Notes under the pieces: model-generated
The model's database searches: none
Told to the model about the DNA's origin: nothing
Seen by the model: the letters and a program-made list of their open reading frames with translations, nothing else
Assembly: GCA_016124585.1 (NCBI GenBank)
Contig: WGNL01000019.1
Coordinates: forward strand, 124,001-188,000
Length of the DNA: 64,000 nucleotides
From: Bacteroidota bacterium
Lineage (GTDB): Bacteria; Bacteroidota; Bacteroidia; Chitinophagales; Saprospiraceae
Reading direction: 5' to 3'
Shown here: piece by piece, positions 1-64,000 of the stretch
Layout: each line of letters opens with the position of its first letter
Numbering within the stretch: the first letter of the stretch is position 1
Position numbers and translations under genes: made by a program

Positions 1-2011
1 AGTTGTCCACGTACTCAGTGAAGTTCTTAATCTTGTTTTTGCTGAAAGTAGCATTGCCATCCACTACGAAATGCCCTTCTACAACAGCCCTCGCCGTCAG
101 TTCCACCCCTGCCCGGTAGCTGTCCGGCACATTGATTCGTACCGCCTCTCCCGAATCATTGATATTGCCTGTGAGCACCAATTGATCCTTGTAAAACATG
201 TGGTAAAAATTGAGGCCGAGGGCTAGCTTTTCTTGGATAAATTTGGCTCCCACTTCCGTGTTGTAGAGGCGCTCTGCCTTCGGCAATTTACCAGTTGGCG
301 CATCTGTAAAATCGTCCCGGTTGGGTTCTTTTTGACCTACGGCAAAGGAAGTGTAGAAAGCTAATTTCTTGTTTGCTTCGTAAAACAGGCCTGCCTTTGG
401 GTTGAAAAACGAGTAGTTGGAAGTGGTGTTTTTGTAGTTTGGTGAAGCATTAAACGCCATCTCTTTGATGATGATTTCATAGTTTACCTGTCGAAATTGT
501 AGGTCGAGAAGCCCGCTAAGTTGGCTCGTAAAGCCGTATTGAAGTTTTGAAAAAACACTTAAATCGGTCTTGTTGCCTCGGTCATCATAGTACCGTTGAC
601 CAGGATTAAAGATAAAATTATCGCTTTTGACCACCGTTCCGTAATGCTTGCCCAAGTACCTGTTGGCAGCACCACCAAAATTCATCTGAAGGCGATGGTT
701 GTCACTCTGGAAATTGGCAACACCTATTCCCCCAAAAAAATGATTGTCGAGCCAGCGGCGGCGTACGAGGTCATCATAAGTAGGGCAAAAATCGGTGGGG
801 TAACCATACTCGCAGATGTCCTGCTGGTTTTTATACTCTTCGTAATAACCTAACCCCCGGGTATAGTGGCCTGTTAAGTTGAAATGCCAATTGGCGTTAA
901 GTTCCTGATTGTAAATGAGTTGCGTATGCGTTTGGCGATAATCATCCACTTGGTCAGGGTAAGGCGTCCCACTGGTTTCTGTACCAGCTGGGTTATAAGT
1001 TCGCAATTTTTCATCATCAATAAACTGTGCCGGCAAACCGTACCAGGCTTGGTAAGTGCGCTCATCGCCATGCAAAACGATGCCCCGCAAAGTAAATTTC
1101 TTGCCAATGTATGCCGGAGAAAGATAAGCTGACCTAAGCTTCGAACTAGCTCGGTCAATATAGCCGTCAGAGCTGATTTGACTACCTCTCGCATCCACGG
1201 TGAAGCCTGTATTTTGGGAAGTAGAGTCCAAACCGAGTAGGCCAGAACCAAATTTCAAGCTGGCTTTTTGGGTGTTGAAAGAACCGTAAGTTGCCGTTGC
1301 AATCAAGTAGGGCGATGGCTCTAATTCGCTGGTATTCAGATTGATAGAAGCACCGAAAGCCCCGCTACCATTGGTCGAAGTTCCCACACCACGCTGAATC
1401 TGGATGCTCTCCGTCGAGGCAGCCACATCTGGCAAATCCACCCAGTACACAGCTTGAGACTCAGCCTCGTTGAGCGGCACCCCATTGATGGTCACGTTGA
1501 TGCGGCTGGCATCCGTGCCTCGAATCCTGATGCCTGTGTATCCAACGCCAGCCCCGGCATCGCTGGTCGTCACAACGGATGGTGTTGCGTCGAGTAGGTA
1601 AGGCACATCTTGGCCAAGGTTTCGGGCGTGAAGTGCTTCACTACTGACATTTGTATAGGTAAATGGCGATTTTTCTCCAGCTCGGACGGCGGTAACGGTC
1701 AATGTTTGGAGCAAGTTGACGGAAGACTCCAACGTGATTTGTAGCGGCATTGCACTCGGCACCACAATCGTCCGAGTCAAGGGTTCATAGCCAACAAAGC
1801 TCACCTTAAGCGTGTAATTACCTGATTGTGAGGGCGACAATTCAAAATCACCCTGCCCGTTGGCCATAGTGCCTTCTTGCGTTTCAATCAACATCACCGT
1901 AGCACCCGGAAGCGGGCTGCCTTCTGTGTCGGTGATTTTTCCCGTAATTTTTTGTGAAAAAAGGAAAGTGGAAAGCAGCAGGGCAATACCTGCCAAAAGT
2001 AACTTTTTCAT
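1..2011 (-). CDS. TonB-dependent outer-membrane receptor, thiamine-regulated (partial)
   Basis: The C-terminal part lies beyond the left edge; about 670 residues are visible. The ATG at 2011-2009 opens a signal peptide (MKKLLLAGIALLLS). A carboxypeptidase-regulatory-like domain follows (residues about 20-100, containing GTMANGQGDFEL), then a plug domain with GIRIRGTDASRINV near residue 170, then barrel strands. Receptors of this kind import large or scarce ligands across the outer membrane using TonB energy. The gene sits directly behind a TPP riboswitch, so the likely ligand is thiamine, its phosphate or a precursor; this is inferred from regulation, not from the protein. No TonB box was identified with certainty. 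Confidence 0.93.
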   Translation of the reverse strand, partial: MKKLLLAGIALLLSTFLFSQKITGKITDTEGSPLPGATVMLIETQEGTMANGQGDFELSPSQSGNYTLKVSFVGYEPLTRTIVVPSAMPLQITLESSVNLLQTLTVTAVRAGEKSPFTYTNVSSEALHARNLGQDVPYLLDATPSVVTTSDAGAGVGYTGIRIRGTDASRINVTINGVPLNEAESQAVYWVDLPDVAASTESIQIQRGVGTSTNGSGAFGASINLNTSELEPSPYLIATATYGSFNTQKASLKFGSGLLGLDSTSQNTGFTVDARGSQISSDGYIDRASSKLRSAYLSPAYIGKKFTLRGIVLHGDERTYQAWYGLPAQFIDDEKLRTYNPAGTETSGTPYPDQVDDYRQTHTQLIYNQELNANWHFNLTGHYTRGLGYYEEYKNQQDICEYGYPTDFCPTYDDLVRRRWLDNHFFGGIGVANFQSDNHRLQMNFGGAANRYLGKHYGTVVKSDNFIFNPGQRYYDDRGNKTDLSVFSKLQYGFTSQLSGLLDLQFRQVNYEIIIKEMAFNASPNYKNTTSNYSFFNPKAGLFYEANKKLAFYTSFAVGQKEPNRDDFTDAPTGKLPKAERLYNTEVGAKFIQEKLALGLNFYHMFYKDQLVLTGNINDSGEAVRINVPDSYRAGVELTARAVVEGHFVVDGNATFSKNKIKNFTEYVDN

Positions 2012-2036
2012 CGTGCAACTTTTTAAGTGAAAAATT

Positions 2037-2059
2037 CCACCAAGCAGCTTACTTGGTGG
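2037..2059 (-). terminator. Terminator-like hairpin in the riboswitch leader
   Basis: On the minus strand CCACCAAG (2059-2052) pairs with CTTGGTGG (2044-2037) across a 7-nt loop, followed by AATTTTT. It lies between the TPP aptamer and the receptor start codon, so it is a plausible attenuator. The U-run is short, so it could instead act on translation. Confidence 0.55.
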
Positions 2060-2111
2060 CACGATGGGTTACCAATCTAAATGAAGTGCTGCAACTGCGC
2101 AGTACTTAGCT

Positions 2112-2210
2112 TCATTTCCCTACCTGGCATTACCCGGGCAGGTTCGATGGGTATGATCTCAGCTTTTAAAATTTGACAATATGCCAAACTGAAAAAGGCA
2201 CCCCAAATGA
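2112..2210 (-). promoter_or_regulatory. TPP riboswitch (THI box)
   Basis: Read on the minus strand, the segment opens with TCATTTGGGGTGCC, contains the conserved GCTGAGATCATACCC and GAACCTG, then GGGTAATGCCAGGTAGGG, and closes with AAATGA. TCATTT and AAATGA form helix P1. This is the THI-box consensus that binds thiamine pyrophosphate and represses downstream genes. The 3' strand of P1 lies inside the octamer AAATGAAG (2117-2110), which is perfectly complementary to CTTCATTT at 2086-2079. That gives a competing helix, followed by the terminator-like hairpin at 2037-2059. Genes controlled: the TonB receptor immediately downstream. Confidence 0.95.
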
Positions 2211-2217
2211 GACGGCA

Positions 2218-2225
2218 CAAAGGTA
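2218..2225 (-). promoter_or_regulatory. Promoter -7 box before the TPP riboswitch
   Basis: TACCTTTG on the minus strand matches the Bacteroidota -7 consensus TAnnTTTG. Its end is 8 nt before the first base of the riboswitch P1 helix, so transcription would start almost exactly at the aptamer. No clear TTTG -33 element is seen. Confidence 0.6.
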
Positions 2226-2313
2226 ATCATGTAATTTAATTACCCACTTTTTTCGTGTTTTTGATGGCTACAACGGCTTTGCACACTATTGTCGGCTATT
2301 GGCCTTATCGGAA

Positions 2314-2337
2314 TTTTAGGTGTAGCTACACCTAAAA
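2314..2337. promoter_or_regulatory. Perfect 24-nt palindrome, candidate operator
   Basis: TTTTAGGTGTAG is followed directly by its reverse complement CTACACCTAAAA. It lies between the thiamine-receptor leader and the large surface protein, 131 nt before the latter's ATG. The dyad with no spacer resembles a repressor operator; a hairpin ending in a U-run is the alternative. No cognate regulator is adjacent. Confidence 0.4.
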
Positions 2338-2467
2338 AATGCGAATTTTGGTCATCCTATTTTTCTTACCAAATCTGTTGTGTAATCTCACTTTTTATAT
2401 TGGCCAAAAAATGTTCTCAGAAAGCATCTCCTCGTATTTCATTTAATGACACACTAACCACATCCGT

Positions 2468-5400
2468 ATGAAAAGAAAACTCAACTCTGTTTATCTACTT
2501 TTTGCTGTGCTTTTGATAGCTTTTTTTCAGTTGTCAAACTCAGGAAATCCACCAAACGGTTATACCGGTGCCCCCCCTTCTGGCAATACTTGCTCTAGCT
2601 CACAGGGCGGCTGCCACTCGGGTGGTACGGGCACAGGTACAGTTACCATCAATGGCCTGCCACCTACTGTTTCACCAAGCATGGTTTACCCCCTCACAGT
2701 AACTATACAACGGACGAACAATGACCCGTTGGCGGCTGGGTTCCAGTTGGTCGCACAGCAACTGGGTAACAACAGTAATGCTGGAACCCTTTCGAATGCT
2801 GGCCCTTTTTCTACTGTCCAGTTCAGTGGAGGCAAGTATTTTTTTGAACAAACTTCACCGCAAGGCTTTGTCAACGACATGGTTTCTTTCACCGTAGACT
2901 GGACAGCACCTACCTCTTCTAACGGTGATATCCGACTTTACACAGCTGCCAATTTGGTCAACTTAAACAGTGGCACGTCAGGCGACGCTGTAATCACCAC
3001 TACGGCTACTACAACACTTGTCGGGGGTGGCGGACCAATCACGGTGGTGGTTACAGGAACCAACCTGAATTGTTTTGGTGAAAACAATGGCTCTGCAACA
3101 GCGACAGCTTCAGGTGGGGGCGGCGGACCTTACAGCTTTGCTTGGTCAAACGGTGGAAGCGGGGCTACCATCAACAACCTTGCAGCAGGCACCTACACGG
3201 TTAGTGTTACAAATTCAGTGGGCGGGTCAGGCACTGGTTCGGTCACCATCACACAACCCACCCAGCTTTTGGCCAACATCGTTAGCCAAACCAACATTTC
3301 TTGCACCGTGCCAATTGGTAGTGCAACGGTGCAGGCTAGCGGTGGCTTGCCTTCTTACACCTACCTTTGGTCAAATGGACAAACTGGCACAACGGCCACA
3401 CTAAACGCTGGAACTTACACGGTTTCCGTTACAGACAGCCATAGCTGTGTTGCTACGAGCAGCGTCACGATTACCGCAAATACAACTCCTCCCATAGCTG
3501 AAGCAGGCCCACCAGCATTAATCTCATGTTTGACCTCCACACCCATGCTGAATGGTGCAGGCTCGTCTACTGGCGGCTTCTCTTATTTATGGACGACGCC
3601 AGACGGCGTCATTCTTTCGGGCAGCACAACGCTCACACCAACTGTGGGAGCAGCAGGAACCTACACACTGACTGTCACGAATACTAGCAGTGGATGCACT
3701 TCCAGCGATTTTACAACGGTCTCAAGCAGCACTACCCCACCCACCTCCAATGCTGGATCGGATGGGCTTTTGAACTGTACTATCACCAGCTTACAGTTGA
3801 ACGGCAGTTCATCTTCGCAAGGCAACAACTTCAGTTATCTTTGGACAACAGCGGATGGGAACATTGTCAGCGGAGCAAATACCCTGACACCCACTGTAAA
3901 CGAACCTGGCACTTATTGCCTCAAGGTCACTAATACCCTCAATGGCTGTACTGCTACTGATTGCGCCAGCGTAACCGAAAATATTACGCCACCAATCGCC
4001 AATGCTGGCAGTGCATCTCCCATCACCTGTACCACCTCAGAGGTGACCTTGAACGGAACGGCCTCTTCCCAAGGCCCCAATTTTAGTTATAATTGGACAA
4101 CTACCTCCGGCCATATTGTAAGTGGGGCTACCACCCTCATGCCTACAGTCGACGTAGCGGCAGCATACACCCTCACCGTCACCAATTCGACTAACGGCTG
4201 CACAGCTAGTGCCAGTGTGACCGTAAACTCAAATACCACGCTGCCAACAGCCAATGCAGGTCCCAACCGTGTGCTCAATTGCAACAACATGTCTGTGGTA
4301 CTTGATGGATCGGGTTCTTCGCAAGGACCTAATTTTACTTACAATTGGACCGGGCCAGGCATCCAATCTGGTGGCAATACTCCCAACCCTACAGTGGATA
4401 CGGCGGGCACTTATATTATTTTGGTAACTAATACCAATTCAGGCTGCACAAAAACGGATACCGCTCTAGTGACCCAAACCCCCATACTCAATGCGACAAT
4501 TTCCGCTTCGCAAAATGTAGCTTGTAATGGGGCTAACACAGGAAGTGCTACTGTAACGGCCTCCGGTGGTAATGGAACATATGCTTACGCTTGGTCAAAT
4601 AATGCTACAACACCAGAAATCACAAATCTTGCTGCCGGCAACTACACCGCTACCATTACTGATTCGGACAACTGCACCGCCACAGCCAGTGTGAACATTA
4701 CCCAACCACCAGCACTGAACCCCAATGCAACTGCTACAGGCGAAACTTCAGTTGGGGCAAATGACGGTACGGCATCAGCAAGTCCAACCGGTGGCGTTCC
4801 AAATTACACCTACGCTTGGAGCAACGGTGAAAACACAGCCTCCATCAACGGACTTAGCCCCGGCAATTACACCGTCTCTGTCACCGATGGGAACAACTAC
4901 ACCTCTATCCAAACGGTCACAGTGGCAAGTTTTAGCTGTGCAGGCGTTGGGGTAAACATTGTCTCAGCCAATCCAAGTTGCAACGGCGGTTCAGATGGTT
5001 CAGCCTCTGCTACAGTGACTGGGAGCATGGGCCCCTATGAATTTACATGGTCAAATGGCGACACTACCAGCAGCATATCAAATCTCCCAGCAGGCAACTA
5101 CACGGTGTCCATTTTGGACGCCAATGGCTGTGATGTGACAGGGAATGTGTCACTCACTGCGCCAGCAGCAATTAATTTCAATGTACAGCAGACCAACGTG
5201 GCTTGCAATGGCGAAAACACAGGTTCCGCAACAGTGACCGTCACGGGAGGCACGCCGGATTATGAGTTTGACTGGTCCAATGGTGCTTCGGGAGCTTCGC
5301 AAAACAACCTCGCAGCTGGTAACTATTCTGTCAGTGTAACCGATGCCAACGACTGCACGGCGAGCATCCAAGTCATCATTACACAACCGCCTGTGTTAGC

Positions 5401-7312
5401 TGGAATATTGACTGCCTCCGGCGAATCTGGCGTTGGCGCAAATGATGGAACTGCTTCGGTAGCAGTTTCAGGTGGCGTAGCACCCTATACTTATTTGTGG
5501 AGCAACAATGCCACCACCTCAGCTATCACTGGTTTGGCACCTGGGAATTATTGCGTAAGCGTAACAGATGCCAATGGCTGTTTATTTACTGGCTGCGCAA
5601 GCGTATCACCTTTCGGTTGTATAGGTTTGATGCTGAACATTTCTAATGAAAATGCAAGCTGCGCTGGCGATAGCAATGGCACAGCACAGGTAGCGGCATC
5701 AGGCTTTGAAGACCCCATTGTCTATGCTTGGTCAGATTCCAACGGAAACAGCATTGGCACAGGCAGTTCTGTCGGCAACTTAAGTGCTGGAACCTACTCA
5801 GTCAGCGTGACCGATGGCAACGGTTGTACTGCAAATGAAGGTTTTGAAATTACGGAACCGGATGCACTTTCGTTGGAATTATTGGCTCAAAACGACCTTG
5901 AATGTACGGGTGGAAACGATGGCTCAATAACCGTGGGAGGTCTTGGCGGCACGCCAAATTATGCTTTCTCCTGGTCAAATGGAGATACAACTGCCACTTT
6001 TTCCAACCTAACGGCAGGCATCTACGAAGTGATTATTAGCGATGCAAATAACTGCACATCTTCCATGAGCTTTGAAATAATGACGTTGCCAGATACTATC
6101 TCGCCCATAGCGCTTGCAAACGACCTGACAGTTGAGTTAAATAGCAGTGGTATCGCTGTCATTACGCCTGAAATGGTAGATGGTGGCAGCACCGATAATT
6201 GCGGAATATCTTCGAAAACACTCGACCAGACCGAATTTGGTTGTGACCAAGTGGGTGAAAACGAGGTGATTTTAACCATTTCAGATGCTGCCGGGAATGC
6301 CTCTTCGGTTACGGCTATTATAATGGTTTTGGATGAAATTCCACCTACCATCGTTTGCCCACAAAACATCATCGTGGACAATGGCTCCTGCTCTCCGACT
6401 GTGGATTATCCAGCACCAATGGCAACTGACAATTGCGGAACTGCTACCTTAACGCTAGAGAGTGGACCTGCTAGCGGGGCCAGTTTTCCTAACGGAGAAA
6501 CTACTGTTGTTTGGCTAGCAGATGATGGCAACGGGAATACGGCGACTTGTTCCTTTACGGTAATTGTTATCAGTGATTTTTCCATAAGCACTAGCTCTGA
6601 GATGCCTTCATGCATTGGGGAAAACGACGGAACTGCAACGGCCACGCCAGTTGGTGGAACACCACCCTACACTTTCGTTTGGAGTGACCCCACTAGCCAG
6701 ACAACTGAAACGGCTACGGGGCTTTCAGCAGGTAATTATGTGGTGAACGTAATGGATGCACAGGGATGCTCCACTGCGCAATCAGTACAAATAATGGAAC
6801 CTTCTGCAATTATGATAGTGATTGACGAAGTACAAGGTGTCTTCAATGAGCCAACTGGTTTCATAAAAATCACTGTGAGTGGTGGTGCAGGGAATTACAA
6901 TTACGAGTGGCAGTACAACGGAGGTTTCTTCTCAAATGATGAAGATATTTCAGGACTCTGGGACGGCGACTACAATCTTGTCGTTACAGACCAAAACGGC
7001 TGCACTACTGAAATTTTAGTGACCGTTGACCTCCTGAATGCCAGCAGTGAAAGAACACTAGCGCAAAAAATTTCAATTTCACCGAACCCAAGTTCAGGCA
7101 GGGTTTTCGTTGATTTTGAGTTGGGAAAGGAAGCGCCGATTAGCCTTCAAGTATTCAGTTTGTCCGGGAAAGCAATGCAGTCTTTGCAAACCGAGACTGT
7201 AACCAACAGACCTATTGAACTTGACATGCGCAGTTTTGCTCCAGGGGTTTATCTAATCAGAATTATTGTAAATGAGTCGGTGGTAGTTAAACGAGTGATA
7301 TTGGGTAGGTAA
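2468..7312 (+). CDS. Large T9SS-secreted surface protein with SprB repeats
   Basis: 1614 residues. A signal peptide (1-26) is followed by a choice-of-anchor-V/Reeler-like domain (about 27-190) carrying a CX6CH motif (CSSSQGGCH). Then come about eleven SprB-type repeats, recognisable by GSATVTASGG, YAWSN and LAAGNYTVSVTD, in blocks of two, seven and two. Four PKD/Ig-like modules follow the first block and a HYR-like domain the second. The C-terminal ~75 residues (SISPNPSSGRVFVDF to the end) are a type A T9SS sorting domain. The protein should be exported through T9SS and displayed on the cell surface. SprB-type repeats occur in gliding and adhesion proteins; a role in adhesion or motility is inferred only. 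It appears monocistronic, with a terminator right behind it. Confidence 0.93.
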   Translation: MKRKLNSVYLLFAVLLIAFFQLSNSGNPPNGYTGAPPSGNTCSSSQGGCHSGGTGTGTVTINGLPPTVSPSMVYPLTVTIQRTNNDPLAAGFQLVAQQLGNNSNAGTLSNAGPFSTVQFSGGKYFFEQTSPQGFVNDMVSFTVDWTAPTSSNGDIRLYTAANLVNLNSGTSGDAVITTTATTTLVGGGGPITVVVTGTNLNCFGENNGSATATASGGGGGPYSFAWSNGGSGATINNLAAGTYTVSVTNSVGGSGTGSVTITQPTQLLANIVSQTNISCTVPIGSATVQASGGLPSYTYLWSNGQTGTTATLNAGTYTVSVTDSHSCVATSSVTITANTTPPIAEAGPPALISCLTSTPMLNGAGSSTGGFSYLWTTPDGVILSGSTTLTPTVGAAGTYTLTVTNTSSGCTSSDFTTVSSSTTPPTSNAGSDGLLNCTITSLQLNGSSSSQGNNFSYLWTTADGNIVSGANTLTPTVNEPGTYCLKVTNTLNGCTATDCASVTENITPPIANAGSASPITCTTSEVTLNGTASSQGPNFSYNWTTTSGHIVSGATTLMPTVDVAAAYTLTVTNSTNGCTASASVTVNSNTTLPTANAGPNRVLNCNNMSVVLDGSGSSQGPNFTYNWTGPGIQSGGNTPNPTVDTAGTYIILVTNTNSGCTKTDTALVTQTPILNATISASQNVACNGANTGSATVTASGGNGTYAYAWSNNATTPEITNLAAGNYTATITDSDNCTATASVNITQPPALNPNATATGETSVGANDGTASASPTGGVPNYTYAWSNGENTASINGLSPGNYTVSVTDGNNYTSIQTVTVASFSCAGVGVNIVSANPSCNGGSDGSASATVTGSMGPYEFTWSNGDTTSSISNLPAGNYTVSILDANGCDVTGNVSLTAPAAINFNVQQTNVACNGENTGSATVTVTGGTPDYEFDWSNGASGASQNNLAAGNYSVSVTDANDCTASIQVIITQPPVLAGILTASGESGVGANDGTASVAVSGGVAPYTYLWSNNATTSAITGLAPGNYCVSVTDANGCLFTGCASVSPFGCIGLMLNISNENASCAGDSNGTAQVAASGFEDPIVYAWSDSNGNSIGTGSSVGNLSAGTYSVSVTDGNGCTANEGFEITEPDALSLELLAQNDLECTGGNDGSITVGGLGGTPNYAFSWSNGDTTATFSNLTAGIYEVIISDANNCTSSMSFEIMTLPDTISPIALANDLTVELNSSGIAVITPEMVDGGSTDNCGISSKTLDQTEFGCDQVGENEVILTISDAAGNASSVTAIIMVLDEIPPTIVCPQNIIVDNGSCSPTVDYPAPMATDNCGTATLTLESGPASGASFPNGETTVVWLADDGNGNTATCSFTVIVISDFSISTSSEMPSCIGENDGTATATPVGGTPPYTFVWSDPTSQTTETATGLSAGNYVVNVMDAQGCSTAQSVQIMEPSAIMIVIDEVQGVFNEPTGFIKITVSGGAGNYNYEWQYNGGFFSNDEDISGLWDGDYNLVVTDQNGCTTEILVTVDLLNASSERTLAQKISISPNPSSGRVFVDFELGKEAPISLQVFSLSGKAMQSLQTETVTNRPIELDMRSFAPGVYLIRIIVNESVVVKRVILGR

Positions 7313-7343
7313 TTTATTTTCTATCAAAAATGAGCAATCGAAA

Positions 7344-7379
7344 GGCAAAGGGTCAGTGTGTTGCATCTGGCCCTTTGTC
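7344..7379. terminator. Bidirectional terminator
   Basis: GGCAAAGGGTC (7344-7354) pairs with GGCCCTTTGTC (7369-7379) with two G-U pairs and is followed by TTTT. It separates the convergent surface-protein and rhodanese genes. Confidence 0.75.
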
Positions 7380-7384
7380 TTTTC

Positions 7385-7714
7385 CTACAAGGAAATGTAT
7401 CCTCCAGCGAGGTTGACTAAGTTCGTGAATCCCATCTCGTGCATCTTTCTGCAAGCATTTGCACTTCGGACACCACTGCGGCAGTACACAAAATAGGTTT
7501 TCTCTTTATCAAGCTTTGACAAGTTGGCCATAAAGCTAGGATGTTGGAAATCTATATTTTTTGCACCATCCAATTTGCCGGCGGCCACTTCGCTAGGAGT
7601 TCGAACATCGAGGAGCACGGCATCTGGTGTTGCCTTGAGTTGCACCCAAAAGTCAGTCGGCGGAAGGTTTTCGTAGGCAGCGTTTTGAAACAGGGTTTTG
7701 AAAAGATTAAGCAT
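7385..7714 (-). CDS. Single-domain rhodanese (sulfurtransferase)
   Basis: 109 residues, one rhodanese domain. DVRTPSEVAAGKLDGA is followed by the active-site loop YFVYCRSGVRS with catalytic Cys78. No signal peptide, so cytoplasmic. Rhodaneses move sulfane sulfur through a cysteine persulfide. It lies downstream of the persulfide dioxygenase-rhodanese fusion on the same strand, but a strong terminator at 7806-7834 separates the two, so it should have its own promoter. A partner role in persulfide transfer is inferred from context. Confidence 0.9.
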   Translation of the reverse strand: MLNLFKTLFQNAAYENLPPTDFWVQLKATPDAVLLDVRTPSEVAAGKLDGAKNIDFQHPSFMANLSKLDKEKTYFVYCRSGVRSANACRKMHEMGFTNLVNLAGGYISL

Positions 7715-7805
7715 TTGAAAAAAAATTTGATTAGAAACTTGGCTGCAAATCTATTGGGATGGTGAAAAATTTGTTGCGACTTTAGTCACTTTTAACTCAA
7801 CTGGC

Positions 7806-7834
7806 AAAAAAAAAAGGGTAGCCGAAGCTACCCT
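7806..7834 (-). terminator. Intrinsic terminator of the persulfide dioxygenase gene
   Basis: On the minus strand AGGGTAGC, a TTCG tetraloop and GCTACCCT are followed by at least nine T. It is 165 nt past the stop of the dioxygenase-rhodanese gene. Confidence 0.9.
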
Positions 7835-7998
7835 GAATAACCCTAAAAAACCAAATGAAAACAATTTATCTTTAAAGGCCTGAAAGCCTAGCCATTATCA
7901 ATTCGAATGCAAAAATGAATTAAAAATCGCTATTAAAATAGTAAAATGAAAAAATTGTTCATTCAATGAAAAAAAAAGAATTTTTAAACAATCATTTT

Positions 7999-9441
7999 TC
8001 ATGCACTGACTTCCTTTTCCTTCTGCCTTTTCAGCATATTGGGACAAACATAATCTGTAGTGTCAAATTTTCCTGACAATTGTATTGCCTTGAATCCACC
8101 CTTAACATCTACGATGTTTTCAAAGCCACGGGACTTCAAAATCGAAGCCGCAATCATGGAGCGGTAGCCGCCAGCGCAATGCACGAAATATTTTTTCTGG
8201 CGGTCAAGGTCATTCATGTAGTCATTGATGAAATCTAATGGCACGCTCTCTGCATCCTTGATGTGTTCTGCGGCGAACTCACCGGGCTTTCTCACGTCCA
8301 AAACATGGTCAGGACTGTAGTTTTTCAATTCCTCTGCCAGCTCGTTTGCTTCGACAGAATTTAAACAATCAACTTCCATACCAGCATTTTTCCAAGCTTC
8401 AAAACCGCCTTCCAAATAACCTACGACGTTGTCAAAACCGACCCGGCTAAGTCGGGTAATTGCCTCTTCTTCCCTACCTGGTTCCACTATTAGCGCCAAC
8501 GGTGTATTCACATCCGCTACCAAGGCGCCCACCCAAGGAGCAAACTGACCACCAAGGCCAATAAAAATTGAATTCGGAATAAATCCTTTGTAAAAAACGC
8601 TTTCGTGGCGTACGTCCAGCATGAGCGCACCTGTGGCGTTCACTGCTTCCTCGAAAGCCCGTGGGGAAAGTGCCTGTGCACTGCGTTTCATCACCTCTTC
8701 AAAGCTGGCGTAACCTTCTTTGTTCAAGCGAACATTTTCAGGGAAGTATTTCGGTGGGGCCATTAGTCCATCTGTTACTTCGTGAACAAACTCCGCTTTG
8801 GTCATGTCAGACCGGAGTGCATAGTTGTTGGCCTTTTGTGCACCGATGGTAGAAACCGTTTCTTTCGACATGTTTTTGCCGCAAGCAGAACCCGCACCGT
8901 GCGCTGGGTAAACTGTCACATCATCTGGCAGGGTCATAATTTTATTCCGCAAGCTGTCGTAAAGATGGCCCGCCAAATCTGCCATTGTCAAATCAGATTT
9001 CTGTGCCAAATCTGGCCGCCCAACATCACCGATAAACAGCGTGTCGCCAGAGAAAATAGCAGTCTCTTTCCCGTTTTCATCCAAAAGCAAATAGCAGGTA
9101 CTTTCCATCGTATGGCCAGGCGTGTGCAGCACTTTGATGCTGATATTACCTACTTTCAAGATTTCGCCATCAGTAGCGATATGAGCCTTAAAACCTGTTT
9201 TCGCATTTGGGCCGTAAACGATTTCTGCGCCTGTGTTTTTTGCAAGGTCGAGGTGCCCGGAGACGAAGTCAGCATGGAAGTGGGTTTCCAGCACGTACTT
9301 GATTTTCGCATTGTCTTGAGCAGCACGCTCCATGTATGGTTTTACTTCCCGTAGCGGGTCAATTACCACAGCCTCGCCATTGCTTTCAATATAGTAGGCG
9401 CCTTGTGCAAGGCAGCCCGTATAAATCTGTTCGATTTTCAT
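7999..9441 (-). CDS. CstB-like persulfide dioxygenase-rhodanese fusion
   Basis: 480 residues from the ATG at 9441-9439; an in-frame start at 9492 would add 17 residues, but the inferred promoter ends right before 9441. Residues 1-240 are a metallo-beta-lactamase-fold, ETHE1-type persulfide dioxygenase: THFHADFVSGH (metal ligands His54, His56, Asp58), His110 in HTPGH, Asp133 in FSGDTLF and His181 in PAHG. Two rhodanese-homology domains follow (about 260-365 and 370-470). The first has lost its cysteine (IVEPGREEEA); the second keeps FVHCAGGYRS. This order, dioxygenase, dead rhodanese, live rhodanese, is that of staphylococcal CstB, which turns persulfides into thiosulfate. The upstream TGAT-N4-ATCA site suggests control by the neighbouring Crp/Fnr protein. 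Confidence 0.92.
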   Translation of the reverse strand: MKIEQIYTGCLAQGAYYIESNGEAVVIDPLREVKPYMERAAQDNAKIKYVLETHFHADFVSGHLDLAKNTGAEIVYGPNAKTGFKAHIATDGEILKVGNISIKVLHTPGHTMESTCYLLLDENGKETAIFSGDTLFIGDVGRPDLAQKSDLTMADLAGHLYDSLRNKIMTLPDDVTVYPAHGAGSACGKNMSKETVSTIGAQKANNYALRSDMTKAEFVHEVTDGLMAPPKYFPENVRLNKEGYASFEEVMKRSAQALSPRAFEEAVNATGALMLDVRHESVFYKGFIPNSIFIGLGGQFAPWVGALVADVNTPLALIVEPGREEEAITRLSRVGFDNVVGYLEGGFEAWKNAGMEVDCLNSVEANELAEELKNYSPDHVLDVRKPGEFAAEHIKDAESVPLDFINDYMNDLDRQKKYFVHCAGGYRSMIAASILKSRGFENIVDVKGGFKAIQLSGKFDTTDYVCPNMLKRQKEKEVSA

Positions 9442-9446
9442 GTTGA

Positions 9447-9477
9447 CCAATTTAATTTTTGTAAATAATGGAACAAA
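9447..9477 (-). promoter_or_regulatory. Promoter of the persulfide dioxygenase gene
   Basis: TTTG (9477-9474), 19 nt, then TAAATTGG (9454-9447), close to the Bacteroidota pattern TTTG-N19-TAnnTTTG. The start site would fall about at the ATG, giving a very short or absent leader. Confidence 0.55.
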
Positions 9478-9493
9478 GATGATAAAAATCATC
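9478..9493. promoter_or_regulatory. Crp/Fnr-type operator (TGAT-N4-ATCA)
   Basis: GATGATAAAAATCATC is a perfect dyad with an Fnr-type core. It abuts the -33 element of the dioxygenase promoter; its centre is about 42 nt before the inferred start site, the class II activator position. Similar sites lie at 11871-11884 and 22718-22731. Confidence 0.7.
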
Positions 9494-9558
9494 GCCGAGG
9501 TTCAGGTACTAAAGTCACAATGCCGCAATTTGTTTTTGAATGGTGAGGAGTTGACAGC

Positions 9559-10179
9559 TTATTTCAGCATCAACTCAATGCGGTTGCGATGGGTTTTGAT
9601 TTTGCCCAAACCTTCCAGTTTTTTCAAAAGCCGAGTAACCACCTCACGGGAAGTATTTAGTTCAGCAGATAAATCCTGATGAGTAGCATACACGTATCTT
9701 TTCTCTTGTAATCCAGCCTTTTTTCTCAGCAATCGCCAGAGGCGCTCATCCATTTTACGGAAAGCAAGGCTGTCCACTGCTTCCAGCATATCCTCAAACC
9801 GTCGCTGATAGGCTTGAAAAACGAAGGTCTTCCAAGATGGGTATAGGCTCATCCAGACGTCCAGTTTGTCAACTGGCACGAGCAGCATTTCGGTTGGTTC
9901 TTCAGCCACAGCACGAACGTTGCTGGGCTTGCTGGCGGAGCAACAAGTGAGCGACATGGCGCAGGTGTCTCCTTTTTGGAGAAAGTATAGGAAGGTCTCG
10001 TTTCCTTTTTCGTCCTGCCGCATGATTTTCAAACTGCCCGACAAAATGATGGGTATGCTCCTGATAAACATGCCGGGGCGCATCAACTCTTCGCCCACTT
10101 CCAATTTTTTCAGCGTGCCAGATTTTTCGATTTCTTCGACAAGCTTAGGTTCGAAATCGTGAAAAAGGTTAGGTTGCAT
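9559..10179 (-). CDS. Crp/Fnr-family transcriptional regulator
   Basis: 206 residues from the ATG at 10179; a longer reading from 10245 would overlap the preceding gene. An N-terminal cyclic-nucleotide-binding-like beta roll (about 20-105) leads through a long dimerisation helix to a winged HTH (about 160-200, HQDLSAELNTSREVVTRLL). Cys73 and the vicinal pair Cys79-Cys80 (TCAMSLTCC) are exposed candidates for thiol or persulfide sensing; there is no Fnr-type N-terminal iron-sulfur cysteine cluster. It is the last gene of the rhodanese/YeeE/YedE set and lies directly before the dioxygenase. Fnr-like palindromes stand at both promoters, so it probably controls them. The signal is inferred. Confidence 0.9.
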   Translation of the reverse strand: MQPNLFHDFEPKLVEEIEKSGTLKKLEVGEELMRPGMFIRSIPIILSGSLKIMRQDEKGNETFLYFLQKGDTCAMSLTCCSASKPSNVRAVAEEPTEMLLVPVDKLDVWMSLYPSWKTFVFQAYQRRFEDMLEAVDSLAFRKMDERLWRLLRKKAGLQEKRYVYATHQDLSAELNTSREVVTRLLKKLEGLGKIKTHRNRIELMLK

Positions 10180-10205
10180 GGTCTGTTGTTTCTGCGTGAA
10201 TGAAA

Positions 10206-10733
10206 TTAATTTGGCAGTTTGTCCCTGAATTTCCCATAAACCCAAGTACCTGCCACAGCACTCAGGATGGTGACAATAATAACGCTAACGCCACTTCCCA
10301 ATTGCGCCATCAAAGGCCCAGGGCAAGCGCCAGTGATAGCCCAGCCAAGTCCAAAAATCAAGCCGCCGATGACTTGGCCTTTCGTGAATTTTTTATCCTG
10401 AAATTCAATTTCCTCGCTGTGTATCGTCTTGATTTTCAGCTTTTTAATCAAGAAAATAGATATGGCCCCTACCACTACTGCCGTGCCGATGACACCGTAC
10501 ATGTGGAAAGATTCCAACCTGAACATTTCCTGAATCCTGAACCAAGAAATCACTTCGGATTTAATCAAAATGATTCCAAAGAAAATGCCAGCCACCATGT
10601 ATTTCAGGTTGTGATAAAATGGCACGTCCTTCTTGGAAACATTCACGCAGTGAGTATCCAAGGAGCGAACCTCGAAATCGGTATTTCTTGCATCAACGAT
10701 GGCGGATATTGCGCCTGAATTCATCTTGCTCAT
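10206..10733 (-). CDS. YedE/DUF6691 half-transporter for thiosulfate or sulfane sulfur
   Basis: 175 residues with about four membrane helices starting near residue 43 and the family motif GLGWAITGACPGP (one conserved Cys). YeeE/YedE proteins carry thiosulfate (TsuA), and split PmpA/PmpB-type pairs belong to sulfur-stress loci. Here the two halves are separate genes 9 nt apart. The N-terminal ~42 residues before the first helix are hydrophilic and may include a few non-native residues if a later start is used. Cotranscription with the second half, the rhodanese lipoprotein and the regulator is inferred from spacing. Confidence 0.87.
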   Translation of the reverse strand: MSKMNSGAISAIVDARNTDFEVRSLDTHCVNVSKKDVPFYHNLKYMVAGIFFGIILIKSEVISWFRIQEMFRLESFHMYGVIGTAVVVGAISIFLIKKLKIKTIHSEEIEFQDKKFTKGQVIGGLIFGLGWAITGACPGPLMAQLGSGVSVIIVTILSAVAGTWVYGKFRDKLPN

Positions 10734-10742
10734 TTCTGAATT

Positions 10743-11306
10743 TTATAATTTTAGTAAAAACGGCACAATCCAATTGGCCGAAATAAACCCACCCACCATG
10801 AAGCAAATCGTGGCAACCAGTGACGGCAATTGTAGATTCGAAAGGCCACTGATTGCATGGCCACTTGTACAGCCACCAGCATACCTAGTACCGAACCCAA
10901 CCAGAAAACCACCAACGACCATGAATATTAAACCCTTGATAGTCAGCAGGTTTTGCCAGTTAAAGAGTTGCGTAGGCACTTGCTCCGTGAAGTCATCAAT
11001 GCCGTTTTGAGCGAGATCAGAGACCAGTGCAGGAGCAACTTTCACCTGCTCAGGGTCGTGCAGGTAGGTAGCTGCCAAGAAGCCTCCGATGATGATGCCA
11101 GCAGCAAAAAACAGGTTCCAGACTTCCTTCTTCCAATCGTATTTGAAAAAAGAAATATTGCCGGGGAAGCATGCTGCACAGACATGGCGCAAATTGGCCG
11201 AAATGCCAAAATGTTTGTTGCCCATAATCAGGAGCAAAGGCACTATCAGGCCAATCAACACCCCTGCCAATGACCAGTGCCACGGTTGTTTAATTAAATC
11301 CAACAT
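10743..11306 (-). CDS. YeeE half-transporter for thiosulfate or sulfane sulfur
   Basis: 187 residues with four to five membrane helices. The signature GFGTRYAGGCTSGHAISGLS carries the conserved Cys thought to relay sulfur through the membrane in the TsuA family. It pairs with the YedE half downstream. The upstream neighbour, 60 nt away, is a rhodanese lipoprotein that could deliver or accept sulfane sulfur on the periplasmic side. An extra CAAC motif near residue 44 (HVCAACFPG) is a further candidate thiol site. Direction of transport cannot be told from sequence. Confidence 0.88.
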   Translation of the reverse strand: MLDLIKQPWHWSLAGVLIGLIVPLLLIMGNKHFGISANLRHVCAACFPGNISFFKYDWKKEVWNLFFAAGIIIGGFLAATYLHDPEQVKVAPALVSDLAQNGIDDFTEQVPTQLFNWQNLLTIKGLIFMVVGGFLVGFGTRYAGGCTSGHAISGLSNLQLPSLVATICFMVGGFISANWIVPFLLKL

Positions 11307-11366
11307 GTGAATGAAAAAGTTTAAAACTCAGTCTATTTGGTATAGATGGCTATGTAGGGCGGGTCA

Positions 11367-11741
11367 CTATTTTTCACGCCAAGCGGTATACCCCCCTTTC
11401 AAACTGTACAGGTTTTTAAATCCTTTATTTGCCATGATGTCGCAAGCTTCACTGCTGCGTCCACCACTTTTACAATAAACTAGATAAGTTTTTTCTTTGT
11501 CCAATTTATCCACTTGCGTTTCAAAATTGTCGGCTTCGTAATCAATCTCAATGGCTCCGTCAATCATCCCCTCAGCCGTCTCTGCTGGGGTTCGAACGTC
11601 CAAAATCACCGTGTTAGGTTCCGCCATTTTGGCTTTGAAACCAGCTAAGTCCAAATCAGCATAGCCCTTCGAATTTGAATCCGAGGAACAAGCTGAAAAA
11701 GTCACAAACGCAAAAAAAAGGAGGTAAAAAAAATGCTTCAT
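11367..11741 (-). CDS. Rhodanese-domain lipoprotein
   Basis: 124 residues. The signal peptide ends in a lipobox (VTFSAC, lipid-carrying Cys18), so the protein is membrane-anchored outside the cytoplasm. One rhodanese domain follows: ILDVRTPAETAEGMIDGA and the active loop YLVYCKSGGRS with its catalytic cysteine. It is the first gene of the YeeE/YedE/Crp set. An Fnr-type palindrome centred 136 nt upstream and a -7-like GACCTTTG at 11848-11841 form its probable promoter. Likely role: handling sulfane sulfur in the periplasm next to the transporter. Confidence 0.9.
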   Translation of the reverse strand: MKHFFYLLFFAFVTFSACSSDSNSKGYADLDLAGFKAKMAEPNTVILDVRTPAETAEGMIDGAIEIDYEADNFETQVDKLDKEKTYLVYCKSGGRSSEACDIMANKGFKNLYSLKGGYTAWREK

Positions 11742-11840
11742 GTCAAATTTTCTTTTCAGAACACTGCACCATCATTTTGGTTGAGCGCCTTTTTTTAAAT
11801 CAAACATTAGCATGATGCCCTTCCTTGACTTTTGCTGGCA

Positions 11841-11848
11841 CAAAGGTC
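11841..11848 (-). promoter_or_regulatory. Candidate -7 box of the rhodanese/YeeE operon
   Basis: GACCTTTG keeps five of the six fixed bases of TAnnTTTG. Its last base is 36.5 nt from the centre of the palindrome at 11871-11884, the same spacing as at the sigma-factor promoter. Confidence 0.45.
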
Positions 11849-11870
11849 ACATGATTTCCCAAATTAACCT

Positions 11871-11884
11871 GTGATGTTTATCAC
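11871..11884. promoter_or_regulatory. Crp/Fnr-type operator (GTGAT-N4-ATCAC)
   Basis: GTGATGTTTATCAC is a perfect dyad between the end of the efflux adaptor gene and the rhodanese lipoprotein gene. It is identical outside the N4 spacer to the site at 22718-22731. Confidence 0.7.
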
Positions 11885-11896
11885 GGATGTCCAATG

Positions 11897-13090
11897 TCAT
11901 TCCTCAGCCGCCACTCCTGCCCCTTGCGCCGACACGTAGTACGCTCCTTTCAATACTATTTTTGCCCCTTCGGGCAATGCATCCTTAGGCGACACCGCCA
12001 CGTACCCATCGGCTTCGCCACCTTTTTCCACTTTTATTTTTTTGAAAAAACTGCCTTCAGCACTTTCTTTTTCAAGGGTAAAAATGAAATACTCCTCTCC
12101 CTCCTGTACCACGGCTGCCTCAGGCAAAGCATTGCCTTCGCCCAATCCACTCGTCGCAATTTTTGCTTCTAGGTACCCACCATCCACGAAGTTGGCCTGA
12201 CCAGCCACACTGCCCTCTAACCTCGCATGTGCCCGCACAGCACGCTTGTCTGGGTCGAGCACCTTGTCCATGCTGTAAATCACCGCTGGGTAGGTTTTGG
12301 ATGGGTTGGCGGGAAATGCGAGCTGTACCCGCTGCCCCGTTTTTACTTTCGAAATGTCTTTTTCGAACACCCAAAGGTCGGCGTGCAGTTGGCTAAGGTC
12401 GGTCACTTCGCAGACAATCGTACCCGGTTGCACCGCTGCGCCCACATTGGTTTCGATGGAAGTAACGAGGCCGTTCACGGGTGAAGTAAGCACAAGTTCC
12501 GTGCTCAGGTTCGCCGCCGTCAGCTTGTCGGGATTTATTTGGTACTGGCGCAATTTGGCCGCAAGCAATTGCCCCGTCGTTTTCGCTGCCCGCAGGTCTG
12601 CCTCCGCTTTCAAGAAGTTTTTCGAAGCAGTGGCATCCGCATCTTTCAGCGATTTGTAGCGGTCAAATTCGGCTTGCAGGAATTGTAACTGGTCTTTGTT
12701 TTCCAAAAACTGCTGCTGCATGTCCAGCAAGTCCGGCTTGCGCACCGTGGCCAGTATTTGCCCCTTTCGAACGCTGGCATTCAGCGTGGTGCGGAGACTA
12801 GAGAGAATGCCATCAGAGAAGGCCGTCACATCCGCCGTGTGTTCCGTGTGTACAACCAGTTCAGCGTTGACTGACAAGGTTTCTGAGATGTTTTTCTTCG
12901 TAAAGCTGGTATAGGAAATATTAGCCAACTTCACTTGCTCAGGGGAAAGCATCGCAAGCCCATCCACAGCTTGCGGTGGGGTGTAGGTGTGGTCGTGGTT
13001 ATGGTCAGCACCATCTTCGTGGCTATGGTTGGAATCGCCACATGACCAAAACATACCTAAAAGCAAAAGGAAAAGAAATGTATTTTTCAT
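11897..13090 (-). CDS. RND efflux periplasmic adaptor (CzcB/CusB type), lipoprotein
   Basis: 397 residues. The lipobox FWSC (Cys17) is followed by a His-rich tail (SNHSHEDGADHNHDH) suited to metal binding. The body has the membrane-fusion plan: barrel-sandwich halves (VTAFSDGILSSLRTTLNASV and LVLTSPVNGLVTSIETNVG) around a coiled-coil hairpin (about 135-185), then beta-barrel and C-terminal domains. It should bridge the inner-membrane pump and the TolC protein encoded upstream (gap 67 nt). It is the last gene of the efflux set. Metal specificity is taken from the pump. Confidence 0.92.
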   Translation of the reverse strand: MKNTFLFLLLLGMFWSCGDSNHSHEDGADHNHDHTYTPPQAVDGLAMLSPEQVKLANISYTSFTKKNISETLSVNAELVVHTEHTADVTAFSDGILSSLRTTLNASVRKGQILATVRKPDLLDMQQQFLENKDQLQFLQAEFDRYKSLKDADATASKNFLKAEADLRAAKTTGQLLAAKLRQYQINPDKLTAANLSTELVLTSPVNGLVTSIETNVGAAVQPGTIVCEVTDLSQLHADLWVFEKDISKVKTGQRVQLAFPANPSKTYPAVIYSMDKVLDPDKRAVRAHARLEGSVAGQANFVDGGYLEAKIATSGLGEGNALPEAAVVQEGEEYFIFTLEKESAEGSFFKKIKVEKGGEADGYVAVSPKDALPEGAKIVLKGAYYVSAQGAGVAAEE

Positions 13091-13116
13091 TATAAATAAT
13101 TGATAATTAGATGTTT

Positions 13117-13149
13117 AACGTCGGCGAGGTTTTGAACCTCGCCGACGTT
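13117..13149. repeat. REP-like palindrome, family A copy 1
   Basis: AACGTCGGCGAGGTT, TTG, AACCTCGCCGACGTT: a 15-bp perfect stem with a 3-nt loop between the TolC and adaptor genes. It matches the copy at 51260-51292 in 13 of 15 arm positions with the same geometry. No U-run follows on the transcribed strand. Confidence 0.85.
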
Positions 13150-13157
13150 TGATTAAC

Positions 13158-14351
13158 TCACTGCCCCGTCAGCGCCTCCAGTTCGATGACCGTCTGGTTC
13201 AGCCCCAGCAGGTTCTCCAAATGCTGCAATTCGATGCCCGCCGCTTGCTCCAGCAACTGCACGAAATCGGCATAGCTCAGTTCGCCCTGTGTGTAGTTCA
13301 GTTCACCCGTTCGCAGCAGTTCAGACGCCAGCAACTTGCCTTCATTGGCGTAGTAGTCTAGTAAAATCAGGTATTTTTCTTGTTCGTGGAGGAGGTGGCC
13401 CAGTTCGTTCCGCTGCACCAGCATCGTCGAGCGAAGCTCCGCATCTGCCGCCGCAATGCCGATTTCCGCCGCTTCCGATTGCGCTTTCAGCGATTTTTTG
13501 AAAATCGGCACGTTCAGTCCCAACTGCCAGCCGGGGTAGAGGTCGCCGTTGCCGAGGTACTGCCCGTACACGCCTGCCGAAGCCGTTGGGGCAAATTTTG
13601 CCTTCGTCAATTCCTGCTCCGAACGAGCCACTTCGACGAGACTTTTGCTGTACTTTGCCATGGCTGAGGTGCGCAAAAGCGTCGTGTCTGCGATAGAAAA
13701 CTCGCCCTCGTGCAGCCGCTCTACCACGGGTTGCACGGCCTCGCCAAGCCCCAGCATTTGCCCCAAAACAATGCGGTCGAACTCGATTTCGTGGTAAACC
13801 GTGCGGGCATCCAACCGGATTTGAGCGGCTTTGTCCTGCGCCGCCAGCTTCTCCGCCAGCGACACATCGCCTGCCCGGTAGCGCATATCCGCTGACTTTG
13901 CCACCCGCTGATAGACGCTGTCGAGGCGGTTGTACAGCGCCGACTTGCCATCAAGGTAGCTGAGGTGGTGGTAAATGTCCCGCACCTGCCGGATGATGTC
14001 CTGCCGGGTCAGACCCTGCCGAGCTTCAGCCTGCGATTGAAGGCTGGCATGGAAATCACGGGTGGCACGGGTCATTTTTCTCGAAGGAAAATTTTGGTTC
14101 ACGCCAACGGTCGTCGTACCGAAGACGCCTAGGTCTGGATCGGCGGTCACGTTGTGGAAAAGTTGCGAATGCTCCCAAGGTGCACCCGCCCCTTTCAGCA
14201 CCTCCTGCTGGCGGATTTGGTGGCTGGCCGCCTCCATCGCCGGGTGGTTCTTGAGCGCCATTTCGATGGCTTGCTGCTCAGTGAGGGAGGTTTGGGAGAA
14301 AATGGTTTTTGCTCCACAACCTATGATTACTAAAAAGATTATTTTTTTCAT
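13158..14351 (-). CDS. TolC-family outer-membrane efflux protein (CzcC type)
   Basis: 397 residues with a signal peptide (about 1-19) and two outer-membrane-efflux-protein repeats rich in long amphipathic helices (about 25-190 and 210-395). Contains LTEQQAIEMALKNHPAM near the N-terminus, the usual opening of the family. It should form the outer-membrane exit duct of the RND system encoded around it. The upstream gene is the pump and the downstream one the adaptor. A long palindrome (14392-14490) separates it from the pump and may modulate relative expression. Confidence 0.93.
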   Translation of the reverse strand: MKKIIFLVIIGCGAKTIFSQTSLTEQQAIEMALKNHPAMEAASHQIRQQEVLKGAGAPWEHSQLFHNVTADPDLGVFGTTTVGVNQNFPSRKMTRATRDFHASLQSQAEARQGLTRQDIIRQVRDIYHHLSYLDGKSALYNRLDSVYQRVAKSADMRYRAGDVSLAEKLAAQDKAAQIRLDARTVYHEIEFDRIVLGQMLGLGEAVQPVVERLHEGEFSIADTTLLRTSAMAKYSKSLVEVARSEQELTKAKFAPTASAGVYGQYLGNGDLYPGWQLGLNVPIFKKSLKAQSEAAEIGIAAADAELRSTMLVQRNELGHLLHEQEKYLILLDYYANEGKLLASELLRTGELNYTQGELSYADFVQLLEQAAGIELQHLENLLGLNQTVIELEALTGQ

Positions 14352-14391
14352 AAAAGACTGAATATCAGTTTTTTAAAATTTAGGGTGCGTA

Positions 14392-14490
14392 AGGAGGATG
14401 GTAACACGGATTGGGCGGATTTAGCGGATTAGAATGGATTTTCATCTGTGTAAATCAGTCCAATCAGTCTAATCCGTGTACCATCCTCCT
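14392..14490. repeat. Long imperfect palindrome built of GGATT words
   Basis: AGGAGGATGGT and ACACGGATT in the left arm pair with AATCCGTGT and ACCATCCTCCT in the right arm with one bulged base. Pairing continues inward with scattered mismatches through words of about 9 nt (GGATTGGGC, GGATTTAGC, GGATTAGAAT against AATCAGTCC, AATCAGTCT), leaving a loop of about 20 nt. It lies between the pump gene's stop and the TolC gene's start. Confidence 0.85.
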
Positions 14491-14501
14491 CGCGGGCTAA
14501 G

Positions 14502-17500
14502 TCAATTTTTTCTCCTAAAAAACATCGCATACAGCACTGGCAACACCACCAGTGTCAGCAGCGTGGAAGTCACCAAACCACCAATTACCACCGTCGCCAG
14601 TGGCCGCTGCACCTCGGCCCCTGCCCCGTGCGAAATCGCCATCGGGAGGAAGCCGAGCGAAGCCACCGCTGCCGTCATCAGCACAGGGCGAAGGCGCACC
14701 AGCGCCCCCCGAATGATGCGCTCGTGGACGTTGCTCATCCCCTCTTCTTCCAGTTGTTTGAAATAGGAAATCAGCACGATGCCATTCAGCACGGCCACGC
14801 CGAACAAGGCGATGAAACCGACACCTGCCGAGATACTGAACGGCATGTCCCGCAGCAGCAGCGCAAACACTCCACCGACCGCCGACATGGGGATGGCAGT
14901 GAAGATTAACGTGCTCTCTTTCAAGGAGTTAAAAGTGAAGTACAGCAGCCCAAAAATGAGCAGTAGCGCCACAGGAACGGCGATGCTGAGCCTTGCCTTG
15001 GCCGCTTTCAGGTTCTCGAATTGCCCACCAAACGTGTAGTAGTAGCCGCTCGGCAATTTCAGTTTTTTACTCAAAACAGCCTGCACGTCGGTGATGGCGC
15101 TCTCCACATCCCGGCCCCTAACATTGGCGCTGACCACGATGCGGCGACGTCCATCGTCCCGGCTAATTTGCGCAGCACCAGCACGGTAGTCCACGTCGGC
15201 AACTTCACTAAGCGGGATGAGTTGTCCGGTCGGCGTAGCGATGGGCAATTGGCGCACGTCCTCAATGTCGGCACGGTGGTCGGCGGCGAGGCGCACGACG
15301 AGGTCGAAGCGGCGCTCGTCCTCGAAAATGGCCCCGGCAGCCGTGCCTGCGAAAGCGGTGCGCAATGCCTCGTTCACGTCCTTTACGTGCAGTCCGTAGC
15401 GGGCAATTTTGTTGTAGTCATAGCGGGCAACAATCTGCGGGAGACCCTCTATTTGTTCGACTTTTAAGTCGGCCAAACCTTGCACATCCTTGATGATATT
15501 TTCCACCCGACGTCCCGCACGGGCCAAGCTGTCGAGGTTGTCACCAAAGATTTTCACGGCAATATCGGAGCGTACCCCGGTCATCATTTCATCGAAACGC
15601 ATCTTGATGGGCTGCGTGAATTCGAAAGCCATGCCGGGCACTTCATAGACTTTTTCCTCAATCATCCCGACGAGTTCCTCCTTCGTCTCCGCCTTTTTCC
15701 AGCCCTCCATCGGCTTCAGGAGAATGATGTTGTCGGCAGTTTCGGGGGCCATCGGGTCGGTCGGAATTTCCGCAGAACCGATCTTCGAAATGACCTGCTC
15801 CACCTCGTCGGGGAAGTTTTCCATGATGATTTTTTGCGCCAGCCGATGGCTCTCTAGCGTCTGCGTGAGCGAGGTGCCGGGCTTGCAGAAGCCGTGCATC
15901 ATGATGTCGCCCTCGTCGAGCGTGGGGATGAACTCGCCGCCCATTCGGGAGAAAAGGAAAACGGCCAGAGCGAAACCCATAACGGTGAGGCCGAGCACCG
16001 TTTTTTTCCATTGCAAAGCGAGGTTAAGCGCTGGCAGATACATTTTTTGAAAAAAGCCAACAATGCGGTCGGCGAAGGTTTTTTCCGCCTTCAGTTTTTT
16101 ACTCAAAAAGGCGGCGCTCATGGCAGGCACGTAGGTCAAAGAGAGCAGCAGGGCACCTACGAGTGCAAAGCTCACGGTCTGTGCCATCGGCTTGAACATC
16201 TTGCCCTCGACGCCCGTCAGCGAGAGTATCGGCAGGTAAACGATGAGGATGATGATGACGCCGAAAACGCTGGAGCGCATGATTTTGGAGGAGGAAAAGC
16301 GAACGGCCTCGTTCATGTTATCTTGCGAAAGTTGTATGGTCGCATAGCTGCCGTCTTCCTGTTTTCGCTGATGAAACACTTTTTCATGCAAGAAATGCAG
16401 CGTCGCTTCCACGATAATCACCGCCCCGTCCACTATCAACCCGAAATCAATCGCACCGAGCGACATGAGGTTGGCGCTGACGCCCGTGAGCTGCATCATG
16501 CCGAGCGCAAACAGCATCGAAAGTGGAATGACCGAGGCGATGAGCAGCCCCGCCCGGAAGTTCCCGACGAGCAGCACGAGAATGAAAATAACGATGAGCG
16601 CCCCTTCGATGAGGTTTTTTTGGACAGTGGCGATGGTACGGTTCACCAGTTTTTCCCTATCCAAAAACGTGGTGATGGTGATCCCTTCCGGCAACGACGA
16701 CTGTATTTGCGCTACCCGCTCCTTCACCCGCTGGATGACATTGGCGGCGTTTTCGCCCTTGAGCATCATCACGATGCCGAGCACGATTTCGCCCTCGCCA
16801 TTGTGGCTGACTGCTCCGTAGCGCATGGCGCTTCCGATTTGCACATCGCCAATGTCGCCGATTTTCACGGGGGTGCCGCCCTCGGTTTTCACCACGATTT
16901 GACGGATGTCGTCAAGCGATTTGGCCAAACCCTCGCTGCGGATGAAGTAAGCGTTGGCGTTCTTCTCAATATAAGCGCCGCCGGTGTTTTCGTTGGCGTT
17001 TTCAAGCGCTGTGAAGACCTCACCGATGCCGATGCCGAAGGCTTTCAGGCGAGCGGGCGTGACGGCCACTTCGTATTGCTTGAGGTAGCCGCCGAAACTG
17101 TTGATTTCGACCACGCCGGGGATGCCCATCAGTTGGCGCTTCACAATCCAGTCCTGGATGCTGCGCAATTCGGTGGGTGAGTAGCGGTCTTCGTAGCCCG
17201 GTTTTGGCTCGATGCGGTAATGCAGAATTTCACCTAAACCCGTGGAAACAGGCGCCAATTCTGGTGTGCCGAAGCCAGCGGGGATTTGCTCCTCCGCCAT
17301 TTTCAGCTTTTCGTTCACGAGCTGCCGAATGAGATATTTATCAATATCCTCTTCGAAAACGACCGTGACCACGCTCAGCCCGAAACGGCTGATGCTCCGC
17401 AATTCGATGACACCGGGGATGCTCCGCACGGCATTTTCGATGGGATAGGTGACGAACTGTTCGACCTCCGGCGTCGCCAAAGTCGGGCAGACGGTGAGCA

Positions 17501-17645
17501 CCTGCGCCTGATTGTTAGTGATGTCAGGGATAGCGTCGATGGGCAGCCGGGTAAATGACCAAACGCCCCAAGCGACTAGCGCCAAGGTGCCGAGTGCGAC
17601 GATGGCTTTGTTTTTTATAGAAAAAGAAATGATGCTATTGAGCAT
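14502..17645 (-). CDS. czcA: Heavy-metal efflux RND pump, CzcA-like
   Basis: 1047 residues, full length for the HME-RND family, with twelve membrane helices in two halves and two large periplasmic loops. The fourth-helix motif reads DFGLIVDGAVIIVEA. DFGxxVDGxxVxxE is the signature of the Co/Zn/Cd (CzcA) branch, while the Cu/Ag (CusA) branch has AIGxMVDA, so divalent cations are the probable substrates. The usual N of VEN is replaced by A. GGEFIPTLDEGDIMMHGF opens the second periplasmic region. It works with the TolC and adaptor proteins encoded downstream. The 428-residue reading frame on the opposite strand is a shadow. Confidence 0.93.
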   Translation of the reverse strand: MLNSIISFSIKNKAIVALGTLALVAWGVWSFTRLPIDAIPDITNNQAQVLTVCPTLATPEVEQFVTYPIENAVRSIPGVIELRSISRFGLSVVTVVFEEDIDKYLIRQLVNEKLKMAEEQIPAGFGTPELAPVSTGLGEILHYRIEPKPGYEDRYSPTELRSIQDWIVKRQLMGIPGVVEINSFGGYLKQYEVAVTPARLKAFGIGIGEVFTALENANENTGGAYIEKNANAYFIRSEGLAKSLDDIRQIVVKTEGGTPVKIGDIGDVQIGSAMRYGAVSHNGEGEIVLGIVMMLKGENAANVIQRVKERVAQIQSSLPEGITITTFLDREKLVNRTIATVQKNLIEGALIVIFILVLLVGNFRAGLLIASVIPLSMLFALGMMQLTGVSANLMSLGAIDFGLIVDGAVIIVEATLHFLHEKVFHQRKQEDGSYATIQLSQDNMNEAVRFSSSKIMRSSVFGVIIILIVYLPILSLTGVEGKMFKPMAQTVSFALVGALLLSLTYVPAMSAAFLSKKLKAEKTFADRIVGFFQKMYLPALNLALQWKKTVLGLTVMGFALAVFLFSRMGGEFIPTLDEGDIMMHGFCKPGTSLTQTLESHRLAQKIIMENFPDEVEQVISKIGSAEIPTDPMAPETADNIILLKPMEGWKKAETKEELVGMIEEKVYEVPGMAFEFTQPIKMRFDEMMTGVRSDIAVKIFGDNLDSLARAGRRVENIIKDVQGLADLKVEQIEGLPQIVARYDYNKIARYGLHVKDVNEALRTAFAGTAAGAIFEDERRFDLVVRLAADHRADIEDVRQLPIATPTGQLIPLSEVADVDYRAGAAQISRDDGRRRIVVSANVRGRDVESAITDVQAVLSKKLKLPSGYYYTFGGQFENLKAAKARLSIAVPVALLLIFGLLYFTFNSLKESTLIFTAIPMSAVGGVFALLLRDMPFSISAGVGFIALFGVAVLNGIVLISYFKQLEEEGMSNVHERIIRGALVRLRPVLMTAAVASLGFLPMAISHGAGAEVQRPLATVVIGGLVTSTLLTLVVLPVLYAMFFRRKN

Positions 17646-17805
17646 GATTGAAATGCGGATTTCGGATTAGGTTCCCTACGGGAATGACAATTGCAGATTG
17701 GTGGCCGGAAGTCGGCAAGGGAAAGGACTTTCTACAACGAAATGGGATTACGCAAACCAGTTAACGCTTTGAACTAAGTTCAAAATGTCAAACAAAGCGG
17801 TGATA

Positions 17806-17838
17806 ATCCGCAATCCGCAATCGAAAATCCGAGATTAG
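17806..17838. repeat. Stuttering spacer words (AATCCGC)
   Basis: AATCCGCAATCCGCAATCGAAAATCCGAGATTAG: a 7-nt word repeated with decay between the small His-rich gene and the pump. It is one of many such spacers in this window. Confidence 0.6.
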
Positions 17839-18230
17839 ACAGCTCGTGGTGGCTGCCAGATGTCGCTGGGAAGGGAAAAACTGTAGGATTGGTCCTGAAA
17901 AACAGGAAGGCTGGCCTCGCCGATGGAAGGCAGGGCTGGCGAAAAATTTGGCAGGTTTTGAAAGGCCACCAAAGTAGGTAAATGGAGGTGGTCGCAATGC
18001 CCCTTGCCGGGGAGTTTAGAGTGGTCGTGGTCGGTTTGGTGTTTCGCAAAACCTTCTCCGTAGTGCATTTTCCAGAATTGGAAAAATGAGATGCCGGGCG
18101 TTTCCGCTTGATGCTCTTTGAAATGTTCGAGCAGACTAGGCAGTTTCGCTAATTCCTCCTTAGTCTGAGCAGGCACGAGGGCGCCGAACAGGAACAAAAC
18201 AAGCAGGAATTTTGCGAATGCGTTTTTCAT
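17835..18230 (-). CDS. Small exported His-containing protein of the metal-efflux locus
   Basis: 131 residues. A signal peptide (1-22, ending PAQTKEE) is followed by a region with a cluster of possible metal ligands (KHQTDHDHSKLPG and HCDHLHLP). No domain is recognised. It lies 190 nt upstream of the pump on the same strand and probably belongs to the efflux operon, as a periplasmic metal-binding accessory; this is inference from composition and context. Confidence 0.7.
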   Translation of the reverse strand: MKNAFAKFLLVLFLFGALVPAQTKEELAKLPSLLEHFKEHQAETPGISFFQFWKMHYGEGFAKHQTDHDHSKLPGKGHCDHLHLPTLVAFQNLPNFSPALPSIGEASLPVFQDQSYSFSLPSDIWQPPRAV

Positions 18231-18264
18231 TGCGGCAGCAAAGATATTAAAATTGGAATTTTTA

Positions 18265-19017
18265 TCAATTGTTTGGCGCTCCGTCTTCTATCCAGATGCG
18301 GACGACATCAATTTCGCATTGGGGCATTTTGGCGCTACCAGCCGGGTACGGCATCGGAATGTAGGCGCTTTCGTGGTTAATGGTGCCGAGTAGTTCACCG
18401 TTCAATGCCACGATTTTTGCCTCGTCGTAATTGGTCAATTTGATGCCACCACTAGGGTTGGTTGTGCCGTGGCAACCCTTGCATTTCAAGTCAAGCAGGG
18501 GTTTCACGGAGCCAGAATACGTCACGTTAGTCGTGTCGCAGCCGCTTTCGCAAGTCAGGTTTTGAGCGCCTTGTTGAATCCATTTCAGGATGACCGCTTT
18601 CTGGTCGGCAGTGAGCGCTGAATATGGAGATGGCGGCATTCTATCGCCTCCTGAAGCATTGAGGGATTTGTAGATTTTGCTGTTGGTGGGGCTGTTAAGG
18701 TTAATCCCACCTGTGGCCTTTACTTTATCAAAGCTGGTCAAAATTACGCCTTCCTTGTGGGACTGCACATCGTGGCAGCCGGAGAGGGCACAGTTGGAAG
18801 CCAGTATCGGCAACACTTGCGCCCCGAAATATACCGAATCGGGGTCGCAGGGATGCTCGTTGACGTAAACGGGCGTCGTATCCACTATCCCTGTCGAATC
18901 CACTGGGCCAGTAGGCAGCTCGCCGACGAAGACGGGTTCCCTTTTGCAAGAAAACAAGATGGAGAAAAACAGGATAGTGCCTGCCATGACGGCAGCGATG
19001 GACTGAATACGCTTCAT
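18265..19017 (-). CDS. Lipoprotein with two c-type heme motifs
   Basis: 250 residues. Lipobox LFSC (Cys24). Two tandem cytochrome-like modules: the first has an expanded heme motif CALSGCH (CX4CH, Cys76-His82) with MPPSPY further on; the second has a standard CKGCH with PMPYPAGSAKMP. Each module ends in the pattern WIxxGAxN, seen in the two related proteins here. It should be a periplasmic or surface diheme electron carrier. It follows a DUF5777 barrel gene by 41 nt and is the last gene of the sigma-factor operon. The electron partner is unknown. Confidence 0.85.
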   Translation of the reverse strand: MKRIQSIAAVMAGTILFFSILFSCKREPVFVGELPTGPVDSTGIVDTTPVYVNEHPCDPDSVYFGAQVLPILASNCALSGCHDVQSHKEGVILTSFDKVKATGGINLNSPTNSKIYKSLNASGGDRMPPSPYSALTADQKAVILKWIQQGAQNLTCESGCDTTNVTYSGSVKPLLDLKCKGCHGTTNPSGGIKLTNYDEAKIVALNGELLGTINHESAYIPMPYPAGSAKMPQCEIDVVRIWIEDGAPNN

Positions 19018-19058
19018 GATTTAGCTGAATTTACCTTAGAAAAATACTGAATGCTCAA

Positions 19059-19958
19059 TTATACATTCTTTTTTATCTGAAAAATCCGGGAGAGGTTGAA
19101 CCCAAATCGGATTTCGCCTTTCCGCCAGTTGCTATTGTCATCGCTGAGGTAGGCCCGCTCGTTCATGCCCACGGCATTTGAAAAATGAAGTTGGAAAACG
19201 TGGCCGCCCGTTTCGATGTCCACGCCCAGCGATAGTGGGTTGTGGCTCAAGTTGGCCGGAAAACGGTTGATGACGTAGCCGTAATCCCAGACGAGGGCCA
19301 TGCGCTGCGTGACTTTGTAACGACCGCCGAAGCCCACTGCCCAAAGGTCGTTTGGCACCAGTTCGTTCTGGACGATGTTGCGGTGGACGAGCGTCGGCGT
19401 GAGCTGCAAAGTGAAGCGCTCGCTGAATTTTCTGCCAATGATGGCCTCGTAGTAGTAGCCCATCCGACGGGCGAAGGTGGCTGGCACTTCCGCATTTCCG
19501 ACAGGGTCTTTCAGGCCGTTCATCGTTGCGCCAGCGACCAAAACCAAGGAAATGGGCATGTTCCGCTTGCCCGTGGACTGCCAGAGCAGGCGGTATTTTG
19601 CGAAGGCATCCAATTCTTTTTTGGAAGTACTGCGGCCGATGCCGACCATCAGATTTTTTGTCAATCCAAAATCAAATCCCATCCGCATGCTGGCTTGGTC
19701 TAGGCCAAAAAACTCGTAGTAGCCCCTGCTCACATCGCCGAAGCGGTGCAAGATGCGGAAGTCCATCGTGCCGGGGTGGAGCATTTCCATGCTGTGGCCG
19801 TTGATGACCCGTGGGCTTTTGAAGGCATTGGTGGCGTATTCGGTGGTCTGCTCATCGCCGAGGGCATCGAGCATACTGGGTTCATCTTGGGCAGACGCCA
19901 GATTTGCCGTGAGGCAAAATATTGCGAATACAATTAATTGATTTATAAGCTTTTGCAT
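19059..19958 (-). CDS. DUF5777-family outer-membrane beta-barrel
   Basis: 299 residues with a signal peptide (1-23, ASAQDE). Alternating amphipathic strands carry the family pattern: TMDFRILHRFGDV, LDQASMRMGFDFGLT, MVGIGRST, FAKYRLL and a closing FGFNLSRIFQ. The function of DUF5777 is not established. It is flanked on both sides by c-type cytochrome lipoprotein genes (gaps of 18 and 41 nt), and a second barrel/cytochrome pair lies at 23545-24869. A barrel that houses or exposes a cytochrome is an attractive inference. Confidence 0.85.
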   Translation of the reverse strand: MQKLINQLIVFAIFCLTANLASAQDEPSMLDALGDEQTTEYATNAFKSPRVINGHSMEMLHPGTMDFRILHRFGDVSRGYYEFFGLDQASMRMGFDFGLTKNLMVGIGRSTSKKELDAFAKYRLLWQSTGKRNMPISLVLVAGATMNGLKDPVGNAEVPATFARRMGYYYEAIIGRKFSERFTLQLTPTLVHRNIVQNELVPNDLWAVGFGGRYKVTQRMALVWDYGYVINRFPANLSHNPLSLGVDIETGGHVFQLHFSNAVGMNERAYLSDDNSNWRKGEIRFGFNLSRIFQIKKNV

Positions 19959-19976
19959 GATAATTCTTCTTGTTGG

Positions 19977-20642
19977 TTAATCGTTTTTGGCGCCGAGCGC
20001 AATCCATTTTTCGATTTTGGCAATATTGCAATCCGAGAGTTTGCTGCCACTTTCCGGCATGGCCACGTAGCCGGAGGAATGCTTCACGGAGCCGAGCAAA
20101 GTGCCGTCATTCACAGTAGCTTTTATGCCAGTGTAATTGGTAAGGTTGATATTGCCTTGTGGCTGGCTGCCGCTGTGGCAGCCGTTGCAGTAATTATCAA
20201 AAATGGGCATGACCGAGCCAGACAGGGTCACACTGGTCGTATCACAGGCGGCCACTTGGCAACTGTTGTTTTGAGCACCTTGTTTTATCCACAGCGCAAT
20301 GGTGGTGATTTTTTCATCGCTCAAGCGATCGTAGGGCGAAGGTGGCATGATTCCGAAAGAAGTGGTGATGATTTTGTAAACCTTGCTCGCCTTGTAATCT
20401 CCTGGCTTTACCGATTTCAAGATTCCGTCGTAGTTGCTGAAATCATAGCCAGCCTCCCGAGTCTGGGAATTATGGCAACCGCTTTGCGTACAGCTTGATT
20501 GGAAAATGGGCAGCACCTCCTGTTGGAAGCAAACCTCCTGTCTGTTCTCAATGTACTCTTTCTTACAGGCACTGGCGAACATGACTGCCGCAAGCGCCAG
20601 TGCGCCTAACCAGGCGAGTGTCCTTCTTTTTGATACATTCAT
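19977..20642 (-). CDS. Lipoprotein with two c-type heme motifs (paralogue)
   Basis: 221 residues, lipobox ASAC. Same plan as the protein at 18265-19017: CTQSGCH (CX4CH), then MPPSPYDRLS and WIKQGAQN, then CNGCH and WIALGAKN at the end. Both motifs should bind heme c if the expanded motif is accepted by the maturation system. It is placed between the anti-sigma-like gene and a DUF5777 barrel. The two cytochromes bracket the barrel gene and look like an ancient duplication. Confidence 0.85.
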   Translation of the reverse strand: MNVSKRRTLAWLGALALAAVMFASACKKEYIENRQEVCFQQEVLPIFQSSCTQSGCHNSQTREAGYDFSNYDGILKSVKPGDYKASKVYKIITTSFGIMPPSPYDRLSDEKITTIALWIKQGAQNNSCQVAACDTTSVTLSGSVMPIFDNYCNGCHSGSQPQGNINLTNYTGIKATVNDGTLLGSVKHSSGYVAMPESGSKLSDCNIAKIEKWIALGAKND

Positions 20643-20748
20643 TCTTTAAAAATTTAATGGATGCCCGCCATGTCAGCGGGTTAACTTTTGATATTTCGGG
20701 TAAAAAACCAAGCAGGTTGCCTTGTTCATTTTTTGTTGGAAAGTTTTT

Positions 20749-22044
20749 TTAAAAACGGTAGCCTAGGCCCAGTCGCCAAGTTGCCCAACGCCTGATTCCC
20801 ACTTGGTTTCCTGTTTTGAAATCCCAAGCGCCGCTGGCCAAAGCCTGCCAATGGTTGCCCATTTCATAACGCAAACCGAGGTCAAAACCTGTATAATTCA
20901 AGGGCTTACTAGTGGATGGAACTCCTACTTCCCTACTTTTTTCCATGCCATTCAGGCGGTTCACGTATTCCACCTCAAGTTCGTACCCGGGGTTCCACTG
21001 CGCCGACCAAGCCGCGCCTAGCCAAGGGCTTATTTTGTTTTTTGCTAAAAAATAATAGCGCATACCCAACCCAAGTTGAAAGATTTGCCTTGAATCGTCG
21101 TGCGTTTCGAAATACTTGAAATCGTATTCATCGCCGGGCGACTGAAAATCGGGGAAGCCGAGGTTTGGGTCTTTGACGTAGCCACGGAAGCTCATATTAG
21201 TGAAGCTACCGCTCAGTGTCATTGAAAGGTTTTGGGAGAATCCAATTTCACCTAAAAGTCCAACTGCGAATCCGCTGCTGTTCGCAATTGCTGATTCAAT
21301 TGGCTTGAAACCACCCATTTCGGTGCTGAGGGCAAACGAGCGGGGAATGAGTGGGAACGCAGTCTTTTCCTCCTTGGCAGGTTTCATCGGCAGGACATCG
21401 GTGGCGGGCAAAATCGGTCGTTTTCCCCAAGGGAACGGCTCAATTTCCAAGCAGGCGAGGGCGTCCAAATTGGCTTGCCGGGCTGCGTTTTTATCGAGTT
21501 TCTCCTTTTCAGTTTCAGTTAAATCACCCGTTGCTCCAGTGTACTCCGCAGGTTCGTTAGGGTCAAAATTGGTAGCTAGCCCATCTGTTGGAGCCGTGTT
21601 TTGAGCAGTTTTTGAAAAAGTATTTTTGGTTGAAAAGGAAGGTTTGGAAACGTTTTCCAAAGCCCAATTCTTCGGAGAATTTGCTTGCGTAAACTGTTTA
21701 ATCACTACAGTTCTATAAATCGTATCGTATTGATAGACAATGTGTTTTGAGTAAATTGTGTCCTGCATGGTAACGGTTTGCGGTGTTTCATTTGCTTGCG
21801 CAAAATTTGGCTGGTTAGTCACTTCACTTGATTTTTTCCAAGCAAAAAACCACCCCAGATTGGACAGCAGCAACAGCCCAGTCAACCCAGCCAGCCAGCC
21901 GATGGGCAGCACCCGCCAGCGCTTCCGCTCGTGCGCATCGAGGCGGGCAGAGAGCGAACCCCAGTCCGCCCCACTGAAATCCGGCGGCGGAGAAGCTCCT
22001 TGCATTTTTTCAGAAAACCGCTTAAAAAAGTCCGGCTGTTTCAT
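20749..22044 (-). CDS. Anti-sigma-like protein with a C-terminal barrel-type domain
   Basis: 431 residues, start overlapping the sigma-factor stop by 4 nt. The N-terminus (1-43) is short, charged and cytoplasmic in character (FKRFSEKMQGASPPPDFSGADW). One membrane helix follows (about 48-70, GWLAGLTGLLLLSNLGWFF), then a Pro/Thr-rich stretch. Residues about 230-431 have the alternating pattern of outer-membrane barrels and end in GLGYRF with a terminal Phe. Position and N-terminus suggest an anti-sigma factor; the C-terminus suggests a porin-like domain. That combination is odd and its topology cannot be settled from sequence. Confidence 0.7.
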   Translation of the reverse strand: MKQPDFFKRFSEKMQGASPPPDFSGADWGSLSARLDAHERKRWRVLPIGWLAGLTGLLLLSNLGWFFAWKKSSEVTNQPNFAQANETPQTVTMQDTIYSKHIVYQYDTIYRTVVIKQFTQANSPKNWALENVSKPSFSTKNTFSKTAQNTAPTDGLATNFDPNEPAEYTGATGDLTETEKEKLDKNAARQANLDALACLEIEPFPWGKRPILPATDVLPMKPAKEEKTAFPLIPRSFALSTEMGGFKPIESAIANSSGFAVGLLGEIGFSQNLSMTLSGSFTNMSFRGYVKDPNLGFPDFQSPGDEYDFKYFETHDDSRQIFQLGLGMRYYFLAKNKISPWLGAAWSAQWNPGYELEVEYVNRLNGMEKSREVGVPSTSKPLNYTGFDLGLRYEMGNHWQALASGAWDFKTGNQVGIRRWATWRLGLGYRF

Positions 22045-22598
22045 GCGTTTTTGATTTTAGGTGCTGGTAGTTCCATCATTTCCTTGAGCTTTGCCCGGGC
22101 CTTGAACAAATTCGATTTGGATGTGCCCACCGAAATGCCCAACATTTGAGCAATCTCCTGATGTTCGTAACCTTCGATGGCATACATATTGATGGCTAGG
22201 CGGTAGGACGGTGGCAATTGCTGGACGTGCGCCAGCAGTTCATCCGAAGAAAGTTGCTCCAGTACATCAAAGCCATCGTCGGCGGCCTGTTCTGCTACTT
22301 CTAAATCGTCGAGTGGCAAGCTGCTGCGCTGGTATTTCCGATAGTGGTCAATGGCGCTGAATACGACGACTTTGCGCAGCCAAGCCTGGAAAGGCAGCGC
22401 TGAGTCGTAGTTTTCGATTTTGGTAAAAACCCTGAAAAATGCGTCGTTGACGACCTCCCTGCCTTCATCCAAGGTGGCCACGTAGCGCCTACCCACCGAC
22501 AGTGCAAAACTGTAGTACAGCTCGTACAGCGCATGTTGCGACACCCGCTCCCGGCGTCGGCAACCTTCGATGATTCGGTCCAGTCTCGTGTTATTCAT
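22041..22598 (-). CDS. ECF-type RNA polymerase sigma factor
   Basis: 185 residues. Region 2 (about 25-95) contains DEGREVVNDAFFRVFTKIENYD and WLRKVVVFSAIDHYRK; region 4 (about 125-175) contains LPPSYRLAINMYAIEGYEHQEIAQMLG, the -35-recognition HTH. It is the first gene of a probable operon continuing through the anti-sigma-like protein, two cytochromes and a DUF5777 barrel. The promoter has a consensus -7 box and an Fnr-type palindrome at the activator position, so an external regulator likely sets sigma-factor levels. Confidence 0.92.
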   Translation of the reverse strand: MNNTRLDRIIEGCRRRERVSQHALYELYYSFALSVGRRYVATLDEGREVVNDAFFRVFTKIENYDSALPFQAWLRKVVVFSAIDHYRKYQRSSLPLDDLEVAEQAADDGFDVLEQLSSDELLAHVQQLPPSYRLAINMYAIEGYEHQEIAQMLGISVGTSKSNLFKARAKLKEMMELPAPKIKNA

Positions 22599-22687
22599 GC
22601 CGGCTACTTATTCTTTTCGGAGAAAGAAAGCAAGGGGTTGCCTGTGGTTTGAAAAAATTTCACAGTGCGGTTATAGTAGAGTTGAAT

Positions 22688-22695
22688 CAAAATTA
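22688..22695 (-). promoter_or_regulatory. Promoter -7 box of the sigma-factor operon
   Basis: TAATTTTG on the minus strand matches TAnnTTTG exactly. No TTTG is present at -33, as expected for an activator-dependent promoter. The palindrome at 22718-22731 is centred 36.5 nt from its last base. Confidence 0.6.
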
Positions 22696-22717
22696 TGCCC
22701 ACTGTTTCGGGCTGGAA

Positions 22718-22731
22718 GTGATAATCATCAC
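22718..22731. promoter_or_regulatory. Crp/Fnr-type operator (GTGAT-N4-ATCAC)
   Basis: GTGATAATCATCAC is a perfect dyad. It is centred about 41 nt before the start site implied by the TAATTTTG box. Confidence 0.7.
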
Positions 22732-22746
22732 ACTCACAAATGGCCT

Positions 22747-22787
22747 AAAAAACAAAAGCCGCCAAGAGGTTATCTTGGCGGCTTTTG
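22747..22787 (-). terminator. Intrinsic terminator of the YceI gene
   Basis: CAAAAGCCGCCAAGA and TCTTGGCGGCTTTTG form a 15-bp perfect stem with a 5-nt loop, followed on the minus strand by six T. It is 20 nt past the stop codon. Confidence 0.9.
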
Positions 22788-22806
22788 ACTTGCTTCAAAC
22801 GCTATC

Positions 22807-23373
22807 TTATTTCATCGCCTCCAATGTTCCACCAAAGTTGATTTTCACAGTTTTGGCCACTTTGTCAGCCACGAGTGAAGGAATTTCGACATCGAAGTCA
22901 GCCAGCGCTACAGTGAAATCAGTAGTAGCAGAAACTTTGCCGCCCTTCACGGTGAAAACAGTTGGAGCAGTCACTTGTTTGGTCTTGCCGTGCATGGTCA
23001 AATTGCCCACCACATTAATTTTATAAGTGCCATCCCGTTCAAATTTCACAGCAGTAACATCGGCCAGTTTGCCCTTGAAAACCGCTTTCGGAAATTTTGA
23101 ACTTTCAACATAGTTCTCATTGAAGTGCTCCTGCATCAGCGCTTTTTCAAACTGAAAGCTTTTCATCAAGACGGCAGCTTCGACATTTCCAGATGCTTCG
23201 TCAATCACAAGCGTGCCGGTGTTGCTCTTCGCTTTGATTTCTTCCAGAGATGCATTGGATGTTGCGTCAAAATTGACGATGGCAGCTTTTGTGAAAATCC
23301 TTTGAGCGGAAAGCAGGATGGGTGCTCCAAACAATACAGCCAACAAGGCCATTTTCAAGTTCTTCATGTTCAA
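22807..23373 (-). CDS. YceI-family periplasmic lipocalin-like protein
   Basis: 188 residues with a signal peptide (about 1-24, ILLSAQR). The whole mature protein is one YceI domain: FQFEKALMQEHFNENYVES, FPKAVFKG and VVGNLTMHGKTKQV are typical. Family members bind polyisoprenoid or other long amphipathic lipids, and some are linked to cytochrome b561 or quinone-like cofactors. It follows a DUF5777 barrel and a cytochrome lipoprotein on the same strand (gap 171 nt) and has its own terminator. A link to electron carriage in this locus is inferred from context only. Confidence 0.92.
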   Translation of the reverse strand: MNMKNLKMALLAVLFGAPILLSAQRIFTKAAIVNFDATSNASLEEIKAKSNTGTLVIDEASGNVEAAVLMKSFQFEKALMQEHFNENYVESSKFPKAVFKGKLADVTAVKFERDGTYKINVVGNLTMHGKTKQVTAPTVFTVKGGKVSATTDFTVALADFDVEIPSLVADKVAKTVKINFGGTLEAMK

Positions 23374-23544
23374 TTAATTTTTTTGGTGAAAACAACTGGA
23401 ATCAACTTCCTTTCGCTGTTCAAGCTGTTTAGTGACGCAATATTAACGCCCAAGGAACGCCAAGCTGTCTTAACGAAATCCTAATGTTCGTCTGAACGGG
23501 TAGAATCACAATCCGAACGGGGATTAACGTTAATTTTTCCAATT

Positions 23545-24438
23545 TTAAATGGTAAAAACCCTCGAAATATTGAAGCCTAAACGAATGCCCTTGTCGCCCC
23601 AACTATCCGTTGTACGTGTGTAGAACTGGTTTTCTGTCAGCCCAAACGAATTCGTCAAGTGCATCTGAAAAACGTGTCCACCAGTTTCAATGTCAATTCC
23701 GATACCGAAGCTATCATAGTATTTGTCGGTGGAATAATCCGAGACACGTAGGCCGTATTCGGCTGTAATGGCCATTCGCTGTGTCACCTTGTAACGAGCT
23801 GCACCAGCCAAAATGAAGGCGTCATTTTTAGTATCGGCTTCTTCCGCAAGGTTAACGTGTACGAGGGTAGGTGCCAATTGCAATGAAAAACGGTCGTTAA
23901 ACTTACGCCCAATCATGATTTGGTGGCAAAACGAAAGCCGATTGCTAAAATCAGCGTACTTATTGACGTTGAGCAAACCATCGTCTTCATCCTTGATGGA
24001 AGTCGCATAAATGCCAGAAAACAGGGTCACACTGATGGGTGGGTTGGAATGGTCACCTTGGCGAATAAGGCGGTATTTAGCAAAACCATCAAATGTTTTG
24101 CCTGTATTCGATCGACCAATGCCTATGTTCAGGCGGCCATCGTAACTGTACTCTAAACTAAGGCGGATACTAGCACCTCCGTCCAAGCCCCAAAAATTGT
24201 AACCTCCTGAATTGAATGCTCCAAAACGGTGCGCAATCCGGAAATCTAGGGTGCGTTCACCTGGTACTTCGAGTGTATGGAAATTGATGAGCCTAGTGCC
24301 TTTAAATGTTGCAATAGCATGACCATGTACGACTTCTGGCTCACCTACCAGCCCAAGCAAATCGGTCGTATCAGGCTGTGCAGAAGCGATGGAAACAATC
24401 AAGCTAACAAGAGAAAAGAAAGTTATAATTTTCTTCAT
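23545..24438 (-). CDS. DUF5777-family outer-membrane beta-barrel (second copy)
   Basis: 297 residues from the ATG at 24438 (MKKIITFF, a good signal peptide start; a longer reading adds MSQTIHNEYF). The strand pattern is that of the barrel at 19059: TLDFRIAHRFGAF, GLDGGASIRLSLEYS, NIGIGRSNTG, FAKYRLIRQG, ETGGHVFQMHLTNSFG and closing FNISRVFTI. The cytochrome lipoprotein gene is 35 nt upstream, the same barrel-cytochrome partnership as in the neighbouring operon. Function unknown. Confidence 0.85.
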   Translation of the reverse strand: MKKIITFFSLVSLIVSIASAQPDTTDLLGLVGEPEVVHGHAIATFKGTRLINFHTLEVPGERTLDFRIAHRFGAFNSGGYNFWGLDGGASIRLSLEYSYDGRLNIGIGRSNTGKTFDGFAKYRLIRQGDHSNPPISVTLFSGIYATSIKDEDDGLLNVNKYADFSNRLSFCHQIMIGRKFNDRFSLQLAPTLVHVNLAEEADTKNDAFILAGAARYKVTQRMAITAEYGLRVSDYSTDKYYDSFGIGIDIETGGHVFQMHLTNSFGLTENQFYTRTTDSWGDKGIRLGFNISRVFTI

Positions 24439-24473
24439 AAAATATTCATTATGAATGGTTTGTGACAAAAAAA

Positions 24474-24869
24474 TTAGTTATTCGGGGCGCCCGCAGCTAT
24501 CCATCGCTCAATTTTACCGATGGAGCAATCGTCAATTTTGGTGCTGCTACCACTGGGCATCCTTGACAGCGTTGCGACTCCGTCCCAGGTGATGGAACTG
24601 ATGAGCTTGCCATTATCCACTTCCACCTTGACGCCAGCATAGTCGTTAAGAAGTGCATTATTGAAATTGCCCGGGCCGTGGCACGATGCATCACTTGAAC
24701 TGCAACTGACACTCATTATCGGCACAATGTCAGCGGAGTAAGATACAGTTGCATTTGGGTCACAGGGAACCTCCATTGGAAGGTCGCCCACATTGTCATA
24801 AGCGCAGCCACCCAATCCAGCAAAAAGGAAGGATAAACTCAAAGCTCCAAAAACGATTTTCTTCAACAT
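24474..24869 (-). CDS. Small lipoprotein with one expanded heme-c-like motif
   Basis: 131 residues from MLKKIVFG at 24869 (an upstream ATG at 24923 is less likely because the lipoprotein signal begins at MLKK). Lipobox GLGGC. A single module with CSSSDASCH (CX6CH), later MPSGSS, and the family-like ending WIAAGAPNN. It is half the length of the two diheme relatives. If the six-residue spacer prevents heme attachment it would be an apo-paralogue. It precedes a DUF5777 barrel gene by 35 nt. Confidence 0.78.
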   Translation of the reverse strand: MLKKIVFGALSLSFLFAGLGGCAYDNVGDLPMEVPCDPNATVSYSADIVPIMSVSCSSSDASCHGPGNFNNALLNDYAGVKVEVDNGKLISSITWDGVATLSRMPSGSSTKIDDCSIGKIERWIAAGAPNN

Positions 24870-25467
24870 AATTGGTTCGCGTTTAGAATGTGTTTTTAAG
24901 ACGAAAATCCCATGTACCGACAAGGGATTTGCGAAGATACTTGGAGTTCAATAAAATGGCATGAATGAATTTTAAAATTCAAAAAGTTAGTCAGCCAGCA
25001 GTCTATTCTAATCCACAAAAATGATTTTCAAAATAAATAATGAAATTTAAGCTCCGAAACCAAACTTTAGGCGTACATTTGCACTTCAAATTCTAAACGC
25101 TGTGAACAAAATTCTGTTTCATAGCTTTTTAGACAAAAATGTTAACCGTTTAATAGGTTTAGACGGGATTTGAAGGAGAAGAAGAAAAAATGACCTGCGG
25201 GTCGTTTTTGTTTGCGAGTAAACTGGCTGCCAAGAGATTGATATTCAGCGTGTTAGTCCGCCTCCATACTCGCCTGCCTGCCTACACGGAGTATGCTAGG
25301 GACTATCTGCCTTCACGTTCTGAATTTTAGGTTTCGTACCATTGGAATTAATTATGTCTGTCTTTTTGAAAAAAATTTGAAACGTTGCACTGCAACCCTC
25401 AAATATTTTCAAACTGCCCGATATCACCTCACGGGTTCAAGCCACCTATTCAACATCAATCAATTTT
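24870..25467. other. Intergenic region and probable long leader of the helicase gene
   Basis: No gene is supported here. A consensus -7 box TACATTTG lies at 25074-25081. A small hairpin followed by T5 lies at 25189-25209 (AATGACC, TGCG, GGTCGTT), and CATACTC pairs with GAGTATG around 25266-25292. Together these suggest a leader of about 380 nt before the DEAD-box gene, as known for cold-regulated helicases. Confidence 0.5.
25189..25209 (+). terminator. Weak terminator-like hairpin in the helicase leader
   Basis: AATGACC and GGTCGTT pair (one G-U) around a TGCG loop, followed by TTTTT when the last stem bases are counted. It lies inside the inferred leader, so it may be an attenuator. Confidence 0.35.
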
Positions 25468-26958
25468 ATGACTGCTGAACTGACGTTCAAGGAGTTGGGG
25501 CTTAGTGCTGACATCCTTGAAGGCCTTTTGAAAAAAGGCTTTGTAAACCCCACGCCCATTCAGGCGCAAACCATTCCGATGCTGCTCAACGGCGAGCGGG
25601 ACATCATTGGTCAAGCACAAACTGGCACAGGCAAAACGGCCGCATTTGGCTTGCCCATCATCGAACGTATCACACCTGGTCTTCGCAAAGTACAGGCTAT
25701 CGTGTTGGCACCGACCCGTGAGTTGGCCAGCCAAGTGGCAGATGAACTTGAAAGCCTGAAGGGTAAACGCGACCTGCGCATTCTCCCCGTTTACGGCGGA
25801 CAGGGCATGGACATCCAGCTTCGCCAACTTAAACAGGGTGTTGACATCGTCGTGGCGACCCCAGGCAGGGCCATTGACCACCTGAAGCGTAAGACACTCA
25901 AACTGGACGATGTAAGATTCATGGTACTGGACGAGGCCGACGAAATGCTCAACATGGGCTTTGTCGATGACATTGAGACCATTCTTACCCATGTGCCTGA
26001 GGAGCGCCGCATGCTCCTTTTTTCAGCGACTATGCCTGGCCCAATCTTGAAATTAGCGAAGAAATTCATGGGCGAGTACGACGAAGTGAAAGTAGCTGCC
26101 AAGCAGACCTCTTCAGCTAATGTAGAGCAAATTTTTTACGAAATAAACGAGCGTGACAAACTGCGTGCACTACACCGCCTCATTGAGACGGAAACAGAGT
26201 TTTACGCATTGGTTTTTAGCCGAACCCGCCTTGGTGCCGACCGTTTAGCCCATAAGCTCAGCGACTTAGGCTTCGATGTGGAAGCACTTCATGGGGATGT
26301 GACGCAAGTACAAAGAGAGCGTATCCTCGCCAAATTCAAGGGCGGCCATGCGACCATCCTTGTGGCTACCGATGTGGCAGCCCGTGGCATTGACATCAAT
26401 AACCTCTCGCACGTTATCAACTTCGACCTGCCAGACAGCCCAGAGGCATATGTACACCGCATTGGACGTACAGGCAGAGCAGGCAAAACTGGTAAAGCTA
26501 TCAGTTTTGTAACACCATCCGAGTGGCGCAAGCTCCAGTTCATCATGCAGCACACCCGCACGACTATCGAGCGAGCACACTTGCCATATGGCCAAGCCGT
26601 GATTGACTTGAAGCGGAGTGCCATGAAAGAAAAGGTGTTCATGGCCACTGAAGGAGAGATTTCGCAGGATTTTTACAACCTCGCTGCTGATATTCTGGAA
26701 TCCGGAAAGCCGAAGCAAATGCTGGCGTCGCTGCTACAGTTGCATTTTGGAGGCAACTTGAACCCACATGCTTACCCAGAAATTCGGGAGCCAGAACGCC
26801 CAGCTTTCAAACAGCGCCACAGCCTCGAACGGCATGGTGCACCGGGCAGACCATCTTCTGGCCCTCGTGGGGGCTTTGGAGGCAAGCGTGAGCGGACATC
26901 TTCCAATGGCCAATTCAGTAGCAAGCCTTTTTTCAAGAAGAAAAAATTTGCTTCGTAA
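25468..26958 (+). CDS. DEAD-box ATP-dependent RNA helicase
   Basis: 496 residues. Q motif (FVNPTPIQAQ), motif I AQTGTGKT, PTRELA, TPGR, motif II DEAD, SAT, and in the second RecA domain ARGIDI and HRIGRTGRAG. Residues after about 440 form a basic, Gly/Arg/Ser/Lys-rich tail ending FFKKKKFAS, typical of RNA-binding extensions of the RhlE/DeaD group. Cytoplasmic RNA remodelling (ribosome assembly, mRNA decay, cold adaptation) is the family role. The long leader upstream suggests post-transcriptional control. Confidence 0.95.
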   Translation: MTAELTFKELGLSADILEGLLKKGFVNPTPIQAQTIPMLLNGERDIIGQAQTGTGKTAAFGLPIIERITPGLRKVQAIVLAPTRELASQVADELESLKGKRDLRILPVYGGQGMDIQLRQLKQGVDIVVATPGRAIDHLKRKTLKLDDVRFMVLDEADEMLNMGFVDDIETILTHVPEERRMLLFSATMPGPILKLAKKFMGEYDEVKVAAKQTSSANVEQIFYEINERDKLRALHRLIETETEFYALVFSRTRLGADRLAHKLSDLGFDVEALHGDVTQVQRERILAKFKGGHATILVATDVAARGIDINNLSHVINFDLPDSPEAYVHRIGRTGRAGKTGKAISFVTPSEWRKLQFIMQHTRTTIERAHLPYGQAVIDLKRSAMKEKVFMATEGEISQDFYNLAADILESGKPKQMLASLLQLHFGGNLNPHAYPEIREPERPAFKQRHSLERHGAPGRPSSGPRGGFGGKRERTSSNGQFSSKPFFKKKKFAS

Positions 26959-26979
26959 CTGGAGCATTTAGCTAAAATA

Positions 26980-27017
26980 AAAAAGGCAAAAGTGGGGCGA
27001 CCCGCTCTTGCCTTTTT
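26980..27017. terminator. Bidirectional terminator between helicase and Nfu genes
   Basis: AAAAAGGCAAAAGTGGG pairs with CCCGCTCTTGCCTTTTT with one A-C mismatch and a GCGA loop. A- and T-tracts on both sides serve the convergent genes. Confidence 0.88.
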
Positions 27018-27058
27018 CTTTTATCTACAATTCAGCAGCATAAAACTGCCAACTCAAA

Positions 27059-27667
27059 TCACCCCATCTCCTGTACTACGTCCTGCACTTCTGGCACCAT
27101 CCGTTTCAGCATTCCTTCAATCCCAGATTTTAAGGTAACTGTGCTAGATGGGCAGCCACTGCAAGAACCTTGCATCATCACGTACACGGTTCCTTTTTCG
27201 TAGCGCTGGAATTCGATGTTCCCGCCGTCCATTTCCACAGCAGGTTTTACGTAGGTATCAATCAATTCTTTGATTCGCTGAGCAATTTCGCCATCCTCAC
27301 CACTGAACTGTTCTGCAACACGGTCAGCCTCTAACGCCTGCATGGCATCTGCGTAGCCGTCCTTCATGATTTCGCCACCATCTTCCACATATTTTTTAAT
27401 CAAATCCTTCAACTTGAGCATGATGTCAGCCCATTCGTAGTTAAACTCCTTGGTGATGGAAACGAAATTATTAGTGATATATACGCCTTTCACGAACGGT
27501 TGGTCAAACAGTGTAGAAGCTAGTGGTGACCATTCCCGGGCAAGCGCTTCTTCTCGAAAGTCGGCGGTGCCCCGGTATAGCATTCGGTTAGTGACAAATT
27601 TAAGTGATTCAGGATTAGGCGTTTGCTCAGTATAGAGCATGACTGGCGATGCTGTGGCGGTATTCAT
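27059..27667 (-). CDS. NifU/Nfu-type iron-sulfur scaffold protein
   Basis: 202 residues in two domains: an N-terminal Nfu_N domain (about 8-95, TEQTPNPESLKFV) and a C-terminal NifU-like domain (about 128-200) with the cluster-binding CSGCPSS. Nfu proteins carry a 4Fe-4S cluster between subunits and hand it to target enzymes. A -7 box TACTTTTG lies at 27710-27703. The gene stands alone between the terminator and the ferredoxin-NADP-reductase-like gene. Confidence 0.93.
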   Translation of the reverse strand: MNTATASPVMLYTEQTPNPESLKFVTNRMLYRGTADFREEALAREWSPLASTLFDQPFVKGVYITNNFVSITKEFNYEWADIMLKLKDLIKKYVEDGGEIMKDGYADAMQALEADRVAEQFSGEDGEIAQRIKELIDTYVKPAVEMDGGNIEFQRYEKGTVYVMMQGSCSGCPSSTVTLKSGIEGMLKRMVPEVQDVVQEMG

Positions 27668-27702
27668 ATTTTGAACGATTTTTCTTATTTAGATTTTGTC
27701 CA

Positions 27703-27710
27703 CAAAAGTA
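27703..27710 (-). promoter_or_regulatory. Promoter -7 box of the Nfu gene
   Basis: TACTTTTG matches TAnnTTTG and lies 36 nt before the start codon. No good -33 element is seen. Confidence 0.5.
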
Positions 27711-27735
27711 ACAGAAAAGGTTGAATCAAGTTTCA

Positions 27736-28458
27736 TCAACCATATAATTCATATTTCACCTGTTCCCGGCCGTAGCCCATTTTTACGAGCAGATTGGCCA
27801 CAGCTTCGTCCACCATTTGCGTCCAACCGCAGAGGTAGAACGTGACATCCGGGCGTTTTTCTTCGTAATTCTTCAAGTAAATTTCATGCACATAGCCGTG
27901 GTGGCACCCCTCCTTTTCTTCCCTCGAAAGTGCAATGGAGTAGCGAAAACTGGGCATTTTTTGCACTAGTGCCTCGAATTCATTTTGGTACAAAATGCCA
28001 TCTGAAGTCCTCGTGCCGAAAATGAGGTGGATTCCTTTGTGGGGGATTTTTTTATCCAAAATTTCTAATATCATGCTGCGGAATGGCGCTACGCCTGTAC
28101 CCGTGCAAACCATGACCAGCTCATTTTCGATTTTTTCCGGCAAGATGAAAGCACCATCTGGTCCCTTGAATTTTATCGAGGAGCCAATGGAAGTTTCGTT
28201 GAAAAGATAGCCACTCGCCAAGCCACCGTCAAGGTGGACGATGCATAGTTCCAGCACATTCGTGCCGTTTGCCGCACTGGCGATGGAGTAACTGCGCCAG
28301 CGCTGGTTGCGCCGCTCGCCAATTGGCAAGTCCATCGTGATGAACTGGCCAGCCTTAAAATCGAATCTTTCAACACCCTCTACCTCCAGCCAAAACCGTT
28401 TGGTGGTCGGTGAGACATCTTCGATTTTAGTGATGATTCCGTTGTACCAAGTTGTCAT
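27736..28458 (-). CDS. Ferredoxin-NADP(+) reductase-like flavoprotein
   Basis: 240 residues. The FAD domain (1-105) has RWRSYSIAS for flavin binding; the NAD(P) domain (about 110-240) has MVCTGTGVAPFRSM and the terminal FYLCGWTQMVDE. No iron-sulfur domain is attached, so it is a stand-alone reductase of the FNR superfamily transferring electrons between NAD(P)H and a ferredoxin or flavodoxin. A REP-like palindrome begins 9 nt before its start codon. The genuine partner is not in the window, although the ferredoxin-dependent oxidoreductase at the right edge is a candidate consumer. Confidence 0.9.
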   Translation of the reverse strand: MTTWYNGIITKIEDVSPTTKRFWLEVEGVERFDFKAGQFITMDLPIGERRNQRWRSYSIASAANGTNVLELCIVHLDGGLASGYLFNETSIGSSIKFKGPDGAFILPEKIENELVMVCTGTGVAPFRSMILEILDKKIPHKGIHLIFGTRTSDGILYQNEFEALVQKMPSFRYSIALSREEKEGCHHGYVHEIYLKNYEEKRPDVTFYLCGWTQMVDEAVANLLVKMGYGREQVKYELYG

Positions 28459-28466
28459 TTCCGTAA

Positions 28467-28485
28467 CACGGACTGTCAGTCCGTG
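28467..28485. repeat. REP-like palindrome, family B copy 1
   Basis: CACGGACTG, T, CAGTCCGTG, preceded by GTAA. It lies just upstream of the flavoprotein start codon. Confidence 0.8.
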
Positions 28486-28496
28486 CCATTTTGCAA

Positions 28497-28515
28497 CACG
28501 GCCTGCCAGACCGTA
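28497..28515. repeat. REP-like palindrome, family B copy 2 (imperfect)
   Basis: CACGGCCTG, C, CAGACCGTA, preceded by GCAA. Same orientation and geometry as copy 1, 30 nt away, with two mismatched pairs. Confidence 0.7.
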
Positions 28516-28561
28516 CTTTCGTATTTGTAATTAATTTTTTCGTTTTCGGGAAGTTTGGAAT

Positions 28562-28580
28562 CACGGTCTGGCAGACCGTG
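28562..28580. repeat. REP-like palindrome, family B copy 3
   Basis: CACGGTCTG, G, CAGACCGTG, followed by TTAC. It is inverted relative to copies 1 and 2 and abuts the stop codon of the GYDIA kinase gene. Confidence 0.8.
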
Positions 28581-29516
28581 TTACAGCACCAGCTCGTCAA
28601 AAGGCAAGAACACCTCGAACCCTTTTTCGTTGAAATATTGGCGGGTTTCTTCTGCGGAACGGCTGCTGGCAGCCATCACAAAGTCACCGCCCCAAGCGCC
28701 CAGCGATTTCACTTCGCCCCAAAAGTCATTGAAATACAGCGCTTTTGCTCTTGGCAAACCAATGGTTTCCGCCACCAAATTTTCATGTTGCCCGATTAAC
28801 CCCTCAAATTCAGCCAGCGTTTGCGCAGCCAAAAACCGCCTCGTCAAGACCGAAATCTCAGTCACCAATTCTGGCAGTCTAGTAAGACGTAAATCATCAG
28901 TCGTAAATCGGTAATTGCGAATTCCTTCTCGACTGTCTTGCTTTTTGCCTAAATAAATGAAATAAAGTGAGTTGCGAAACTGCGGATTGAAATCGCATAG
29001 CTCGAACTGCGGCTTTCCATTTCCCAGTTTATACAAAATCGGCCCATCCGCACCAGCACAGGCGATGTCATATCCAGAGCCTCCAAAAGTGCGGGCAGAC
29101 AACTCGAACGGGTCAACCTGTGCCCATTTTGCCACCAAATAAACCAAGGTGCTGCTAGTGCCTAGGCCCCAGAGGCGGGGAAAATCCAATTGGCAGTTGG
29201 CAATTGGTAGTTGGCATTTAGTGAGAAAGTTGGGGTTCAGGTTGCGGGCTGCTTGGAGGATTTTTTGGAGGCGCTCCGCAATGGCTGGGTCGGTAGCATC
29301 CGAAAAGTCAAAGCGCTCAGGGTCAAATTTTGCTTCAAACCAGCACCCGCCTTTTTCATCCGAGCTGCGCCAGTGGAGCATTGAATTTTCAACTTCCAAA
29401 CTTCCAAACTTCAAACTTTGCCCCAACTTGACTGGTAGCGCCAGTGCCAACGCCCCATCCAGCACGAAGTACTCAGCAGTGAGTAGGAGTTTACCGTGGG
29501 CGTGGAAGTGCATCAT
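28581..29516 (-). CDS. GYDIA-family GHMP kinase
   Basis: 311 residues. HGKLLLTAEYFVLDGALALAL at the N-terminus, the glycine-rich phosphate loop LWGLGTSSTLVYL (about 130-142) and the family signature GGSGYDIACAG. GHMP kinases phosphorylate small alcohols such as mevalonate or homoserine; the substrate of the GYDIA group is not fixed, and a mevalonate-pathway role is a common assumption. The start codon overlaps the purD stop by 4 nt, so translation is coupled. Three variable loops are encoded by short stuttering words (28882-28923, 29187-29218, 29388-29419), giving residues such as CQLPIANCQL and TTDDLRLTR. Confidence 0.88.
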   Translation of the reverse strand: MMHFHAHGKLLLTAEYFVLDGALALALPVKLGQSLKFGSLEVENSMLHWRSSDEKGGCWFEAKFDPERFDFSDATDPAIAERLQKILQAARNLNPNFLTKCQLPIANCQLDFPRLWGLGTSSTLVYLVAKWAQVDPFELSARTFGGSGYDIACAGADGPILYKLGNGKPQFELCDFNPQFRNSLYFIYLGKKQDSREGIRNYRFTTDDLRLTRLPELVTEISVLTRRFLAAQTLAEFEGLIGQHENLVAETIGLPRAKALYFNDFWGEVKSLGAWGGDFVMAASSRSAEETRQYFNEKGFEVFLPFDELVL

Positions 29517-30784
29517 AAATCAAACCCAATATCCCCTCGAAAATACTTTCCGTCAAACTCAATAGCCTTGGCATTTTTGTTGGAAATAGCCAGCGCTTCC
29601 TGGAAAGTCTTCCCCAACGAGGTCACTGCCATCACCCGTCCTCCGCTAGTAACTAATTGATTGTCAACAGATTTTGTGCCAGCTTGAAAGACAATACTGT
29701 CCTCCACTCGGTCTAGCCCTTTGATAGGCTTCCCCTTCGGGTAATCACCGGGGTAGCCGCCGCTAGCAAGGATAATGGTTGTGGCAGCCCGCTCGTCCTC
29801 CTCAATTTTCATATTGGAAAGTTGGCGGTTGTTCACAGCGATGAACAGTTCCACGAGGTCGTTTTTCAGGCGAGGGAGTACGACCTCTGTTTCCGGGTCG
29901 CCCATGCGCACATTATATTCAATGACAAACGGGTCTTCTCCGACCTTTATCAGTCCTAAGAAAATGAAACCCTGATATTCGATTTTACGGAATTTCAGGC
30001 CGGCGATGGTCGGCTTCACGATACGTTCCTCCACTTTTTTCATCATCTCGGCATCCAAAAAAGGTGGGGGCGAAACAGCACCCATTCCGCCCGTGTTCGG
30101 CCCTGTATCACCCTCGCCGATGCGTTTGTAGTCTTTTGCCACAGGCAAAATCTTGTAGGAATCACCGTCCGTGAGGACGAAAACACTAAACTCAATGCCA
30201 CTCAGGAACTCCTCGACGACCACTTTCCGGCTTGCCCCGCCGAATTTGCCGCTGAGCATTTCCGTCATTTCGGTCACTGCCTCGTCCCGCTCCTGGCAGA
30301 TGACGACACCCTTGCCTGCGGCCAACCCGTCGGCTTTCAGCACGATAGGCAAGGTGGCTTTTTTACGAAGAAAATTGAGCGCTAGCTCGGAGCGGGCAGC
30401 GAAAAACTCCCGGTAGCCTGCCGTCGGGATTTTAAAATCCCGCATAAATTTCTTGGCGTATGCCTTGCTGCCTTCCAATTTTGCACCTTGCATGGAAGGT
30501 CCGATGACGGCCACGTGGGCCGTGCTTGGGTAACGCTTCAGGTAATTCCAGATACCGTTCACGAGCGGCGCCTCTGGCCCTACAACTACCATCTGGATGC
30601 CTTTTTCCAGCACAAAATCTGCAACGGCAGCATTGTTTTCTGGGTCAATTGGCACGTTTTCTCCAAGCACAGCCGTACCGGGATTACCGGGTGCTATGTA
30701 TAGTTTGGAGCAATGTAGGCTTTGGCTGATTTTCCAAGCGAAGGCATGTTCCCTGCCGCCGCCGCCGAGAAGTAGTATCTTCAT
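29513..30784 (-). CDS. purD: Phosphoribosylamine-glycine ligase
   Basis: 423 residues from the ATG at 30784 (MKILLLGGGGREHAFAWKI, the universal start of GARS); the open frame extends 36 codons further but without family similarity. An N-terminal Rossmann-like domain, then an ATP-grasp core (VLKADGLAAGKGVVI, GPNTGGMGA, EYNVRMGDPE). It joins glycine to phosphoribosylamine in purine synthesis. It is translationally coupled to the GYDIA kinase (4-nt overlap). A -7 box TATCTTTG lies 42 nt upstream. Confidence 0.96.
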   Translation of the reverse strand: MKILLLGGGGREHAFAWKISQSLHCSKLYIAPGNPGTAVLGENVPIDPENNAAVADFVLEKGIQMVVVGPEAPLVNGIWNYLKRYPSTAHVAVIGPSMQGAKLEGSKAYAKKFMRDFKIPTAGYREFFAARSELALNFLRKKATLPIVLKADGLAAGKGVVICQERDEAVTEMTEMLSGKFGGASRKVVVEEFLSGIEFSVFVLTDGDSYKILPVAKDYKRIGEGDTGPNTGGMGAVSPPPFLDAEMMKKVEERIVKPTIAGLKFRKIEYQGFIFLGLIKVGEDPFVIEYNVRMGDPETEVVLPRLKNDLVELFIAVNNRQLSNMKIEEDERAATTIILASGGYPGDYPKGKPIKGLDRVEDSIVFQAGTKSVDNQLVTSGGRVMAVTSLGKTFQEALAISNKNAKAIEFDGKYFRGDIGFDL

Positions 30785-30825
30785 TTTTTTGACTGGTGAT
30801 TTTTGACAAGTGATTTGAGGTGCGG

Positions 30826-30833
30826 CAAAGATA
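30826..30833 (-). promoter_or_regulatory. Promoter -7 box of purD
   Basis: TATCTTTG matches TAnnTTTG exactly, 42 nt before the start codon. A TGAT-N4-ATCA site lies 50 nt further upstream. Confidence 0.55.
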
Positions 30834-30870
30834 GAACTTGCCCGACAAGTCGGGGCAGCTGACTTGGTTT

Positions 30871-30882
30871 TGATGAAAATCA
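30871..30882. promoter_or_regulatory. Possible Crp/Fnr-type site between purD and bcp
   Basis: TGATGAAAATCA has the same core as the three sites in the sulfur and cytochrome loci. Its spacing to recognisable -7 boxes differs, so it may be a chance match. Confidence 0.35.
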
Positions 30883-30939
30883 CCACAACCATTTAGTTTT
30901 GAGCCTGTTTATTGGGCAAAATTTTGATAAAACGACCAC

Positions 30940-31395
30940 ATGGCGAAACTCAAAGCTGGCGACAAAGCCCCAAACTTTAAGAGCATGGACGAGCAGGGAA
31001 ACCCCATTTCACTCAGTGATTTCAAGGGGAAAAAGTTGATTCTTTATTTTTACCCTGCTGACAACACACCGACCTGTACTGTTGAAGCTTGTAACCTGAG
31101 GGACAATTATGAATCGCTCCGAAAAGCTGGCTACCACCTTCTCGGCGTCAGTCCTGATAGCCAAAAAAAACACCAAAATTTCATCAAAAAACACAGCCTA
31201 CCCTTCCCGCTTTTGGTGGATGAAGACCATTCCATCATAAAAGCTTATGATGTCTGGGGACCAAAAATTACTTTCGGAAAAGCTTATGACGGCCTGTTGC
31301 GCACCACTTTTATCATCAACCAAAAAGGTGTCATTGAACGAGTGATAGACAAGGTGGAATCGAAACGGCACTCAGCGCAGATTTTGCAGGGATGA
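30940..31395 (+). CDS. bcp: Thioredoxin-dependent peroxiredoxin (BCP)
   Basis: 151 residues, one AhpC/TSA domain. The peroxidatic motif TPTCTVEACNLRD carries Cys46 and the resolving Cys51 five residues later, the BCP arrangement; ADNTPTCT and LLRTTFIINQKGVI are typical. It reduces hydrogen and organic peroxides in the cytoplasm using thioredoxin. Divergent from purD, with a possible Fnr-type site 58 nt upstream of its ATG. Confidence 0.95.
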   Translation: MAKLKAGDKAPNFKSMDEQGNPISLSDFKGKKLILYFYPADNTPTCTVEACNLRDNYESLRKAGYHLLGVSPDSQKKHQNFIKKHSLPFPLLVDEDHSIIKAYDVWGPKITFGKAYDGLLRTTFIINQKGVIERVIDKVESKRHSAQILQG

Positions 31396-31454
31396 AGAAT
31401 GAAAGGGTCTGCTCGGGTTGCTTAAAACTGCTATGTTTGCGTCTCTCAAAGCCT

Positions 31455-31490
31455 TTAGCTATCCACTTTTAACTTTTAATTCTCAATTGA
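31455..31490. repeat. Stuttering spacer words (ACTTTTA / AATTCTCAATT)
   Basis: CTTTTAACTTTTAATTCTCAATTGAC fills the space just before the nucleotidyltransferase ATG. The CTTTTAA word is repeated, and AATTCTCAATT recurs near 44040. Confidence 0.5.
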
Positions 31491-31491
31491 C

Positions 31492-32391
31492 ATGAAGCCT
31501 ACACTACTTATTCTTGCCGCAGGCATGGGCAGCCGTTACGGAGGCCTGAAACAATTGGACGAAGTCGGGCAGGCCGGCGAAGCCATCATGGATTTCTCGA
31601 TTTACGATGCCATCAAGGCAGGATTCGGCAAGGTGGTTTTTGTCATCCGACGGGATTTTGAGCAGGAATTCAAGGAAAAAATTGGTAGCCGCTGGGAGGG
31701 CAAAATTGCGGTGGAATATGCCTTTCAAGGCTCCGATACTTATGTGCCAAGGGTAGCTGGACAAGTAGAACGGACAAAACCGTGGGGAACAGGCCATGCT
31801 ATTCTAGTTGCCAAAGATGTGGTGAATGAACCGTTCGTAGCCATCAATGCCGATGATTTCTATGGGTATGCAGGTTTTGAAAAAATGTCAAAATTCCTCT
31901 CAACCGCCTGTGAGCCAACGAATTATGCCATGGTAGGCTATGTCTTGAAAAACACTTTGTCAGAAAACGGGGCGGTCTCCCGTGGGGTCTGTTCGATGGA
32001 CGAATTCAATTTTCTGCGCACGGTTACAGAATGCACCGGCATTGAACAGTCTGAAGACGGCATTACCTACAAAAAGGGAGAAGAAACGGCACTACTTGAT
32101 GCCAATTCCCTCGTTTCGATGAATATCTGGGGCTTTCACCCGCATATTTTTGAGGTGCTGCAAACGGGTTTCAACAATTTTGTTTCAGCGAACGCCGCAA
32201 ACCCAAAGGCCGAATTTTATATTTCCAGCTTTGCAAACGACCTTATCAACGGAAATAAAGCCACCTTCGAAGTGCTTCCCAACGACGAAAAATGGTATGG
32301 CGTTACTTACCGGGAGGACAAGGAAATGGTGCAAGCGGCATTCTCCGAAATGACCTCAAAAGGTATTTACCCAATAGGATTGTGGCGTTAA
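31492..32391 (+). CDS. Sugar nucleotidyltransferase (NTP-transferase fold)
   Basis: 299 residues. The N-terminal LILAAGMGSRYGGLKQLDE is the nucleotide-binding loop of the NTP-transferase family; GTGHAILVA and FVAINADDFYG (metal-binding Asp pair) follow. The enzyme should activate a sugar phosphate with an NTP for polysaccharide or glycoconjugate synthesis, with substrate unknown. It has no hexapeptide acyltransferase tail. It lies alone between bcp and the amylase gene. Confidence 0.88.
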   Translation: MKPTLLILAAGMGSRYGGLKQLDEVGQAGEAIMDFSIYDAIKAGFGKVVFVIRRDFEQEFKEKIGSRWEGKIAVEYAFQGSDTYVPRVAGQVERTKPWGTGHAILVAKDVVNEPFVAINADDFYGYAGFEKMSKFLSTACEPTNYAMVGYVLKNTLSENGAVSRGVCSMDEFNFLRTVTECTGIEQSEDGITYKKGEETALLDANSLVSMNIWGFHPHIFEVLQTGFNNFVSANAANPKAEFYISSFANDLINGNKATFEVLPNDEKWYGVTYREDKEMVQAAFSEMTSKGIYPIGLWR

Positions 32392-32444
32392 AATTTTTGT
32401 TAAGTTTTTTTCTGAACAGATAGCCTTATCTTCAAGCTGTTTTT

Positions 32445-32452
32445 TAGCTTTG
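32445..32452 (+). promoter_or_regulatory. Promoter -7 box of the amylase gene
   Basis: TAGCTTTG matches TAnnTTTG. It predicts a leader of about 110 nt before the ATG at 32566. Confidence 0.45.
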
Positions 32453-32565
32453 TGGTGTTCTCAGTTATTCCCCTGCTGCTTTGGTTTCTCACCTAGACTG
32501 CTTCCCAAAAACAAATGACGGCGATTTGCATATTGTGTTTTGAACAAAAAACACCTGGTGATACT

Positions 32566-35109
32566 ATGAAAAAGATACTTCTATCCTTCAGCCTGCTGTC
32601 GTTTACGTTTTCCCTTTTTGCGCAAGATTTCATGTTGCAAGGCTGGTATTGGGACTACCCCAAGACCTGCAACGGCTTCACATGGGCCGACAGCCTCAAG
32701 AACAAAGCCGATATGCTACAAGGTAACTTCAACTACATCTGGTTGCCTCCATTGTCCAAGGCAAGCTTTGGCAGTTGCAGCAACGGTTACGACCCGAAGG
32801 ACCTTTTTGACCTTGGCGATGGCGGAGACGCTACCGGATTTGGTACTCGCACCCAAGTGAACAACCTGATTTCCACCATGAACACCAAAGGAGTGAAAAG
32901 TGTAGCGGATGTGGTGTACAACCACCGGGACGGTGGCCTAGCGGAACAAAATACCGCCGTTGAAGGGTGGATTGAAAACATGAACTGCACCAAAGTGGAC
33001 GCTGGAGACCAACCTTTTCCTGCTGACCGATACCGCTGTGTTTTGCCATTGGGTGGCGCTTCCAACAATGGTGCTGGCGATTATTATTTTAAAATCCGCT
33101 CCGCATCCAAGCATCCAAATTATTACGACCGGGTTTACAAAGTTTACATGGTTACCAACACGGTGGGTTACGCCGGGCTTTCCACACAACATGAAAATGA
33201 AAACAACGGCGGAAATGGAAACGGCGGCGGCGACTGCGGCCAACCGTCAGACCCGACCCCCTTGCAGTTAGGCCGAAGTATGGCGGCAACGATTGATAAC
33301 GTGGGTAGTTGTAGCGGCGGATGTGGTATCGATGAATTTAAGCTGACCTTGAGTGCCAGCGACTTCAACGCAGCGGGCGACCTCTTGTACATATACTTTG
33401 ATACGGGTGGAGTTTATTCTGATGTTTTTATTGGAGGGCTTTGGAGCACTTCCCGAAGCCAAGATATTCAAAGCGAAATCCAGTACCAGACCTACACTGA
33501 CTTTACCAGTTTGCCAAGCGGTCGGGGTGACATGAACTACCTGAACTTCAAGCCCAACGGAAACCCTACCCATTTAAGTGGTGACTGGGACTACCTCTGG
33601 TTTTTTTATGACTACGACCAAGACCAACCTGCTACCCGTGACACCTTGTTTGCATGGTCAAAATGGCTATGGAGCAATGTCGGTATCCGTGGGTTCAGGA
33701 TGGATGCCGTAAAACATTTCCCATACAGTTTCACAGGCGACCTAATGGACTTCCTACACAGCAATTCCATAGACCCTGGCCTAGTAGTTGGGGAATATTA
33801 CGACGCTAATGCAAGCACTTTGAAAACTTGGGTGGATAACGTGAAAGCAAACATGGACGGAGGCTCCCAAGCAGCCATTCAGGTCAGAGCCTTTGATTTT
33901 GCCCTACGGGAAGCACTTAAAAACGCCTGTGATGCATTTGGTTACGATGTCCGAAATGTGTTCAATTCTGGCATGGTGGATGGTGCTGGCGCAAGTGGTT
34001 TCGAGGCTATTACTTTCATCAACAACCATGATTTTCGGGATGCCGGACAGCCAGTACAAAACGACCCAATGCTCGCCTACGCCTATATTTTGACCAACAA
34101 CCAAGTGGGGCTGCCCTGTGTGTTTTATCCCGAATATTTCAATAAGCCAGTGCCAAATTATCCTTCGGTAAATTTGCGAACCCAAATCAATGACCTCATC
34201 CAATATCACAAGAATTATATTTTCGGAGCCAACAAACGGGATTACCTAAGCCGCATTGGCACCGGGTATTTCGCCAATTACACATCCGGGTTCCCCAACA
34301 CCACCCTATTTTACCAACTCGCTGGAGGTATTGGTGGAAAGGATGTGCTCGTCGCCATCAATTTCGCTGGTGAACCACTGACGGTCGAGCACCAAATCAA
34401 CGCTGACCTGGACGAGGACGGCACCAACATGCCCGTGAACACCCAATTCAATGAACTGACATCCAACTCCTCCTCACTGACCGTGAACAGCCAATACCGT
34501 GTCACTTTCACCGTACCTGCCCGTAGTTACGCAGTTTGGGTAGAAGGGGTAGCGCTTCCAGTTTCATTGGTTGATTTTCGAGCACAAGTTGCTGGGGAAC
34601 AAATCGAACTTGCCTGGGAAACTGCCTCCGAACGGAATTTTGGGAATTATGAACTGGAACGCTCATCCGATGGAAAAACTTTCGCCAGTCTTGCCGTAAT
34701 TGAGCCAAAAGGCAATGAAAATACGGAAGCTACTTATCAATATTTTGACAAAACAGCAAAAAAAGGCACCACTTGGTACTATCGATTGAAAATGCTGGAC
34801 ATGGACGGCAGCTTCAATTACTCGCACGTGCGCAGTGCCAGACTGGAATTGGATTGGGAGCGCCCATTCTTAGCACCAAATCCTACTGGTGGAAATGTGG
34901 CTGTCTTTTTCAAATCACCTTCGGAAGCACCAGTAGTTATATCAGTCTTTGACTCGCAAGGCAAGTTATTCCGACAGCAGGAGATGCTTGCTGAAGAAGG
35001 AAAAAACAGCCTATTCATTGATAGTTCAGATTTGCCAACTGGAGTTTACTACCTCAGCTTGGAATCTGACGGGATCGTGCAATGGCGGGAAAGAGGAGTG
35101 AGGTTTTGA
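32566..35109 (+). CDS. Secreted alpha-amylase (GH13) with T9SS sorting domain
   Basis: 847 residues from the ATG at 32566 (MKKILLSFSLL signal peptide; an in-frame start at 32515 adds 17 residues). GH13 motifs: DVVYNH (Asp115-His120), GFRMDAVKH with nucleophile Asp380, VVGEYYD with acid/base Glu410, and FINNHD with Asp489. Between the first two, residues about 160-330 hold a long insert with a Gly/Asn-rich linker and a beta-rich segment. After the barrel come a C-terminal sheet domain, an fnIII-like region (about 670-765) and a T9SS type A domain (FLAPNPTGGN to the end). It should degrade starch or glycogen outside the cell or at its surface. Confidence 0.93.
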   Translation: MKKILLSFSLLSFTFSLFAQDFMLQGWYWDYPKTCNGFTWADSLKNKADMLQGNFNYIWLPPLSKASFGSCSNGYDPKDLFDLGDGGDATGFGTRTQVNNLISTMNTKGVKSVADVVYNHRDGGLAEQNTAVEGWIENMNCTKVDAGDQPFPADRYRCVLPLGGASNNGAGDYYFKIRSASKHPNYYDRVYKVYMVTNTVGYAGLSTQHENENNGGNGNGGGDCGQPSDPTPLQLGRSMAATIDNVGSCSGGCGIDEFKLTLSASDFNAAGDLLYIYFDTGGVYSDVFIGGLWSTSRSQDIQSEIQYQTYTDFTSLPSGRGDMNYLNFKPNGNPTHLSGDWDYLWFFYDYDQDQPATRDTLFAWSKWLWSNVGIRGFRMDAVKHFPYSFTGDLMDFLHSNSIDPGLVVGEYYDANASTLKTWVDNVKANMDGGSQAAIQVRAFDFALREALKNACDAFGYDVRNVFNSGMVDGAGASGFEAITFINNHDFRDAGQPVQNDPMLAYAYILTNNQVGLPCVFYPEYFNKPVPNYPSVNLRTQINDLIQYHKNYIFGANKRDYLSRIGTGYFANYTSGFPNTTLFYQLAGGIGGKDVLVAINFAGEPLTVEHQINADLDEDGTNMPVNTQFNELTSNSSSLTVNSQYRVTFTVPARSYAVWVEGVALPVSLVDFRAQVAGEQIELAWETASERNFGNYELERSSDGKTFASLAVIEPKGNENTEATYQYFDKTAKKGTTWYYRLKMLDMDGSFNYSHVRSARLELDWERPFLAPNPTGGNVAVFFKSPSEAPVVISVFDSQGKLFRQQEMLAEEGKNSLFIDSSDLPTGVYYLSLESDGIVQWRERGVRF

Positions 35110-35289
35110 GAGTTCCAATGTCTTAGACTTTACCAAAAACAAATTTTCAACACTATGCTTGTGCCACAGTGAACAACTTACCTTGTGTTTACCTACCTAA
35201 TATAAAAAAAAGATGCAATTGACATCTTAACAAAGCCAATTGCATTCACATAACTACTTATTTTACAAAATCCACAAAACTTGGAATTT

Positions 35290-36375
35290 ATGAAAAAACT
35301 AAATCTACCAAAGACTTTCATTTTACTCACAATGCTCTTCATCTATAATCATGCAAGTGCCAATTTTGGCATTTATGAATCATATGCTGTTTTGAATGAC
35401 GTGTACTACGATTTATTTGCGAACACAGGAAACCCTGATTTTAACGGCGCCAATCTTGGAACGTTTATGACAGACGGTGAGCTAATATTCAATGGGGGCC
35501 AAATCAAGACTTATAAAGAAAGTGTTGATGCGTGTAACAGCAATGCCTGTGGGGGCACCATTTTTTATACTATTTATTTAGGGGCAAACCCTTTATCAAC
35601 TGGCAGCTTTAGCCTTACTTATGATGTAGGCTTTGGCGACCAATCAGGATCAGGTTGTAGTATTAACCAGCAATGGGATAATGATGCATCGGGTACAACT
35701 AATTTGATATCAGGCTTATCGGCTGGCAACTATACACTTGCAGTTTATTGTATTGCAACTGGAAGCAACAGCGATGACGGACTTTGCAATGAAACCGTTA
35801 CCCAGTCAGTGCTTTCTGCATCATTTGTCGTTGAGGCTATCATGCCAGTAGAAATAATGGATTTTGTGCTGAAAAATACGCAGCATTCGATTGAATTGAA
35901 TTGGCAAACTGCTTCAGAGCTCAACAACTCCCACTTTGAAATAGAGCGCTCAGCAGACTCTGGAAAATGGGAAACACTCGGTGAAAATGAAGGGCATGGC
36001 ACTACCTTGACTCAACATTCCTATAGTTTTATCGATAAGTGGCCATTAACTGGCCTAAACTATTACCGGCTTAAACAAGTGGATTTTAACGGGAACTTTG
36101 AGTATTCCAAGGTGATTTCAGTCAACTTGGTATCAAATGGCGGCAAGGGCAGCATTTCTCCAAACCCTGCGAGCGAAGCCATCTCCATCAATCTGCCAAA
36201 TAACTCTGAAACCTATCAAGCTACCGTTTATGACCTGAGTGGCAAGGCTTGGCAGAATTCGAATTTACCAAATAACCAATTGATAATCAGCGAGTTGCCA
36301 AATGGCATTTATTTTTTGAAAATTACTGACGAAATCGGACGAACAGTAACCCAGGAGCGTTTTGTCAAAAACTAA
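35290..36375 (+). CDS. T9SS-secreted protein of unknown function
   Basis: 361 residues from ATG 35290 (a TTG at 35281 is the alternative). Signal peptide about 1-25 (HASANFG). Residues 26-185 are a Cys-containing beta-rich region (ACNSNACGG, DDGLCNETV) with no recognised domain. From MPVEIMDFVLK onward there is the fnIII-like linker common in T9SS cargo (LNWQTASELNNSHFEIERS), and the end (ISPNPASEAISINL to the C-terminus) is a type A sorting domain. Adjacent to the secreted amylase but with its own 180-nt upstream region. Confidence 0.85.
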   Translation: MKKLNLPKTFILLTMLFIYNHASANFGIYESYAVLNDVYYDLFANTGNPDFNGANLGTFMTDGELIFNGGQIKTYKESVDACNSNACGGTIFYTIYLGANPLSTGSFSLTYDVGFGDQSGSGCSINQQWDNDASGTTNLISGLSAGNYTLAVYCIATGSNSDDGLCNETVTQSVLSASFVVEAIMPVEIMDFVLKNTQHSIELNWQTASELNNSHFEIERSADSGKWETLGENEGHGTTLTQHSYSFIDKWPLTGLNYYRLKQVDFNGNFEYSKVISVNLVSNGGKGSISPNPASEAISINLPNNSETYQATVYDLSGKAWQNSNLPNNQLIISELPNGIYFLKITDEIGRTVTQERFVKN

Positions 36376-36392
36376 CGCACCACATTTTCTGG

Positions 36393-36433
36393 CCAAAAGC
36401 CCGCTCCGGAGAAAACCGGAGCGGGTTTTTTGG
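36393..36433. terminator. Bidirectional terminator
   Basis: CCCGCTCCGG and CCGGAGCGGG form a 10-bp GC-rich stem with loop AGAAAA, flanked by AAAA and TTTTTT. It separates the convergent T9SS cargo and membrane-hydrolase genes. Confidence 0.92.
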
Positions 36434-37657
36434 CTATTCAGTTTTCTTCGCAAACACCCTGTCCATATATTTTGAAAACGCCTTCCCATCAATCTTGCGA
36501 CCTTCTCTAGACTGCTCCGCCTCCAGCTTCCCATCCTTTTTCTCTAGGATAAACTTGAAAACATAGTCGTTTTCATTTTTAAAACCCTCCTCGAAAGAAC
36601 CGTAGCGCAGGTCGTTGAACTGTAATCGGCCATCCTTCCGAATAATGACGTTGTAGTAACCACTGGAAAACCATTTCAATATCTTGACAGTACGGTCATT
36701 TTCATAATCCTTCAACAGTTCGTGGTGCTTGGGTATGACATTGAATTTCTTCACCCGTTTATCCTCGTCAAAAAAAGTGTAGTAGCCGTGGTAAAAAGCG
36801 GTATCGCCTTCGGCAACGCCCAGCCACAAGGAGTTAGTGAGGATGGAGGGCCCGGACATACACCGTTTGTATTCGACCTTTTCCTTTTCAAGTGACTCAG
36901 CAAAAATCCGGTTGAAAACCGCCTTGTGGTAAAACGTAAAGCACATGTACACCATACTGATGACAATGCCCGACCAATTGACGATACGCCTTGCTTTGAT
37001 GGTTTTTGACAAAAAAGAGGCAATCAAAATGCCCAGCAGCAGCCAAATGGAGAACAGCGGGTCGGCCACCGAAATATTGTCGAAAGAAACCCGATGGTCG
37101 TTGAACGGCTGAAAAAGCTGCGTGCCGTACACATTGAAGCAATCCAGGACTGGGTGCGAGAAGATGGTGATGAAAAAGAACAAAATCCACTCCTTCCGGC
37201 TAACGGAGACATCGGCCAAATCCTGCGACACATATTTTGACCAAATAAACCAAGCCAAACCCAAGCCAACCAAAACAGCAGCCGTCAGCCAGCCCCAAGA
37301 TTTTACGGCTTCGCCAAAAATCATTTGGATGCCGAACATCAGCAATGCGTAAAAGACCAACACACCTGAGAAGACTGCCCATTTGTAGCGCCGCCGTCGG
37401 TAAAGTCCACTGTGGTAAAGCCACTCCACGGCACAGCCTATGCCTGCCGCTGCCAGCAAGCCAAATACGATGGAGTGCATGAATCCTCGATGAAAAGCGA
37501 GTGCATTGATAGGGCTGGTGAAAAAACCAGCCATTACATCCAGGTCAGGAACCGTATTGGCAAAGGCGCCCCATGCCATTGCCCGTGCGCCAATTTTTTT
37601 GCCTAAAGTCGCCTCTCCGAGCGCAGCGCCGAGGGCGAGGTGGGTGATGGAATCCAT
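36434..37657 (-). CDS. Membrane-bound metal-dependent hydrolase (YdjM/DUF457 family)
   Basis: 407 residues. The N-terminus MDSITHLALGAALGEA and the motifs TVPDLD, FHRGFMHS and HPVLDCFNVYGTQLF carry the conserved His/Asp set of the family. About six membrane helices span residues 60-265; the C-terminal ~150 residues are soluble. The family is named for a predicted metal site; its substrate is unknown, with links to membrane or DNA-damage phenotypes in other bacteria. It is the only gene on its transcript as far as can be seen. Confidence 0.87.
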   Translation of the reverse strand: MDSITHLALGAALGEATLGKKIGARAMAWGAFANTVPDLDVMAGFFTSPINALAFHRGFMHSIVFGLLAAAGIGCAVEWLYHSGLYRRRRYKWAVFSGVLVFYALLMFGIQMIFGEAVKSWGWLTAAVLVGLGLAWFIWSKYVSQDLADVSVSRKEWILFFFITIFSHPVLDCFNVYGTQLFQPFNDHRVSFDNISVADPLFSIWLLLGILIASFLSKTIKARRIVNWSGIVISMVYMCFTFYHKAVFNRIFAESLEKEKVEYKRCMSGPSILTNSLWLGVAEGDTAFYHGYYTFFDEDKRVKKFNVIPKHHELLKDYENDRTVKILKWFSSGYYNVIIRKDGRLQFNDLRYGSFEEGFKNENDYVFKFILEKKDGKLEAEQSREGRKIDGKAFSKYMDRVFAKKTE

Positions 37658-37669
37658 TAATTTTAAAAA

Positions 37670-37735
37670 GGATGAGGAATGAGGGATTAGGGATGAAATG
37701 GAGACTGCCCCATTCTTTTTTCCTCATCCCCAAAT
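37670..37735. repeat. Left flank repeat of the four-helix-bundle gene
   Basis: AATGAGGGATTAGGGATGAA plus a tail (TGGAGACTGCCCCATTC) that resembles the right flank. GGATGAGGAA (37670-37679) and TTCCTCATCC (37720-37729) also form a local hairpin. Confidence 0.7.
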
Positions 37736-38110
37736 TCATTTTTTGTTTGCTTTTTCTTTCAGGTTGGATAGCGATTTGGAAGTCATTTTTAGGATTTCCT
37801 CGCATTCGTTCATCAAGTCTGAAAGCTTTGCGATTGGGACGATTGCAGATTCAACCAGTAGTTCCAACCAAAACAAAGTTTCATCTGCTTCTTCTGTGAC
37901 AATGCTCAATTTACTAATTCTTTCTGCATCTGAACGGCTGCGTGCAACCGCCCTATAATTGGCTGCAACGGAGGTTGAGCTTCTTAAAACCTGCTTGCCA
38001 ATCACTCTTGCTTCATCAGTTTTCGGCAATTTTTGCGTCATCTTGATGACTCGCAGTGCCATTTGCTTCGTCCGCTTTTTTAGCGCTTCGATTTTCTCAA
38101 TAGTATCCAC
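37736..38110 (-). CDS. Four-helix-bundle protein (S23/IVP family)
   Basis: 124 residues, all-helical. The region VIGKQVLRSSTSVAANYRA is the signature of the S23-type family first found encoded in intervening sequences of 23S rRNA genes; relatives include the Avd protein of diversity-generating retroelements. Function unclear; the bundle is basic and may bind nucleic acid. Here there is no rRNA. The gene is flanked by direct and inverted copies of a GAGGGATTAGGGATGAA-type word (37670-37735, 38118-38165, 38245-38274), which suggests it travels with, or was inserted into, repeat DNA. Confidence 0.85.
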   Translation of the reverse strand: MDTIEKIEALKKRTKQMALRVIKMTQKLPKTDEARVIGKQVLRSSTSVAANYRAVARSRSDAERISKLSIVTEEADETLFWLELLVESAIVPIAKLSDLMNECEEILKMTSKSLSNLKEKANKK

Positions 38111-38117
38111 CTTACTA

Positions 38118-38165
38118 GGAATGAGGGGTGAGGGATTAGGGATGAATTAGCGGCTGCTCCATTAC
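38118..38165. repeat. Right flank repeat of the four-helix-bundle gene
   Basis: GAGGGATTAGGGATGAATTA followed by GCGGCTGCTCCATTAC. It is a direct repeat of the left flank (37670-37714) with a partly conserved tail. Confidence 0.7.
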
Positions 38166-38244
38166 TAATGCCTCCCCATTATGCTTACAATATTTTTTTG
38201 AGGATTCAAATTTGAAAATAATCTTGCAAAAAACCACTGCCTTT

Positions 38245-38274
38245 TTCATCCCTAATCCCTCATCCCTCATCCCT
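38245..38274. repeat. Inverted stuttering words before proS end
   Basis: TTCATCCCTAATCCCTCATC and two further CATCCCT words. This is the inverted form of the words at 37681-37697 and 38130-38146, forming an inverted pair about 100 nt apart. Confidence 0.7.
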
Positions 38275-38275
38275 A

Positions 38276-39742
38276 TCAATAGGCTTTTGCGAAAAGAACC
38301 CTTTCCTTAGATGGCTTGCCCGTGAGCACACATTTACCGTCTTCCTGCGGATTGTTGAGCGGGATGCAGCGGATGGTCGCCTTCGTCAGCTCTTTGATTT
38401 TATCCTCCGTCTCGGAAGTACCGTCCCAGTGGGCACTGATGAAGCCGCCTTTTTCTTCCAAGACCTTTTGGAAATCCTCAAAATTGTCAACCGAAGTCGT
38501 ATGCTCTTCCCGGAACGCAGCGGCACGTTCAAAGAGGTTCTGCTGAATCTCATCCAACAGGGAGATGATGTGATCGGCTATGCCCTCCACTGGCTGACTT
38601 GACTTTTCCTTCGTATCCCGGCGAGCCACTTCCACCTTACCTTCGGCGAGGTCACGGGCACCGATGCCGAGGCGGACAGGGATACCATTCATTTCATGCT
38701 CCGCAAACTTGAAGCCGGGGCGCTTCTGGTCGTCCATGTCGTATTTCACACGGATACCTTTAGAGCGCAACTCTTTCATCAGTTTGTTAGCCGCCTCGTC
38801 AATTTCAGGCGTAGGCTTTGGAATTGGTACGATGACCACTTGCGTAGGCGCAATTTTTGGTGGCAAAACCAAGCCGTCGTCGTCCGAGTGAGTCATGATG
38901 AGCGCCCCAATGAGGCGGGTGCTCACACCCCATGAAGTCGCCCAAACATACTCCATTTGGTTTTCCTTATTGGAAAATTTCACGTCAAATGCCTTCGCAA
39001 AATTTTGCCCCAAGAAGTGGGAAGTACCAGCTTGAAGCGCCTTGCCATCCTGCATCATTGCTTCAATACAGTAGGTATCTTCAGCGCCAGCGAATCGCTC
39101 ATTGGCTGTTTTTACACCTTTGATGACAGGCATGGCCATCCACTCCTCCGCAAAAGCAGCGTACACATCTAGCATAGTGCGTGTCTCAGCCACGGCCTCT
39201 TCCCTCGTGGCATGGGCTGTGTGGCCTTCTTGCCAAAGGAACTCCGCCGTTCGGAGAAAGAGACGGGTACGCATTTCCCAACGAACCACGTTTGCCCACT
39301 GGTTGATGAGCAGTGGCAGGTCACGGTAGCTGTTGATCCAAGTGCGATAGGTGTCCCATATGATGGTCTCGGAGGTTGGCCGGACGATAAGTTCCTCCTC
39401 CAGTTTGGCCGCTGGGTCAACCACGACACCACTGCCATCCGGCGCATTCATCAGGCGGTGGTGGGTGATGACGGCGCATTCTTTGGCAAAGCCCTCCACG
39501 TGTTGTGCCTCCCGGCTGAGAAAGCTTTTTGGTATGAAAAGTGGGAAATAGGCGTTGACGTGGCCTGTCTCCTTGAACATGCGGTCAAGCTGGTCACGCA
39601 TGTTTTCCCAAAGGGCATAGCCATTCGGTTTGATGACCATGCAGCCACGCACTGCCGAATTGTCGGCGAGGTTGGCTTTTTGGACAATGTCAATGTACCA
39701 TTGGGAGTAATTTTCTTCTCTGGAAGTGATTTCTTTTGCCAT
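38276..39742 (-). CDS. proS: Proline-tRNA ligase, short (type 3, eukaryote/archaeal-like) form
   Basis: 488 residues. Class II synthetase motifs: [41 protein letters not shown] and the catalytic [10 protein letters not shown]. An anticodon-binding domain (about 290-390, VVIVPIPKP) and the C-terminal extension ([20 protein letters not shown], ending AKAY) follow. There is no editing insertion, as expected for this form. It charges tRNA-Pro. The gene stands alone, with repeat DNA on its downstream side. Confidence 0.96.
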
Positions 39743-40072
39743 AAATGAATTTTTCTAGCAGCTTTTACGGAGGTTTTTTTCGCTTGTTTTGGCAAAAATG
39801 GATTCTTCCATTTTTATCCAAAATTTTGGATTTTAACACGTAAAAAGGCCAGATTTGGCCATTTTAACGTCGGAAACGAGTGCTTTAAGCTTTTTTTAAA
39901 GGATTTCGAAGAACAGATAAGTTCCTCAACTGTCTTACTTGTGAAACTTTAACAGCACTGAAATCGAATTTTAGTGCTACCTTAACGAAAAAGTGGCGCA
40001 AAGCTAATAATTTCGTGACTGCAAACTCTGAAGAGAGAAAGTCGAAGTAATTACCAAATAAATACTTGTAAA
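39743..40072. other. Intergenic region between proS and a secreted-protein gene
   Basis: No gene is seen. Two small AT-rich hairpins are present: AAAAATGGA with TCCATTTTT near 39795-39817, and GGCCA with TGGCC flanked by A- and T-runs at about 39842-39864. They are divergent-promoter territory and might be transcript ends. Confidence 0.4.
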
Positions 40073-41305
40073 ATGAAAAAGAATAAATTGCTTTTTGCCT
40101 TGGTGTCGGTCTTCGTCCTTGGCTTGGCAAACACCAGCAACGCTCAGTACGATGACCTGTACTACAATCCTGACACGGATGGAGGGTATTATAGTTCGTC
40201 AAACAATTCATCTAATTCGGACAGTTACGCTACCAATGACCGAGATAGCGACTCAGACTATGATGATGAGGTTTATGATGGCTATGAAGACTATGACGAT
40301 TACAACTATTACTATAGTTCTAGGATTCGTCGTTTCCATCGTCCATACTATGGTTTCAGCTATTTCGACCCTGTGTATGTTGACCAAGCCTACTACGATC
40401 CATTTTGGTCGGCGGGTGTCACGGTTTTGATTTATGACAATTACAATCCTTGGCGTTACCGCTACAACCGTTGGAATTATGGCTATAGCTGGAATTCATG
40501 GGGTGGTTCAAGGTTTTATGTTTCTAATGGATACTATGGCAATCCTTGGGGCTGGAATAGTGGCTACTATGGTGGTTATGGAAACACGTATGTGACCAAT
40601 AACTATTACGGCGGTGGATATGGTGGTTATGGAAATTACTATGGCGGCGGTTATGGTGGAGGTTACAGCAACTACTATTGCCCACCATCTTGGGGCAATG
40701 GCTACAGCTATAACACGGTAAGCAACAATAGCAATACCCGCTATAATGGCGCAAGAAAAAGCGGTAGCAGCGGCACCTACGATGCCCGCCTTAATGGTTC
40801 TAATCGCCGAGGCACCATTAGCGAGAATGAAGCTACAAGAGCTACAAGGCCTAGCGATTCTTCGATTGACCGGGAAGCTGAAAAAAGCAAGCTTCGTAGA
40901 GAACTGAATGAAACTCGTTCTACCGAGAATCGGAACTCCACAGATACAGAGCGTACAGCCACTCCAAGGTCGGAGCGTAGTATTGACGAAACCCGTCCAA
41001 GCCGTGGCAGTGATTACCGGACCACCAACCCTTCCACTCGTACGGAAGACAGCAGAAGTCGTCGTGGCAGCTTCGACAATAGCCGCTACAGCACGCCTCA
41101 GCGCACTTCACCTCGCACCGACAATAGCCGCAGTAGAAGTGGTGGATTTGACAATAGCCGCAGCAGCGCACCTCAACGCAGTACTCCTTCTGCTCCCCGC
41201 ATGAACAACAACAGCAGCCGTAGTTCTACGCCTTCTGCACCTAGAAGCAGCGGTGGAGGCAACAATTCTTCCCGCAGCAGTGGAGGAAGCAAGCGTGGTG
41301 GTTGA
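40073..41305 (+). CDS. Secreted low-complexity Tyr/Gly/Ser/Arg-rich protein
   Basis: 410 residues. A signal peptide (1-24, NTSNAQYDD) leads into an acidic Asp/Tyr/Ser stretch (about 25-85), a Tyr/Trp/Gly-rich region (about 85-225, with GGYGGYGNYYGGGYGGG) and a basic Ser/Arg-rich tail with short imperfect repeats (DNSRSRSGGFDNSRSS), ending in RSSGGSKRGG. No domain is recognised. The composition suggests an extracellular, disordered or matrix-forming protein. No T9SS domain is present. A strong terminator follows at 41354. Confidence 0.75.
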   Translation: MKKNKLLFALVSVFVLGLANTSNAQYDDLYYNPDTDGGYYSSSNNSSNSDSYATNDRDSDSDYDDEVYDGYEDYDDYNYYYSSRIRRFHRPYYGFSYFDPVYVDQAYYDPFWSAGVTVLIYDNYNPWRYRYNRWNYGYSWNSWGGSRFYVSNGYYGNPWGWNSGYYGGYGNTYVTNNYYGGGYGGYGNYYGGGYGGGYSNYYCPPSWGNGYSYNTVSNNSNTRYNGARKSGSSGTYDARLNGSNRRGTISENEATRATRPSDSSIDREAEKSKLRRELNETRSTENRNSTDTERTATPRSERSIDETRPSRGSDYRTTNPSTRTEDSRSRRGSFDNSRYSTPQRTSPRTDNSRSRSGGFDNSRSSAPQRSTPSAPRMNNNSSRSSTPSAPRSSGGGNNSSRSSGGSKRGG

Positions 41306-41353
41306 TTATGATTGTATAATTGGATAATTCCAAAAGCAATTAATAATTTTCTG

Positions 41354-41391
41354 AAAAGTGGGTGGATGGCAAAACATCCACCCACTTTTTT
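41354..41391 (+). terminator. Intrinsic terminator
   Basis: AAAAGTGGGTGGATG and CATCCACCCACTTTT form a 15-bp stem with a 6-nt loop and a T-run on the plus strand. Confidence 0.92.
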
Positions 41392-41461
41392 ATTCCCTAA
41401 TTTTGACACTTCGTCAACCAAATTTTCATCTAATCCTCTAACCTAGAAAAACACAACAACC

Positions 41462-42934
41462 ATGAGATATTTACTATTTCCCTTGTCAGCACTATTTCTT
41501 TTACCAGTTTTTTTGAAAAGCCAAACCATTCAAGATGCTACCCGATATTCAATGTTGGAGGTGACTGGTACCGCACGTTCAGCTGGTCTTGGCGGAGGAC
41601 TTGGCGCATTGGGTGCTGATTTTTCAGTACTGAGTACCAACCCTGCTGGATTGGCAACTTTTCGCCGTTCAGAGTTCACCTTTACACCATCTTTCACCAA
41701 CACTACCAACGAAAGTTTGCTGGAGGGGCTAAATGCCACCAATTCGGAGACGAAAACAAATTTTAACTTCAACAATATCGGGCTTATTATTTCCTCTAAA
41801 CCGCTTAGCACGAGTTGGACGAATACAGCATTCGGGGTCGGGTTAAACAGGCTTGGAAATTATAATCAAAGGGCCTACTACGAAGGCACTTCGTTTGGAT
41901 CTATTACTGATCGATGGGTGGACTTAGCTAATGGCCTGACCCCCAATGAACTTGGGTTTGAAGAGGGGTTGGCTTACGACGCAGAAGCCATTTACAACCC
42001 AGACGAAAACGACCCAACATATTATCTTAATGATTTTGACCCCAACGAATCAGTTTGGCGGTCGCAAAATATCAAGCGGAGAGGCGGCTACAGTGAGTTG
42101 GTGCTTTCCTATGCTGGAAACTACAAAGAACGGTTGATGATTGGAGCAACAATGGGTATTCCTTTTGTCAATTACGAGGAAAACAAAACCTATGTCGAAT
42201 CAGACAAAGCAGGCACCAACCCTGTTTTCAATGAACTGACCTACACCGAAAATTTAAAAACCACGGGTGCTGGTATCAACTTGAAAGTAGGGGCGATCTT
42301 GCGGCTCAACCAGATGGTGCGGATCGGGTTAGCTGTTCACACACCTACAGGTCTTGCCTTGAAGGACAATTACTCTTCCAAACTGGACTACAGCTACACT
42401 TTGGATGGAATAGCCTACTCTTCGCCCCAAGAATCACCCGATGGAAATTTCGAGTACCGGATTCGCACACCAATGCGGGTTATCGGCAGCGCTGGCTTGC
42501 TGTTCAGTAAAAGTGGTTTTTTGACAGCAGAAGTGGAGTACTTGGACTACACCAAAGCCAAGTTTATCTTTAACAACTCAGCCGATGGAGGCGATAAAGC
42601 CTACGAAGGTGAATTGAACCAACAGATAAACGACAAGCTGACTTCGGCAGTAAACATTAGGGTAGGCGGTGAATATGCCCTTGACAAGTTTAGGTTCAGG
42701 GGTGGTTATTCTATCTTGAAATCCCCTTATTCTGAAGGTTTTGACCCAGCTGGTACACTAAGCCTGGGTGCAGGTGCTTGGTGGTCGGAGAACTTTTTTA
42801 TGGACATCGCTTATCGTCACCAAATGTCCTCAGGACAATATTCACCTTATCTCTATAGGGGCGAACCAGCCCAAATAATAACCCAAGATATTACCAGAGA
42901 CCAGTTTTTGCTCACATTCGGCTTCAAATTTTAG
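41462..42934 (+). CDS. Outer-membrane transport protein, OmpP1/FadL-like
   Basis: 490 residues with a signal peptide (about 1-20). The start of the mature protein (DATRYSMLEVTGTARSAGLG and GALGADFSVLSTNPAGLA) is the hatch region typical of Bacteroidota FadL-like proteins. Amphipathic strands continue to LTFGFKF at the C-terminus. The family lets hydrophobic compounds through the outer membrane; the substrate here is unknown. The downstream aldolase gene begins 8 nt after the stop, so the two are probably cotranscribed although functionally unrelated in appearance. Confidence 0.87.
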   Translation: MRYLLFPLSALFLLPVFLKSQTIQDATRYSMLEVTGTARSAGLGGGLGALGADFSVLSTNPAGLATFRRSEFTFTPSFTNTTNESLLEGLNATNSETKTNFNFNNIGLIISSKPLSTSWTNTAFGVGLNRLGNYNQRAYYEGTSFGSITDRWVDLANGLTPNELGFEEGLAYDAEAIYNPDENDPTYYLNDFDPNESVWRSQNIKRRGGYSELVLSYAGNYKERLMIGATMGIPFVNYEENKTYVESDKAGTNPVFNELTYTENLKTTGAGINLKVGAILRLNQMVRIGLAVHTPTGLALKDNYSSKLDYSYTLDGIAYSSPQESPDGNFEYRIRTPMRVIGSAGLLFSKSGFLTAEVEYLDYTKAKFIFNNSADGGDKAYEGELNQQINDKLTSAVNIRVGGEYALDKFRFRGGYSILKSPYSEGFDPAGTLSLGAGAWWSENFFMDIAYRHQMSSGQYSPYLYRGEPAQIITQDITRDQFLLTFGFKF

Positions 42935-42942
42935 TTGCTAAA

Positions 42943-43563
42943 ATGGCCGTACCCGACGAAGGCTACGTCAAATTCCAAGCAGTTTGGGAGCGGGCTGATG
43001 CACTGTCCGCTCCCAAAATCGCTGAGCTGAGCCATTGGCGGAACGAAATGCACTGCCGTCATCTCATCGGCGTTTATGAAAACGGCATTGGCTTCGGAAA
43101 CATCAGCCAGCGCAGCGAGGGCAACCAGTTCATCATCACTGGAACATCCACCGGGCATCTCTCCAGCCTTTCCCCTTCCCATTTTACGACCGTCACGGAT
43201 TTTGATATTGAAAAAAACACGGTATACTGTTGTGGCCCTATCCTCGCTTCTTCTGAGGCAATGAGCCACGCAGTCATTTACAAGAAATGCCCTGACGTGT
43301 TCGGCGTAATTCATGTTCATCATACCCAAGCCTGGGAGCAAATGCTAGACCGGGTGACCACCACCGAAGAAGGGGCTACCTACGGTTCTCCCGAAATGGC
43401 AAATTCCATTCTTAACTTATTGAATATCAGTGATTTGCGGCAGCAAAAAATCTTCGTGATGCGCAGCCACCCAGAGGGCATTTTCACTTTTGGGGAAACT
43501 TTAGAGCAAGCAGCGCAGATTTTGCTGGGCAAGTTTCAGGAATTGAAAATCCCCGTTCAGTAA
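42943..43563 (+). CDS. Class II aldolase/adducin-family protein
   Basis: 206 residues. The family's zinc-binding histidines appear in GVIHVHHTQAWEQM, and a third histidine in MRSHPEGIF. ILASSEAMSHAVIYKKCPDV matches the region before the metal site. Relatives include fuculose-phosphate aldolase, ribulose-phosphate epimerase and methylthioribulose dehydratase; which reaction applies cannot be decided. The gene follows the FadL-like gene by 8 nt. Confidence 0.85.
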   Translation: MAVPDEGYVKFQAVWERADALSAPKIAELSHWRNEMHCRHLIGVYENGIGFGNISQRSEGNQFIITGTSTGHLSSLSPSHFTTVTDFDIEKNTVYCCGPILASSEAMSHAVIYKKCPDVFGVIHVHHTQAWEQMLDRVTTTEEGATYGSPEMANSILNLLNISDLRQQKIFVMRSHPEGIFTFGETLEQAAQILLGKFQELKIPVQ

Positions 43564-43809
43564 TTTTATGTGGAAAAAAAATTTGAAAAAAATCTCATCT
43601 GTATTTGTCAGTTTCGTGCAAATGAACCTACATTTGGACATCTTTTTGAAATGAATAATATGGCAGTGCTGATAAGTATTTTACGGCCATTTTTGAACAA
43701 ACCCATCCTTATACTTCCCCGAACATTGATTGCAGTTTCCCAAAACTGATCGTTCTTAAGAAATTTTAAACCCTAATTTCTGCTGCTGAAAACAGCTTAG
43801 GAAAGATAT

Positions 43810-43987
43810 TGCCCGATGCGCTGTGACCTCACACACGGGTTGCAGCGCTGATGGGTCAAGAAACGTATGTTTTACCCGTTTTTATTACCGTTTTAAGGCC
43901 CGCTTTCGGGCACCACACACTATTGTCCCATGTCCCTCACACTATTGGCGACACTCCGGCATGTGCTCTGCACATGCCGCTTTTTTT
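43810..43987 (+). ncRNA. Candidate structured noncoding RNA
   Basis: No protein is supported between 43563 and 44056. GCGCTGTGACC (43818-43828) pairs with GGTTGCAGCGC (43838-43848), an 11-bp stem. Two more hairpins follow: GGGT/AAAC against GTTT/ACCC around 43853-43880, and GCCCG against CGGGC near 43900. A GC-rich terminator hairpin (CGGCATGTG with CACATGCCG, then CT7) ends at 43987. This is the layout of an independent small RNA. Size and the convergent setting would allow 6S RNA, but I cannot verify its conserved bulge. A long 3' UTR of the aldolase transcript is the alternative. Confidence 0.45.
43957..43987 (+). terminator. Strong intrinsic terminator
   Basis: CGGCATGTG, CTCTG, CACATGCCG, then C and seven T. 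It closes the candidate RNA or the aldolase transcript. Confidence 0.9.
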
Positions 43988-44021
43988 ATAAATAAAAATG
44001 GAGAACCAAGCTGCATCGCCC

Positions 44022-44055
44022 AATTCTCCATTTTTAATTTTCAATTCTCAATTGC
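44022..44055. repeat. Stuttering spacer words (AATTTTC / AATTCTC)
   Basis: TTTTTAATTTTCAATTCTCAATTGC next to the end of the obg gene. ATGGAGAA earlier at about 44000 pairs with TTCTCCAT here, a weak hairpin. Confidence 0.5.
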
Positions 44056-45084
44056 TTATTCTTCTTCTTCGTAGAAAAACCGCCTATCCGGTTCATTCAT
44101 TGACTGCCAAAGCACGTCTTTGAGTTCGTCCAGACCTTGCTCCGCAACAGCAGAAATGAAGACAACTGGTAACCCTTTTGGTACGGCTTCTTCTCGTAGC
44201 ATTTCGATGATTTCCGCATCAATCAAATCACATTTCGTGATGGCAAGCACCCTTGGCTTGTCTAACAGTTCAGGATTGAACTGCTTGATTTCATTGAGCA
44301 AAATCCGGTACTCTTTCCGAATATCTTCCGTTCCGCAAGGGATCATGAAAAGCAGCGTGGAGTTACGTTCGATGTGGCGGAGGAAACGAAGTCCAAGCCC
44401 ACGGCCCGTATGCGCCCCCTCAATAATCCCTGGAATATCAGCGATGACAAAAGAGCGGCTATCCCGGTAATAAACCATGCCCAATTGCGGCACCAAGGTC
44501 GTGAACGGGTAGTCGGCAATCTCTGGTTTTGCAGCAGAAAGCGCCGATACCAGCGTTGATTTTCCTGCATTCGGGAAGCCGACAAGGCCCACATCTGCCA
44601 GTACTTTCAGTTCCAGAATTTTCCATTCTTCCCTTCCCGGCTCACCAGGTTGTGCATATTCAGGTGCCTGGTTGGTGGGCGTTTTGAAATGGTTGTTGCC
44701 AAGCCCACCCCTACCGCCTGGCGTCAGAATCATTTTCTGCTCGTGCTCGGTAATTTCGAAATGGATTTCGCCCGTTTCAGCGTCCTTGGCCACGGTGCCG
44801 AGCGGCACATCAAGAATTATATCTTCCCCATAACCGCCTGTAGAAGTACTACCGCCGCCGGGCTTACCATCGCCAGCGATGACGTGCTTGCGGTATTTGA
44901 GGTGCAGCAGCGTCCAAGTATTGCGGTTACCACGCAGGATAATATGGCCGCCACGTCCGCCGTCGCCGCCATCGGGGCCACCACGGGAGTTGAAGCGGTC
45001 ACGCAAGAAATGCGCACTGCCTGCCCCGCCCTTGCCGGAACGGCAGCATATTTTCACGTAGTCAACAAAGTTCTGTTCGGCCAT
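44056..45084 (-). CDS. obg: GTPase Obg/CgtA
   Basis: 342 residues from the ATG at 45084 ([12 protein letters not shown], the family start; the frame extends upstream through repeat DNA). The Obg fold (1-158) has the glycine-rich [18 protein letters not shown]; the G domain has [25 protein letters not shown] and TKCD. There is no long C-terminal extension, only an acidic tail. Obg is an essential ribosome-assembly and stress GTPase. It lies downstream of adk, with an 8-nt tandem repeat directly before the start codon. Confidence 0.96.
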
Positions 45085-45088
45085 GAAA

Positions 45089-45160
45089 GGAAATTGGGAA
45101 ATTGGGAAATTGGGAAATTGGGGTGAAAAATTTCCCAATTTCTAATATCCCAATTTCATC
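45089..45160. repeat. 8-nt tandem repeat and inverted relatives before obg
   Basis: GGAAATTG is repeated four times (45089-45120), followed by GGG. The inverse words TTTCCCAATTTC and ATCCCAATTTC lie at 45130-45158. The whole spacer between adk and obg is made of these words and can fold on itself. Confidence 0.85.
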
Positions 45161-45733
45161 TTACAGCGTATCCACCTCTTCGCAAATCCGCTCGAAAATC
45201 TCTTCGATACTACCTACGCCATTGATTTTCAAGGATTTGCCTTCTTCGGCGTAGTAGTCAAAAACAGGGGTAGTTTCGCTTTTATACACACTGATGCGCT
45301 TCGCAATGATTTCAGGGTCGTTGTCATCCGAGCGACCAGAAGTCTTGCCACGGAGCAGGATGCGCTCGGTGATTTCAGCATCTGGCACATCCAAAGAGAT
45401 AAGGTAGGAGACACTGGTTCCCATGTCGTCGAGCAGGACATCAAGCGCTTCTGCCTGTGCCACCGTGCGGGGGAATCCATCGAAGATGATGCCGCCAACA
45501 TCGGGGTTGTCCTCAACCCGTTTGCGGAGCATCGAAATCGTGACGCTGTCCGGCACGAGTTGGCCCTTGTCTATGTAGCTTTTGGCGAGTTGCCCAAGCT
45601 CTGTGTTGTTGCTCAATTCGTAGCGGAACATATCGCCCGTTGAAATATGGAGCAGCTTGTATTTTTCAACCAATAAAGCCGCCTGTGTGCCCTTACCGGA
45701 ACCTGGAGGGCCAAAAAGTATTAGGTTTAACAT
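45161..45733 (-). CDS. adk: Adenylate kinase (short form)
   Basis: 190 residues. P-loop GPPGSGKGTQ (8-17), ISTGDMFRYE, FDGFPRTVAQAEAL and RLLRGKTSGRSDDND-type LID region without the zinc cysteines or long LID of the long form, as usual in this phylum. It balances ATP, ADP and AMP. It leads into obg. A TTGAT-N4-ATCAA palindrome lies 125 nt upstream, and the space before the start codon consists of GGATGCTGGAT words. Confidence 0.96.
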   Translation of the reverse strand: MLNLILFGPPGSGKGTQAALLVEKYKLLHISTGDMFRYELSNNTELGQLAKSYIDKGQLVPDSVTISMLRKRVEDNPDVGGIIFDGFPRTVAQAEALDVLLDDMGTSVSYLISLDVPDAEITERILLRGKTSGRSDDNDPEIIAKRISVYKSETTPVFDYYAEEGKSLKINGVGSIEEIFERICEEVDTL

Positions 45734-45765
45734 GCTGGATGCTGGATATTGGATGCTGGATAATG
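45733..45765. repeat. Stuttering spacer words (TGGATGC) upstream of adk
   Basis: ATGCTGGATGCTGGATATTG followed by GATGCTGGATA; inverted relatives (TATCCAGCATCAAGTATCAA) lie at 45918-45940 at the other end of the same intergenic region. Confidence 0.65.
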
Positions 45766-45857
45766 ACAGGGTTGGGCGTCAAACTCCAGCAATGATTTTA
45801 AAATGAAGCTGCGAAAATAGGAAAATGCAGGCAGTCGGGGCTGTCAAAACATTTGAC

Positions 45858-45871
45858 TTGATAAAAATCAA
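45858..45871. promoter_or_regulatory. Possible Fnr-type site upstream of adk
   Basis: TTGATAAAAATCAA is the textbook Fnr box. The nearest -7-like box (TATTTTCG, 45819-45812) is about 52 nt from its centre, not the activator spacing seen in the sulfur locus. Confidence 0.35.
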
Positions 45872-45948
45872 TGGGAGAATAATAACGCAGATAGCCGGAG
45901 TATGTCCCACGCCCCGGCTATCCAGCATCAAGTATCAAGCATCAAATT

Positions 45949-47475
45949 TTACAAATCAAACTTAATCCCCTGCGCCAACGGCACGGTCTTGCTGTAGTTA
46001 ATGGTGTTCGTCTGGCGGCGCATGTAAGCCTTCCAGGCATCTGAACCAGATTCCCGGCCACCGCCCGTTTCTTTTTCACCGCCAAAAGCGCCACCGATTT
46101 CTGCACCACTGGTGCCGATGTTCACATTGGCGATGCCGCAATCAGAACCTGCCGTGGATAGGAATTTTTCCGCCTCCCGCATGTCGTTGGTCATGATTGC
46201 AGAGCTGAGGCCTTGCGGCACACCGTTCTGGATGGCGATGGCCTCCTCGATGTCCTTGTATTTCAACAGATAAAGAATCGGTGCAAAGGTCTCGTGCTGA
46301 ACGATGGCCATGTCGTTGCTGGCTTCCGCAATGCACGGTTTCACGTAGCAACCACTCTCGTAGCCATTTCCTTCGAGCACACCGCCTTCCACGATGAAAT
46401 TACCACCCTGCGCCTTGCACTGCTCAATGGAATTAAGGTAAGCGTCCACCGCTGCCTTGTCAATCAACGGGCCGACATGGTTGTGCTGGTCAAGCGGGTC
46501 GCCGATTCGGAGTTGGCCGTAAGCCTTGGTCATTTTCGCTTTCACTTCTTCGAAAAGGCTCTCGTGCACGATGAGCCTACGGGTGCTGGTGCAGCGTTGT
46601 CCGCAAGTGCCGACTGCGCCGAAGACCGCACCTGTGAGCACGATGTTCACATCGGCACTCGGCGTGACGATGATGGCGTTGTTGCCACCCAATTCCAAGA
46701 GCGACCGACCGAGGCGGCCAGCCACGGCTTGTGCCACGATCTTGCCCATTCGGGTACTGCCCGTGGCGCTGATGAGCGGCACACGGGTATCCGATGTCAT
46801 CCACTCGCCGACTTTGTAATCGCCGTTGATGAGCGAGACGACGCCTTCGGGAACGTTGTTGTTTTTCAAAACATCCTGAAAAATGTTCTGGCAAGCGACG
46901 CCGCAAAGGGGCGTTTTCTCTGAAGGTTTCCAAATGCAGACATCGCCGCAGACGAGCGCCAGCATGGAGTTCCACGACCAAACGGCCACGGGAAAGTTGA
47001 ACGCCGAGATGATGCCGACCACGCCCAGCGGGTGCCACTGCTCGTACATGCGGTGGTGCGGGCGCTCAGAGTGCATGGATAGGCCGTAGAGTTGACGGCT
47101 GAGGCCGACCGCAAAATCGCAGATGTCAATCATCTCCTGCACCTCGCCGAGGCCCTCCTGTAAGCTCTTGCCCATTTCGTAGCTGACGAGTTGGCCGAGC
47201 GGCTCCTTGTATTTGCGAAGCTCCTCACCGTACTGCCGCACGATTTCGCCCCGCTTGGGCGCTGGTATTTCCCGCCAAGTGAGGAATGCTTCCTCCGCCT
47301 TGGCCAGCACAGCTTCGTACTGCTCACGGGTGGTCTGGCTCACGCTGCCGATGAATGCGCCGTCCACCGGGCTAAAGGATTCAATGTAGGTGGCGCTGTC
47401 GTGAGAGTTCTGGCCAGTGCTGGTGCCGGGGTTCTTTTCTTTGAGGTGGAGTTTTGAAAGAAAGTCTTTTGCCAT
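45949..47475 (-). CDS. Aldehyde dehydrogenase, ALDH7 (alpha-aminoadipic semialdehyde) type
   Basis: 508 residues. The active-site region ELGGNNAIIV and TCGQRCTSTRRLIVHE holds the general-base Glu and nucleophile Cys. The C-terminus NIGTSGAEIGGAFGGE-like (here NVGTSGAEIGGAFGGEKETG), then GGGRESGSDAWKAYMRR, is diagnostic of ALDH7/antiquitin and bacterial piperideine-6-carboxylate dehydrogenases. It oxidises aminoadipic semialdehyde in lysine breakdown with NAD+. There are no other lysine-pathway genes nearby. Confidence 0.92.
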   Translation of the reverse strand: MAKDFLSKLHLKEKNPGTSTGQNSHDSATYIESFSPVDGAFIGSVSQTTREQYEAVLAKAEEAFLTWREIPAPKRGEIVRQYGEELRKYKEPLGQLVSYEMGKSLQEGLGEVQEMIDICDFAVGLSRQLYGLSMHSERPHHRMYEQWHPLGVVGIISAFNFPVAVWSWNSMLALVCGDVCIWKPSEKTPLCGVACQNIFQDVLKNNNVPEGVVSLINGDYKVGEWMTSDTRVPLISATGSTRMGKIVAQAVAGRLGRSLLELGGNNAIIVTPSADVNIVLTGAVFGAVGTCGQRCTSTRRLIVHESLFEEVKAKMTKAYGQLRIGDPLDQHNHVGPLIDKAAVDAYLNSIEQCKAQGGNFIVEGGVLEGNGYESGCYVKPCIAEASNDMAIVQHETFAPILYLLKYKDIEEAIAIQNGVPQGLSSAIMTNDMREAEKFLSTAGSDCGIANVNIGTSGAEIGGAFGGEKETGGGRESGSDAWKAYMRRQTNTINYSKTVPLAQGIKFDL

Positions 47476-47520
47476 GAAGTGGGAATTAAAAATTGAAAAT
47501 GGATAATTGAAAATTGGTTA
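47476..47520. repeat. Stuttering spacer words (AATTGAAAAT) upstream of the ALDH7 gene
   Basis: AATTAAAAATTGAAAATGG followed by ATAATTGAAAATTGG, immediately before the start codon. Confidence 0.6.
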
Positions 47521-47620
47521 GGTGTACGGGAGTTTTTGGGGTTGGGTTTTGAATTGGGGTACAAAGATAGGAGGGTAAAACAAGGATGCCCAAAGTATAA
47601 TTGCACTAATTTTTGAGGCA

Positions 47621-48265
47621 TCATTTCTTTTCGAACGCCCAAATTACACCTAAACCTATGCCGAGGTCTCGCATTGGGAGTAGATTGTGATGCCAGTTCC
47701 ACCTTACACTTTGATTGGTGAAAAGATGCAGGTTGATGCCAAAATATTGATTAAACATATGTTTTACCCCAAGTACACCAGATATACCAAAATCAAACCT
47801 TTTTATGATTTCTTTGCCAGAATATGATAACCTTTCCCCGCCGTCGCTACCTTTTATTTTAGAATATAACGGAGTATCAAAAAAACATCCTAATTCAGTG
47901 AATATCGATTTTGTCTTAAAGAGTTTAAACTTATATCTAAATTCACTGCTTACCCTAATTTGTTTATAATCAATTTCTGTGTAAGACGGAAATGCTTGTC
48001 CACCATAGCTTGAAGACATACTCCCATTTTTGTATTTAAATCTAAGCTCTACATTGATTGGAAAACGTTGGCTCCATGGAGAAGCCTTAACCGCCCCCCA
48101 TATGGTATTTTTTGAATCTTCATTAAATGTACCACCATAACCACTTCCAGAATTGTCAATTGAAAGTCCATAGTTCAGCAACCCAAGTGAAAACATTGTT
48201 TCTATTTGACCGCATAATGAATTTAATAATAAAATTAAAATTGCGATTGTGGTTAAATATCTCAT
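47621..48265 (-). CDS. Outer-membrane beta-barrel protein of unknown function
   Basis: 214 residues from the ATG at 48265 (MRYLTTIAILILLL, signal peptide to about 20; an upstream start at 48340 adds non-signal residues). Alternating amphipathic strands (INVELRFKYKNG, QIRVSSEFRYKFKLF, FGINLHLFTNQ, IGLGVIWAFE) suggest an eight-to-ten-strand barrel. The gene is visibly richer in A+T than its neighbours, so it may be a recent acquisition. Confidence 0.65.
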   Translation of the reverse strand: MRYLTTIAILILLLNSLCGQIETMFSLGLLNYGLSIDNSGSGYGGTFNEDSKNTIWGAVKASPWSQRFPINVELRFKYKNGSMSSSYGGQAFPSYTEIDYKQIRVSSEFRYKFKLFKTKSIFTELGCFFDTPLYSKIKGSDGGERLSYSGKEIIKRFDFGISGVLGVKHMFNQYFGINLHLFTNQSVRWNWHHNLLPMRDLGIGLGVIWAFEKK

Positions 48266-48490
48266 TGCATATTTTTTGATTTTTAAATATAAAGCATTGG
48301 ATGTAAGTCGAAATAAAACATAAGTATTTTGCAATCGCAAAGACTAAATTTCAATTGGGTTTTGTTGATTCTTTCTTCCCCCACCTTAAGATTCCCTTCA
48401 CGCATTTTAACATCCCCGCCTGAACATGCCCACCCCCCATCGGTTTAACTTTTATCCAATATTTATTCATCAACCAAAAAATTATCACCC

Positions 48491-49003
48491 ATGAAAAAAT
48501 CATTTTCTGTTCTAGCATTTTTTCTTGCCTGCATTGGGTTCAGCCCCGTTCACGCACAAGTGAATGTGCAGGTGAATATCGGCTCACAGCCGCTTTGGGG
48601 GCCAGTGGGCTATGATTATGTCGAATACTATTACCTACCGGAATACGAGGTGTATTATGATGTGCCAACACATCAATTCATCTACCTGGATGGTGGGAAT
48701 TGGATATTTGCCACTGCACTGCCTAGTCGTTTCGGTCGGGTGAATTTTTTCAACACCTACAAAGTAGTTGTAAACCAGCCCAAGGCATATCTATATTTCA
48801 ATGATCACAAGACAAAGTATGTTCGCTATCGGACAACCCGCACGCAGGTTGTCATTCGAGATTCCAACGAGCCAAAATACTATGTCGTGAAAGGTCATCC
48901 GCACGGGGCACCTCCCGGCCAAGCGAAGAAGGCTTATGGCGGCGGCAAAGGAAAGAGTAAAGGAAATGGCGGCGGCCACGGCAAAGGGAAAAAGAAAGGT
49001 TGA
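48491..49003 (+). CDS. Small exported protein with basic Gly/Lys tail
   Basis: 170 residues. A signal peptide (1-22, SPVHAQ), a Tyr-rich segment (VGYDYVEYYYLPEYEVYYD), a second half-domain (QFIYLDGGNWIFATALP) and a C-terminal Gly/Lys/His-rich tail (about 135-170). The pattern recurs in Bacteroidota as an uncharacterised secreted protein; function unknown. It ends in a bidirectional terminator. Confidence 0.78.
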   Translation: MKKSFSVLAFFLACIGFSPVHAQVNVQVNIGSQPLWGPVGYDYVEYYYLPEYEVYYDVPTHQFIYLDGGNWIFATALPSRFGRVNFFNTYKVVVNQPKAYLYFNDHKTKYVRYRTTRTQVVIRDSNEPKYYVVKGHPHGAPPGQAKKAYGGGKGKSKGNGGGHGKGKKKG

Positions 49004-49010
49004 TAGACGA

Positions 49011-49045
49011 AATCGGCGAGCATTCAATCCATGCTCGCCGATTTT
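49011..49045. terminator. Bidirectional terminator
   Basis: AAATCGGCGAGCAT and ATGCTCGCCGATTT form a 14-bp stem with a 7-nt loop between convergent genes. Confidence 0.9.
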
Positions 49046-49048
49046 ATT

Positions 49049-49717
49049 TCAATCCTTGTATACCGATACCACATCCACCCCAATCAAAAACGAGCCTTTG
49101 CCCTGTAGCTTTTCATCAATGAAATACTCAGCCATATAGGTAAGCACCCGCTCCCGCCGCTCGGATGGGATACCCGTTTTCTGCTCCCACTGCTCAGGGT
49201 TGGGCACGCCAAAAAGCGCACTCCCGGCCTTGCTACCACGTTCCAGCCACGTCTCGAAATTACCTTCCAAACTATCGAAACTAATGAACCCACCATCCCT
49301 GTCTTCTCCGATGATGACCCGTGGATTGCCCTCCAGGGGCGTACGCTTGATTTTTTTGTTACGGTACTTCTCGACCCGCTCTACCACATCCCGGATTTTT
49401 TGCACAAAGGACTGCTCCACTTCCAACCAGAGTGAAATTTCATGGTTCGACTTACCGATTTCAATATGCTTTCGGGCGAGGTCACGCAGCAGTTCTGTTC
49501 GGGCAGCTTCGACGAATTCCTTTCGTTTTCCTTCGTAAAATTCGTTGACCATCTGCTCGCCTGTGCGCTCAGCGATGCGGCGGGCTTCTCTGGCGGCGTC
49601 CAGTTCTTCTTCGGCCTGCTTGCGGATTTGTTCGGCATTGGCGGTGATGGCGTCGGTCTGCAGCAGGGCATCTTTATATGCTTTCTCGATTTGCTTGGCG
49701 AATTCGTCTTGGTTCAT
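49049..49717 (-). CDS. Cytoplasmic coiled-coil protein of unknown function
   Basis: 222 residues without signal peptide or membrane segment. Residues 5-125 are almost entirely charged helix (AEQIRKQAEEELDAAREARR and onward), probably coiled coil. The C-terminal part has a mixed fold (VIIGEDRDGGFISFDSLEG, MAEYFIDEKLQG). No family recognised. It is 36 nt upstream of the glycosylase on the opposite side of its start, but same strand order allows cotranscription with it. Confidence 0.7.
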   Translation of the reverse strand: MNQDEFAKQIEKAYKDALLQTDAITANAEQIRKQAEEELDAAREARRIAERTGEQMVNEFYEGKRKEFVEAARTELLRDLARKHIEIGKSNHEISLWLEVEQSFVQKIRDVVERVEKYRNKKIKRTPLEGNPRVIIGEDRDGGFISFDSLEGNFETWLERGSKAGSALFGVPNPEQWEQKTGIPSERRERVLTYMAEYFIDEKLQGKGSFLIGVDVVSVYKD

Positions 49718-49753
49718 CTTGTGAAAAAATTAGGGTGCTTGGTAAGGCGACGG

Positions 49754-50326
49754 TTATTGCAACAAATTTACCACACTTCTTCGCAATTCCGGCAGCAGTT
49801 CCTCCATGAACCACGCATTTTTCTTTTGCCAAATATTGTTCCTCGGCGAAGGGTGTGGCAGGGGGAAATACTTTGGCAGGTATGCTTCAAAATTACGCAC
49901 CGTCTCTGTCAGGTTGGCCATAGCGGAAGTGCCGAGGTAATGGTTTTGGGCATACTGACCGATGAGCAGCGTGAGCTGCACCTTTGGCATTTTTGATAAA
50001 ACCTGACCATGCCATTGCGGCGCACATTCAGGGCGGGGCGGCAAATCACCAGATTTGCCAGTGCCGGGGTAGCAAAATCCCATTGGCACGAGCGCAATTT
50101 TTGAGGCATCGTAAAAAACGCTTTTGTCGATGCCGAGCCAAGTGCGAAGGTTGTCGCCGCTGGCATCATCCCACGGGATGCCGCTCTCGTGTACCCGCCT
50201 TCCCGGTGCCTGCCCGATGATGACTAGGCGGCTTTCGCTGGAAGCTGACATGATGGGTCGGCAGCCATGCGGTAGGTGGGCGGCGCAGCGGGTGCAGTTT
50301 CGAATATCTTTCAGCAGGTTTTCCAT
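49754..50326 (-). CDS. Uracil-DNA glycosylase family protein
   Basis: 190 residues from MENLLKDIRNC (an upstream start at 50368 adds 14 residues). RLVIIGQAPGRRVHESGIPW is the uracil-binding/catalytic motif A of the superfamily; SGDNLRTWLGI and LLIGQYAQNHYLG follow. Two Cys (NCTRC) near the start recall iron-sulfur family members, but the full Cys set is not obvious. It removes uracil or related bases from DNA. Confidence 0.87.
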   Translation of the reverse strand: MENLLKDIRNCTRCAAHLPHGCRPIMSASSESRLVIIGQAPGRRVHESGIPWDDASGDNLRTWLGIDKSVFYDASKIALVPMGFCYPGTGKSGDLPPRPECAPQWHGQVLSKMPKVQLTLLIGQYAQNHYLGTSAMANLTETVRNFEAYLPKYFPLPHPSPRNNIWQKKNAWFMEELLPELRRSVVNLLQ

Positions 50327-50639
50327 GAAACTGATTTTACGAAGCAAGAAAAACAAATTTGCCTGCATATGAAACTTGAAAATAGCGGGGTCATGGAGCG
50401 TATTGTAGGTTTATGAAGACTCTAATTTATTCAAATAACCAGAGATGGGAAGTTCGGATAAAACGATGTGCAGTTCCACAAAACAGGCTAGCTTGTTTTA
50501 TGTCATGTTTAAATGAACTTAATTTGCCGAAAAACATCGAACTTGTCGGCGCATTGCTTTTGTTTCATTGAACGGAAATAAGAGGTGAAATAAGGGGGAA
50601 TGCATGGATGCAAATATTAGTAGTAATGCTAAAAAAATA

Positions 50640-51050
50640 ATGATGCGATTTACATTTCTCGGACTTATTTGCTGGACATTGTTTCGATGCTCTAGTTCGC
50701 CATCTTGGAAGCCGACATATTATGAGACTAGAGACGAGAACGGCAGACTTATCGAGAAATATGGTAACGAGAATGCGCCTGATAATGACATTAACTTTCA
50801 CTCGTTTTATTTCTATAATGACAAGGGACAACTTATCAAGGAGAGGACATATTATTTCCTAGACTCAACCTACGTAGTTAATGACACGCTTGATTATGTT
50901 GATTTACTTTATACTTATGACGAAGCGGGAAATAAGGACAAAGAGATTAGGACAACATCGGACTACGACACAAGTGGAAATGTAATAGGCCAAGATACAA
51001 CTTACATAAAGTATTTGAAGACCAACAAGACAATTTTTCCTGAAAAATAA
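50640..51050 (+). CDS. Small exported protein, possibly a lipoprotein
   Basis: 136 residues from ATG 50640 (MMRFTFLGLICWTLFRCSSS); an in-frame ATG at 50604 adds 12 residues. The Cys after a hydrophobic stretch could be lipidated although Arg before it is atypical. The rest has YD-repeat-like stretches (DENGRLIEKYGNE, YNDKGQLIKERTYY, YDEAGNKDKEIRT). A+T-rich compared with neighbours, in the accessory region. Function unknown. Confidence 0.65.
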   Translation: MMRFTFLGLICWTLFRCSSSPSWKPTYYETRDENGRLIEKYGNENAPDNDINFHSFYFYNDKGQLIKERTYYFLDSTYVVNDTLDYVDLLYTYDEAGNKDKEIRTTSDYDTSGNVIGQDTTYIKYLKTNKTIFPEK

Positions 51051-51361
51051 TAGTGTTGGATGGTACTACCATTAACAAAGTCAACAAGCCATTGCATTAA
51101 TTACTTTACTTTTATTTTGGCAAAGCAAATAGTTTGTACCCAAATATTCTTCGTCCCACACACAAAATAAGCCCAGCCCCCCAAGCCCAAAAAAAATCAT
51201 TGAAAAGCATCTTCAACCTTCCACCGCCACCAGTTCCACCATCACGATTGTCATAAAAAAACGTCGGGGAGGCTGCGAGCCTCCCCGACGTTACTATATC
51301 AAACAAGTGTTATAATAAACCCTTATAAACCTGTTATCAACTTTCTATCAACCTTGCCATA
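51051..51361. other. Intergenic region with a REP-like terminator
   Basis: No convincing gene. It contains the palindrome at 51260-51292 and a spacer of TTATCAAC / TATCAACC words at 51336-51358. A 64-codon minus-strand frame here lacks support. Confidence 0.5.
51253..51292 (-). repeat. REP-like palindrome, family A copy 2, acting as terminator
   Basis: AACGTCGGGGAGGCT, GCG, AGCCTCCCCGACGTT (51260-51292). On the minus strand it is followed by six to seven T, so it can terminate the frameshifted gene upstream. It is related to 13117-13149 with the same arm and loop lengths. Confidence 0.85.
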
Positions 51362-52074
51362 TCATACCACCCGCATCACGGCCACTGTCACCTTCATGGA
51401 CATATTGCCGACGGGCATATTTTCATTGCCCACATATTGGATGATATAAGACCGCTGTTGCGCCTGAATGCCCATGGGCAATGGTCGGGTATCCGTATAT
51501 TTCCGGGCAGTGCTATTGCCGAGCGAAACAGCGGCTGCACCCCATCTTCCGCATATATCGTATATCCCTTAAATGAACGGAGCGGACAGTTCAGCACGGC
51601 TTGGCCGTTCACCACCGTCACTTTGAGGTAAGGCGTTGCCTCGTTCGGGTTCTCCTTGGTACGCTCCCTGGACAGCACACCAGCCGACCGTTTCTGTTCA
51701 CGGGTAATCTCGTTGCAGGTGGACACCCGCTTCACCATGCCGTCCAGTGTGGCCTTGGCATTGGGCGGCACTGCTGTCGGGATTTCGGAGGGATTCAGCA
51801 GTGGAATCCAATTTGCCAGGGGCAACGCCGGGTTGTTCGGGTCGCCCACCCATTGGATGTTGCGGAGGTTGACATAATCCAGCCATAATTTCTTCAATTC
51901 GGTCAATACTTTTTCGGCATAAGAAGCCGCCGTTGACCTCTCCTGTAGCCACGCCACTTCCGTCGGGGTGAAACCGAGCACGGTGGCGTTTGCAACAACA
52001 AATGCAGTGAAATTGGCCATCCACGCCGGATAATCGGGCGCTTTAGGAGGCCAGAAGAACTTGTTTTCTTCCAT
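51362..52074 (-). pseudogene. Frameshifted gene of unknown function (two reading frames)
   Basis: One frame runs from ATG 52074 (MEENKFFWPPKAPDYPAWM) to a stop at 51394, 226 residues. Its last ~35 residues look foreign to the rest. From about 51525 the other frame continues smoothly as LGNSTARKYTDTRPLPMGIQ and ends NMSMKVTVAVMRVV at 51362. One missing base (CGCTC for CGCCTC, near 51521-51525) explains this, so the intact protein would be about 236 residues. It is a mostly helical N-terminal half with a beta-rich, possibly fnIII-like second half. Whether the shift is real or a sequencing error cannot be decided. Confidence 0.7.
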
Positions 52075-52201
52075 AATTGAGTGGGTTTAGTGAAAAAAAT
52101 GTGTCTATCCAAAGATAGGTTGATTTAAACAAAATAAAATATTTATCATATAAATTAATTGTCATTTATTTGACAAAAACAATACTTTCCCTTCACCAAA
52201 A

Positions 52202-52311
52202 TGGCTGCAACGGTGCGCAGTGTCATGTCGCCCGGTGCAGGGGGGCATGTCTCCCGGTGGAGCGTATCATGTCTTCCGGTGCGTGGGGGTATGTCATCCG
52301 GTGGGGCATTG
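52202..52311. repeat. 22-nt tandem array
   Basis: Copies begin at 52224, 52246, 52268 and 52290, each reading (C/T)ATGTCNNCCGGTG plus eight variable bases. A degenerate copy in phase (CGGTG) starts at 52202. There are no spacers, so this is a minisatellite and not a CRISPR array. It lies between the frameshifted gene and the small HTH gene. Confidence 0.85.
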
Positions 52312-52462
52312 TGGTCACTACGCCCCGCCGATGTAGATGATACACCATACCGTTGTAAGCGCCTAGGTGGGGGTTTGCGGTGAAAAAAGTGGGTTTGGGT
52401 GAAGATTTTACATGGAATATGGATGTGATTTATTTGCTTTGTGTAATGGAAACGCTGATGGA

Positions 52463-52696
52463 CTATACCAAGCGCTCCTGCCACGCTGGCCGAGGCACAT
52501 CCAAGTAACCGTACTTGCGCATGATGCGGCTGAAATCTCCCCGCCGAGGCTGCGGGATGCTGCGACTGCCCTGTATGATTTTTTGGAGGTTGGCCCGGTC
52601 AAAACCTAGTTCGTCTGCCAGCCTATCCGGGCTGATGGCCGGGCGCTCCGCCAAGAATTTGCGGAAGTGCTCGGTGAGGGTGGTTGGTTCGTTCAT
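52463..52696 (-). CDS. Small HTH DNA-binding protein (XRE-like)
   Basis: 77 residues. ISPDRLADELGFDRANLQKIIQG is a helix-turn-helix of the lambda-repressor type, with little else in the protein. Its start codon is 13 nt from a 12-bp inverted repeat (52709-52743), a likely autoregulatory operator. No toxin or prophage gene is beside it; the frameshifted gene and the 22-nt array lie downstream. Confidence 0.75.
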   Translation of the reverse strand: MNEPTTLTEHFRKFLAERPAISPDRLADELGFDRANLQKIIQGSRSIPQPRRGDFSRIMRKYGYLDVPRPAWQERLV

Positions 52697-52708
52697 TGGC
52701 GAAATATA

Positions 52709-52743
52709 CGCAGTTTTGACTGCATGGTGTGGTCAAAACTGCG
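52709..52743. promoter_or_regulatory. Palindromic operator upstream of the HTH gene
   Basis: CGCAGTTTTGAC and GTCAAAACTGCG are perfect 12-nt arms around an 11-nt centre. It lies between the divergent HTH and DUF262 genes, so one regulator could control both. Confidence 0.65.
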
Positions 52744-52791
52744 GCAAACCATAGTTCTGCTCAATTAAAAAAAAACAAAAAAATAAAAGAA

Positions 52792-54507
52792 ATGGCAATC
52801 TGGAAATCGTATAGAATATCTGATGCAATCAATGAAATCGAAGATGAAAAATTTGTTTTACCAGTAATACAAAGAAGATTAGTATGGGATGAAGATAAAA
52901 TGGAATTACTATTTGACACTCTTCTAAAAGGAGACTCTTTTGGGGGCATAATGGTTATTGAAGAAGAGAAGGGAAGTCGGCCCCTGTTTAATTATAGACC
53001 ATTCACGAAAGATGGAAGTGATATTTCATCAAGAGAAATAGAGAATCTTACCCAACAGCAATTTTTTGTGATTGATGGTCAGCAGAGACTACAATCTTTC
53101 TATATCGGGCTCAAAGGAAGCATAAATGGGAAAGTAATGTACTTTGATTTATTCAGCAATTATCGTTCGAGCTTTGAATTCAAATTTGAAAACAAAGAAT
53201 CAGATTTGCCAGAAAAGTCAAAGGATGACGATGAAAGAAATATTAAAGAACATAAATGGTATTTGGCAAGTAACCTTTTAAGGCGATTGAGGGACACAAA
53301 TGATGAAGACCAAGTATCAGACGAAATCATTAAAATGCAAAAGATAGAAGATGAAATCCAAAAAAACCACATCAAGAAAAATGTGAAAGCATTTTATAAA
53401 AACATTATCACCGCCGAATCTCTTGGTATATCAAAAGTCATAGTAAATAAAACATTTGATGAAATTGCGAATAAACAAAGAATAGTAGAATTATTCAGAA
53501 GGCTAAATGATGGAGGCACTAAACTATCTTCTTTCGATTTAGTCGCTTCGATTTTAAAAGGTTTTGCTTGGGAAATGGAAGCTTTTTTAGAACAAACGTT
53601 GAAGGATTATGAAGAAATAGGGTTATCCCAAGACAACCTAATTAAGTTAATCTTTCTATTACAAGATAATCACAGAAAAGAGATGGCATCTATCGATGCA
53701 AGAGACGCTGATTTTGCAATTAAAAATAAAGAGCGAATTAGGGCAACTTTAAAATCATTAAAATCTTTTTTACAACATTCTGAATTATACAATTATTACA
53801 AGGATGAAAACAGGTCTTTCATCCCATTATTTTTCGTTGCTTATCATATCTTTCATAAAGAAATAGACAACCATCAACTCGAAAAATATTTTGACAACTT
53901 TGATGCTGGTAATCAAGATTTTCCACTTATGAAAAATTGGATTTACCACTCGCTTCTTAACGGTGTTTTTAGAAGTAAAGGTGCGGGATGGATACCGTAT
54001 AAGACTGGTGTGAGGAAAATTCTTGAAACCATAAAGCACTATAAAAATGAGCTCTTTCCTGCTAATGAAATATTCAGTGTTTACATTAACCATCCAGTAA
54101 CTTTTTCATCAGAATACACAGAAGACAGAATAAACATGCTTGATAGGATTTTCCTATTTTATTTGGTTTACAACAAAAGCCAGACGATTAGAAATCAAGA
54201 TATTGACCATATAATGCCTAAGTCAATTTTATCTCAAAAAGGATTTGATTGGGATTCTATAAATAGTATAAATAACTATCAGCTTATTGATATGGGGACA
54301 AACCGAGGATTAAAAAATGACAATCCTTTCAAATATTGGGTTGAAAATCATGTTGCAGATAGAGATGCATACCTTAAAAGGCATTCAATCCCTACAAATG
54401 ATACAATTTGGGGTGAAGATAACTTCATGGAATTCATAAAAGAACGAGGAAAATTACTAAAAGATAAAATTGAAGAAAATATAAAAACTGAGCAGAACAA
54501 TGCATAG
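52792..54507 (+). CDS. DUF262/HNH protein, GmrSD-like (type IV restriction or related defence)
   Basis: 571 residues from ATG 52792 (MAIWKSYRISDAI; an upstream GTG-type start adds a lysine-rich tail). The N-terminal DUF262 (ParB/GmrS-like) domain has VIQRRLVWDEDKMELLFDTL and FVIDGQQRLQSFY, its NTP-handling signature. The C-terminal part has IDHIMPKS followed by NNYQLIDMGTNRGLKNDNP, the HNH-like motif of DUF1524/GmrD. Fused GmrSD enzymes cut modified DNA, often of phages. A+T-rich unlike the chromosome around it. The stop codon lies inside a palindrome (54496-54557). Confidence 0.85.
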   Translation: MAIWKSYRISDAINEIEDEKFVLPVIQRRLVWDEDKMELLFDTLLKGDSFGGIMVIEEEKGSRPLFNYRPFTKDGSDISSREIENLTQQQFFVIDGQQRLQSFYIGLKGSINGKVMYFDLFSNYRSSFEFKFENKESDLPEKSKDDDERNIKEHKWYLASNLLRRLRDTNDEDQVSDEIIKMQKIEDEIQKNHIKKNVKAFYKNIITAESLGISKVIVNKTFDEIANKQRIVELFRRLNDGGTKLSSFDLVASILKGFAWEMEAFLEQTLKDYEEIGLSQDNLIKLIFLLQDNHRKEMASIDARDADFAIKNKERIRATLKSLKSFLQHSELYNYYKDENRSFIPLFFVAYHIFHKEIDNHQLEKYFDNFDAGNQDFPLMKNWIYHSLLNGVFRSKGAGWIPYKTGVRKILETIKHYKNELFPANEIFSVYINHPVTFSSEYTEDRINMLDRIFLFYLVYNKSQTIRNQDIDHIMPKSILSQKGFDWDSINSINNYQLIDMGTNRGLKNDNPFKYWVENHVADRDAYLKRHSIPTNDTIWGEDNFMEFIKERGKLLKDKIEENIKTEQNNA

Positions 54508-54557
54508 CCGTCAAGCTGCCCTAAACGGGCAGCCTGCGGCTATGCAGACCGTTGAGT
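54496..54557. repeat. Nested palindrome with attC-like layout
   Basis: AAC (54496), TGCATAGCCG pairing with CGGCTATGCA (54501-54510, 54536-54545), inner stem GCTGCCC/GGGCAGC with TAAAC loop, then GTTGAGT (54551-54557), which fits GTTRRRY. The 5' box matches only in AAC. The DUF262 stop codon lies in the outer stem. Confidence 0.45.
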
Positions 54558-54607
54558 GTAATGAGGAAGAATAAAAATATTGTTAAAGAGCCAAAATCAA
54601 TTCTAAA

Positions 54608-55204
54608 ATGCACTATTTGCTAATTGACAGTAATCCGAGAATGGTTTCAGCTTGGAGAGAATTTTTCGGAGATGAGGAAAATATCAAAATACTTGAAGGA
54701 GATTTAACGAACGTAAGTTGTGACGCAATTGTAAGTCCAGCAAATTCTTTTGGATTTATGGATGGAGGGGTTGATTATGCCATTTCTATGCGTTTAGGAT
54801 GGGAATTGCAATTTGAATTACAAAGAAAGATTAAGAATTTACCTGAAGGGGAACTAATTGTCGGGAAAGCCATGATAATTGAAACAGGTGATGAGATGAT
54901 TCCATTTTTGGTTTCTGCCCCGACAATGAGAGTGCCAATGAGTTTTAATATTTCTACATCAATAAATGCATATTTGGCGATGAAAGCTACGTTGATTGAG
55001 ACAATAAAACATCCCAAAATTGAATGTGTAGCAATCCCGGGGTTTTGTACTGGAGTTGGAAAAATGCAAACTCAAATAGCAGCAAGACAAATGTATCAAG
55101 CTTATAAAGAAATCATCAAAGAAGAAAAAATGGATTTCAAAAATTTTGGAGAAGCACAAAAATATCATTGGAATATAAATCCACAAGGGATGATATTTGA
55201 ATAA
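54608..55204 (+). CDS. Macro-domain protein (ADP-ribose binding/hydrolysis)
   Basis: 198 residues. ILEGDLTNVSCDAIVSPANSFG and FMDGGVDYAIS form the ADP-ribose pocket; VSAPTMRVP and VAIPGFCTGVGKM give the second loop. Similar macro domains occur in phage and defence contexts and can remove or bind ADP-ribose on proteins, nucleic acids or metabolites. A+T-rich and 100 nt downstream of the GmrSD-like gene, separated by a palindrome. A joint defence role is inferred from location. Confidence 0.85.
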   Translation: MHYLLIDSNPRMVSAWREFFGDEENIKILEGDLTNVSCDAIVSPANSFGFMDGGVDYAISMRLGWELQFELQRKIKNLPEGELIVGKAMIIETGDEMIPFLVSAPTMRVPMSFNISTSINAYLAMKATLIETIKHPKIECVAIPGFCTGVGKMQTQIAARQMYQAYKEIIKEEKMDFKNFGEAQKYHWNINPQGMIFE

Positions 55205-55223
55205 AAAAAAAAACACTAAATAC

Positions 55224-55290
55224 AACAATGCGCCAGCATCCATGCTGAAGCAAGTTTAGCGAAGCATAACTTGCGACCTGCACTCACGTT
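55224..55290. repeat. Hairpin-rich segment after the macro gene
   Basis: AACAATGC as at 54496-54503, CAGCAT/ATGCTG and GCAAGTT/AACTTGC hairpins, then ACGTTTT. It shares only the leading octamer with the upstream palindrome; the long-range pairing expected of an attC site is weak. Confidence 0.35.
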
Positions 55291-55402
55291 TTAACCTAGC
55301 GATACAAGTGTTCCAGACTTTTACGAAGTCCATGCACCCTTCTTGAATCCAAAGCACAAGTTCCAACCAGCATCGAGCGAAACTGCTCTGGCTGCATCCC
55401 CC

Positions 55403-56446
55403 TCACCGCCGCATCACCTCCAGCGCCACCTTCTCCCAGCTTCGCAAATCATGCGAATGAAAAAAGTTTTCCTCTTCCGGCTTGTACTCAAAACTGGGGA
55501 TTTCCAGTGAAGTAGCGGCATTCAGCACCTTAGGATGGATATAATAATTCCGGCAAACGGCAGGCGTATTGCCCAACTCAGAGGCTACTTTTTTCACCAG
55601 CACCGTGTCCATTTTCCAGCGGGGGTGCGCCGTGATTTCCGTGACCGTTTCCTCATAAAAATAAACCGCCAGCGAAGTGGCCGTCCAGGTGCGGAAGTCC
55701 TTGCTGGAAAACTGCTCCCCAGCGATTTCGTGGATGAAGGCGTTGACCTCCTCGCTCTCCACGGGCCAGCGTTTCCCATCTTCATCAAAATAGCAGAACA
55801 CCTCGTGGCCGGGCAATTCTGAGCATTGCTTGACGAGTTTGGCCAACCTCCGGTCCCAGAGTGTCACCTTGCGGCGTTGGCCGCTCTTGCCGGGATAGTC
55901 CAGCACCAAGTTCTTCTCCTCGAAATGCAGGTGTTTTCTGCGCAGCGTCGTCAGGCCTATAGTGCCGTTTTGTTGCTTGTAGGCTTGGTTGCCAATGCGG
56001 ACGCCACAATCGTCCAGCACAGCCACGACGAGAGCCAGCACTTTTTCCCGAGTCCAGTTCCGCTGTCGCAAATAGCCCGCCGTGACCTCTCGGACATAGG
56101 GCAGCCGCTCAGCGAAATCGCCCATTTTATCAAACTTGTAGTTCTGTCGGTGCTCCACAAAACGGTCGTGGTAGCGGTACTGCTTCCGACCCTTTGCATC
56201 CCTGCCTGTGGCTTGCAGGTAGCCGTTCGGCAAGGGGCAAATCCAGACCCGTTCCCATTGCGGCGGCAGTACGAGATTTCGAATTCGCTGCAACGTATCA
56301 GCATCGGCCACTTTTTTGCCATCCGGATGGTAATAGGCGAAACCACTCCCCGCCCGTCGGCGGCTGATGCCCAGCACTTCGTCAGTATTGAAGACCAATT
56401 CCTTGGTCAATTTTTTATCTAAAAGGCTAAGGTTCGTGTTGGACAT
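55403..56446 (-). CDS. DNA topoisomerase IB (poxvirus-like)
   Basis: 347 residues. An N-terminal binding domain (about 20-110) leads to the catalytic domain with the conserved Arg/Lys set (GTIGLTTLRRKHL, GKSGQRRKV, KDFRTWTATS) and the nucleophile tyrosine in AVCRNYYIHPKVL. It relaxes supercoils by nicking one strand through a 3'-phosphotyrosyl link, without ATP. Bacterial TopIB genes are sporadic and often horizontally acquired. It stands alone between the accessory region and the DUF2975 pair. Confidence 0.94.
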   Translation of the reverse strand: MSNTNLSLLDKKLTKELVFNTDEVLGISRRRAGSGFAYYHPDGKKVADADTLQRIRNLVLPPQWERVWICPLPNGYLQATGRDAKGRKQYRYHDRFVEHRQNYKFDKMGDFAERLPYVREVTAGYLRQRNWTREKVLALVVAVLDDCGVRIGNQAYKQQNGTIGLTTLRRKHLHFEEKNLVLDYPGKSGQRRKVTLWDRRLAKLVKQCSELPGHEVFCYFDEDGKRWPVESEEVNAFIHEIAGEQFSSKDFRTWTATSLAVYFYEETVTEITAHPRWKMDTVLVKKVASELGNTPAVCRNYYIHPKVLNAATSLEIPSFEYKPEEENFFHSHDLRSWEKVALEVMRR

Positions 56447-56614
56447 GGCCGTGATTCAGGACTTTGAGTTAGTGTGACGCATTCAATTATCGTAGAAAAA
56501 ACGGCGTTGCCAAGTGCTTGTTCAAAGCAGACTCTGAATTCACATTCATTTTGAAAAAGGGGAAATATTTTTCTAAAAACAGCAATTATTTATTGTTTAT
56601 CAATAAAATACCTT

Positions 56615-56622
56615 TAGCTTTG
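56615..56622 (+). promoter_or_regulatory. Promoter -7 box of the DUF2975/HTH pair
   Basis: TAGCTTTG matches TAnnTTTG and is preceded by ATTG at a 19-nt distance, close to the -33 TTTG. The leader would be about 20 nt. Confidence 0.6.
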
Positions 56623-56647
56623 TCGCATGAAATAAATTCGCAGAACC

Positions 56648-57130
56648 ATGATTAAAAGAATTTCAACCGTATTTCTTCAAGTAGTCGTTGTACTCATCGG
56701 CTTAGTGGCACTGACCATTTTGATTGTCATGCCCACCAAAGAGGGAAGGGCCGCCAACCTGGACTTGTTTCACATCTACGCTGACCCGTTCATCCTGTAT
56801 GGATATGCAGCCTCCATCGCCTTTTTCGTCGCACTGTTCAAGGCATTCAAACTACTGGGGTACATCGGGCAAAACCAAGTGTTTTCGCTAAACTCGGTGA
56901 AGGCGTTGAAGGGCATAAAATATTGTGCGCTTATACTCGCTGCGGCTATCGTACTGGCAGGAGTTTTTATCAAAATATTTCATGACAAGGAGGACGACCC
57001 TGCGGGTTTTCTCGGCTTGTGCATGGTGATCACCTTCGCTTGCGTCGTGGTCGCCACCGCTTCGGCCATTTTTGAAAAAATCCTTCAAAATGCGGTGGAC
57101 ATGAAATCTGAAAACGACCTCACAATTTAA
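56648..57130 (+). CDS. DUF2975 membrane protein
   Basis: 160 residues with four membrane helices (about 12-32, 50-70, 93-113 and 120-145). DUF2975 proteins are almost always followed by a small YozG-like HTH regulator, as here (gap of 3 nt), forming a two-gene unit of unknown physiology. LIYGYAAS-like and KYCALILAAAIV segments fit the family. A membrane sensor that controls the HTH partner is a reasonable but unproven idea. Confidence 0.87.
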   Translation: MIKRISTVFLQVVVVLIGLVALTILIVMPTKEGRAANLDLFHIYADPFILYGYAASIAFFVALFKAFKLLGYIGQNQVFSLNSVKALKGIKYCALILAAAIVLAGVFIKIFHDKEDDPAGFLGLCMVITFACVVVATASAIFEKILQNAVDMKSENDLTI

Positions 57131-57133
57131 GCT

Positions 57134-57346
57134 ATGGCAATTATCGTAAACTTAGACGTGGTGATGGCAAAGCGCAAAATCTCGCTGAATGAACTTTCCG
57201 AAAGGGTTGATTTAACGTTGTCCAACCTTTCCATTTTGAAGACGGGCAAGGCGAAAGCCATCCGTTTTAGCACTTTAGAAGCTATCTGCAAGGCATTGGA
57301 CTGCCAGCCGGGGGATATTTTGGAATATGTGGGGGAGGAAAAGTGA
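57134..57346 (+). CDS. YozG-like XRE-family HTH regulator
   Basis: 70 residues. MAIIVNLDVVMAKRKISLNE and VDLTLSNLSILKTGKAKAIR form the helix-turn-helix, and LEAICKALDCQPGDILEY the closing helices of the Cro/C1 type. Paired with the DUF2975 gene 3 nt upstream and probably translated from the same message. A REP-type hairpin begins 16 nt after its stop codon and may end the transcript. Confidence 0.9.
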   Translation: MAIIVNLDVVMAKRKISLNELSERVDLTLSNLSILKTGKAKAIRFSTLEAICKALDCQPGDILEYVGEEK

Positions 57347-57361
57347 ACAAGGAAACGGAAA

Positions 57362-57443
57362 GGAATTGGAAAGCCCGAAGGGATTTCTAAGTCCGACTGG
57401 TACGGCACTGGGGCTTAAAAATCCCTGCGGGCTTTTCAATCCT
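57362..57443. repeat. RAYT-associated hairpin repeat, left copy
   Basis: 82 nt. GAAAGCCCG, AGGGATTT and TAAG pair with CTTA, AAATCCCT and CGGGCTTTTC, a stem of about 21 bp with two mismatches and a 22-nt apical loop. It agrees with the right copy at 75 of 82 positions, in direct orientation, and ends 5 nt from the transposase stop codon. Confidence 0.9.
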
Positions 57444-57447
57444 GGCG

Positions 57448-58110
57448 CTAATCATCGAGCATCCACGGTTCGAAAGGAGGGTGGCGGTATTCAGCATGGT
57501 GCTGAAGGAACAGTTTTCGGCCCAAGACAGGATTACCTGAGCCAAACCACTCCAATACCTTTTTACGGGATACTTGAGTTGGTTGATTAGACAAAATGGC
57601 ATTGTAAGAACTGTACTTCCAATCAGTGTAGTCCTTTGTCAATTTGTGGTGGATGCAATTGTGGTGGGTGTAAAGAATAGCATTGAGCAAGCGTGGTTCA
57701 GTTGATAGTCCCACTCTTTTTGGGCGTTTTTGAAACAATGTTCCTGTCCTTTTATGATGGAAATTATAGGACAGTGCGATGCTACTAAACATGCGCCTGA
57801 ACTGGTCTTCCAAAAACTGATCAATGGTTATTTCATTAAGTATCAGCTTATCGGCGGCTTTGGTCTTCTCTTTTGCAAGATGGGCTTTTATCGATTCGTC
57901 CAATTGAAGAACCTGAACTACGAAATGGAAATGGTTGGGCATCAGGCAGTAAGCGTATATGTCCATATAAGGCAAAAAGTATTTAGCCATTTTTTGGAGA
58001 AAGCTTATGTATTCCTCTTCCTTGCTGAAAATCCTTTCCTGATTGACCGAGCGATTATAAATATGGTAAAACCCGCCTTCTTCGAGTGTTTGCCAGTAAT
58101 CGAACCTCAT
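57448..58110 (-). CDS. REP-associated tyrosine transposase (Y1_Tnp, RAYT)
   Basis: 220 residues. GGFYHIYNRSVNQERIF opens the fold; YCLMPNHFHFVVQV holds the HUH metal motif; LYTHHNCIHHKLTKDYTDWK and YSSYNAIL follow, with the nucleophile tyrosine expected in the helix around YTHHNC. It nicks and rejoins single-stranded DNA at hairpin repeats. Both flanks carry such repeats. The domain is complete, so the protein may be active. An Asn/Ser-rich C-terminus completes it. Confidence 0.92.
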   Translation of the reverse strand: MRFDYWQTLEEGGFYHIYNRSVNQERIFSKEEEYISFLQKMAKYFLPYMDIYAYCLMPNHFHFVVQVLQLDESIKAHLAKEKTKAADKLILNEITIDQFLEDQFRRMFSSIALSYNFHHKRTGTLFQKRPKRVGLSTEPRLLNAILYTHHNCIHHKLTKDYTDWKYSSYNAILSNQPTQVSRKKVLEWFGSGNPVLGRKLFLQHHAEYRHPPFEPWMLDD

Positions 58111-58173
58111 AGTTTTCTCATTTTCAAGCCAATGTAGAGAAAATGTTTGTTAAACACATCCAATCTAGATGTA

Positions 58174-58255
58174 GGAATTGGAAAGCTCGAAGAGATTTCT
58201 AAGTCCGACCGAAACGGCACTTTGGCTTAAAAATCCCTGCGGGCTTTTCAATCCT
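58174..58255. repeat. RAYT-associated hairpin repeat, right copy
   Basis: 82 nt, direct repeat of 57362-57443 with seven substitutions. It lies in the upstream region of the ABC-F gene and ends 61 nt before its start codon, so it is part of that gene's leader or promoter. Confidence 0.9.
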
Positions 58256-58316
58256 TTTGCTTTCCCCCTTACCTTTGCCCACCCAATTCAACCATCTCAA
58301 CCAATTCAACGACCAC

Positions 58317-60200
<1,884 letters not shown>

Positions 60201-60218
60201 GTCCAAACGCACTAGGTA

Positions 60219-60256
60219 TTTATCATTTCACCATTTATCATTCATCATTTTCAAAT
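60219..60256. repeat. Stuttering spacer words (TTTATCATT)
   Basis: TATTTATCATTTCACCATTT then ATCATTCATCATTTT, filling the space between the ABC-F stop and the monooxygenase ATG. Confidence 0.6.
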
Positions 60257-60258
60257 TA

Positions 60259-60576
60259 ATGATTGCAAAAACGCCACCCCCACCTTACTACGCCGTCATT
60301 TTCAGCAGTCTGCGTACCGATGTTGCTGAAGGCTATGGCGACACCGCTGAACGCATGCTCGAACTGGCAGCCGAACAGCCTGGCTACCTCGGCGTAGAGG
60401 GTGTTCGGGAAGGACTGGGCATCACGATTTCCTATTGGGAAAGCCTCGAAGCCATCCGGCATTGGAAGCAGAATACCGAGCACCTGCTGGCACAGCAAAA
60501 AGGCCGCACGGACTGGTATTCGGCGTACAAGACCCGCATCTGCAAAGTGGAGCGGGATTATGGTTTTGAGAAATAG
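60259..60576 (+). CDS. Antibiotic-biosynthesis-monooxygenase-domain protein
   Basis: 105 residues, one ABM ferredoxin-like domain: YYAVIFSSLRTDVAEGYGDT, LAAEQPGYLGVEGVREG and TISYWESLEAIRHWKQNTEH. Such small dimers oxidise quinol-like or heme substrates or have unknown roles. The amidohydrolase gene starts 9 nt downstream, so the two are cotranscribed. Confidence 0.88.
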   Translation: MIAKTPPPPYYAVIFSSLRTDVAEGYGDTAERMLELAAEQPGYLGVEGVREGLGITISYWESLEAIRHWKQNTEHLLAQQKGRTDWYSAYKTRICKVERDYGFEK

Positions 60577-60584
60577 CGCAACAA

Positions 60585-61400
60585 ATGGTACTCGACACCC
60601 ACGTCCATTTTTGGCAATTCGACCCCATCCGTGATGCTTGGATTGACGAATCAATGCAGGTCATCCGGCGGGATTTTATGCCCTCGGATTTGGAGCCGGA
60701 ATTGATTGCCAACAGTATCACCGGCTGCATCGCTGTGCAAGCCGACCAATCAGAAACAGAAACGCATTTTTTACTCCAACTTGCTGAAAATCATGATTTT
60801 GTAAAAAAAGTGGTGGGTTGGGTTGACCTTTGCTCGCCTGTAATTTCAGAGCGCTTAGAATTTTTTTCCCAGTATGAAAAACTGGCTGGATTCCGTCATA
60901 TCGTCCAAGGCGAGGCGGATATGAATTTTTTGCTTCGCAAAGATTTTTGTCAGGGAATTACTGCGTTGGAGCAGCACGGTTTCACTTACGATATCCTCAT
61001 TTTTCCACATCAATTGGGCGCTGTGCTGGAGTTAGTACGGAGGTTTCCGAATCAAAAATTCGTGATTGACCACCTTGCCAAGCCATACATCAAAGATGGT
61101 TTTTATGATGGCTGGGCCACACTCATGCGGGAAATTGCGAAGCACGAAAATGTGTACTGCAAGGTGTCCGGCATGGTGACGGAAGCTGACTGGCAGGGCT
61201 GGAAACAGGAGGATTTTGTGCCGTATCTCGACCTCGTAATGGAGGCATTTGGCACTGAAAGATTGATGTTTGGGTCGGATTGGCCGGTGTGCTTGCTAGG
61301 AGGGAATTATGGTGATGTAATTGGGATTGCGAAGCGATATTTTTCAGAAGGTGAGTGGAATACACTCAGCGAAAATGGCGATATATTTTATCAAACATAA
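60585..61400 (+). CDS. Amidohydrolase-2 family hydrolase (lactonase-like)
   Basis: 271 residues, TIM barrel. VLDTHVHFWQFDP gives the first metal-binding His pair; FVIDHLAKP and MFGSDWPVCLLGG carry further conserved positions. It is close to fuconolactonase/pyrone-dicarboxylate lactonase-type enzymes, which hydrolyse lactones from sugar or aromatic breakdown; the substrate is unknown. It follows the monooxygenase gene by 9 nt. Confidence 0.9.
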   Translation: MVLDTHVHFWQFDPIRDAWIDESMQVIRRDFMPSDLEPELIANSITGCIAVQADQSETETHFLLQLAENHDFVKKVVGWVDLCSPVISERLEFFSQYEKLAGFRHIVQGEADMNFLLRKDFCQGITALEQHGFTYDILIFPHQLGAVLELVRRFPNQKFVIDHLAKPYIKDGFYDGWATLMREIAKHENVYCKVSGMVTEADWQGWKQEDFVPYLDLVMEAFGTERLMFGSDWPVCLLGGNYGDVIGIAKRYFSEGEWNTLSENGDIFYQT

Positions 61401-61417
61401 AAAGAAGAAGCTTGTCA

Positions 61418-62074
61418 TTATGGCTGAAAATGCTTTTTTCGCTTACTCCTAAAATAAATTAGAAGACCGATAGATAGCATTACAGCAAAGCCAAACAATT
61501 TTCCTAGTGCCCTATATTTATCTTCATTATTCAATGCTATATTATACTGGCTATATTGTCCATCCTTCACTAAGCATTTTACTTTCGAAAAAAACTTTTT
61601 TTGCTTGTTCAATTCATTCTCATCCTCAAAAAGCATACTCGAAAAAGTAAAAAGCTTATTATCAACACATAAAACTAAAGCCTTGAAAATTTGGTCACTT
61701 CCATCTTCAAATTTTTTCACAGCGTTGATTTTCCTAGCAATTAAACCTTTAATTTCTGTTTTTTCTTGTGAAATTGAGTCTAGGTTCAAGGCTTTTTTAA
61801 TTCCTTCAGCATGACCGTCGTAGAGCTTATTTAAAGTATATTCACTAAGAACGGTTATATTTTCCACCTCAACCTGTGATGCCGTTAACACATGAAAATC
61901 AGATTCTGCTCTATAAGTTGTAATTTTCCCAGAAGTTTTAAAGACATAATCATCCGGCAGCGAAAATTCAAATATATCTGCGAATTTAAGCACCTCCCAT
62001 TTTTCATTTTGACCAAAAGCCTGCTGGCAGTACAGGCTAATCATACCCCATATTACTAGCCAAAAGTATCTCAT
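61418..62074 (-). CDS. Exported protein with C-terminal membrane anchor, unknown function
   Basis: 218 residues. An N-terminal signal peptide (1-21, QQAFGQNEK), a soluble central part (DYVFKTSGKITTYRAESDFH, SEYTLNKLYDGHAEGIKKAL), one membrane helix near residues 190-210 (FGFAVMLSIGLLIYF) and a short basic cytoplasmic end (RSKRKKHFQP). A+T-rich compared with the flanking genes. It ends 17 nt from the convergent amidohydrolase and lies 9 nt downstream of the korB stop, so it may be read from the kor transcript. Confidence 0.75.
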   Translation of the reverse strand: MRYFWLVIWGMISLYCQQAFGQNEKWEVLKFADIFEFSLPDDYVFKTSGKITTYRAESDFHVLTASQVEVENITVLSEYTLNKLYDGHAEGIKKALNLDSISQEKTEIKGLIARKINAVKKFEDGSDQIFKALVLCVDNKLFTFSSMLFEDENELNKQKKFFSKVKCLVKDGQYSQYNIALNNEDKYRALGKLFGFAVMLSIGLLIYFRSKRKKHFQP

Positions 62075-62083
62075 AAATTCAAT

Positions 62084-63133
62084 TTACTTTATCTCCCAAG
62101 TACTTCCTCCCGCCAGCAATTTATCCAAATCTCCTTCGCCCAAATTGCTGACAATTGTATCCAATTGCTGGTGCAATTGCTCCTCGTAGCAAGGCCGCTC
62201 CGTTTGATAAAAAACACCAAATGGACGTGGCATTGCAGCCGGGTTCACCGAAGGATTATCGAAGAAGCGGGCTAGGATATTGGCCTTCAACTGGTCGGTT
62301 TCGTCATGTACCCAGAGGTCATTTTTCGTAAACTCGCCAGAGGTTAAGCTGACCACACGTGGGGTAAAACCATCCAGTCGCACACCTTTTTCATTTTCAT
62401 TGCCAAAAACCAAAGGTTGTCCCTGTTCCAGCATCAGTGCCGTATCGGGCTTGGAGGCTTTTTCCGTAAACACCTCAAATGCGCCATCGTTGAAGATATT
62501 GCAGTTTTGGTAAATCTCCAGCAGAGACGTGCCTCGGTGCGCATCGGCACGGGCTAGCATGTCCTTCAAATGCTTCGGGTCACGGTCCATCGAGCGAGCA
62601 ACGAAGGTGGCGTCCGAGCCGAGTGCCAGCGCAATCGGATTCACCGGGTGGTCAATCGAGCCAAAAGGTGTGGAAGGCGACTTTTTATGCTCCTCTGAAG
62701 TGGGCGAATACTGTCCCTTCGTTAGGCCGTATATCTGGTTATTGAACAGCAGGAGGTTCACGTCGAAATTCCGGCGGAGCAGGTGCATGAAATGGTTGCC
62801 GCCGATGGAAAGTCCATCGCCATCGCCAGTGATGACCCAGACGCTGAGGTTCGGATTCGCAATTTTCAAACCGGATGCAAACGCCGGGGCACGACCGTGG
62901 ATGCTGTGCATCCCATAGGTTTCCATGTAATACGGGAAGCGGGACGAACAGCCAATGCCTGAAACGAACACCGTTTCGTGTGGCTGCTTGCCAAGGTCGG
63001 CCAGCACGGTCTGCACCTGTTTCAGGATGGAATAATCGCCACAGCCTGGGCACCAACGAACGTCCTGGTCGGTGGCAAAATCCTTGGCTTTGAGGGTGTA
63101 AGGCACTCCGTTTGGATTGGAATCTACGGCCAT
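62084..63133 (-). CDS. korB: 2-oxoacid:ferredoxin oxidoreductase, beta subunit
   Basis: 349 residues. [18 protein letters not shown] carries the conserved Cxx[20 protein letters not shown] and [17 protein letters not shown] bind thiamine diphosphate and Mg. [16 protein letters not shown] and [12 protein letters not shown] are typical of the 2-oxoglutarate (Kor) rather than the pyruvate form. With the alpha subunit upstream (cut by the right edge) it oxidises a 2-oxoacid to acyl-CoA and reduces ferredoxin. Confidence 0.93.
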
Positions 63134-63143
63134 TTTTTATGGT

Positions 63144-63238
63144 TTTAATAGGTTGATATCAGGTTGATGATAGTTGATAAAGACAGCAAATCGGACATTA
63201 TCAACTTTTTATAAACCTAATAAAACCTTTAATAAACA
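63144..63238. repeat. Stuttering spacer words (GTTGATA / TATCAAC) between kor genes
   Basis: TAGGTTGATATCAGGTTGAT then GATAGTTGATAAAG, followed by inverted words TTATCAACTTTTTATAAACC and AATAAAACC. It resembles the spacer at 51336-51358 and can fold into hairpins between the two subunit genes. Confidence 0.65.
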
Positions 63239-64000
63239 TCATTTCAAAAGATTTACTACAAAATCAAACAAGTCCTCGTGGGCAATCGGCGTTCCCTGAA
63301 TCTTGTTGAACGGAATGGCAGGCAGCAGGAATTTGTCCCGAATGACCTTCACAAGCTGTCCGTTGTTGATTTCAGGAATCACGATTTTATCAAAATGTTT
63401 CATCAATTCCTCTAAATTGCGGGGGAATGGGCGCAGGTAGCGCAGGTGGGCATGGCCAACTTTGTAGCCCAATTCCGTCAAGCTATGGGTCACCGCTTCG
63501 CAAACGCCGTAGGTGGAACCCCAACCCAGAATCAGTATATCGCCACTCTCGTGGCCCGACTCTATTTTTTGCACGGGGATATAATCGGCAATCATTTCCA
63601 CCTTCCGCTCACGGGTTTTTACCATGTGCTCGTGGTTGGCGGGGTCGTAACTGATGTTGCCCGTCACATCTTCCTTTTCGATGCCACCTACCCGGTGCAG
63701 CAAGCCCGGCGTACCGGGAACCGCCCATTGTCGTGCCAATTTCTCATCCCGTTGGTAAGGCATGAAATGGCTTCCATCTTCATGCTGCTTCGCAAAACTG
63801 ACCTTCATTTCCGGTATGTCCGATGCTTTCGGGAAGCGCCAAGGCTCTGCGCCGTTGGCAATATAGCCGTCGCTCAGCAGTACGACCGGAGTCATGTGTT
63901 GAACGGCAATCCGGCAGGCTTCCATCGCCACCTCGAAGCAGTCAGAGGGTTTACTGCACGAAACGACGGGCATAGGGCACTCCCCGTTGCGGCCGTAAAG
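63239..64000 (-). CDS. korA: 2-oxoacid:ferredoxin oxidoreductase, alpha subunit (partial)
   Basis: 254 residues visible; the N-terminal part lies beyond the right edge (the frame is open to 64000 as LYGRNGECPMPVVSC). SKPSDCFEVAMEACRIAVQHM, PVVLLSDGYIANGAEPW, and later ILGWGSTYGVCEAVTHSL and LRYLRPFPRNLEELM are the pyrimidine-binding and C-terminal domains of the fused alpha/gamma subunit. It is the partner of korB, 105 nt downstream across a repeat-word spacer. Confidence 0.93.
   Translation of the reverse strand, partial: LYGRNGECPMPVVSCSKPSDCFEVAMEACRIAVQHMTPVVLLSDGYIANGAEPWRFPKASDIPEMKVSFAKQHEDGSHFMPYQRDEKLARQWAVPGTPGLLHRVGGIEKEDVTGNISYDPANHEHMVKTRERKVEMIADYIPVQKIESGHESGDILILGWGSTYGVCEAVTHSLTELGYKVGHAHLRYLRPFPRNLEELMKHFDKIVIPEINNGQLVKVIRDKFLLPAIPFNKIQGTPIAHEDLFDFVVNLLK

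Follow-up and report, generated by a model that had tools for sequence, protein, structure and literature searches.

The sulfur locus analysed here raises the question of whether three palindromes, each lying upstream of a promoter-like box, mark a regulon governed by the Crp/Fnr-family protein that the locus itself encodes. The window, that is, the whole stretch of 64,000 nucleotides that was analysed, carries all three dyads where the first-pass annotation had placed them, and the spacings of 36.5 to 38.5 nt that it gave between dyad centre and last box base hold when counted on the sequence (38.5 nt at site 1, 36.5 nt at sites 2 and 3). The sites and the genes of the sulfur locus are as follows.

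7999 to 9441, minus strand: MBL-fold/rhodanese protein, persulfide dioxygenase-like (putative activity), with Pfam Lactamase_B and two Rhodanese stretches
9447 to 9454, minus strand: site 1 box TAAATTGG, a weak TAnnTTTG match, the coding start being 5 nt further on
9478 to 9493, minus strand: site 1 dyad GATGATAAAAATCATC, GATGAT-N4-ATCATC, degenerate, upstream of the persulfide dioxygenase gene
9559 to 10179, minus strand: Crp/Fnr-family regulator of 206 residues, helix TSREVVTR, C73-x5-C79-C80, Pfam cNMP_binding and HTH_Crp_2
10206 to 10733, minus strand: YeeE/YedE-type sulfur transport protein, DUF6691/Sulf_transp
10743 to 11306, minus strand: YeeE/YedE-type sulfur transport protein, Sulf_transp
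11367 to 11741, minus strand: rhodanese lipoprotein-like gene, first after site 2, Pfam Rhodanese (lipoprotein reading by eye)
11841 to 11848, minus strand: site 2 box GACCTTTG, keeping the TTTG half of TAnnTTTG only
11871 to 11884, minus strand: site 2 dyad GTGATGTTTATCAC, candidate operator GTGATAAACATCAC of the rhodanese-YeeE-YeeE-Crp operon
22688 to 22695, minus strand: site 3 box TAATTTTG, a full TAnnTTTG
22718 to 22731, minus strand: site 3 dyad GTGATAATCATCAC, candidate operator GTGATGATTATCAC upstream of an ECF sigma operon

The first-pass annotation had read these as Fnr-type palindromes at three promoters, all treated alike; the sites are neither Fnr-type nor equal. The base before TGA is G, not T, at sites 2 and 3, which makes their arms Crp-type, and it is A at site 1. 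The TAnnTTTG-like boxes that it described are complete at site 3, reduced to the TTTG half at site 2 and weakly matched at site 1; TTTG ends 30 nt downstream of the dyad at sites 2 and 3, and the site 1 box lies 2 nt off that spacing. Sites 2 and 3 are canonical, and site 1, the weakest of the three, reads as a weak or degenerate member of the regulon. In the congener G061, GTGATGAAAATCATC stands in the same gap between the Crp and MBL genes, but its distance to the start differs and no TTTG follows it at a spacing of 26.

The window protein shares with FNR the superfamily and, in its presumed sites, the TGA-N6-TCA core. An Fnr reading of the dyads was nevertheless rejected, since the arms at sites 2 and 3 are GTGAT, not the TTGAT of an FNR operator, and since TTGA-N6-TCAA in 60 loci is little enriched between genes (83 per Mb, against 51 in genes). 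For GTGA-N6-TCAC in 60 loci, the densities are 334 per Mb between genes and 17 in genes, with 0 to 12 per Mb for reversed or re-spaced controls. FNR carries an N-terminal cysteine cluster for its Fe-S centre; the window protein, whose first cysteine is C73, has no cysteine in its first 70 residues and therefore lacks such a cluster.

TGATN4ATCA occurs five times in the window (the further copies being at 30871 and 45859) against 1.12 or 1.22 expected by two estimates, and 3 of 300 shuffles reach five, so that the excess of this core by itself is slight. Chance does not account for the narrower patterns at sites 2 and 3: GTGATN4ATCAC is found twice with 0.05 expected (1 of 300 shuffles reaches two), and the composite GTGAN6TCAC-N26-TTTG is found at exactly these two sites with 0.017 expected and none of the 300 shuffles reaching two. 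Across the 6.63-Mb genome we counted 143 copies of TGATN4ATCA and four of GTGATN4ATCAC, two of the latter being sites 2 and 3 and the other two (C14:85858 and C15:93880) lying inside long reading frames (L021, L024). Composite GTGA-site matches number 12 in this genome, against 1 for the control; four of them lie inside long frames (L118, L120, L122, L124) and were excluded, while the remaining eight read as intergenic, two of these (L114, L117) overlapping short frames that we judged spurious. Five of the eight precede sulfur or thiol genes. A match at a thioredoxin promoter (C23) has another Crp-type gene some 2.5 kb away, which makes its assignment ambiguous. Requiring a full TAnnTTTG box proved too strict, as TGATN4ATCA followed by such a box at 20 to 28 nt has a single genomic occurrence, namely site 3, and relatives often keep only TTTG.

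In the Saprospiraceae, motif and spacing together mark promoters of genes for MBL-rhodanese, SulP, YeeE and rhodanese proteins. Among 80 named Crp-centred loci, which overlap the family-genome set and are not an independent sample, TTTG follows the dyad at a spacing of 26 in 72 cases and of 27 in 10, the remaining spacings between 5 and 45 having 0 to 5 cases each. In excerpts of PMC9723704, the TAnnTTTG box spans positions -12 to -5, so that the dyad centre would fall at -41.5, and the family-wide spacing counts agree with the predicted class II position beside a box of this type. The named loci hold 78 intergenic matches, 32 labelled MBLrho and 11 without a label, the label being the best match within our own query set and taking in single rhodanese domains and some genes more than 1 kb downstream.

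A match to the regulator at E<=1e-40 is present in 75 of 100 family genomes, and where classified its recognition helix is of either an Arg-Glu type, as in the window, or an Arg-Val type. When dyads were enumerated without a prior motif, the leading 5-mer dyad was GTGAT-N4-ATCAC among Arg-Glu loci (15 of 41) and GTAAC-N4-GTTAC among Arg-Val loci (10 of 20); a TTTG ending exactly 30 nt past the dyad was seen for 25 of 33 site-orientations of the Arg-Glu class and for 6 of 15 of the Arg-Val class. The mean number of composite GTGA sites per genome is 6.63 for the 41 Arg-Glu genomes, against 1.05 for the control; it is 1.00 for 20 Arg-Val genomes (control 1.20) and 1.00 for 25 genomes without the regulator (control 0.64), where "without" means no match at E<=1e-40 and more distant paralogues fall outside the criterion. 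The corresponding GTAAC values are 1.70 (Arg-Val), 0.22 (Arg-Glu) and 0.04 (no regulator). Fourteen genomes whose regulator loci were unfetched or unclassified were kept apart (57 GTGA composites, 23 for the control), and one paralogue row (L093_7650) was left out of the helix classes. Exceptions exist: a GTGA site stands at MBL in G094, although this is an Arg-Val genome, and a composite site of the GTAAC type occurs in 8 of the 41 genomes with Arg-Glu, in G086 and G013 at MBL genes. Since the helix switch represents one or two changes on the tree, the covariation does not amount to many independent events. In excerpt, Rodionov et al. 2005 (PMC1274295) connect bases of the site with two residues of the Crp/Fnr family, 180 and 181.

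These comparisons establish, at the level of sequence, the motif, its fixed spacing, its co-occurrence with the regulator and its dependence on a residue of the regulator's recognition helix. The first-pass annotation had proposed that the promoters belong to one regulon and carry the dyad where a class II activator would bind, which the genome-wide and family-wide counts of motif and spacing support, and had named the 206-residue protein as its likely regulator, which gains from whole-genome site counts that track both the presence of this protein and its recognition-helix residue. We evaluated 75 MBL promoters, fewer than listed, the remainder having been unfetched, truncated, or removed by the filters (at least 50% identity and at least 120 nt upstream); the dyad was present at 0 of 19 in genomes without a detected regulator and at 19 of 36 in Arg-Glu genomes. 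The modest latter fraction speaks against the regulon reading, as does the window's own MBL gene, which has the degenerate site 1 only.

The 206-residue protein belongs to the Crp/Fnr superfamily (PF00027, 40.8 bits against a cut-off of 27.5; PF13545, 34.9 bits against 27), and its predicted structure (mean pLDDT 83.6, pTM 0.60) has the superfamily fold, the PDB matches listed for the model being CRP, NtcA, FNR and relatives, with 4ev0 the best. Residues 76 to 78 of the model have pLDDT below 50, so that the structure search is uninformative on the cysteines. Among 62 proteins, C73 is conserved in all 62 and C79 and C80 in 61 each, the full C-x5-CC motif being retained in 61; this conservation would permit the sensing of reactive sulfur and carries no further weight. 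With E. coli CRP, the protein shares the fold, a Crp-type HTH and an Arg-Glu-x-x-x-Arg helix, and its sites share TGTGA-type half-sites with six bases between them and the class II position, here a predicted one; in contrast, it scores 45.1 bits with the NCBIfam CRP equivalog model, below the cut-off of 266. In an alignment made by eye, C-x5-CC falls in what we take to be the region of CRP's cAMP pocket.

The Arg-Val relatives invite comparison with other family members. Their GTAAC-N4-GTTAC operator is shared with HcpR2, in which Pro takes the place of Glu-181, according to excerpts of PMC1274295, and fits the NtcA site GTAN8TAC at about -41.5 described in a part of PMC3898017; the NtcA helix also reads Arg-Val in our alignment. 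Unlike NtcA and HcpR2, the window-type regulator has sulfur genes as its probable targets, and it scores 31 bits with the NtcA equivalog model, below the cut-off of 244.95. With CstR, SqrR/BigR and FisR it would share the regulation of genes for sulfide or persulfide oxidation and the possession of conserved cysteines (PMC9774590, in excerpt), but those regulators are of CsoR, ArsR and Fis type, and the window protein is a Crp/Fnr protein with C-x5-CC and a putative sulfur-sensing role.

The ECF sigma factor operon downstream of site 3 comprises the following genes.

22041 to 22598, minus strand: ECF sigma factor (Pfam), the gene that directly follows site 3
20749 to 22044, minus strand: gene after the ECF factor, without a Pfam or NCBIfam match, its anti-sigma role guessed from position
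19977 to 20642, minus strand: c-type cytochrome-like protein with two heme-type motifs (Cytochrome_CBB3, PSCyt1)
19059 to 19958, minus strand: DUF5777 beta-barrel protein (Pfam)
18265 to 19017, minus strand: second cytochrome-like protein (PSCyt1)

The link that the first-pass annotation drew to this cytochrome/barrel operon is weakly supported, although site 3 is a near-perfect operator in the window genome. Searching for the cytochrome-like protein in 100 family genomes gave a match at E<=1e-15 in 42, and 20 larger stretches were inspected; the composite site was present in none of these 20. One stretch, L216 (genome G031), keeps the order ECF, next gene, cytochrome, YceI, DUF5777 and is the sole syntenic relative found; neither a GTGA-N6-TCAC nor a GTAA-N6-TTAC dyad occurs anywhere in this stretch, and the 600 nt upstream of its ECF gene are free of TGA-N6-TCA. 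The scan of the genome and its relatives that the annotation had proposed as a check recovers the operator and its spacing, but not site 3 in L216, and the window genome alone hints weakly at a regulon membership of the cytochrome operon.

Based on these results, we propose that the 206-residue protein is probably a class II activator of sulfane-sulfur detoxification, with sites 2 and 3 as canonical operators and site 1 as a possible weak or degenerate one. The dimer would bind GTGAT-N4-ATCAC (core GTGA-N6-TCAC), with the dyad centre some 41.5 bp before the start and beside a sigma-A box that often keeps TTTG only, and would switch on MBL-rhodanese, rhodanese, YeeE/YedE and SulP genes for the handling of sulfide and sulfane sulfur, joined in single genomes by SQR, thioredoxin, peroxiredoxin, TauE and cytochrome bd; C73, C79 and C80 may sense a reactive sulfur species. 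Binding and activation at the sites are what we infer from these patterns.

A reading in which the protein is chiefly a repressor, or senses redox state or NO rather than sulfur, and in which the sulfur genes are one part of a wider stress response, we consider unlikely. Targets in single genomes such as cytochrome bd, peroxiredoxin and a methionine sulfoxide reductase pair (L363) fit that view, as does the link of HcpR2, whose operator is GTAAC-N4-GTTAC, with nitrogen oxides (PMC1274295, in excerpt). A repressor is at odds with a dyad that lies upstream of the box at the fixed activator position with no overlap, and a wider stress response with neighbours and commonest labelled targets that are sulfur genes. 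It is less probable still that another Crp/Fnr protein binds the sites, alone or jointly. Seven proteins of the window genome pass the HTH_Crp_2 cut-off, and one of them besides the window protein, C10:174319, has an Arg-Glu helix (GTAREVVSR) and C73 but not the CC pair; a similar Arg-Glu paralogue adjoins the orthologue in one relative (L093). However, the other five helices are by eye of Arg-Gln, Lys-Glu or Arg-Val type, and composite sites family-wide track the presence and helix type of the window protein's orthologue and cluster at genes beside it. That the three dyads are unrelated chance palindromes, to which the 143 genomic copies of the core, its modest excess in the window, the poor fit of site 1 to the family operator and spacing and the absence of site 3 in the one syntenic relative could lend colour, is highly improbable given the window composites and the family-wide motif and spacing, and is refuted for site 2.

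The sulfide-stress regulators named in excerpts of a review are of CsoR, ArsR and Fis type (PMC9774590), and among the top matches listed in the open-licence literature we found no paper on Crp/Fnr control of persulfide dioxygenase genes in this phylum, Bacteroidota, which is no proof of absence. A Crp/Fnr protein in sulfide stress would make the sulfur regulon readable in a large, mostly uncultured family and would draw attention to unknown proteins, among them DUF983 and a membrane-like protein of 80 residues; consensus and spacing allow direct target prediction in other genomes. The family would also offer a natural example of a single residue in the recognition helix that changes together with the operator genome-wide. 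More tentatively, and with some doubt, we suggest that these proteins form an unnamed C-x5-CC class of Crp/Fnr activators that senses sulfane sulfur directly and governs sulfide detoxification in the Saprospiraceae, with a Glu-to-Val change accompanied by regulon-wide rewriting of GTGAT to GTAAC and with the ECF/cytochrome/barrel operon recruited in the window's species.

The three TGAT-N4-ATCA dyads proposed in the first-pass annotation are all present in the window, in the setting of a candidate regulator gene.

9478-9493: site 1, GATGAT-N4-ATCATC, before a persulfide dioxygenase-like MBL-fold/rhodanese (MBL) gene
9559-10179 (-): 206-residue Crp/Fnr protein with a C73-x5-C79-C80 motif
11871-11884: site 2, perfect GTGAT-N4-ATCAC palindrome, rhodanese-YeeE-YeeE-Crp operon
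22718-22731: site 3, perfect GTGAT-N4-ATCAC palindrome, ECF/cytochrome/DUF5777 operon

Their designation as Fnr-type has to be abandoned. In Fnr sites a T precedes TGA; sites 2 and 3 have G there and site 1 has A, which rules out the Fnr reading and makes the dyads Crp-type. In the neighbourhoods of the 206-residue protein's orthologues (60 loci), GTGA-N6-TCAC reaches 334 per Mb between genes (28 cases) versus 17 per Mb in genes (12 cases), compared with 83 per Mb between genes for TTGA-N6-TCAA, 12 per Mb between genes for the reversed controls and 0 to 12 per Mb for dyads re-spaced to 4, 5, 7 or 8. The TGATN4ATCA core is in modest excess in the window (5 versus about 1.2 expected; 143 in the genome), and GTGATN4ATCAC has four copies in the 6.63-Mb genome, namely, sites 2 and 3 and two within long reading frames. 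Two occurrences of GTGAN6TCAC with TTTG at exactly 26 nt lie in the window versus 0.017 expected, a number reached in none of 300 shuffles. The fifth TGATN4ATCA dyad of the window (45859-45870, TTGAT-N4-ATCAA) is a true Fnr-type palindrome, intergenic and away from the sulfur genes.

In loci whose regulator has a Ser-Arg-Glu recognition helix, the distance from dyad end to TTTG end is exactly 30 nt in 25 of 33 site-orientations. A separate scan of 80 named loci, a set that overlaps with the first and comes mainly from Saprospiraceae with one locus from Fulvivirga, found spacing 26 in 72 instances, 27 in ten and each other spacing from 5 to 45 in 0 to 5. Since PMC9723704 places the Flavobacterium TAnnTTTG box at -12 to -5, this fixed spacing puts the dyad centre at -41.5, the class II position. 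The activator position claimed for all three dyads thus holds for sites 2 and 3, which match the family spacing exactly, and fails for site 1, where a TTGG lies 2 nt further out and the box is followed 5 nt later by the start codon.

Pfam and fold both assign the 206-residue protein to Crp/Fnr, although its scores fall well short of the equivalog cut-offs for CRP and NtcA. Of 100 family genomes, 75 contain an orthologue at E<=1e-40, often adjoining MBL-rhodanese and YeeE genes. C73 is invariant in the 62 proteins compared, and C79 and C80 are each present in 61. The recognition helix is of the Ser-Arg-Glu type in 41 loci and of the Ser-Arg-Val type in 20, and the operator varies with it: enumeration of all dyads, with no prior motif, returned GTGAT-N4-ATCAC as the top 5-mer dyad in the Arg-Glu loci (15 of 41) and GTAAC-N4-GTTAC in the Arg-Val loci (10 of 20; with a different gene mask, 9 of 20 versus 0 of 41 Arg-Glu loci). 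Composite sites follow the same division.

Composite sites (dyad-N26/27-TTTG) by genome class; "none detected", no match to the window's regulator at E<=1e-40
Class (n): GTGA-N6-TCAC, mean per genome (reversed control); GTAAC-N4-GTTAC, total (control)
Arg-Glu (41): 6.63 (1.05); 9 (20)
Arg-Val (20): 1.00 (1.20); 34 (7)
None detected (25): 1.00 (0.64); 1 (14)
Unclassified (14): 4.07 (1.64); 3 (2)

The pairing follows a published superfamily rule: according to PMC1274295, two site bases correlate with residues 180 and 181, and HcpR2, without Glu-181, has the operator GTAACnnnnGTTAC. On the tree the Glu/Val switch amounts to one or two events, which limits the covariation as evidence.

At 75 MBL-rhodanese promoters (dyad sought up to 350 nt upstream), the GTGA dyad marks 19 of the 36 promoters from the Arg-Glu class, 17 of them with correctly spaced TTTG, as well as 1 of 13 from the Arg-Val class, 3 of 7 from unclassified genomes and 0 of 19 from genomes without a detected regulator; the GTAA dyad marks 4 of 13 Arg-Val versus 1 of 36 Arg-Glu promoters. 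Exceptions to the pairing of helix and operator, all at MBL genes, are one Arg-Val genome with a GTGA site (G094) and two Arg-Glu genomes with GTAAC sites (G086 and G013). The window's MBL gene and its orthologue in the congener are among the 17 Arg-Glu cases lacking the GTGA motif upstream; a second MBL gene has the motif and TTTG in both genomes.

In the window's genome, the composite (spacing 25-27) gave 12 matches versus 1 for the control, eight of which we read as intergenic, five of them with sulfur- or thiol-related targets.

Site 2 operon
Rhodanese, then 1-Cys peroxiredoxin
Second MBL-rhodanese
Thioredoxin
YgaP-like membrane protein
DUF983 protein
Acetyl-CoA synthetase-like protein
Site 3 operon

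Targets in relatives include SulP, a type III SQR-like protein, YeeE, a CDO-family protein, TauE and cytochrome bd subunit I. Taken together, position, covariation and target genes suggest that the 206-residue protein binds the dyad sites and would act as an activator, and that its cysteines may sense persulfide or polysulfide. No Crp/Fnr regulator of such kind was found in the open-licence literature among the matches listed. Seven proteins of the genome pass the HTH_Crp_2 cut-off, and one besides the 206-residue protein, at position 174319 of contig C10, has an Arg-Glu helix; this paralogue, which has C73 and is without the CC pair, might share these sites.

DUF983 genes, encoding small CPxC zinc-ribbon-like proteins, are linked to operators of either type, in separate genomes: they lie downstream of GTAAC sites in two genomes of the Arg-Val class and an unclassified one (L342, L326 and L327; Pfam support for one of the three) and of a GTGA site in locus L123. 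In the congener and at two named loci, GTGA sites precede the gene for an 80-residue protein that has no Pfam match and whose likeness was judged by eye; in one Arg-Val genome the site before it is GTAAC. Since both are found under GTGA and GTAAC sites, the two seem to have been retained through the operator switch. Proteins of 80-90 residues with a common APFxPEPHLxGKxRW stretch and no Pfam match are encoded 3' of the operator in several genomes, in loci L278 (980-1246), L288, L356 and L331, again under both site types.

The proposed link to the cytochrome/barrel operon has in its favour a near-perfect site 3, with the ECF gene as the first and nearest gene downstream on its strand. The sole relative found with the same operon order has no dyad at this position, so the link would be valid at most for the window's genome.

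A TTGAT-N4-ATCAC dyad (30870-30883), with no TTTG at the regulon's spacing, lies 57 nt upstream of an AhpC/TSA-type peroxiredoxin gene (30940-31395, +). A fusion of response regulator, cNMP domain and Crp HTH (contig C23, 27666-30431) is encoded about 2.5 kb from the composite-bearing thioredoxin promoter. The stretch 22807-24923 (-), immediately upstream of the site 3 operon, nearly duplicates part of it, with genes for YceI, a second DUF5777 barrel and a small cytochrome-like protein; a hairpin past the YceI gene (about 22757-22789) resembles a terminator.
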